Shown here: positions 1 through 25,331 of the stretch, piece by piece
Layout of the letters: each line of letters begins with the position of its first letter
Position numbering within the stretch: the stretch's first letter is position 1
DNA from: a virus
DNA length: 25,331 nt
Virus record (IMG/VR): IMGVR_UViG_3300046028_004452
Coordinates: 1-25,331 of that record
Direction: 5' to 3' (one strand)
Made by a program: the position numbers and the translations under genes
The notes under the pieces: generated by a model
Seen by the model: the letters and a program-made list of their open reading frames with translations, nothing else
What the model was told of the DNA's origin: nothing
Database searches by the model: none

Positions 1-282
1 CTTCTGCCGCCAACAGGACTACAGGAGACATACGGCATAAAGCCGGGATTTGGCAAGCCGGGATTTGGCAAGACAGAGAAGCACGACAAGATCATGCCGC
101 CGAATGACACGGTAACAGGCCAGCGGCTGATAACCTACAACATAAGCATTAAGGAGATCAACGGGATTAAGCAGAACACGGTGCAGGAAGGAGGCAAGAT
201 GGACACAGACCGGACAGCAGAGGTACTGAGAGATGTGATACAGAGTATTTTAAATGACAGTCAAATAAGAGCAGGGTACTAA
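1..282 (+). CDS. C-terminal fragment of a phage tail-region protein (5' end outside window)
   Basis: The frame is open from the first base of the window to the TAA at 280-282, so this is the last 93 codons of a longer gene; the ATG at 94 is internal. Near its start it carries a tandem KPGFG KPGFG repeat encoded by a 15-bp DNA duplication. The remainder is hydrophilic and I do not recognise a family. Its stop overlaps the next start by one base (TAATG), so it belongs to the tail/baseplate operon that follows. From position, just ahead of the DUF6046-like and hub genes, it could be the end of a tape measure or another tail protein. That is inference only. Confidence 0.6.
   Translation, partial: LLPPTGLQETYGIKPGFGKPGFGKTEKHDKIMPPNDTVTGQRLITYNISIKEINGIKQNTVQEGGKMDTDRTAEVLRDVIQSILNDSQIRAGY
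40..69 (+). repeat. 15-bp perfect tandem duplication, two copies
   Basis: The unit AAGCCGGGATTTGGC occurs at 40-54 and again at 55-69, followed by AAG as if a third copy began. It lies in the coding frame of the fragment at 1-282 and duplicates Lys-Pro-Gly-Phe-Gly without shifting the frame. A simple slippage duplication is the likely origin. Confidence 0.9.
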
Positions 283-1010
283 TGGCAAAGATAGCTACAG
301 TAAAGCAGACACCCTCGCCCAACAGAGGAGTAATACGCGGAGAGTTCACACCGGGTAACAGCAACCCTGTGCAGCCTAAGAGCGACTTCGGTGTGTTGGG
401 CGAGACAATAGCCAAAGGTGGAGCGCAGGCTGCCGCCTTCCTGCTGCTGAACATGCCCAAGACTAAACGGAGTAACAACAACCAGTTCCAGTCGATAGAA
501 GACAGGGGCGGCTATGCGCCTGACAGCCCGGACCGGACAAGTGCACTGGGCACACCGGTGTATGGCAGTATAACACTCGGCGACGGAGATGCAGACGGAA
601 AGAACACCTACACAGATGCGCAGGGCGTAGAGAACTTTTACCGGACCGTGCAGATAGACTGTGCTCTGGTAAACATCAGCTTTAACCCAAAGGTGATAAA
701 AACCGACATACAGGGGCTGCCGCAGACCATAAAGGAGTTTATCAGCAGCGGTGACAATGACGTGAACATAACAGGTATCTACAACAGCACTCCCGGTGTA
801 GCGCCTATGGACTTCATCATCAACATGAGTAAGCTGTTTGCCGCGCCGGTGCCGATACCCGTAACCAATTACTACCTGAACGCGAACAACATCTACTATA
901 TCTGCATTATGCCCGGCACTACTATGGGCCAGATGGAAGGCGAGTATGCGACACAACGATTTACAATAGTGGCCATCAGCGATGTGCCAATGACCGAAAT
1001 GCTACCCTAA
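282..1010 (+). CDS. DUF6046-like phage tail protein
   Basis: A 242-aa protein starting at the ATG in TAATG, overlapping the previous stop by one base. The middle and C-terminal parts (about residues 90-240) resemble the DUF6046 family of Bacteroidota phages as I remember it: a 'GTPVYGSIT' strand, a stretch in which a fixed ligand ('VIKTDIQGLPQTIKEFISSGD') is presented, a 'VNITGI' strand, an 'LFAAPVPIPV' helix/strand and a C-terminal 'FTIVAISDVP' strand. Such proteins sit directly before the baseplate hub gene, as here, and are thought to be tail-end structural proteins. The N-terminal 60 residues are Pro/Gly/Asn-rich and probably flexible. The family match is from memory of the pattern, not a search. 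Confidence 0.55.
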   Translation: MAKIATVKQTPSPNRGVIRGEFTPGNSNPVQPKSDFGVLGETIAKGGAQAAAFLLLNMPKTKRSNNNQFQSIEDRGGYAPDSPDRTSALGTPVYGSITLGDGDADGKNTYTDAQGVENFYRTVQIDCALVNISFNPKVIKTDIQGLPQTIKEFISSGDNDVNITGIYNSTPGVAPMDFIINMSKLFAAPVPIPVTNYYLNANNIYYICIMPGTTMGQMEGEYATQRFTIVAISDVPMTEMLP

Positions 1011-2308
1011 TGGAATACTTAGTGCTATCTAACGTGCAGGTGCAGCAAGTGCCAACAGACAAGTACCCTAACAGGAACCTGCTGCTGGTGTTCTCGTACA
1101 TGCACAAATACGAGGGCCTCAGCACGTGGGAGGATCTGACGCAGACCCTCAGCCTGATACTACCCAAGAATGTGAAGATAAAAGCGTTCAAAGTTGCAGG
1201 GCAGCCGTTCTCCATACTCCCGGGCATCAAATCGACTTACGTGCAACTGGGCAACATCAACGGCGATAACAGCAACCTCGGCGGCTTTGACAGCGTGCCT
1301 GTGTTTATGCGTGGCGACCTTATCAAGTTCAACGTAGGTTACAGAGCCGTAGTGAACGGTGGCGAGACCACCTACATGACCGGGCAGAAAGGCATACCTG
1401 ACCTGTTCAAAGGGTATATCAGCCTCGTACAACCAAAGCTACCCTTTACACTGCAATGCGAGGATAACATGTGGTTGCTCAAGCAGATGCCTACACCGGC
1501 AAAGAACTGGGGTAATATCAGTCTGCAAAAGATAACATCAACCATTATAGCAGACAGCCAGAACCTACCTATCATCACCAGGTACAAAGGTTATGTGGAC
1601 CTGAAGGTGTCTGACTTCAGCAAAACAGACCTGAAGTTCAATGTAAACAACTTCACCACCACACGGGGCAGCCTTGCGTCTATGCTGGCGCGCATCAAAT
1701 CCCAGTACCGGGTAGACAGCTACTTCAGAGGTGACGAGCTGCGCATCGGTTACCTGCACTATCTGCCGGAGGACACAGTGCGCCACACCTTCACGTTCCA
1801 GAAGAACATACTGGACAACGACAAACTGAAGTGGCAGCGCAGGGACGACGCAGTGCTGAGTATGATAGTGAAAAGCAACTACCGCATAGACAGCAGCGGT
1901 GTAACACTGGATGGAGTGCAGGAAACCAAACACGCCTGCACAGAGATACTTATCTACAACAACGCCGGAGTGTTCACCTACGTAACCAAGGAGAAGGGTA
2001 AGGACTTCCCGACCAAGTACCTGAAGGATATAGGCGAGCGGTTCACCATGAACATCTACGATGCCATAGACGACCCTGAGAAATTGTTCGAGATAGGCAA
2101 GCCCCAACTGGAGAAATACTACTATGACGGGTTCAAGGGTAGTTTCACCACCTTCGGCATACCCTACGTAAAGCATGGCGACACGGTGCAACTGGTGAAC
2201 AAGATACTGCCTGAGCAGAGCGGACTATACAAGGTGAAAGCAGTGAGGTACTTCGGCGGCTACGACGATGGACTGCGACAGGAGATAACGTTAGACTATA
2301 AGATATGA
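1010..2308 (+). CDS. baseplate hub protein (gp27/gpD-like)
   Basis: A 432-aa protein coupled to the previous gene by TAATG. The features fit tail hub proteins of the gp27 / late-control gpD fold. A long beta-rich N-terminal half contains 'LFKGYIS' and 'PFTLQCEDNMWLLKQ' (about residues 135-160), where hub proteins describe a change of local frame. This is followed by a helical segment with 'SLASMLARIKSQYRVDSYFRGDELRIG' character (about 220-247) and a final OB-like beta segment with 'PYVKHGDTVQLV'. It sits between the DUF6046-like gene and a gpV-like spike gene, the usual hub-spike order, and would anchor the spike at the tail tip. The next gene begins within its stop (ATGA). Fold-level assignment is by pattern and synteny. 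Confidence 0.65.
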   Translation: MEYLVLSNVQVQQVPTDKYPNRNLLLVFSYMHKYEGLSTWEDLTQTLSLILPKNVKIKAFKVAGQPFSILPGIKSTYVQLGNINGDNSNLGGFDSVPVFMRGDLIKFNVGYRAVVNGGETTYMTGQKGIPDLFKGYISLVQPKLPFTLQCEDNMWLLKQMPTPAKNWGNISLQKITSTIIADSQNLPIITRYKGYVDLKVSDFSKTDLKFNVNNFTTTRGSLASMLARIKSQYRVDSYFRGDELRIGYLHYLPEDTVRHTFTFQKNILDNDKLKWQRRDDAVLSMIVKSNYRIDSSGVTLDGVQETKHACTEILIYNNAGVFTYVTKEKGKDFPTKYLKDIGERFTMNIYDAIDDPEKLFEIGKPQLEKYYYDGFKGSFTTFGIPYVKHGDTVQLVNKILPEQSGLYKVKAVRYFGGYDDGLRQEITLDYKI

Positions 2309-2916
2309 GTGTAATAAGCGACATAGGCAGGGACCTGCACGCACTGGTGCGGATATGGTCAGCAGACGGTAAGCAGGCGTTTAGCGCAGAGGTACTCTCT
2401 GTGGACGTGGCCACCCGTAGCTGCTCTGTGCGCAGTATCAGCAGTGAGACAGAGATGGAGTACCCCGAGGTGTGGCTCATGCCTGAGCAGGTGGACGGGA
2501 TACTGTACGTACCCAAGATAGGCAGCACGGTAATAGTAGAAAACAATGCCAACCTGCAACCGTACATAGGTATGTGGAGTAAGATAGACGAGATACTCTA
2601 CGTAGTAGGCGGCAGCACTATAAAGATGCTACCCAGCGGCATAGCTCTGGACGGTGACAGCTTCGGCGGGCTGCTGAAGGTGACACCATCGGTGCAGGCG
2701 TGGAACGACTTACAGACAGACATCAATAACCTGAAAGTGATTTTTGCAGCGCTGGCGGCAGCAGCACCTGCGACGTTCACCACTGCACCCGGTCTGCCGG
2801 ACGCGTTTGCCGCAGCCTTCGCAGCAGCGATAGCATCGTACAGCGCGGCACCGCTGACACCGACCACCGCAGCTATGGTAGAGAATACTAAGGTCCAGCA
2901 CGGTGCAGGGTCGTAG
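2305..2916 (+). CDS. baseplate spike / assembly protein V-like (OB-fold)
   Basis: A 203-aa protein overlapping the hub gene by 4 bases. Residues about 15-90 form a strand-rich region ('AEVLSVDVATRSCSVRSIS', 'ILYVPKIGSTVIVEN', 'QPYIGMWSKIDEI') typical of the OB domain of gpV/gp5-type spikes, which are described as sequence-variable barrels with a 'P.vGs.V.V' signature. Residues about 105-120 may be the start of a short beta-helix. The C-terminal third is an unusually Ala/Pro/Thr-rich tail (about 145-195) rather than a long needle, so it may be a membrane-interacting or flexible tip. It is the last gene before a strong terminator. The role is inferred from the OB pattern and its place after the hub. 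Confidence 0.55.
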   Translation: MSVISDIGRDLHALVRIWSADGKQAFSAEVLSVDVATRSCSVRSISSETEMEYPEVWLMPEQVDGILYVPKIGSTVIVENNANLQPYIGMWSKIDEILYVVGGSTIKMLPSGIALDGDSFGGLLKVTPSVQAWNDLQTDINNLKVIFAALAAAAPATFTTAPGLPDAFAAAFAAAIASYSAAPLTPTTAAMVENTKVQHGAGS

Positions 2917-2947
2917 GCGCAACTACTATGTAGAATTTCGAGCATAA

Positions 2948-2975
2948 AAAAGCCCCTGATGAGTCAGGGGCTTTT
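2948..2975 (+). terminator. strong intrinsic terminator after the spike gene
   Basis: A perfect 12-bp stem with a four-base loop: AAAAGCCCCTGA at 2948-2959, TGAG at 2960-2963, TCAGGGGCTTTT at 2964-2975. The stem is GC-rich in the middle and ends in T4, with a symmetric A-run so it could also act on the minus strand. It closes the hub-spike transcript 31 bases after the stop codon and separates it from the structured region downstream. Confidence 0.8.
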
Positions 2976-3110
2976 ACTCGCGAGGTTGTCTAATCAGCCA
3001 GCGAGCCAAGATGCGAAGACGCATTTTGATACTTGCAAGAAGGTCAAATCTTTCGAGCAAGCTAAAACGGGTAGAAGTTTAGCCTCACGTGTATAGCGTG
3101 GGTCTTTTTT
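2976..3110 (+). ncRNA. candidate structured small RNA (chain of hairpins ending in a terminator)
   Basis: No ORF of note lies here, but almost every base can be placed in one of five successive hairpins. HP1 (2977-3005) pairs CTCGC with GCGAG and, inside it, GGTTG with CAGCC around a TCTAAT loop. HP2 (3011-3024) is ATGCG-AAGA-CGCAT. HP3 (3032-3061) pairs CTTGC with GCAAG, with inner AAGA/TCTT. HP4 (3061-3083) is GCTAAA...TTTAGC. HP5 (3084-3102) is followed by T6. It lies between a terminator and the next tail operon. I see no cloverleaf and no family I know, and no convincing promoter, so the RNA may arise by read-through or processing of the upstream transcript. Strand is chosen from the T-tract. 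Confidence 0.45.
3084..3110 (+). terminator. intrinsic terminator closing the RNA candidate
   Basis: The stem CTCACG (3084-3089) pairs with CGTGGG (3097-3102), including one T-G wobble, around a seven-base loop. A tail of TC then T6 runs to 3110. The stem is short, so efficiency may be moderate, but the uninterrupted T6 is typical. Confidence 0.55.
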
Positions 3111-3252
3111 ATGCCGATTTACATCGGGGCACATTGCCGAGAAAAGACAAATCTACAGCAGACAATTCAAAGCACCAAACTTTGTCCGATAAAAAAAATA
3201 TAGTGTACGTTACTATAGGCTAAATCCAAAATAATCAGTATAGACTTGCAAA
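3111..3252 (+). promoter_or_regulatory. non-coding leader of the gp25-like operon
   Basis: This 142-base stretch has no credible ORF. It holds a small perfect hairpin CCGAT-TTAC-ATCGG at 3114-3127, an operator-like element at 3182-3192 and then an AT-rich segment with an A8 run and repeated TATAG/TATAGG words up to the ATG at 3253. After the terminator at 3110 a new promoter is needed for the wedge-fibre-lysis operon, and this is the only space for it. I cannot point to a clear Bacteroidota TTG / TAnnTTTG pair; the best -7-like word is AAACTTTG at 3177-3184. Confidence 0.4.
3182..3192 (+). promoter_or_regulatory. operator-like site, 10/11 match to TTGTCnGACAA
   Basis: TTGTCCGATAA, one mismatch from the palindrome TTGTC-N-GACAA that occurs perfectly at 11467-11477 and with one mismatch at 11212-11222 beside the repressor gene. 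Here it lies 61 bases before the start of the wedge gene, next to the -7-like word AAACTTTG. If the HTH repressor binds this motif, the site would tie the second tail operon to immunity control. Three near-identical copies is the whole evidence. Confidence 0.35.
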
Positions 3253-3561
3253 ATGGCAATCCGCTACGACATAGCACTGGACGCAAACGGCGACCTACCC
3301 ATAGGGGCAACGCTTATGGGCGTGGCACCATCTGACGAGCGGCACCTAAAAGACATGATAGGTTCGTTCCCTGGTGAGTGGAAGCAATTCCCACAGAACG
3401 GTGTAGGCGTGGCAGGTTATCTGAAGTCTACAGACAAGCAACTGGTGATAGCTAAGAACGTGCGACAGGCCATGCAGAGAGACGGCTACGATGTAGGTAA
3501 CACCAAAATAACCTACGACATAAACGGTAAACTGATAATAGACGCAAAAGCAACCCGATGA
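3253..3561 (+). CDS. gp25-like baseplate wedge protein
   Basis: A 102-aa protein matching the small baseplate proteins of Bacteroidota phages and contractile systems. It starts 'IRYDIALDANGDL', has a 'SDERHLKDMIGSFPGEWKQ' helix and the signature 'FPQNGVGVAGYL' (about residues 48-60). A helix with 'VRQAMQRDGY' and a final pair of strands 'KITYDINGKLIID' follow. In the gp25/W/gp46-like fold such proteins link tube hub and wedge. It is the first gene after the non-coding gap and overlaps the next gene by 4 bases (ATGA). A gp25-like protein suggests a contractile or contractile-derived baseplate, but no sheath gene is in view. Confidence 0.65.
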   Translation: MAIRYDIALDANGDLPIGATLMGVAPSDERHLKDMIGSFPGEWKQFPQNGVGVAGYLKSTDKQLVIAKNVRQAMQRDGYDVGNTKITYDINGKLIIDAKATR

Positions 3562-4730
3562 TAGGCTACGTAACACACAAGCCCGGACAATCAATTTACG
3601 ACCTGTGCCTGCAAACGTATGGCACACTGGATATGCTTGTGAAGTTCTGTAACGAGAACGGTGTAACCGACATGGGCAGCATACCTCAGCAGGTGCAATA
3701 CCAATACGATAAAGACCTGGTGAAGTATGAAGGCAATAAGAAGGAGTATGCCACTGAGCTGGCAAGACCAACTACCTGCGCAATAATCACAGGACTGACT
3801 AATACTGACCTTACCGGAACATCTGCCACCTTTGAGTGGGATGGCAGCTCCGGTACAGGTTATCAATACGCATACAACACTACAGGCACTACACCTGACA
3901 CATGGGTAACCACAGGGTCAACGGTGCGAACACTCACAGGACTGGATGGCGGTACGGAGTATTTTTTCTTTGTGCGCAACGTCTGCGCTCCGGGAGTGTA
4001 CAGCACACCCGTAAGCCTGAGCGTGACTACCGACGAGGTAGCACCGGTACTGCCTGTGACAGCAGGACTGATACTCAGCCTGTTCTCGTCGTATGGAGTG
4101 GAGACTACAGGCAGCGATGTGACTAAGTGGAACGACCTGAGCGGACTGGCAAACCACCTGCTGCCAGTTACGGGCAACGCGCAGAAGGTAGACGCGGTAT
4201 TCGGCACACGGCCCGCGATAGCAATAGACGATACGGACATGGAGACAGTGGGCAACATGGCCGGTTTATCCGGCGATGCCGCTTGCACATGTTTCATAGT
4301 GTCCAAGTATCCTAACCCGGTGACAAGTCTAAACATGCTCTATTACGCTGCGACAACCGGAGGGACCATAACTGGGGAGTTCGAGACCTATGTGTATGAC
4401 ACTGTACTCGGTTTACAGGTGAACATGAAAGGCGATGTTGGTTTTAACATAGGGTACAACACCTCAGCAGCTGATACGGCGCATGTCAACACCATATTAA
4501 TGAATTTCGCTGCTGCGTCAGGCAGTGAATTGAGCATCAAGAAAGATAACAGCGCGGCAGACTTTGTGAGCGTAGTAACCAGCGAAAACACAAACACTTT
4601 TATAGCGGCTCCGGTAGGAGTAGGACTGTGTGAGGCTGAGATCGGCTGCATACTGATGTATGACAGGGTACTGACTGGCGGCGAGCAAACCAGTGTAGTA
4701 AATTACTTAACAACCTATTTCGGACTATAA
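3558..4730 (+). CDS. modular tail-tip protein: LysM-like, fibronectin III and LamG-like domains
   Basis: A 390-aa protein with three recognisable parts. Residues 1-52 resemble LysM or tail-protein-X modules ('VTHKPGQSIYDLCLQTYGT', then 'LVKFCNENGV'). Residues about 70-158 look like a fibronectin type III domain ('TFEWDGSSGTGYQYAYN', 'TLTGLDGGTEYFFFVR', ending 'PVSLSVTT'). Residues about 166-390 look like a concanavalin/LamG-type lectin domain, with 'VTKWNDLSG', 'FIVSKY' and the closing 'ILMYDRVLTGGEQTSVVNYL' that marks many LamG_3-like domains. Together this suggests a baseplate-attached protein that binds peptidoglycan or the hub by its N-terminus and host glycans by its C-terminus, so a receptor-binding role is likely. 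It overlaps the wedge gene by 4 bases and abuts the fibre gene through TAATG. Confidence 0.6.
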   Translation: MIGYVTHKPGQSIYDLCLQTYGTLDMLVKFCNENGVTDMGSIPQQVQYQYDKDLVKYEGNKKEYATELARPTTCAIITGLTNTDLTGTSATFEWDGSSGTGYQYAYNTTGTTPDTWVTTGSTVRTLTGLDGGTEYFFFVRNVCAPGVYSTPVSLSVTTDEVAPVLPVTAGLILSLFSSYGVETTGSDVTKWNDLSGLANHLLPVTGNAQKVDAVFGTRPAIAIDDTDMETVGNMAGLSGDAACTCFIVSKYPNPVTSLNMLYYAATTGGTITGEFETYVYDTVLGLQVNMKGDVGFNIGYNTSAADTAHVNTILMNFAAASGSELSIKKDNSAADFVSVVTSENTNTFIAAPVGVGLCEAEIGCILMYDRVLTGGEQTSVVNYLTTYFGL

Positions 4731-6415
4731 TGAAAAGACTTTTATTAATACTGCTTTTACTTCCAGCGTTGTGCTCAGCTCAGCGACTGGTATACTCCTA
4801 CAACCTTGCCGACAGTACCGGCCTGAACGTGTTCCGTATGCCGGTGCAGTTCAAGCAGGTGCAGCTACCCACTGTGCCCTACGCAGGCAGCGCATACGGT
4901 AACGGGGGCAGCGTGTATATAGACACTACTGCTGGAACGCTGTACTACTACTCAGCAGGCAGCTGGCACGGTCTTGCAGGTGGCGGCGGTGGCTCTGGCA
5001 CAGTAACATCAGTAGGCTATACCGCAGGGCGAGGCATTACGATAACTGGAACAAACCCAATAACAGGCGTTGGTACGTGGCGTTTCGATGCAGATACTAC
5101 CATTATGCAAAAATCAATATCACTTACCACCACAGGCACAAGCGGAGCAGCTACATTGGTAGGAGCTACGCTCAACATTCCACAGTATGCAGGGGCTACG
5201 TATACGGCTGGGAATAGATTAGGGCTTAGTTCGGGGGCGTTCTACCTTGACACAGCAGGGCTATTCGCTTTAAATTTCACCAGCCCCAACAACTTTACAC
5301 TACCAACAACAGCAGCGGTAAATAGTGAGTTGGGGAACTATCTGTTAAAAGCGGACACGGCAGGACTTAGCAACCGAATAAATACTAAGCAGAATTTCAG
5401 TGATACAAGCCAATGGGATGCTACCCGTTCATGGGTTAACGGTCAGATACCTTCACTCACAGGATACGTTCCCTACGCAGGCGCAATAGCAGACCTTAAT
5501 TTAGGAGCAAACAATCTCATAACCTCATTAGTTAAAACCGATACTGTACAGGCAAATAGCAGCATGGGAGTACATATTCATGGCACAGGTGGGAAGGGCA
5601 TTATGATTGGTGCAGGTGGTGGTGGTACTATCACCTTTGATGATTACCCGATAACTGTACCAGGGGATAGTGTATATACAGGCAATGGTTCGGGAGGATT
5701 GTTGCGGTATGATTTGAAGGGTAAATTGGCTACATACCAACTATACAGCGACACAACTACATTCGATGCAACGAGAGCATGGGTTAATGGTAGGGGATTT
5801 GGCACAGGAACGGTAACAAGTGTAGGCGTAGTGGCAGGTACAGGGGTAAGCATTGGCGGCACTTCACCGATAGTAGGGGCAGGGACATACACCATTACCA
5901 ATACAGCCCCTGACCAAACAGTGACCATAACAGCAAGCACGAATATAACCGTAACAGGCAGCTATCCAACATTTACTATATCTGCTACGGGGGGTAGTGG
6001 CGGCGGTTCACCGCTTAAGGGCATAGCACCTGTAACAATTACGGCAGGTACGGGCGATACGTTGGTTATCAGCATATCACCTAACACCACATACCAAATT
6101 ACCGAAGCTACAGCATTTACTTATAGCGGTGCAAACGGGCTTATTCAGAAAATAACTATGAATAATGCTTTAGATACCGTTACCGTTGATACAGCTACAT
6201 TGGTAGAGGGTGTTACCTATGAACTAAGGGTAATACAGGGCGCAGGTGGTAACAAAATACTACATTGGGGGCAAAGTTTTATACTATTTCAGGGCGGTAC
6301 AACAGCAACAGGGCGACCATATCAAGACATTGGGGCGGCTGAAATTTCACGTTATTTTATACAAAAATCAGATGCGAATTTATACGTTAATCCTGTTATT
6401 AATAATAGGAACTAA
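4730..6415 (+). CDS. repeat-rich tail fibre protein with N-terminal signal peptide
   Basis: A 561-aa protein. It begins with a typical Sec signal peptide, MKRLLLILLLLPALCSAQ, with a likely cut before Gln18. The body contains diverged fibre modules. 'GTVTSV' followed by 'G.GI.I.GT.PI.G.GT' occurs at about residues 88-120 and again near 360-390, and 'DAT R.WVNG' occurs at about 228-236 and near 345-352. 'GTVTSV' repeats of this sort are common in phage fibres and trimeric adhesins. A Gly/Ser linker (about 82-90, and again near 420-425) separates modules, and the C-terminal about 115 residues form a different domain ('EGVTYELRVIQGAGGNK'). The start codon is coupled to the previous stop. The signal peptide is unusual for a virion protein. 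The DNA becomes AT-richer from about 5200. Confidence 0.6.
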   Translation: MKRLLLILLLLPALCSAQRLVYSYNLADSTGLNVFRMPVQFKQVQLPTVPYAGSAYGNGGSVYIDTTAGTLYYYSAGSWHGLAGGGGGSGTVTSVGYTAGRGITITGTNPITGVGTWRFDADTTIMQKSISLTTTGTSGAATLVGATLNIPQYAGATYTAGNRLGLSSGAFYLDTAGLFALNFTSPNNFTLPTTAAVNSELGNYLLKADTAGLSNRINTKQNFSDTSQWDATRSWVNGQIPSLTGYVPYAGAIADLNLGANNLITSLVKTDTVQANSSMGVHIHGTGGKGIMIGAGGGGTITFDDYPITVPGDSVYTGNGSGGLLRYDLKGKLATYQLYSDTTTFDATRAWVNGRGFGTGTVTSVGVVAGTGVSIGGTSPIVGAGTYTITNTAPDQTVTITASTNITVTGSYPTFTISATGGSGGGSPLKGIAPVTITAGTGDTLVISISPNTTYQITEATAFTYSGANGLIQKITMNNALDTVTVDTATLVEGVTYELRVIQGAGGNKILHWGQSFILFQGGTTATGRPYQDIGAAEISRYFIQKSDANLYVNPVINNRN

Positions 6416-7250
6416 TTTACAGGCACAATATACACCCATGCCACGTAGTATAGGGCAGCCAGCTACTATGTTGTATGTGAAAGCTATTGATGTGGCGGCA
6501 AGCACACAGGCACTTAATGTTACCCGTCTTGTTAAGGCGGATAACCTTTGTTTGCGCTTGCAAGCGAATTGCAGCTATGCGAATGTATCATATTTGAGGG
6601 TATGGGATAGTCTTAGTGTACTAATGCCTGTATTGGGCGATACCGCACATAGTACAGCATTACGTATGGACATGAAGCGGCTTGTAGCTGGTACTGATTC
6701 AGGCACAGTAACATACTTTAGGGATAGCATGAGGAGCGATGGTTCAAGTGGGCATATCAATACTAACTTTGCCATGCCTACGGGTAATTTTCAATATCAC
6801 TTTTCAAACTACATTAATACCGCCGCATTAAAACCATCAGGCACAACGCAGCCATTTGACATGGGGGGTAGTGATGCTGCAACAGGCTTTAACGCCGCAT
6901 GGTGTATAAGGGGCGGTATTGCTACGGCAAGCTTAGTTAGTTCACGTTTACAGTTATATGAGGGTACGTTAGTAGTTAACTACGATACATCTATTGCAAG
7001 TAATGGCATGTGGGTTAATACTGCTTTAGCAGGTACAATGAACAGGATATTTATGAAAAACGGCGTTAGTGTTGATACCCGTACAAGGTCAGGCAGTACA
7101 TCTTATACCATTGGCAATTTATTGATATTCCGAACGGGGACAACAGGCACAGTACGCTCTACCCGTGCAACAAGAGGAGTTACAGCAGGGGTAGCAATTA
7201 CATCAGTACAGGCGGTCAGTTTAACTAATGCTTTTAGAAACAGTAAATAA
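6372..7250 (+). CDS. putative secreted fibre-associated or adhesin protein, 292 aa
   Basis: I chose the ATG at 6372 because it gives a clean Sec signal peptide (MRIYTLILLLIIGTNLQAQ) and a 44-base overlap with the fibre gene. A longer frame opening at 6246 would add 42 residues that merely shadow the fibre gene. After the signal the protein is beta-strand-rich with many Thr/Ser/Gly, 'LRVWDSLSVL', 'YEGTLVVNYD', and a C-terminal 'MNRIFMKNG...LLIFR' then 'GVAITSVQAVSLTNAFRNSK' that recalls lectin-like ends of phage structural proteins. I do not recognise a named family. The position directly after the fibre gene suggests a fibre partner or a second receptor-binding protein. Confidence 0.5.
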   Translation: MRIYTLILLLIIGTNLQAQYTPMPRSIGQPATMLYVKAIDVAASTQALNVTRLVKADNLCLRLQANCSYANVSYLRVWDSLSVLMPVLGDTAHSTALRMDMKRLVAGTDSGTVTYFRDSMRSDGSSGHINTNFAMPTGNFQYHFSNYINTAALKPSGTTQPFDMGGSDAATGFNAAWCIRGGIATASLVSSRLQLYEGTLVVNYDTSIASNGMWVNTALAGTMNRIFMKNGVSVDTRTRSGSTSYTIGNLLIFRTGTTGTVRSTRATRGVTAGVAITSVQAVSLTNAFRNSK

Positions 7251-7510
7251 TGAAAACACTATTACTACTTATTGCATACGGGGCTATACCTTACTATCAT
7301 GTGCCTGCATGGTTTGACAATAAAATGTCAGGCAAATGCACAATGTTTGAGGGCGCTAAGTCTTGTTATTTTGCAAGCGTGGACACATTGGATAGGCGAA
7401 TGATAGGCGTACGGTACAGGCAATGTTTCCCTGCTGAATTTGATAGCCTGTTCAAAGTGTGGAATGACACAAGCGTTTACTACTTAACTATCGAAAATTT
7501 CGTAAGGTGA
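7250..7510 (+). CDS. small unknown protein with N-terminal hydrophobic segment
   Basis: An 86-aa protein beginning at the ATG of TAATG and overlapping the next start by one base (TGATG). It begins with MKTLLLLIAYGAIPYYH, a probable signal peptide or anchor. Two cysteines (CTMFEGAKSCYF) lie 10 residues apart and could form a disulphide after export; a third lies in 'YRQCFPAEFD'. It is the third gene in a row with an export-type N-terminus. No family recognised. It sits between the fibre genes and the lysis genes, so it could belong to either group. Confidence 0.45.
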   Translation: MKTLLLLIAYGAIPYYHVPAWFDNKMSGKCTMFEGAKSCYFASVDTLDRRMIGVRYRQCFPAEFDSLFKVWNDTSVYYLTIENFVR

Positions 7511-7746
7511 TGGGAAACAACGAAAAAGAACAATTACTTATTGAAGTAAAGTCGGCAAATATGCCGCTAGTGCGCTGGGTGATAGGTGGCAGCGCTGGTG
7601 TAATAGCTTCTGTGTTGTGGGCTACTATGTACCTCAGCAATGTTCTGTATGACATTAACACCCTAAAGCAATGGAAGGCTGAGACACAGCCAAAAATAGA
7701 AATAATGAATACGCAAATAGCGATTTTAAACAGCAAAAATAAATAG
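7510..7746 (+). CDS. small membrane protein of the lysis cassette (holin/antiholin-like)
   Basis: A 78-aa protein. The ATG at 7510 overlaps the preceding stop by one base; a GTG at 7507 would only add one residue. Charged N-terminus (residues 1-20), one transmembrane helix at about 21-45 ('WVIGGSAGVIASVLWATMYL'), then a hydrophilic helix with heptad-like hydrophobics ('LKQWKAETQPKIEIMNTQI') that could form a coiled coil. A small one-helix protein placed directly before a two-helix holin-like protein suggests a lysis regulator or a subunit of the lysis pore. No family assignment is possible from sequence alone. Confidence 0.45.
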   Translation: MGNNEKEQLLIEVKSANMPLVRWVIGGSAGVIASVLWATMYLSNVLYDINTLKQWKAETQPKIEIMNTQIAILNSKNK

Positions 7747-7747
7747 T

Positions 7748-8011
7748 ATGAAACTAATAAAATGGATAGGCGATGCCCTATCAGAGAACGGAGCCCCGAG
7801 CAGTAAGAGGCTATACGCTTTTATGTTCGTACTAACTGTATGCTACTCTGTAATATACGCAGTACACAGGACACACAGCCTTCCGCAGTACATCTACTAC
7901 GGTCTGCTGACAATGATAGGTCTGCTGGCTGGCGTTGCTACTGTGCCGCAGATTATCAAACTGTGGAGAGGTGGACCATCAGAAAAGGAAGAAAAAACAC
8001 CTGAGCAATAA
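7748..8011 (+). CDS. holin-like protein with two transmembrane helices
   Basis: An 87-aa protein with two hydrophobic helices, about residues 23-42 ('LYAFMFVLTVCYSVIYAVH') and 49-68 ('YYGLLTMIGLLAGVATVPQI'). They are joined by a short turn, with a basic/acidic C-terminal tail ('KLWRGGPSEKEEKTPEQ'). The length, topology and place two genes upstream of the endolysin fit a class II-type holin or a pinholin, which opens the inner membrane at the time of lysis. It starts one base after the previous stop codon. Holins are too diverse for a family call by eye. Confidence 0.5.
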   Translation: MKLIKWIGDALSENGAPSSKRLYAFMFVLTVCYSVIYAVHRTHSLPQYIYYGLLTMIGLLAGVATVPQIIKLWRGGPSEKEEKTPEQ

Positions 8012-8033
8012 CCAAGCTAAAACACAACCTGAT

Positions 8034-8627
8034 ATGAAACAACCAACTATTTACCTGCTGCTACTGCTGGGCATACCGTTTGTATTCGCCAGCCTTTTCG
8101 GCTGTAAAACACCTGAGAAGATGCTGCGCAAGTTTGATAAACTGGCAGCAGAGTGTAATACCAAGCGCACAGACAGCGTGCCGCGGCACTGGGCGTGGAG
8201 CCGGTTCCCTGTGAAGACAGGCACGGTGCAGGGCAAGCCTGTGTTTTTACCAGGAAAGCCGGTAATTACCACCAAGCATGATACGGTAAGGGTAGACTGC
8301 GATAGCGTGCGTAAGGCAGGCGCAGATACACGTAATGTGCGTGTACCATGCCCGCCATCTACCCATACAAGAGTACATGACACTATACAGATACCCATAA
8401 CCAACACCGTAGAGGATACCAGGGCGGTAGACCTGTGCAATGAGCGATATGTAGCAGCTATGGATGAAGCCAGCAAGTACAAGCAGAAGTATGAAGCTGC
8501 AGCAGGTGTCCGTAAGGGGCTTATGTGGTGGATAGTAGGACTGGCGGGGCTGTGTTCCGTGCTGCTGTTTATACTGATTGGTGGCATGATGGGTAAGATT
8601 AGTAACCCTGTAAACTGGATCAAGTGA
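8034..8627 (+). CDS. spanin-like lipoprotein with C-terminal transmembrane anchor
   Basis: The start at 8034 gives a lipoprotein signal: basic/polar start, a Leu-rich core and 'SLFGC' with the lipidation Cys at residue 24. An open frame reaching back to 7935 is a shadow of the holin gene. The 197-aa protein has a long hydrophilic periplasmic-type middle and a single transmembrane helix at about residues 163-187 followed by a short basic tail. An outer-membrane lipid anchor at one end and an inner-membrane helix at the other is the layout of unimolecular spanins (T1 gp11 type), which fuse the two membranes at the end of lysis. It lies between the holin-like gene and the endolysin, overlapping the latter. 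The -2 Phe in the lipobox is a little unusual. Confidence 0.5.
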   Translation: MKQPTIYLLLLLGIPFVFASLFGCKTPEKMLRKFDKLAAECNTKRTDSVPRHWAWSRFPVKTGTVQGKPVFLPGKPVITTKHDTVRVDCDSVRKAGADTRNVRVPCPPSTHTRVHDTIQIPITNTVEDTRAVDLCNERYVAAMDEASKYKQKYEAAAGVRKGLMWWIVGLAGLCSVLLFILIGGMMGKISNPVNWIK

Positions 8628-9151
8628 GAACGAACGAACATAACGAGCATGTAGCAGCACCGGTGATACCTGCACAAATATCGCTGGCCATGACTGCTCT
8701 GGAGATAGCTAAAGGCTATATAGGGCAGAAGGAAGTACCGGCTGGCAGCAATGCTGGCGTATTCGTGGAGGCCTGCCTGAGAACAATAGGTTTAGGTAAG
8801 GGCTACGCATGGTGTGCGGCCTTCGTCTACCGTTGCGTGAGCGAGGCTGCCAAGGCTATAGGGGTGACACACAGACTGCCAAGGACGGGAGGCGTGATGG
8901 AGATGTGGAACACCTGCCCGCCAGACATGAAGAAAACTAAAACAGCGGCCATACTGCCGGGCTACCTCGGAGTGATGAACTACGGCAAAGGGCTGGGACA
9001 TATCTTCTTTGTGGTAAGCGTAGACGGTGACACCATACACACCATAGAGGGTAACACCGATGCAGGTGGTAGCAGGACCGGAGGCATGGTGTGCGCGCGT
9101 ACACGCAGCCTGAGCGATAAGAAGATAGTAGGGTTTATAGCATACGGGTAG
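8624..9151 (+). CDS. CHAP-domain endolysin
   Basis: A 175-aa protein started at GTG 8624, overlapping the previous stop as GTGA; an internal ATG at 8690 is the alternative and would remove 22 unconserved residues. The CHAP/NlpC-type cysteine peptidase or amidase signature is clear: 'GYAWCAAFV' with nucleophile Cys64, 'GLGHIFFV' with His126, and 'IEGNT' with Glu142/Asn144. The opening 'ALEIAKGYIGQKEVPAGSN' is typical of this phage lysin family (often called TIGR02594-like). It cleaves peptidoglycan once the holin releases it, and no signal peptide or cell-wall-binding domain is present. Its stop codon directly touches the stop of the convergent integrase gene. Confidence 0.8.
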   Translation: MRTNEHNEHVAAPVIPAQISLAMTALEIAKGYIGQKEVPAGSNAGVFVEACLRTIGLGKGYAWCAAFVYRCVSEAAKAIGVTHRLPRTGGVMEMWNTCPPDMKKTKTAAILPGYLGVMNYGKGLGHIFFVVSVDGDTIHTIEGNTDAGGSRTGGMVCARTRSLSDKKIVGFIAYG

Positions 9152-10336
9152 TCAGAACCCACCTACACGCGCCTGCTCTGCACTCATGTTCTGCCCGGTT
9201 ATCTTTATGTACCGTCTGGCCGTAACCGCAGATATACCCATAGCCTCAGCAATAAAACTCTCCCGGTAGCCCAGCTCTCCCAGTAGTGTGCCGAAGGTGC
9301 GGCGACCGTCGTGGGTAGACAGCGGAAACTTCAGGTCCAGCAGCTTGCCAATAGTCTTGAGTGTCTGGTTTGCTGTTTTCTCGGTCAAATTGAAGTGCAT
9401 ATCGTTGGTCTTAATGTAGTCCAGTATTTTCGCAAGACTGGTGAAAATGGAGAGATCCAAGTACACCGCTGCACCTGTCTTTGCTGTGCGCACTTTAAAT
9501 TTGCTTTTCTGTATCAACGTCTCCACCTCGAAGCGGTGCCAGTCACCAAACCTAATACCTCCGTAACACTCCACCAGGAAAAAGGCGACTACCAGACGCA
9601 TAGTGAGGTTGCCGTCGAACTCACCAGCGTACAAGCGGTTGGACAGTTCCTGTGTCTGCCGCAGGGTAAGGTAGTGTGTCTCCGGCTCCACGTACTTCAC
9701 CATCTCGAAGCCGTCTACCTGAGTAGCTGACATTTTACCCTTCCTGACCGCGCTGCGTATAATCTGTAGCAGCTTTTTCAGTTTTTTATGCAGTGTGGTA
9801 GGTTTGTAGCCCACATCTTTACCATCTCGCACACGAACCGCATACTGTGCAAGGTAGACGTGGTAGGCATCGAGCATGTCATGTGTTACCGCTGAGAACG
9901 GTAGCACGCCTTTGGTGAACTCCTTGAGCGAGTTGTACTCGGTCTCCCATATCGCTATAGTGCCTGGTGCTTTCTTGCTGGTTATCTTGATATTGTCGAT
10001 GTAGGCGCGGTAAAAGTCCAAAAACCCTTCCGTTTTCTGCTGCTCCGGCTTGAGTAGGCCCTTCACCAGCTCAAGGGTTACAGGCTTATTCTCAGACTGC
10101 AATAGCAACACCTTACGCTCCGCGTCCAGTATGCGCTTGCTGATAGAGCTGTTCAGTATATCGTAGTTCTTCACACCCTTAGTGATACTGCCGTTTACCC
10201 AGTGGTCAGGGAGGACCTTCACACCGGTGGCGCAGTACAATTCTCTGCCGCCACCACGTATGGCTATAGCAATGGGGCACAGTCCGTCCTTGTCGGGGTT
10301 GCGTTTGCGCAGCGTGGCTTTGAGCGTAATATCCAT
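9152..10336 (-). CDS. int: tyrosine-type site-specific integrase
   Basis: A 394-aa tyrosine recombinase of the Bacteroidota phage/transposon type. Residues 1-95 are an arm-type DNA-binding domain ('LKATLRKRNPDKDGLCPI...'), residues about 103-200 a SAM-like core-binding domain, and about 220-394 the catalytic domain. Catalytic residues visible are Arg262 ('GGIRFGD'), Lys286 ('TAKTG'), His342 and Arg345 ('THDGRR') and Tyr376 ('ARRYIKI'). The position normally holding the second His/Trp ('GH' before the Tyr) reads 'MGIS', with Ile at 368, a variation tolerated in several integrases. It is transcribed leftward, convergent with the endolysin, and its start lies beside repeats that look like arm-type binding sites. 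It should carry out phage integration and excision. Confidence 0.9.
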   Translation of the reverse strand: MDITLKATLRKRNPDKDGLCPIAIAIRGGGRELYCATGVKVLPDHWVNGSITKGVKNYDILNSSISKRILDAERKVLLLQSENKPVTLELVKGLLKPEQQKTEGFLDFYRAYIDNIKITSKKAPGTIAIWETEYNSLKEFTKGVLPFSAVTHDMLDAYHVYLAQYAVRVRDGKDVGYKPTTLHKKLKKLLQIIRSAVRKGKMSATQVDGFEMVKYVEPETHYLTLRQTQELSNRLYAGEFDGNLTMRLVVAFFLVECYGGIRFGDWHRFEVETLIQKSKFKVRTAKTGAAVYLDLSIFTSLAKILDYIKTNDMHFNLTEKTANQTLKTIGKLLDLKFPLSTHDGRRTFGTLLGELGYRESFIAEAMGISAVTARRYIKITGQNMSAEQARVGGF

Positions 10337-10339
10337 ATA

Positions 10340-10360
10340 GGTCAGTTAGTTAGTCAGTTG
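10340..10360 (+). repeat. long direct repeat, left copy (arm-type site candidate)
   Basis: A 21-base element made of GTCAGTTA, GTTA and GTCAGTTG preceded by G, lying just upstream of the integrase start codon. It matches the copy at 10559-10579 at 20 of 21 bases. The internal near-duplication of GTCAGTT suggests two adjacent binding sites for the integrase arm-binding domain or an excisionase. Confidence 0.75.
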
Positions 10361-10434
10361 TGATTGGTATATGTGCGGTAATTCAAAGGTAATGAACGGT
10401 AATGAAAAGCCGTGAAAACCCCCTAAAACAGTGA

Positions 10435-10459
10435 TGGGTAGCCGGAAAACCGCTACCCA
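10435..10459. repeat. hairpin-forming inverted repeat
   Basis: TGGGTAG at 10435-10441 pairs with CTACCCA at 10453-10459, and CGG at 10443-10445 pairs with CCG at 10450-10452 around an AAAA loop; C10442 is bulged. The stem is ten base pairs with no T-tract on either side, so it is a poor terminator; a protein-binding or att-associated role is possible. Confidence 0.5.
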
Positions 10460-10513
10460 CCGCACTTTGAGCTTTTACGCTATAGTAGTCCGACTAGGAC
10501 TTAGTGGCAATTG

Positions 10514-10549
10514 GCAACCGCTTGCCAGCGTGGGCTTTCAAGCGGTTGC
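10514..10549. repeat. 11-bp perfect inverted repeat near the right attP arm
   Basis: GCAACCGCTTG at 10514-10524 and CAAGCGGTTGC at 10539-10549 are perfect inverted copies separated by 14 bases. The left copy also folds on itself (TGGCAA-CCGC-TTGCCA, 10512-10527), giving two alternative hairpins. It lies downstream of the repressor gene on the minus strand and could help end that transcript, although no T-run follows. Confidence 0.55.
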
Positions 10550-10558
10550 GCTGCGGTT

Positions 10559-10579
10559 GGTCAGTTATTTAGTCAGTTG
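10559..10579 (+). repeat. long direct repeat, right copy (arm-type site candidate)
   Basis: Second copy of the element at 10340-10360, same orientation, 219 bases away, with a single difference (T for G at its tenth base). It marks the repressor-side edge of the attP-like region. Confidence 0.75.
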
Positions 10580-10644
10580 GTGCAGGGCTTGATCCCCGTT
10601 ACCTACGACCTTATGCGGCGGTATTACTTGTATAATCTTTGACT

Positions 10645-11130
10645 TTACGACACTTTTTTTTTCATGCCGTGCTCACCGTAGGTGCTTTGCAGCAACTCGG
10701 TAAGAATAAGATTAGCGCGGGCTGTGTCCTTGGCCGCTGCGGCGTTATCTTTTGCCGCGATAGCGTAGTCGTGCTGGGTTTGTATTAGCGAGTATAGCAT
10801 GTCCATGTCAATATCTCCCTCGTTTTTATGGGTTTTTTGTGCAGCAGTGTAAGTGCTGGGTTCTTCGGCAACTATGTTTTGCACATCTACTCTTTTCACA
10901 TTACCAAACATATCTGTCCCGCTGTTACCGTTGGTGGCCAGCCAGACTGCCGAGATGCCGAATTTCGACTGCAGTTTTTCACAAATCTCTCTTATCGGCG
11001 GCTTTGACGACGCGATAAGTGTGCTTACATAGCTCTTACCGAGGCCCAACTGCTGCGCAAAATCGGTTTGGTTCTTTACTTTTTTGAGATATTTTAATTC
11101 GTTATAAATATTACCCACTAAAGCATCCAT
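10645..11130 (-). CDS. XRE-type HTH repressor
   Basis: A 161-aa leftward gene. Residues about 17-65 carry a helix-turn-helix of the XRE/CI kind ('TDFAQQLGLGKSYVSTLIASSKPP', then 'ICEKLQSKFGISAVWL'), a pattern common for repressors of Bacteroidota phages. The remainder is hydrophilic, with an Ala/Lys/Asp-rich helix near residues 120-145 that may mediate oligomerisation. There is no S24/LexA-type peptidase domain, so classical RecA-driven self-cleavage is not expected. The gene ends with a run of nine adenines encoding three lysines just before Val-Ser-stop. Divergent from the early operon, it has the position of the lysogeny repressor, and palindromic candidate operators lie on its upstream side. 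Confidence 0.7.
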   Translation of the reverse strand: MDALVGNIYNELKYLKKVKNQTDFAQQLGLGKSYVSTLIASSKPPIREICEKLQSKFGISAVWLATNGNSGTDMFGNVKRVDVQNIVAEEPSTYTAAQKTHKNEGDIDMDMLYSLIQTQHDYAIAAKDNAAAAKDTARANLILTELLQSTYGEHGMKKKVS

Positions 11131-11183
11131 ACGTGTTGTTTTAATTACTGAAATAAATATTTAGCTTTTACAGAAAACTTCGC

Positions 11184-11214
11184 TTGTTTATGTCAAACAT
11201 TGTAGCGTACTTTG
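11184..11214 (+). promoter_or_regulatory. putative early promoter (Bacteroidota -33/-7 type)
   Basis: A TTG at 11184-11186 is followed 20 bases later by GTACTTTG at 11207-11214, close to the Bacteroidota -7 consensus TAnnTTTG (the conserved TTTG is kept, the first two bases differ). It would drive the rightward gene at 11232. The operator-like site at 11212-11222 overlaps the -7 element, as expected of a repressible early promoter. A palindrome TGTTT-N5-AAACA (11185-11199) lies in the spacer. Confidence 0.3.
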
Positions 11215-11222
11215 TCCAACAA
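11212..11222 (+). promoter_or_regulatory. operator-like site in the repressor/early divergent region
   Basis: TTGTCCAACAA, one mismatch from the perfect 11-bp palindrome TTGTC-N-GACAA seen at 11467-11477. It lies between the divergent repressor and the first early gene, over a candidate -7 box, the place expected for a repressor operator. Confidence 0.4.
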
Positions 11223-11231
11223 TAACGAACA

Positions 11232-11483
11232 ATGCAAACACAACCAACTACCTCAAAACCAAGCTTTTGTAAAAGCGTTTCACTCACGGAGGATGAAAAG
11301 CTAAAACTTAAACACTTCGGCGGCGAGCTGCTCACGCAGCACCAGAAAGCTACTAAACTTGGTATTACACGCTCTGCTTTTTTGCGCGCCTTAATGGCTG
11401 GCAGCGGCAGAGGCGACAACATCAAGAAGATCAAAGACGTTTTGTCTAAAGAACCTTTACCGAACATTGTCGGACAAAGTTAG
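11232..11483 (+). CDS. small early regulator, ribbon-helix-helix-like
   Basis: An 83-aa protein, the first gene to the right of the repressor, so in the position of Cro. The segment 'FCKSVSLTEDEKLKLKHFG' followed by 'LGITRSAFLRALMAGS' (about residues 13-56) has the strand-helix-helix rhythm of MobC/CopG-type ribbon-helix-helix proteins, where a short strand is followed by an E/D-E-x-x-x-L helix and a 'SRSEFIR'-like helix. This is a suggestion from pattern only. The final codons contain a perfect copy of the putative operator palindrome, so regulation of the next gene may be encoded in this gene's 3' end. A RHH or HTH regulator of the lysis-lysogeny choice fits the context. Confidence 0.45.
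   Translation: MQTQPTTSKPSFCKSVSLTEDEKLKLKHFGGELLTQHQKATKLGITRSAFLRALMAGSGRGDNIKKIKDVLSKEPLPNIVGQS
11467..11477 (+). promoter_or_regulatory. perfect operator-like palindrome TTGTC-G-GACAA
   Basis: An 11-bp palindrome with a single central base, located inside the last codons of the 83-aa gene and 72 bases before the ATG at 11549. A second palindrome of a related kind, ACAAA-G-TTTGT, lies at 11497-11507, and the word ACAAAGT recurs at 11474 and 11497, 23 bases apart. Together they look like a compound operator for the second early transcript. Confidence 0.4.
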
Positions 11484-11548
11484 TAAGTATTCAGATACAA
11501 AGTTTGTTAATGGCTTACGGCCTCCACTCATTTAACATTATTTTAACT

Positions 11549-11746
11549 ATGCCTGATGAAATAATACCGATAGACGAGTTCTGCATTAGAACCAAAAAGA
11601 ACCGTCGCCAGGTGTACAGGTTGTACGGCGTACACGATGGTCTGAAGCATCAAGTGCGCGGAGAGAAAGACTCCAACGTAAACTACAGTTTGTACTTACG
11701 GATTAAAGCTAACCCCAAAGGATATATAAAACTGAAAAAAGCATGA
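11549..11746 (+). CDS. small early protein, possible excisionase/MerR-like DNA-binding protein
   Basis: The ATG at 11549 gives 65 aa; starting at 11504 would add 15 residues of unlikely hydrophobic leader across the operator region. 'IPIDEFCIRTKKNRRQVYRLYG' resembles the first helix-turn-helix of excisionase or MerR-like small DNA-binding proteins ('l.vdEf......sr.tvYrl'). 'YSLYLRIKANPKGYIKLKK' would form the basic wing. No firm family call. It overlaps the next gene by four bases. Excisionase is an attractive idea because int is present and no other candidate is visible. Confidence 0.4.
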   Translation: MPDEIIPIDEFCIRTKKNRRQVYRLYGVHDGLKHQVRGEKDSNVNYSLYLRIKANPKGYIKLKKA

Positions 11747-11964
11747 CACACAATCAACCGAGTTCCGAAACGAGAGATTACAACAAGTTTGCGCAGTACA
11801 TAGATAGCTGCACCAATACGCTGCATATCGGAGCGGCAGACACGCTGATAACAGTGTTCAGACTGCGCTACCCCGCAGAGAGCGTACTGGCTACAAAGCT
11901 GTGCAACCAGCTACAACTCAAGCGCATTGAAATTAGCTACCGAGGTGCGCTGTCTGCGCAATAA
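11743..11964 (+). CDS. small unknown early protein (73 aa)
   Basis: A 73-aa frame whose ATG overlaps the previous stop as ATGA. Mixed helical composition with 'NKFAQYIDSCTNTLHIGAADTLITVFRLRYP' and three cysteines; no known motif. The gene is coupled to the putative DNA-binding protein before it and followed by a 52-base gap, so it closes a two-gene early unit. Confidence 0.45.
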   Translation: MTHNQPSSETRDYNKFAQYIDSCTNTLHIGAADTLITVFRLRYPAESVLATKLCNQLQLKRIEISYRGALSAQ

Positions 11965-12016
11965 GGTCAACACGATTACATCTTTTCTATTTATTAACAC
12001 TTAAAACTTAACGAAA

Positions 12017-12412
12017 GTGGAAGTTACAATCAAGCTGGACACCAGCCTACCGACCGACGTCGCCCATTTACAACAGCTCGCTAACGCCTTTGACGGCTCA
12101 GTGGTAGCGAAGCCTGCGCCAGAGGTGCCGAAGAAAACAACCGTTAAACCTGATCCGCAGGCACCTGCCAAAGAGGTGAAGGCCGAGACTGCGGAGACAG
12201 CGGAAACGCCAGCACCGGCAGAAAAGCCCAATGCTAAGACTGGCAGCGAACGTGTGACCATCGTCGAGGTACGGGCAGAGTGCGGCAAAAAGGTGAACGC
12301 AGACTGCGTAGCCGTATTTAAGAAAATGGGCTTTGATGGTCTGAGCAAAATACCTGCTGAGAGTCTCGCAGAAGCGTTGGAACTCATAAAAGCCCTACCT
12401 AACAAAGCATGA
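12017..12412 (+). CDS. unknown phage protein with low-complexity linker and SAP/Rho-N-like C-terminus
   Basis: A 131-aa protein started at GTG 12017 (no in-frame ATG gives the conserved N-terminus), preceded by an A-rich leader. Residues 1-35 form a short domain ('VTIKLDTSLPTDVAHLQQLANAF'), residues about 36-75 are a Pro/Ala/Glu/Lys/Thr-rich linker. Residues about 78-131 contain 'VTIVEVRAECGKKVNADCVAVFKKMGFDGLSKIPAESLAEALELIKAL'-type helices that resemble small helical modules seen in phage recombination genes near DUF2800. It overlaps the nuclease gene by 4 bases, so it likely works with it. Function is unknown. Confidence 0.5.
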   Translation: MEVTIKLDTSLPTDVAHLQQLANAFDGSVVAKPAPEVPKKTTVKPDPQAPAKEVKAETAETAETPAPAEKPNAKTGSERVTIVEVRAECGKKVNADCVAVFKKMGFDGLSKIPAESLAEALELIKALPNKA

Positions 12413-13620
12413 CCAGTAAACACGCCATATTAGGTCCGTCGTCTGCCTCGAAGTGGCTGGCCTGCCCTCCGTCTGCACGGCTGGAGATGCAGTTCAACCG
12501 CTCGAGCAGCGAGGCGGCAGACGAGGGCACGCTTGCGCACTCCATCGGGGAGCTTATAATCGCACACCGCAGTAAGGCGATCACGGGTAAGAAGTACCGT
12601 GAGCAGCTCGCCATCTACGAGCAGGACCCGTTGTACAACAAAGCTATGTATGAGTACTGCGACGCTTACGCCATCTACGTATTGGAGCAGCTCGCTGAGG
12701 CGAGAGCCACTACCCCGGATGCACAACTGTTCACAGAGCAAAAACTTAGCTGTGCCGCATACATACCTGAGGGCTTCGGCACGCTGGACAATGTAATAGT
12801 GGCTGACGGTGTGCTCAGAGTGATAGACCTGAAGTATGGCAAGGGCGTGGCGGTGTCCTGCGTGGACAACCCGCAGCTAAAGATATACGCGCTGGCCGCG
12901 CTGGCTGAGTACGACTACCTGTACGACATACACACCATACAGATGCACATCTATCAGCCGCGTATGAACAACATAAGCGTGCACGAAATGACTTATGTAG
13001 CACTGAAGGTGTGGGCAGAGAATGTGCTGGTGCCGACTGCTGCGCTGGCGTTCAAAGGTGAGGGCGAGTACGCTGCAGGTAAACACTGCCAGTTTTGTAA
13101 AGCTAAGACTACCTGCCGCGCAAACGCTGAGTACCAGGTGCAGATAGCGCAAATGGACTTCGCTGAAGTGATGAACCCTGAAATCGAGCTATTGCTATCT
13201 GCAACACCGCTACTTACTGACAACGAGGTAGCAGCCATACTTAGCCGGGCTGAGGCGTTTACCAACTGGGTGAAAAGCGTGAAAGATTATGCGCTGGAGC
13301 AAGCATTGAAAGGCAAGAAGTGGCCTGAATTTAAACTGGTAGCGGGTAAAAGTATGCGCAAGATCACCGACGCACCGGCTATACAGAAACTTATCATTAA
13401 AGAAGGCTACGACCGCATCAAGCTGTTCAAGCCGCAGGAGATGGTAGGTATCACCGCTCTGGAAGAACTGACAGGCAAGAAGTTCTTCGACGAGAAGCTG
13501 GCGCAATACACCATCAAAGCGCCGGGAGCGCCTGCACTGGTAGACAAAGCAGACAAGCGACCGGAGTTCAACAACCCTACCGACGACTTTGCCTCTATAG
13601 TACCAGACGAATTAGGATAG
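12409..13620 (+). CDS. DUF2800 protein, Cas4/AddB-like PD-(D/E)XK nuclease with Fe-S cysteines
   Basis: A 403-aa protein of the DUF2800 family. It opens with 'LGPSSASKWLACPPSARLE' (Cys19). Nuclease motifs follow: 'TEQKLS' around residue 110, 'GTLDNVIV' with Asp127, 'VIDLKYGKG' with Asp140 and Lys142, and 'NPQLKIYAL' with Gln156. Three further cysteines (227, 230, 236; C-x2-C-x5-C) together with Cys19 give the one-plus-three spacing of the 4Fe-4S cluster in Cas4/AddB-type nucleases. These enzymes cut single-stranded or processed DNA ends during replication and recombination. It is the first gene of the familiar phage DUF2800-DUF2815-PolA module, and it is coupled to the 131-aa gene upstream. 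Confidence 0.85.
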   Translation: MTSKHAILGPSSASKWLACPPSARLEMQFNRSSSEAADEGTLAHSIGELIIAHRSKAITGKKYREQLAIYEQDPLYNKAMYEYCDAYAIYVLEQLAEARATTPDAQLFTEQKLSCAAYIPEGFGTLDNVIVADGVLRVIDLKYGKGVAVSCVDNPQLKIYALAALAEYDYLYDIHTIQMHIYQPRMNNISVHEMTYVALKVWAENVLVPTAALAFKGEGEYAAGKHCQFCKAKTTCRANAEYQVQIAQMDFAEVMNPEIELLLSATPLLTDNEVAAILSRAEAFTNWVKSVKDYALEQALKGKKWPEFKLVAGKSMRKITDAPAIQKLIIKEGYDRIKLFKPQEMVGITALEELTGKKFFDEKLAQYTIKAPGAPALVDKADKRPEFNNPTDDFASIVPDELG

Positions 13621-13654
13621 TTAATTTTTATATAACCTTTAAAAACAAAACAAA

Positions 13655-14254
13655 ATGGCAGAAACATTCAGCACTAAAGTGCTATTGCAAAACGTGCGCT
13701 TTTCGTATGCGCATCTATTCGTACCGACCGCTATGCGCCCCGGTCTACCCGAGAAATACAGCCTGTGTGTGCTGATACCCAAGGAGGGTAAAGGCGCAGC
13801 AGAGAACAAGAAGGCTATCGATGCCGTGATCGCCCACCTGTCTGAGACGGTGAAGGCAGACAAGAAGAACAAGGGCAAACTGCCCAGAGACTTTGACATC
13901 TGCATGCGTGATGGCGACGATGATGGTGTGGTAGACGATAAGGGCGAAGCCTACGCAGGCCACTGGTATGTCAACGCTAAGAGTGACGCGAAGCCGAGCG
14001 TAGTAGGCACGCAGAAGGACGAGAACGGTAAGTACAAGTCGTTAGCATCCGACGATGTAAAGAGCGGTGACTACGGACACGTAACTATCAACTTCTTCGC
14101 CTACGACACAGCTGGTAACACTGGTATAGGTGCCGGACTGAACAACGTAATGAAGACACGCGATGGCGAGTCACTGGCAGGCAGAGCATCAGCAGACAGC
14201 GACTTCGCAGATGTAGACGTGGACGGCTCAGACAGCGACGACGATTTAGGTTAA
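13655..14254 (+). CDS. DUF2815 protein, ssDNA-binding-like
   Basis: A 199-aa protein of the DUF2815 family ('LLQNVRFSYAHLFVPTA', 'PEKYSLCVLIPKE', 'GHWYVNAKSDAKPSVV', 'DDVKSGDYGHVTINFFAYD'), beta-rich and compatible with the OB fold proposed for this group. The C-terminal about 20 residues are strongly acidic (Asp/Ser with Gly at the end), like the tails by which SSB and T7 gp2.5 recruit partner enzymes. Gene context between the DUF2800 nuclease and DNA polymerase supports a single-stranded DNA-binding role in replication and recombination. A 34-base A-rich leader precedes the ATG and a terminator-like hairpin follows the gene. Confidence 0.8.
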   Translation: MAETFSTKVLLQNVRFSYAHLFVPTAMRPGLPEKYSLCVLIPKEGKGAAENKKAIDAVIAHLSETVKADKKNKGKLPRDFDICMRDGDDDGVVDDKGEAYAGHWYVNAKSDAKPSVVGTQKDENGKYKSLASDDVKSGDYGHVTINFFAYDTAGNTGIGAGLNNVMKTRDGESLAGRASADSDFADVDVDGSDSDDDLG

Positions 14255-14271
14255 ACCAAAGCAAAAACACC

Positions 14272-14303
14272 GGGGGCAGGTGTAACAGCCTGCTCCCTTT
14301 CTT
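14272..14303 (+). terminator. terminator or attenuator after the DUF2815 gene
   Basis: GGGGGCAGG at 14272-14280 pairs with CCTGCTCCC at 14289-14297 (one G-T wobble) around an eight-base loop, followed by TTTCTT. It lies 17 bases after the DUF2815 stop and 6 bases before the next start, so it would reduce expression of downstream genes relative to the abundant binding protein. Confidence 0.6.
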
Positions 14304-14309
14304 ACCACT

Positions 14310-14588
14310 ATGCAGACAGCTATTGTAATACTCGACGGTGTGGAATACGAAGTACCAGAGGTGGTAGCAGATCGCATGACTGCTTACTACAATGGGGCAG
14401 GAATGAACCTTGCTGCATACAAGCGACTGCATGACGCAGTTACTGAGCTGGTAGACAAGGAGCACAAGGCCTGCTTAGTACCGCTCAAAGCAAACAAGCT
14501 CGACGCGCACTACGCCAAGAAACACCTCTACCGCATGGTAGGCAGACAACTACTCAAACGTACCAAAGCAGAAACTCAGAGACAATGA
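14310..14588 (+). CDS. small unknown phage protein (92 aa)
   Basis: A 92-aa protein beginning soon after the hairpin at 14272-14303. 'AIVILDGVEYEVPEVVADRMTAYY' is a strand-turn-helix opening; the C-terminal half is basic and helical ('KANKLDAHYAKKHLYRMVGRQLLKR'), compatible with nucleic acid binding but without a named motif. It overlaps the next gene by 4 bases (ATGA). Not recognised. Confidence 0.45.
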   Translation: MQTAIVILDGVEYEVPEVVADRMTAYYNGAGMNLAAYKRLHDAVTELVDKEHKACLVPLKANKLDAHYAKKHLYRMVGRQLLKRTKAETQRQ

Positions 14589-14953
14589 TAACGCAACAAA
14601 TGCACCTGCACGTAGTCGGTAAAGGAGGTATACTCGCCAGTACAATGGCCGCAAGAGATGCCGCACCAGACGCACTGCTCAACCATAAGTACCGTATCAA
14701 GGGCTACCCTGACTACTACTTCATAGTGCGTAAGGATGCGCACACAGACCTTGAGAGGTGTGAGCGCGTGTGTCTCTACCGGATGGGTGTGATTGACGAG
14801 TACAGGCGTGGCGACCAAGTGCCCTTCGACCTGTGGGTAAGCAATGAGCTGCGCTACCGGAGAAGTTTAGAGAGCCTACAGGCTGACATGAGAGATAAGG
14901 CCGAGCTACACGAGGCGCGCGGCAGTGTGTACAACGTAAAAACAGGCATGTGA
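14585..14953 (+). CDS. small unknown phage protein (122 aa)
   Basis: A 122-aa protein coupled to its neighbours on both sides (ATGA before, GTGA after). It has 'YRIKGYPDYYFIVRKDAHTDLERCERV' and a long charged helix at about residues 95-115. I see no catalytic motif and do not recognise the family. The overlap pattern indicates that it is a genuine member of the replication operon. Confidence 0.45.
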   Translation: MITQQMHLHVVGKGGILASTMAARDAAPDALLNHKYRIKGYPDYYFIVRKDAHTDLERCERVCLYRMGVIDEYRRGDQVPFDLWVSNELRYRRSLESLQADMRDKAELHEARGSVYNVKTGM

Positions 14954-15303
14954 GCAGGTGGACCGGTAGGGGCGAGTATGACGACGACCTCAGAGACCGC
15001 ACAAGGTATCACCACGACTACTACACACGTAATAAGCTGAGCAAGAAGTACACGTATATTAAGAAGGGTGTTATGAAAAGACTGAGTGCAAGCCAGTATG
15101 CCATACTGGTGAAGATGCGGACCGGCTTCGTGCTTTACTGCTATCTCGGCGACTACCGGTACTACGAGAACGGTCTGTACCATCGGGTTAACAGGGCATC
15201 GGCAGAGTGCTTGCTTGCCAGTGGACATATAGCCCTTGACAAAGACATAGCAAGATTAACTGACAAAGGTATTAATCACAAACAATCAACTCCTAAAAAA
15301 TGA
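14950..15303 (+). CDS. small unknown phage protein (117 aa), GTG start
   Basis: A 117-aa protein whose GTG start overlaps the preceding stop (GTGA). The N-terminal 40 residues are rich in Arg, Asp, Tyr and His. The segment from about residue 42 ('MKRLSASQYAILVKMRTGFVLYCYLGDYRYYENG', then 'VNRASAECLLASGHI') looks like a small winged-helix module, a pattern frequent in phage hypothetical proteins. It ends with a lysine-rich tail and overlaps the next ATG by 4 bases. An ATG at 15073 could serve as an alternative start for just this module. Confidence 0.45.
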   Translation: MSRWTGRGEYDDDLRDRTRYHHDYYTRNKLSKKYTYIKKGVMKRLSASQYAILVKMRTGFVLYCYLGDYRYYENGLYHRVNRASAECLLASGHIALDKDIARLTDKGINHKQSTPKK

Positions 15304-15755
15304 AAAGCCAACAATTATTTACACGAAATGAAGTAGTTGCACTTATTGATAAATTGATGGAGTGTGGCGATGTGGTTATGGATGCCATAACATCAGAGAA
15401 CCCCGACCATGATGGAGAGGGGCTACTCGAAATAGCGGAGAGTTATTTGGAAGACTCGGAAATGGAAAACTCAGGAGTAAAACTAATAGCAATTGAGCGC
15501 CGCGAGCAAATAGAAAAGCACGGCAGAACATTGGAGCGTGATGATATTGAAAATGCAGCAGGGGAGCTTGCTTTGGGAGCAGAAATGCTATTAGCCGTTG
15601 AGCATGAGGAGGGAATTGACCAGGAAAGCTACCCGGGAGGGTGGGACAAGGAAATGTGCCTACGAATGATAAATAAACCACAAATAGAACGCTTGATTAT
15701 TGCAGGAGCATTAATAGCCGCCGAAATAGATAGGTTGAGTCCAAGCCAATGTTAA
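15300..15755 (+). CDS. phage protein of the 'ERxxQIxxHGRT' type (151 aa)
   Basis: A 151-aa acidic protein. The C-terminal two thirds show the recurrent phage pattern 'AIERREQIEKHGRTLERDD', 'AAGELALGAEMLL', a 'PGGWD' turn and the final helix 'RLIIAGALIAAEIDRL'. This family is widespread in phage replication regions, often unnamed; the acidic helical layout recalls MazG-like nucleotide pyrophosphohydrolases, but I cannot confirm catalysis. Residues 1-55 look like a separate acidic helical unit. The gene is noticeably AT-richer than its neighbours, suggesting separate acquisition. It overlaps the polymerase ORF by 7 bases if the first ATG of that gene is used. Confidence 0.5.
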   Translation: MKSQQLFTRNEVVALIDKLMECGDVVMDAITSENPDHDGEGLLEIAESYLEDSEMENSGVKLIAIERREQIEKHGRTLERDDIENAAGELALGAEMLLAVEHEEGIDQESYPGGWDKEMCLRMINKPQIERLIIAGALIAAEIDRLSPSQC

Positions 15756-18658
15756 ATAGGCGTATAGCCGCTACAATAACCCCCACACACATGCCTCGCA
15801 AACTATCCATAGACATAGAAACCTACAGCAGCTACGACCTGTCAGAAGTGGGCGTATACAAGTACGTAGAGTCTCCCGACTTCGCTATACTGCTGTTCGC
15901 CTATGCCTTTGATAACGAGCCTGCGCAAGTGGTAGACCTCGCAAGCGGTGAAAAGCTGCCTGATGATGTGGCAGACGCGCTCAGTGGGTATGACGATGTC
16001 GAGCTGTGCGCCCATAACGCAGCCTTTGAACGGGTGTGTATAGACAAGTACTTCGGGCATAAGACCGACATAGCGCAGTGGCATTGCACTATGGTACATG
16101 CCTCTATGCTGGGGCTACCACTGGCACTCGGTCAGGTTGCTAAGGTGTTGAAGTTGGTAGACCAGAAGGATGCAAGGGGTAAACTGCTGATACGCACATA
16201 CTGTGGACCGCGTAAGCCGACCAAGAACAATAGCAGCCTGCGTAACCTGCCAACCGACGAGCCGGATAAATGGGCTGAGTTCATAGAGTACTGCCGTCAG
16301 GACGTAGTGGTAGAGCGGAATATCCGCAACAAAATAGCGTGGTACGAGATACCGCAGACTGAGCGTGAGCTTTACTGCCTTGACCAGAAGATAAACGATA
16401 CCGGCGTACTGCTGGACATACCCTTCATAGAGAACGCAATACGCATAGATGCAGACTACCGCGCACGGCTGGAGAAAGAAGCTGTAGAGCTGACAGGGCT
16501 GGACAATCCTAACAGTGTGGCGCAGCTCAAGAAATGGCTGGAGCAAGAGACCGGCGACACTATAGAGAAGTTGACCAAGGACACAGTTACGCAGTTGCTC
16601 GGGAACGATAACAGCGAACGGGTAGACAGGCTGCTCACCATAAGGCAGGAGATGTCTAAAACGTCTAACAAGAAATACCATGCTATGCTGGCAGGTGTGT
16701 GCGCAGACGGTCGTTTCCGTGGACTGTTCCAGTTCTACGGAGCTAACCGCACAGGGCGGTGGGCTGGCAGGCTGGTACAGGTGCAGAACCTGCCTAAGAA
16801 CAAAATAGAGGGTGACGACCTCGACTTTGCTCGCAGACTGGTGGCAGAGGGCGACGGTGAAGGGCTTGAGTTCTTTTACGGCAACGTGCCTGATACGCTC
16901 TCACAGCTTATACGGACTGCATTTATCGCGCCGACGGGTAACAAGCTCAGGGTGTGCGACTTCAGCGCAGGAGAGGCACGGGTAATAGCGTGGCTGGCTA
17001 AAGAGAAATGGCGCATGGACGTGTTCGCTACACACGGTAAGATATATGAGGCCTCAGCATCGCAGATGTTCAAAGTGCCCATAGAGACTATAGCAAAGGG
17101 CCGCGAGAACTACGAACTGAGGTCTAAGGGTAAAATCGCTGAGCTTGCCTGCGGCTTCGGCGGGGGCGTAGGCGCACTGGAGGCAATGGGCGCACTTAAA
17201 ATGGGCCTTGACAAGAAGGATTTGCAACCGCTGATAACAGCGTGGCGGCTTGCAAACCCTAACATAGTACTGTTCTGGAAGGCTATGGAGACAGCGGCGA
17301 TAACCGCCGTAGAGACAGGAGAAAAGCAGTCTTTGCAGTTTGGTATCAGCTTCCATGTTCGCAATAGTGTGCTGTTCATGACCTTGCCGAGCGGACGGCA
17401 GCTCGGTTACATGCGTCCAAAGCTATCACCGGGCAAGTATGGCGACAGTCTGAGCTATGAAGGTATGAACCAGACAACTAAGCAGTGGCAGCGTGAGGAC
17501 ACATACGGCGGCAAGTTGGTGGAGAACTGCCTCGGCGCTAATACTCTTGTACTGACGAAAACAGGGTGGGTGCGCATAGTAGATGTTAGCCCAACCGACA
17601 TGGTTTGGGATGGGGTTGAATGGGTTAGCCACGAGGGGCTAATAGACAAAGGGGAGCAAATAACGATAACACTTAACGGCATACACATAACACCAGAACA
17701 TGGCATACTCACTACTGAAGGTTGGAAGACCGCATCATCGAGCCAAGGATATTACGGGCAAGACTGTAAACTTGCTGACTGCAATTTCTTACGCAGGCTC
17801 AGACGGGGCAAAGTCGGTGTGGTTAGTTCGTTGCGACTGCGGGGCAGAAAAGCTAATGGCCGCAACGGAGTTCAACAAAGGCAAAATAAGGTCCTGCGGC
17901 TGTCGAAAAGATATAGCGATAGGCGAAGCGGCAACTACGCACGGTATGTCCAGTCATCCGGCCTATGCCGTTTGGCGCTCAATGATCGACCGTTGCAAAC
18001 TCCCGACGCACCAGGCCTGGGCAAATTACGGCGGTCGCGGAATATCCGTCTGCGAAAGGTGGCAAATAGGGTTTCCCGAATTTTGGACGGACATGGGGAC
18101 TACTTACAAACGGGGGTTATCCATAGAACGCAAGGACGTGAACGGAAACTACAGCCCGGAAAACTGCGTATGGGCCACCTGGCTAAAGCAAGGTCGAAAC
18201 AAAAGGAACAACCGTCGCATAGATACGCCGTGGGGCGACATGACTGTGAGCGAAGCCGCAGAGCAGTCGGGTATAGGGGTGACAACGTTGCTATACAGGC
18301 TTGCGCATGGGGTAGCCCCGGAGCAATTATTCTCGGTACCGGACACAGCCAACCGGTTTACGACCTAAAAAATACGGGCCCTCTGCACAGGTTTACGGTA
18401 CTGTCTAATACTGGTCCGATTATAGTTCACAACTGCGTGCAGGCTACACAACGGGACTGGCTGGCGTTTGCCCTACTGAGCGTGGACAAAGCGGGCTATT
18501 CTATAGCGCTGCACGTACACGACGAGGTTGTTACCGACGTACCAGAGACCTTTGGCAGCGTGGCTGACCTTGAGCGTGTAATGACAGAGCCGATACCGTG
18601 GGCAGCAGGACTGCCATTGAAGGCAGAAGGGTTTGAGAGTACTTACTACAAAAAATAA
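15749..18658 (+). CDS. family A DNA polymerase with 3'-5' exonuclease, interrupted by an intein
   Basis: The 969-aa precursor contains 667 aa of polymerase and a 302-aa intein. The exonuclease domain shows 'LSIDIET' (Asp22, Glu24), 'AHNAAFE' and 'YCRQDVV'. The polymerase domain has 'GRWAGRLVQVQNLPK', motif A 'DFSAGEAR' (Asp404), motif B around Arg458, Lys460 and Lys462 with 'GFGGG', and motif C 'HVHDEV' (His924-Asp925-Glu926). Excision of residues 594-895 rejoins VEN to CVQATQRD, the normal helix before motif C. The enzyme would replicate the phage genome. The ATG at 15791 (residue 15), next to the conserved exonuclease start, is a strong alternative start. The region 17700-18368 also encodes an endonuclease in the +1 frame. 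Confidence 0.9.
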   Translation: MLNRRIAATITPTHMPRKLSIDIETYSSYDLSEVGVYKYVESPDFAILLFAYAFDNEPAQVVDLASGEKLPDDVADALSGYDDVELCAHNAAFERVCIDKYFGHKTDIAQWHCTMVHASMLGLPLALGQVAKVLKLVDQKDARGKLLIRTYCGPRKPTKNNSSLRNLPTDEPDKWAEFIEYCRQDVVVERNIRNKIAWYEIPQTERELYCLDQKINDTGVLLDIPFIENAIRIDADYRARLEKEAVELTGLDNPNSVAQLKKWLEQETGDTIEKLTKDTVTQLLGNDNSERVDRLLTIRQEMSKTSNKKYHAMLAGVCADGRFRGLFQFYGANRTGRWAGRLVQVQNLPKNKIEGDDLDFARRLVAEGDGEGLEFFYGNVPDTLSQLIRTAFIAPTGNKLRVCDFSAGEARVIAWLAKEKWRMDVFATHGKIYEASASQMFKVPIETIAKGRENYELRSKGKIAELACGFGGGVGALEAMGALKMGLDKKDLQPLITAWRLANPNIVLFWKAMETAAITAVETGEKQSLQFGISFHVRNSVLFMTLPSGRQLGYMRPKLSPGKYGDSLSYEGMNQTTKQWQREDTYGGKLVENCLGANTLVLTKTGWVRIVDVSPTDMVWDGVEWVSHEGLIDKGEQITITLNGIHITPEHGILTTEGWKTASSSQGYYGQDCKLADCNFLRRLRRGKVGVVSSLRLRGRKANGRNGVQQRQNKVLRLSKRYSDRRSGNYARYVQSSGLCRLALNDRPLQTPDAPGLGKLRRSRNIRLRKVANRVSRILDGHGDYLQTGVIHRTQGRERKLQPGKLRMGHLAKARSKQKEQPSHRYAVGRHDCERSRRAVGYRGDNVAIQACAWGSPGAIILGTGHSQPVYDLKNTGPLHRFTVLSNTGPIIVHNCVQATQRDWLAFALLSVDKAGYSIALHVHDEVVTDVPETFGSVADLERVMTEPIPWAAGLPLKAEGFESTYYKK
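17528..18433 (+). other. intein in the DNA polymerase (Hint splicing domain, in frame)
   Basis: The in-frame insert runs from Cys594 (TGC at 17528) to Asn895 (AAC at 18431-18433) and is followed by Cys896 of the C-extein. Splicing block A is 'CLGANTLVLTKTGWV', block B 'HITPEHGIL' with the T-x-x-H histidine at 17699-17701, block F 'PVYDLKNTG' and block G 'GPIIVHN' followed by Cys. All residues needed for a class 1 intein are present: Cys1, block-B Thr/His, penultimate His, last Asn and the +1 Cys. About 200 residues between 'EGWKTA' and 'QPVYDL' are basic and unlike any endonuclease domain, because that DNA encodes the nuclease in another frame. The Hint parts alone form a mini-intein of about 100-105 residues. 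Confidence 0.9.
17700..18368 (+). CDS. HNH-like homing endonuclease nested out of frame inside the intein
   Basis: A 222-aa frame shifted +1 relative to the polymerase/intein frame. From about residue 16 it reads as a typical phage-borne HNH-type nuclease: 'DITGKTVNLLTAISYAGSD', a zinc-binding C-x-C pair (Cys45, Cys47) and second pair (Cys66, Cys68), 'THGMS', 'NYGGRGISVC' (109-118), 'IERKDVNGNYSPENCVWAT' (142-160), 'RNKRNN', and a C-terminal helix-turn-helix tail ('TVSEAAEQSGIGVTTLLYRL'). Its ATG overlaps the block-B histidine codon and its TAA overlaps the codons of VYDL. The leader is A/C-rich like other starts in the window. The true start may lie a few codons inside. It would cut intein-less polymerase alleles and so mobilise the intein. 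Confidence 0.75.
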   Translation: MAYSLLKVGRPHHRAKDITGKTVNLLTAISYAGSDGAKSVWLVRCDCGAEKLMAATEFNKGKIRSCGCRKDIAIGEAATTHGMSSHPAYAVWRSMIDRCKLPTHQAWANYGGRGISVCERWQIGFPEFWTDMGTTYKRGLSIERKDVNGNYSPENCVWATWLKQGRNKRNNRRIDTPWGDMTVSEAAEQSGIGVTTLLYRLAHGVAPEQLFSVPDTANRFTT

Positions 18659-18672
18659 AAACACATAAAACT

Positions 18673-19173
18673 ATGCAACCATTCAACTTGGAGAAAGCCC
18701 TTGCAGGCGCACCGCTTGTTACCCGTGATGGGAGAGAAGTAACATCATTTGAGGCTCCCGCAGATGCCGGAAGTGTGTTCCCTTACCTTGCGCTTGCCGA
18801 TGGGATACGTGGCCGTGTATGGGTTACACCGCAAGGAAGATACAACGAAACCGATGTTGACCACCATTTAGATCTATTCATGGTCGCTAACGGCTTCGTT
18901 GACAAGATAGAACCCACTCCCTCGATACTCGAGCAGGCGCAGAAACTTATCTACGGCGACAGGCAAGCGGACTACGGCAGTGTTACGACCAATTTCACCA
19001 ACATAGCAAAGGGCTGGGAGGTTATTCTGGGCGGCAAGGTGACACCGGAGCAGGTAGGCCTCTGCATGGCGTGGGTGAAGATAGCCCGACAGAGCAACAA
19101 GCCTAAACACGACAATCTCGTAGACATAGCCGGTTACATCGGTTGTATTGACAAATTAAAAAAGGGGGAATAG
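18673..19173 (+). CDS. two-part phage protein with C-terminal DUF6378-like domain
   Basis: A 166-aa protein. Residues about 1-78 ('PFNLEKALAGAPLVTRDGREV', 'VWVTPQGRYNE', 'HLDLFM') match a small stand-alone phage family of unknown function. Residues about 84-163 match DUF6378 ('ILEQAQKLIYGDRQADYGS', 'NFTNIAKGWEVILG', 'VTPEQVGLCMAWVKIARQSNKPKHDNLVDIAGY'), a helical domain widespread in phage replication regions. Here both are joined in one chain. The acidic helix pattern with 'DNLVDIAGY' resembles MazG-like or dUTPase-like all-alpha folds, so a nucleotide-related role is possible but unproven. It follows the polymerase by 14 bases and has an A-rich leader. Confidence 0.6.
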   Translation: MQPFNLEKALAGAPLVTRDGREVTSFEAPADAGSVFPYLALADGIRGRVWVTPQGRYNETDVDHHLDLFMVANGFVDKIEPTPSILEQAQKLIYGDRQADYGSVTTNFTNIAKGWEVILGGKVTPEQVGLCMAWVKIARQSNKPKHDNLVDIAGYIGCIDKLKKGE

Positions 19174-19219
19174 TCCTCTATTACCCGAATTGCGGACCAG
19201 GTTAACACACAACTTACTA

Positions 19220-21688
19220 ATGCCCATAGAACTAATACACGATGGACCGCTCGACCTCGCCACTGGCAGGAACCGGCACGAGAGCAACTGGAAGAACAAA
19301 GTAAGTAGCTGGGGTGCGCTGCTCAAAAAGCTGGCTACTACTCAGCGGACAACGGAGAGCTACGCCGAGTACCTGAACACCAAGAAGCCCCGACAGGACG
19401 AGATAAAAGACGTTGGCGGGTTCGTGGGCGGCTACCTTGCTGGCGGTAAACGTGGCAAGGGTACTGTGAACTACAGGCAGCTTGTAACCCTTGATGTGGA
19501 CTTCGCGCCGCCGGGGATATGGGACGACCTTATGCTGATGTGGGGCTGCGCTGCTGCGGTCTACTCCACACACAAGCACAGCCCGGACAAGCCCCGACTA
19601 CGCCTGCTGATACCGCTTGACAGGCAGGTACTTTGCGACGAGTACTGCGCTATATCACGACGCATAGCGGGCACACTCGGTATAGAGTACTTCGATGATA
19701 CCACCTACCAGCCTGAGCGGCTGATGTACTGGCCTTCTACCTCGAAAGACGGGGAGTACCTGTTCGAGTACCAGGACGGGGAGTGGCTCTCTGCTGACGA
19801 GATGCTTAGCAGCTACCGTGACTGGAAGGATAGCAGCGAGTGGCCGGTAAGCGACCGAGAGGGTACTGTGCTTATGCGGGCCATGAAGAAGGCGGGCGAC
19901 CCGCTGGACAAGCAGGGCGTAGTAGGTGCCTTCTGCCGGACCTTCACCATACACGATGCCATAAGTACCTACCTGTCTGACGTATACACGCCCTGCGACA
20001 TAGAAGGCCGCTACTCCTACGTAGATGGCACTACCTCTGCTGGCCTTATCACCTACGACGACAAATACGCATACTCCCACCACGGCACTGACCCTGTGAG
20101 CATGAGACTGTGCAACGCCTTCGACATTGTGCGTATCCACCTGTTCGGGCTCAAGGACGAGAACGTAAGAGCGGACACACCTGTCAACCGGACGCCTTCA
20201 CACCTTGCCATGGAAGACCTCGCCCGCAAGGACGCAAGGGTGCGCAAGCTGATCGTAAGCGAGAAGATACAGAGCGCACATGACGATTTTGCTGGTATAG
20301 AGGACGAGGATACTGGCAGTCTGGACGATAAGGAGCCGGTAAACGACGACTGGCAGGGCGACCTCGACTGCGACCGTAAGGGCACTATCTACAGCACGAT
20401 TGCTAACATGGTGCTTATACTGGAGAACGACCCGAGGCTGAAGGGCAAGTTTGCACTCAACGAGTTTGACCAGCGCGAGGTGTTGAAAGGCACCGTGCCG
20501 TGGCGCAAGTTCAACCCGAGCAAAACGCATGTAACCGACAAAGATGTGTCGCACCTACGGCACTACTTCGAGAAGTCTTACGGTATATCGTCTGCTCCGA
20601 AGCTGGAGGATGCGTTCAGGGTGATACTCGACAAGAACCAATACCACCCGGTTAAGGACTACCTGAGCGCGCAGGTGTGGGATGGCGAAAAGCGCATAGA
20701 TACGCTGCTTACCGACTACCTCGGTGTGACGGACAGCCCGTACACCCGTGCAATCATTCGCAAGACACTGGCAGCAGCGGTAACACGCATTTTTAACCCC
20801 GGTTGTAAGTTCGACTACGTGCTGACCCTTATAGGCGACCAGGGGCTCAAGAAAAGCACACTTATAGACAAGCTGGGCGTAGACTGGTTCTCGGACAGCT
20901 TTACGACCGTGCAAGGTAAGGAGGCCTACGAGCAACTGCAAGGCGCGTGGATACTCGAGATAGCAGAGCTGTCCGGTATGCGACGTGCTGACGTGGAGAC
21001 GGTGAAACACTTTATAACCAAGCGGAAGGACCGCTACCGTGTGTCCTACGGGCGACGTATAGAGGAGTTCCTGCGGCAGTGCATCTTCGTAGCTACTACC
21101 AACGATAAACGGCCCTTGCGTGACGCTACAGGCGGGCGTAGGTTCTGGCCTGCTGAGGTCCACGCTGTACCACCTGCTATGGATGTAACCGACCTGACAC
21201 CGGACGTAGTAGGGCAGATATGGGCTGAGGCGGTACTGCTGTACAAGAGCCGTGAGCCTCTCTACCTGTCCCCTGAGCTGGAGGCGATAGCTGCACAGGT
21301 GCAGGCTGACCACACCGACATAGACGAGCGTGTAGGCATGATACAGGCCTACCTTGACAAGCTGCTGCCGGAGGACTGGGACGAGCGCGACGTGTTCGCG
21401 CGCAGAGCGTGGCTGCATGGCGACGAGCTACAGGCAGGCGGCACGGTGAAGCGTAACCGGGTGTGTGCGGTAGAGCTGTGTGTGGAGTGCCTGGGCTGGC
21501 GTAAACAAGATGTGGACCGCAGCAGTACCAGAGAGATACACGACATGATGCGTTTCATACCGGGCTGGAAGGCCAGTAAAAGCAAATTACAATTCGGCGA
21601 GTACGGCACACTGAAGGGGTACGTAAGAGAGGATGCCCCTATGACCCGATACACACCTGTCTCTGACTTCGATACAATAATGAATTAA
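19220..21688 (+). CDS. primase-helicase: prim-pol-like N-terminus and virulence-associated E (VapE) ATPase
   Basis: I take the ATG at 19220 (822 aa); ten more upstream codons would need a TTG start. The N-terminal region has a prim-pol-like signature: 'LVTLDVDFAPP' with Asp92 and Asp94, then 'VYSTHKHSPDKPRLRLLIPL' with the conserved His and Arg. The C-terminal half is a VapE/D5-like superfamily 3 helicase: Walker A 'GDQGLKKST' (539-547, Lys545), 'GAWILEIAELSGM' as Walker B, then 'FITKRKDRYRVSYGR' and the sensor 'CIFVATTNDKRPLRDATGGRRFWP'. It would prime and unwind DNA for the PolA enzyme two genes upstream, matching the known phage module order. Confidence 0.85.
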   Translation: MPIELIHDGPLDLATGRNRHESNWKNKVSSWGALLKKLATTQRTTESYAEYLNTKKPRQDEIKDVGGFVGGYLAGGKRGKGTVNYRQLVTLDVDFAPPGIWDDLMLMWGCAAAVYSTHKHSPDKPRLRLLIPLDRQVLCDEYCAISRRIAGTLGIEYFDDTTYQPERLMYWPSTSKDGEYLFEYQDGEWLSADEMLSSYRDWKDSSEWPVSDREGTVLMRAMKKAGDPLDKQGVVGAFCRTFTIHDAISTYLSDVYTPCDIEGRYSYVDGTTSAGLITYDDKYAYSHHGTDPVSMRLCNAFDIVRIHLFGLKDENVRADTPVNRTPSHLAMEDLARKDARVRKLIVSEKIQSAHDDFAGIEDEDTGSLDDKEPVNDDWQGDLDCDRKGTIYSTIANMVLILENDPRLKGKFALNEFDQREVLKGTVPWRKFNPSKTHVTDKDVSHLRHYFEKSYGISSAPKLEDAFRVILDKNQYHPVKDYLSAQVWDGEKRIDTLLTDYLGVTDSPYTRAIIRKTLAAAVTRIFNPGCKFDYVLTLIGDQGLKKSTLIDKLGVDWFSDSFTTVQGKEAYEQLQGAWILEIAELSGMRRADVETVKHFITKRKDRYRVSYGRRIEEFLRQCIFVATTNDKRPLRDATGGRRFWPAEVHAVPPAMDVTDLTPDVVGQIWAEAVLLYKSREPLYLSPELEAIAAQVQADHTDIDERVGMIQAYLDKLLPEDWDERDVFARRAWLHGDELQAGGTVKRNRVCAVELCVECLGWRKQDVDRSSTREIHDMMRFIPGWKASKSKLQFGEYGTLKGYVREDAPMTRYTPVSDFDTIMN

Positions 21689-21698
21689 AAACACAACC

Positions 21699-22073
21699 AT
21701 GACAAAATTCACAACGCAATCAGGAGAATATTTAGCGGTGGGAGTGCCTGATGGGGCTACCGAAGAAATAGACCTGATAGCCGAAAATGAAATTGCATTT
21801 CGTATAAAAAACCCAGATGAAGATAGCCGACCTGATGATTTTATTTCAAAATACATCAGTTTACCCGACGGACACTACACCCTAATCGCCACCACTCCAC
21901 TAACCGAAGAACAGGCGGAAGAGATAGTGTCAAATAACGGCATGGGCTGCTACGATAATTACAGGTTGAAAAAGGACAACAAATACACCTGCACAACCGC
22001 ATTACAATCATTTAATTGTTTACTTCACACCGCAGGAATAAAAGGTCGGGTGGCAATACTGAAGGTATTATGA
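21699..22073 (+). CDS. unknown acidic protein in AT-rich gene cluster (124 aa)
   Basis: A 124-aa protein after an A/C-rich leader ('AAAACACAACC' before ATG). It is mostly strand and turn forming, with 'ISLPDGHYTLIATTPLTEEQAEEIV' and a Cys-containing C-terminal helix ('CTTALQSFNCLLHTAGI'). Small acidic proteins of this shape occur in many Bacteroidota phages and sometimes counter host defences, but nothing here identifies a function. The gene and the four following ones are AT-richer than the helicase before and the nuclease after. It ends in an ATGA overlap with the next gene. Confidence 0.5.
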   Translation: MTKFTTQSGEYLAVGVPDGATEEIDLIAENEIAFRIKNPDEDSRPDDFISKYISLPDGHYTLIATTPLTEEQAEEIVSNNGMGCYDNYRLKKDNKYTCTTALQSFNCLLHTAGIKGRVAILKVL

Positions 22074-22282
22074 ATTACGAAAATGAAGTAAGAAAAGTTT
22101 ACCCGATAAGGTCAGACATAGACTGTTCGTTTTATTGGAACAAATACGGTAAAGAAAACCTTTGGCATGTAGATGTGGTAGACTACGATAAAAAAAGAAT
22201 GGTATGTATAGGCAAAGGATTGTTTAAAGCTGTGGCATGGAAAAACGCTTATGAAAATCTTAAAAAACAAGTTAAGATATGA
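22070..22282 (+). CDS. unknown small protein (70 aa)
   Basis: The start at 22070 overlaps the preceding stop by four bases; the longer frame from 22016 overlaps that gene and is unlikely. The 70-aa protein has 'YGKENLWHVDVVDYDKKRMVCIGKGLFKAVAWKNAYENL', a strand-strand-helix arrangement that could be a small dsRBD- or DUF-like fold, and ends in Lys. It is coupled to the next gene by ATGA. No family recognised. Confidence 0.45.
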   Translation: MNYENEVRKVYPIRSDIDCSFYWNKYGKENLWHVDVVDYDKKRMVCIGKGLFKAVAWKNAYENLKKQVKI

Positions 22283-22488
22283 CACAAACCGAAGCAATCC
22301 GCAAAGAACATCTATTTGAATTGTGGCTTTACAAAAATTATAAGCCTAATCCTAAAAAAGAAGGATGGTATATAGACAAGGTTGCAAGGGGGGCTGAGTC
22401 TACAAAGGAAGGTGCAAAAAACCAGTTCGACATTATATACCCGATAATGGAAGAAAATAACGATTTGCATTTGATAACTGGAAAGTAA
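22279..22488 (+). CDS. unknown small protein (69 aa), possibly shortened at its C-terminus
   Basis: A 69-aa protein coupled upstream by ATGA. 'LFELWLYKNYKPNPKKEGWYIDKVARGAESTKEGAKNQFDIIYPIMEEN' suggests a helical, charged small protein. It stops at TAA 22486, and the same frame continues for another 25 codons to a TGA that overlaps the next start codon as ATGA. All other joints in this gene cluster are such overlaps, so the present stop may be a mutation that truncated a longer protein of about 95 aa. Confidence 0.45.
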   Translation: MTQTEAIRKEHLFELWLYKNYKPNPKKEGWYIDKVARGAESTKEGAKNQFDIIYPIMEENNDLHLITGK

Positions 22489-22566
22489 TTATCATTCTCC
22501 CCCGACATTACTCCGCTACTTATGGCGATGGCAGATGGGGTGGAGATTTTAAAAACTTATAAATGA
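22489..22566 (+). other. in-frame extension after the stop of the 69-aa gene
   Basis: The reading frame of the preceding gene continues open from 22489 to TGA 22564-22566, encoding 25 residues rich in 'SFSPDITPLLMAMADG' and ending 'EILKTYK'. The final ATGA overlaps the ATG of the next gene, as everywhere else in this cluster. It is either a decayed 3' end, a read-through extension, or a tiny separate ORF starting at the ATG of 22522. Confidence 0.35.
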
Positions 22567-22805
22567 ACTACGAAACACAACTAACAGAATTAGCCGAGAA
22601 GATGGCACGGGAACACTTTGGAGCATTTTATACCACCAACCACGTTTACATCGAAATGTGCCGCCCCTTTGCCGCCATAGCCTTAGCGTTTACGGCTGAG
22701 AAGGTGAGAAAGTCACTCATAGACCACAATGAACCAAATGACGATGCAATTGAAGGGTATTTAATAAACAGCGGATTAATACCACATCCTTTGCCGCATA
22801 AATGA
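22563..22805 (+). CDS. unknown small protein (80 aa)
   Basis: An 80-aa, largely helical protein ('TQLTELAEKMAREHFGAFY', 'RPFAAIALAFTAEKVRKSLIDHNEP', 'AIEGYLINSGLIP'). The pattern of helix, Asn-rich turn and a helix ending 'GYLINSGLI' occurs in small phage proteins; I cannot name the family. It is linked to the neighbours by ATGA on both sides. Confidence 0.45.
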   Translation: MNYETQLTELAEKMAREHFGAFYTTNHVYIEMCRPFAAIALAFTAEKVRKSLIDHNEPNDDAIEGYLINSGLIPHPLPHK

Positions 22806-22885
22806 GGGAAACACTTAGTAAAACATTTATGTTGACAGACATAGAGATTGAACAATATTTAAAACAACAGGGATTTATTAACTGA
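22802..22885 (+). CDS. mini-ORF of 27 aa coupled to its neighbour
   Basis: A short frame beginning at the ATG of an ATGA overlap with the preceding gene and ending at TGA 22883-22885, four bases before the next gene's ATG. The predicted peptide is charged and helical ('MLTDIEIEQYLKQQGFIN'). The exact fit into the gap, with the same coupling as the other genes, argues that it is translated, but its size makes this uncertain. The C-terminal 'IEQYLKQQGFIN' resembles the 'IEGYLINSGLI' end of the previous gene, so it might be a duplicate remnant. Confidence 0.35.
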   Translation: MRETLSKTFMLTDIEIEQYLKQQGFIN

Positions 22886-22889
22886 CAAC

Positions 22890-23177
22890 ATGACCGAAAA
22901 ACTGATAGACGATAAGCTTGTAAGAGGGGTGAAGGCTCTGGGCGGTATAGCCTTGAAAATGATATGCCTGTCCTTCACCGGGCTGCCTGACCGCACTGTG
23001 CTGCTACCGGGTGGGCGTGTATGCTTCGCTGAGCTGAAGACAACCGGTAAGAAGCCAAGCCCCCGGCAGGTGACGGTAATCGCCTTCCTGCGTAAACTGG
23101 GGTTTACTGTCTACGTTATAGACGATCAGGCGGGATTAGATAACTTTTTTAACGAAATAAACCGTGCTCAGTCTTAA
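22890..23177 (+). CDS. VRR-NUC domain nuclease
   Basis: A 95-aa stand-alone VRR-NUC (virus-type replication-repair nuclease) protein. Core motifs are 'GLPDRTVLLPGGRVCFAELKTTGKKPSPRQ' type: Asp34, Glu48-x-Lys50 and Gln60, the PD-(D/E)XK catalytic set. Such enzymes are Holliday-junction or flap nucleases used by phages during replication and recombination. The stand-alone small form is the usual one in phage modules with VapE and SNF2 genes, as here. It overlaps the methyltransferase by 14 bases. Confidence 0.8.
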   Translation: MTEKLIDDKLVRGVKALGGIALKMICLSFTGLPDRTVLLPGGRVCFAELKTTGKKPSPRQVTVIAFLRKLGFTVYVIDDQAGLDNFFNEINRAQS

Positions 23178-23910
23178 CGAAATATACAACATGGACTGCC
23201 TCGAAGGCTTGAAACTGCTACCTGATAAGTCGGTAGATATGGTATTGTGTGACCTGCCCTACGGTACTACTCAGTGCAAGTGGGACACCATTATACCATT
23301 TGATAAGCTGTGGGTGCAGTACGAGCGTGTCATTAAAGACAATGGGGCTATTGTACTGACTGCCGCCCAGCCTTTTACCAGTGCTCTTACACTAAGCAAT
23401 TTAACCTTATTCAAGTATTCTCTCGTTTGGCGAAAATCAACGGTTCAGCACTTTGCTCAGGCACCTTACAGGTTTCTAACTATCCACGAGGATATTGTCG
23501 TTTTCAGTAAAGGCGGCACATCTAAAAATGCCAATAACCGGATGGTTTATAACCCTCAAAACTTAATAGACTGTCATAGGGTAGTGAGAGGTAAAGGGCA
23601 CAGCGATCACCGCCCAAGCACGAAAAAACAGAGTGACTACCTACAAACCAAAACCGGATATCCGAAAAGCATACTTGAGTTTAACTCTGACCTCGCTACG
23701 CTACACCCAACTCAGAAGCCCGTCGCCCTGTTTGAATACCTTATAAAGACCTACACGAACCCCGGCAACCTGGTGCTCGATAACTGCATGGGCAGCGGCA
23801 CAACCGCAATAGCATGTATCAACACTGGTAGAAACTTCATAGGTTTTGAACAAGATAAAGATTACTTCAAAATAGCGAGTGATCGCATACTCGATAAAAT
23901 ATTAGGATGA
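23164..23910 (+). CDS. DNA methyltransferase (N6-adenine/N4-cytosine type)
   Basis: A 248-aa protein with GTG start at 23164; the family's standard N-terminus 'LNEIYNMDCLEGLKLLPDKSVD' begins right there, which decides the start. Motif IV is 'DLPYG' (residues 30-34, a DPPY variant), motif X-like 'HPTQKPVALFEYLI' and motif I 'DNCMGSGTTAIAC' (206-218) with 'FIGFE' (motif II). The order IV before I marks a beta-class methyltransferase. No restriction enzyme is adjacent, so it is an orphan modification enzyme that would protect phage DNA against host restriction or take part in regulation. Overlaps VRR-NUC by 14 bases and the next ATG by 4. Confidence 0.85.
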   Translation: MLSLNEIYNMDCLEGLKLLPDKSVDMVLCDLPYGTTQCKWDTIIPFDKLWVQYERVIKDNGAIVLTAAQPFTSALTLSNLTLFKYSLVWRKSTVQHFAQAPYRFLTIHEDIVVFSKGGTSKNANNRMVYNPQNLIDCHRVVRGKGHSDHRPSTKKQSDYLQTKTGYPKSILEFNSDLATLHPTQKPVALFEYLIKTYTNPGNLVLDNCMGSGTTAIACINTGRNFIGFEQDKDYFKIASDRILDKILG

Positions 23911-25331
23911 GAACCAAAGACGACTTACGCCCCTACCAGTGGCACGCTATCGAGCACGCTATCGACAACAAAGTTACCGACACTGCCTCGGCGGGGCTGC
24001 TGCTGGGCATCGGTCTCGGTAAGACTGTGTCAACGCTTACCATCATCGACCATCTGAAGTACCACGACTACGCAATAGACAAAGTGCTTATCGTGGCTCC
24101 TAAGCGTGTAGCTGAGAGCGTGTGGCACACTGAGGCGAAGCTGTGGGAGCATCTTACGCACCTTACGTTCTCCCTGGTGCTCGGTGACGAGCGCAAACGC
24201 AAAGAAGCTCTGAAGGCAAAGGCTGACATCTATGTTATCAACCGGGAAAACGTGGTATGGTTGCAAGGCTTCTACGGTGGTTCCTTCCCGTTCGATATGC
24301 TGGTGATAGACGAGCTGTCCAGCTTCAAAAGCAACCAGTCTGCACGCTTCAAGGCTTTGCGGCTGGTGCTGCCGCTTATCAAACGAGTAATAGGGCTGAC
24401 CGGCACACCCATGCCTAACGGCCTGCTGGACCTGTGGCCGCAGGTGTTCCTGCTGGACCGTGGGCACAGGCTGGGTAAGACGATTAGCAGCTACCGGGAT
24501 AAGTACTTCAAGCCCGGCAAGCGTAACGGCCATGTGGTGTACAGCTATGACCTTATAAGGGATAAGAACGACGAGGTGCTGGGGCCTGACATCAACGAGC
24601 GCGAGATCTACGACAAGATAGGCGACATCTGCATATCTATGAAGGCCGAGGACTATCTGGACCTGCCTAAACGCACTGACCTGCTGGTGGAGATACCTAT
24701 GCCGGCAGACCTGCAGGCGAAGTATAAGGAGTTCGAGAAAACGTCGGTACTGGAGTTCCTGGACGGGTTGCAAGGTGGTGAGATAACGGCCATTAACGCG
24801 CCATCGCTGACTGGCAAGCTGCTGCAATTCGCTAACGGTGCTATTTACACAGGTGAGGGCAAGGGGCTGGACCGGGAGTTCTACGAGGTGCATAACCTGA
24901 AGATAGACGCGCTACGGGACGCACTGGAGGCTGCCAACGGTGACCCGTTGCTGATTATCTACCAGTTCCAGTCTGACGTGGCACGGATCAAGAAACACCT
25001 GAAGGAGTTTGACCCTTACCTTATGGACCCGAAGCATACCCTGCGAGATGTGGAGCGGTGGAACCGTAAGGAAATACCCGCTATGATGCTGCACGCTGCC
25101 AGTGGCGGACATGGTCTTAATATGCAGTTTGGCGGCCACCTTATGTACCACTTCGGGCGGGGCTGGTCCCGTGAGCTGTACGACCAGGTGATCGGCAGGG
25201 TGGACAGATCCGGCCAGGTGTTGCCGGTGTTTAACTGGGCCGCTGTGCTTAAAGGTTCTATGGACGACGAGGTGACAGCTACGCTGGCAGACAAGGGCAG
25301 ACGGCAGGACGGTATGATGTCAGCCGTTAAA
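23907..25331 (+). CDS. SNF2/DEAD-type DNA helicase, 3' end outside window
   Basis: The frame opens at ATG 23907, overlapping the methyltransferase stop (ATGA), and runs open for 475 codons to the last base, so the gene is partial. Helicase motifs visible are motif I 'GIGLGKT' (34-40), motif II 'DELS' (135-138), motif III 'LTGTPMPNG', and motifs V/VI with 'ASGGHGLNMQF' and 'QVIGRVDRSGQ' (427-437). Phage SNF2-type helicases of about 450-480 aa occupy exactly this place after VRR-NUC. Little of the protein should be missing, probably only the last residues. It would remodel or unwind DNA during replication or packaging initiation. Confidence 0.85.
   Translation, partial: MRTKDDLRPYQWHAIEHAIDNKVTDTASAGLLLGIGLGKTVSTLTIIDHLKYHDYAIDKVLIVAPKRVAESVWHTEAKLWEHLTHLTFSLVLGDERKRKEALKAKADIYVINRENVVWLQGFYGGSFPFDMLVIDELSSFKSNQSARFKALRLVLPLIKRVIGLTGTPMPNGLLDLWPQVFLLDRGHRLGKTISSYRDKYFKPGKRNGHVVYSYDLIRDKNDEVLGPDINEREIYDKIGDICISMKAEDYLDLPKRTDLLVEIPMPADLQAKYKEFEKTSVLEFLDGLQGGEITAINAPSLTGKLLQFANGAIYTGEGKGLDREFYEVHNLKIDALRDALEAANGDPLLIIYQFQSDVARIKKHLKEFDPYLMDPKHTLRDVERWNRKEIPAMMLHAASGGHGLNMQFGGHLMYHFGRGWSRELYDQVIGRVDRSGQVLPVFNWAAVLKGSMDDEVTATLADKGRRQDGMMSAVK

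What the first reader, a model, noticed from the sequence alone, without database searches (positions are those of the whole stretch)
17528..18433. Intein whose homing endonuclease is encoded in a different reading frame
The polymerase frame carries all splicing blocks (CLGANT..., TPEH, PVYDL, VHN|C). The frame shifted by +1 encodes a recognisable HNH-like nuclease with C-x-C zinc pairs and a 'DVNGNYSPENC' core. Conventional bifunctional inteins carry the nuclease in frame. Here the two functions are superimposed on one DNA segment, which looks like a stand-alone endonuclease gene that invaded a mini-intein without fusing to it. I do not recall this arrangement being described as a standard intein class.
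Basis: partly seen in the sequence, partly recalled or inferred. Interest (0 to 1): 0.9.

Follow-up and report, generated by a model that had tools for sequence, protein, structure and literature searches.

The report
Intein hiding an out-of-frame nuclease gene
A phage DNA polymerase gene carries a self-removing protein insert (intein) whose middle also encodes a DNA-cutting enzyme in a different reading frame; over a hundred relatives share this double coding, so it is a real, selected intein design rather than a sequencing error.

Summary
Confirmed, and broader than claimed. The PolA ORF (15749-18658) runs unbroken through a 302-aa intein (17528-18433) with all splicing motifs. An HNH-type nuclease ORF (17700-18368) lies inside it in the +1 frame. 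Among 154 distinct related inteins, 100 fused ones carry the nuclease in frame +1, 31 in frame +2, 14 are mini-inteins without it, and none has a complete in-frame nuclease. Across 69 non-redundant +1 loci the polymerase frame has 0 stops where synonymous shuffling expects 401; the +2 group has 0 where 89 are expected. Substitutions follow the polymerase frame in exteins and splicing blocks but the nuclease frame in between. Six related inteins are split; in them stops reappear at chance density. Thus two genes are superimposed, and splicing needs only an open linker in the middle. In 104 of 108 +1 relatives the nuclease has a start codon with a Shine-Dalgarno; this copy lacks it, so its nuclease may be poorly expressed. 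Closest precedents: APSE-1 P45/P46, annotated as overlapping, and the ShiLan domain, an out-of-frame HNH without an intein. Splicing and cleavage are inferred, not shown. A 2025 preprint on non-canonical phage inteins could not be read.

The parts
15749..18658 (+). phage family-A DNA polymerase precursor ORF, 969 aa, unbroken through the intein
   Evidence: ORF; Pfam DNA_pol_A E=7e-17; PHROG_17 DNA polymerase E=6e-131
15749..17527 (+). N-extein (593 aa), ends ...YGGKLVEN
   Evidence: 1437 of 1586 matching phage records cover at least 80% of the joined-flank query in one place
17528..18433 (+). intein in polymerase frame (302 aa), C1 ... H301 N302
   Evidence: HINT fold Z 15.5 to Mtu RecA intein; ends pLDDT 92-98 and middle mostly below 50
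17528..17737 (+). intein N-terminal splicing block (blocks A and B, C1 and TPEH), polymerase frame only until the nuclease ORF begins
   Evidence: IntN profile; substitutions peak at polymerase codon position 3 in relatives
17738..18352 (+). double-coded stretch: unstructured linker in polymerase frame, nuclease in +1 frame
   Evidence: 0 polymerase-frame stops vs 6.3 expected; substitution phase follows the nuclease frame in relatives
17700..18368 (+). HNH-type endonuclease ORF, 222 aa, +1 frame; homology starts near 17733 (HHRAKD); TAA at 18366-18368
   Evidence: model pLDDT 86, PacI HNH Z 6.4
17717..17721 (+). Shine-Dalgarno-like GAAGG made by the EGW codons of the intein; in relatives it precedes the nuclease start, here the start position 17730-17732 reads CCG
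18353..18433 (+). intein C-terminal splicing block (blocks F and G, PVYDL...VHN), overlapped at its 5' end by the nuclease ORF
   Evidence: IntC profile; substitutions peak at polymerase codon position 3 in relatives
18434..18655 (+). C-extein (74 aa) starting with the +1 Cys: CVQATQRDWLAF

Best explanation
A mobile element of two superimposed genes in a phage polymerase gene. The polymerase frame encodes a HINT (self-splicing intein) domain at both ends, joined by about 200 residues of meaningless but stop-free linker. After translation the intein should cut itself out and join the polymerase halves (inferred). The same DNA in the +1 frame encodes an HNH-type endonuclease. In relatives it is started inside the polymerase mRNA at a start codon whose Shine-Dalgarno is made by intein codons (site shown by sequence, initiation inferred). 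The nuclease would cut intein-less polymerase genes and let the element copy itself in (inferred). The only constraint on the polymerase frame in the middle is to avoid stops; the nuclease protein constrains everything else there. In this copy the conserved start is lost, so the nuclease may be silent or weakly made from ATG 17700.
For: Both ORFs. Motifs and HINT fold. HNH homology. 154 distinct relatives: 100 in +1, 31 in +2, 14 mini, 0 complete in-frame. Zero stops in the polymerase frame: 0 vs 401 expected over 69 loci in +1 (control frame 777 vs 726) and 0 vs 89 in +2 (control 339 vs 366). Substitution rate by polymerase codon position 1/2/3: extein .24/.20/.44, IntN .17/.13/.36, overlap .35/.14/.11, IntC .11/.04/.25. 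Stops return at chance density in six split relatives (84 observed, about 75 expected) and in free-standing nucleases. 104 of 108 nuclease ORFs have a canonical start plus Shine-Dalgarno of at least 4 nt. Mobility: APSE-1 against contig L037 differs 3% in the nuclease stretch compared but about 17% in the N-extein; empty sites are common.
Against: No splicing or cleavage was measured. The window copy lacks the conserved start with Shine-Dalgarno. The nuclease lacks the first catalytic His of I-HmuI (Arg instead), so activity rests on homology. The loci are related, not independent, and were the best-scoring hits of capped scans.
Confidence: 0.88

Rival explanations
1. In this particular phage the nuclease is already dead: an intact ORF whose initiation site is lost, leaving an intein with a fossil endonuclease (an early step of the homing cycle of invasion, decay and loss).
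For: Position 17730 is CCG and 17715 is CTG without a Shine-Dalgarno; the window is one of about 4 of 108 loci without a canonical start plus Shine-Dalgarno.
Against: The 222-aa ORF is intact, keeps all residues invariant in 36 relatives, and an upstream ATG exists at 17700.
Confidence: 0.3
2. The nuclease is made by ribosomal frameshifting out of the polymerase frame, giving an IntN-nuclease fusion, instead of by internal initiation.
For: The window lacks a good internal start; the nuclease ORF is entered just after block B.
Against: 104 of 108 relatives have start codon plus Shine-Dalgarno at fixed offsets; such sites occur in 96 of 108 loci in the nuclease frame against 41 and 22 in the other two. 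Slippery sites were not searched for systematically.
Confidence: 0.08
3. Sequencing or assembly error: compensating indels hide an ordinary in-frame bifunctional intein.
For: Such errors can create this pattern in one sequence.
Against: Same frame offset in about a hundred distinct sequences including complete isolate genomes; zero stops vs 401 expected; no complete in-frame homologue.
Confidence: 0.01
4. A self-splicing RNA intron carrying a homing endonuclease, with the open polymerase frame a coincidence.
For: Phage polymerase genes often carry group I introns with HNH genes (general knowledge).
Against: No Rfam match up to E 0.1 in 15500-19000; intein splicing motifs and HINT fold present; polymerase frame selected to stay open.
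Confidence: 0.01
5. The middle of the polymerase-frame product has its own function (DNA binding or a third domain), so both frames are protein-constrained.
For: It is Arg-rich and about 200 aa long.
Against: Predicted mostly disordered, hardly any conserved columns, substitution rates there follow the nuclease frame only, and mini-inteins lack it.
Confidence: 0.03

Closest known systems
ShiLan domain, mycobacteriophage DNA methylase insertion (PMC11855218, 2025)
   Same: [quoted passage not shown] homing-like distribution.
   Different: ShiLan has no detectable splicing domain and is thought to stay in the protein; here both intein halves are present. Its nuclease matches our profile only marginally (E 0.027).
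Hamiltonella phage APSE-1 P45/P46 (NC_000935)
   Same: Same nested pair: P45 polymerase with intein, P46 HNH endonuclease annotated overlapping it.
   Different: P46 is annotated short (starting at a later codon); the record does not call P45 an intein host. The original paper (van der Wilk 1999) was not available here.
Canonical bifunctional inteins (PI-SceI, PI-PfuI; in-frame endonuclease)
   Same: Splicing blocks flank the endonuclease, apparently at the usual insertion point between blocks B and F.
   Different: Nuclease is in another frame and is a separate polypeptide; the intein product holds only a disordered linker.
Fractured genes: naturally split inteins with a free-standing endonuclease between the halves (Dassa et al. 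2009; from memory)
   Same: Separate endonuclease gene between intein halves; six relatives found here have this form.
   Different: The window and 131 open relatives keep one continuous polymerase-intein ORF with overlap.
Actinobacteriophage inteins with non-canonical architecture (bioRxiv 10.1101/2025.01.02.630785)
   Same: Title suggests unusual phage intein architectures, possibly including out-of-frame nucleases.
   Different: Could not be read; overlap with this finding unknown.

Membership tests
Intein (class 1, Cys1) | Cys/Ser at position 1, TxxH in block B, C-terminal His-Asn followed by Cys/Ser/Thr | tested here: met
   C1, T55xxH58, H301 N302, then C; C1, T55, H58 and N302 invariant and H301 nearly so in 43 sequences
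Intein (class 1, Cys1) | HINT fold | tested here: met
   AlphaFold model ends pLDDT 92-98; VIA-align Z 15.5 to Mtu RecA intein, 115 residues, rmsd 2.4
Intein (class 1, Cys1) | in-frame insertion in a host protein with homologues lacking it | tested here: met
   joined flanks matched to at least 80% in one place in 1437 phage records
Intein (class 1, Cys1) | protein splicing activity | not testable with these tools
   needs expression and mass spectrometry
Canonical bifunctional intein | homing endonuclease domain in the intein reading frame | tested here: not met
   nuclease in +1 frame in window; 0 of 154 relatives have a complete in-frame nuclease
HNH homing endonuclease | sequence homology to HNH endonuclease families | tested here: met
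   PHROG_374 HNH endonuclease E=1.4e-58 and others
HNH homing endonuclease | canonical catalytic His-Asn-His residues | tested here: inconclusive
   weak match to I-HmuI (E 0.03): Asn positions align, but its DHKD reads DRxD here; fold resemblance to PacI HNH only Z 6.4
HNH homing endonuclease | lateral spread into intein-less alleles (homing) | tested here: inconclusive
   nuclease stretch 3% diverged while N-extein about 17% diverged between APSE-1 and L037 suggests lateral transfer; cleavage untested
Split intein (fractured gene) | intein halves on separate ORFs | tested here: not met
   one continuous ORF in window; six relatives meet it
ShiLan-type out-of-frame HNH insertion | out-of-frame HNH in an open host frame | tested here: met
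ShiLan-type out-of-frame HNH insertion | no self-splicing domain | tested here: not met
   splicing blocks and HINT fold present
Group I intron | intron RNA structure | tested here: not met
   no Rfam match up to E 0.1

The most novel reading that the evidence does not exclude
Out-of-frame nesting of an independent HNH gene is the standard architecture of a large phage intein clade, taken up in more than one frame. It may also be a route by which contiguous inteins become split: once the C-half gains its own start codon, stops in the nested stretch are tolerated and the gene is fractured.
Probability: 0.55. Interest if true: 0.88.

Novelty: new variant of a known kind. Interest (0 to 1): 0.8.

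Why it matters
Inteins are usually described as a splicing domain with an endonuclease fused in frame. Here the endonuclease stays a separate protein while the intein frame only has to avoid stop codons. That is a clean natural case of overlapping genes in which one frame is under 'stay open' selection alone, with internal controls (third frame, free-standing relatives, split relatives). It makes two open questions testable: how endonucleases join and leave inteins, and how split inteins arise. It also means that gene callers and intein surveys that read only one frame would record these as large inteins with no nuclease.

Tried and rejected
Group I intron: no Rfam match. Assembly error: rejected by recurrence in isolates. 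Pfam and NCBIfam did not recognise either the intein or the nuclease of this window; PHROGs did recognise the nuclease. Foldseek gave no significant match for the nuclease model; VIA-align put PacI HNH first but only at Z 6.4, so the fold assignment is weak. Single-sequence scans of viral contigs were too strict. Paper searches for out-of-frame nucleases in inteins returned only ShiLan as a close precedent; the relevant bioRxiv preprint is not held. The nuclease tree is a quick one (the careful search did not finish), so the number of independent origins of the two frames is uncertain. Only about 160 of some 400 matching viral loci were returned by the capped scans.

Full report
Observation. 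The window is a 25,331-base IMG/VR virus record. Its polymerase ORF at 15749-18658 is a family-A DNA polymerase and stays open through an insertion at 17528-18433 whose ends carry every intein splicing motif. The ORF at 17700-18368 is in the +1 frame and matches PHROG HNH endonuclease families (E=1.4e-58). The coordinates give a 593+74 = 667-residue spliced polymerase. Many phage polymerases match the joined flanks in one uninterrupted place (for Clostridioides phage phiCDKH02, 211 residues span 639 bases), which supports the insertion boundaries.

Recurrence. tblastn found the nested pair in Caulobacter phages RW, KcrB, RLK and GB2A, several Hamiltonella APSE phages and Shewanella phage SFCi1. 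Pseudomonas phage MR14, Vibrio phage 97.13 and EBPR siphovirus 2 carry inteins at another polymerase site with the nuclease in frame +2. Scans of viral and prokaryote contigs gave 154 distinct inteins: 100 with nuclease in +1 and an open intein frame, 31 in +2, 14 mini-inteins of 109-183 aa without nuclease, 7 in +1 where no C-block was found in frame (five split, two cut by the contig end), one split with five stops, and one degenerate (L085). None had a complete in-frame nuclease. Insertion sites include YGGKLVEN|C, GKVAELA|C, TGRWGG|C and AKT|C in PolA, and some other genes.

Selection on the polymerase frame. For 69 non-redundant +1 loci, nuclease codons were shuffled among synonymous positions. 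The polymerase frame has 0 stops against 401 expected in 13,558 codons; the remaining frame has 777 against 726, so the shuffle is a fair null. The +2 group has 0 against 89, remaining frame 339 against 366; the window alone 0 against 6.3, p=1.5e-4. Ten free-standing relatives of the nuclease carry stops at about the expected density overall (BcepMigl is low, 2 against 6.5). Caveat: the loci share ancestry, so the totals are not independent trials, although many diverge to about 50% protein identity.

Selection on the nuclease frame. In 29 pairs of related loci the differences at polymerase codon positions 1/2/3 were .24/.20/.44 in exteins.17/.13/.36 in the N-block.35/.14/.11 in the overlap and .11/.04/.25 in the C-block (some pairs share loci). 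In the overlap the fast position is position 3 of the nuclease codons. Protein-level constraint therefore switches from polymerase to nuclease and back within one ORF.

Structure. The nuclease model has pLDDT 86; the best structural neighbour is the HNH enzyme PacI (Z 6.4, 75 residues) and the best profile match is I-HmuI (E 0.03). Both are weak. The intein model has confident ends and a mostly disordered middle, and the ends form a HINT fold (Z 15.5 to the Mtu RecA intein).

Expression. In relatives the nuclease start sits at fixed offsets from Cys1 (+202, +187, +145) with a Shine-Dalgarno; at +202 it is made by the intein codons for EGW. 104 of 108 loci have a canonical start with at least 4 nt of Shine-Dalgarno; by frame over a fixed stretch the counts are 96 (nuclease frame), 41 (polymerase frame) and 22. 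The window is an exception: +202 is CCG and +187 is CTG with no Shine-Dalgarno. The nuclease of this copy may be silent, or initiated at ATG 17700.

Split relatives. At TGRWGG|C, four contigs (L045, L047, L110, L122) have the N-half ending in stops, the nuclease in +1, and the C-half in a third frame with a conserved ATG, purine-rich upstream sequence and MLVPVYDI start. L142 shows the same at the YGGKLCEN|C site, with ATG directly before KVYDIL. L171 is split differently and its C-half start is not clear. In these six, stops in the N-half frame are at chance density (18/14, 12/9, 23/19, 13/13, 14/15, 4/5.5), while the fused +1 inteins on the same contigs L047, L045 and L110 have none. This is the control one would wish for: the stop-free constraint disappears when the polymerase no longer has to be translated through the nuclease. 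The direction of change (fused to split) is inferred, not shown.

Mobility. APSE-1 and contig L037 differ 3% in the nuclease stretch compared but about 17% in the N-extein; L023 and L052 have nearly identical N-exteins but 14.5% different nuclease stretches. Both point to lateral exchange. Homing by cleavage is inferred.

Relation to known systems. The intein half meets the sequence and fold criteria of a class 1 intein; splicing is untested. The canonical bifunctional intein is excluded because the nuclease is out of frame. ShiLan (PMC11855218) is the nearest published idea but has no splicing domain, and its nuclease matches ours only marginally. APSE-1 P46 has been annotated as overlapping P45. 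A preprint on non-canonical actinobacteriophage inteins is cited by the ShiLan paper and could not be read; it may hold part of this finding, so I claim a new variant and not a new category.

Noticed in passing
L022, L158 (=L025), L138 (=L037), L148, L110 (=L042), L122, L047: Single polymerase genes carry two related inteins, each with its own out-of-frame HNH ORF; combinations include +2 upstream with +1 downstream, and a split one next to a fused one.
   Followed up: partly
L045@136, L047@1352, L110@1287, L122@1718, L142@3001, L171@3001: Split PolA-type inteins with the HNH gene between and overlapping the two halves; five have an ATG at the C-half. Whether they have been described was not checked.
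   Followed up: partly
L003 3931-4353 (NC_000935 P46): APSE-1 P46 is annotated about 80 codons too short at its start; a GTG with an AAAAGGG-type Shine-Dalgarno opens the full-length nuclease.
   Followed up: partly
L140, L144, L150, L169 at Cys1 3001; L070, L081@4207; L184, L187: The same nested intein type sits in genes that do not look like PolA (flanks VNAAAxLNKLLQxS|CGAVY, AAAKTQK|CLQIASGAAY, LDH|CGNYLRF); host genes were not identified.
   Followed up: no
L085 2800-3945: A decayed copy close to the APSE type: polymerase ORF truncated soon after the intein and the nuclease broken with a piece shifted into the intein frame; the only trace of an in-frame nuclease seen.
   Followed up: no
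L201 (ShiLan gp65, locus 4786-7668): The ShiLan methylase also contains an intein-like in-frame insertion (CLTADTEVLTDSGW ... FITGN|S) besides the out-of-frame HNH element.
   Followed up: no
window 9152-10336 (-), 12409-14254, 18673-25331: Surroundings look like a temperate-phage replication module: integrase, exonuclease, Gp2.5-like SSB, PolA, helicase/primase, DNA methyltransferase, helicase; a baseplate hub gene lies at 1010-2308.
   Followed up: partly
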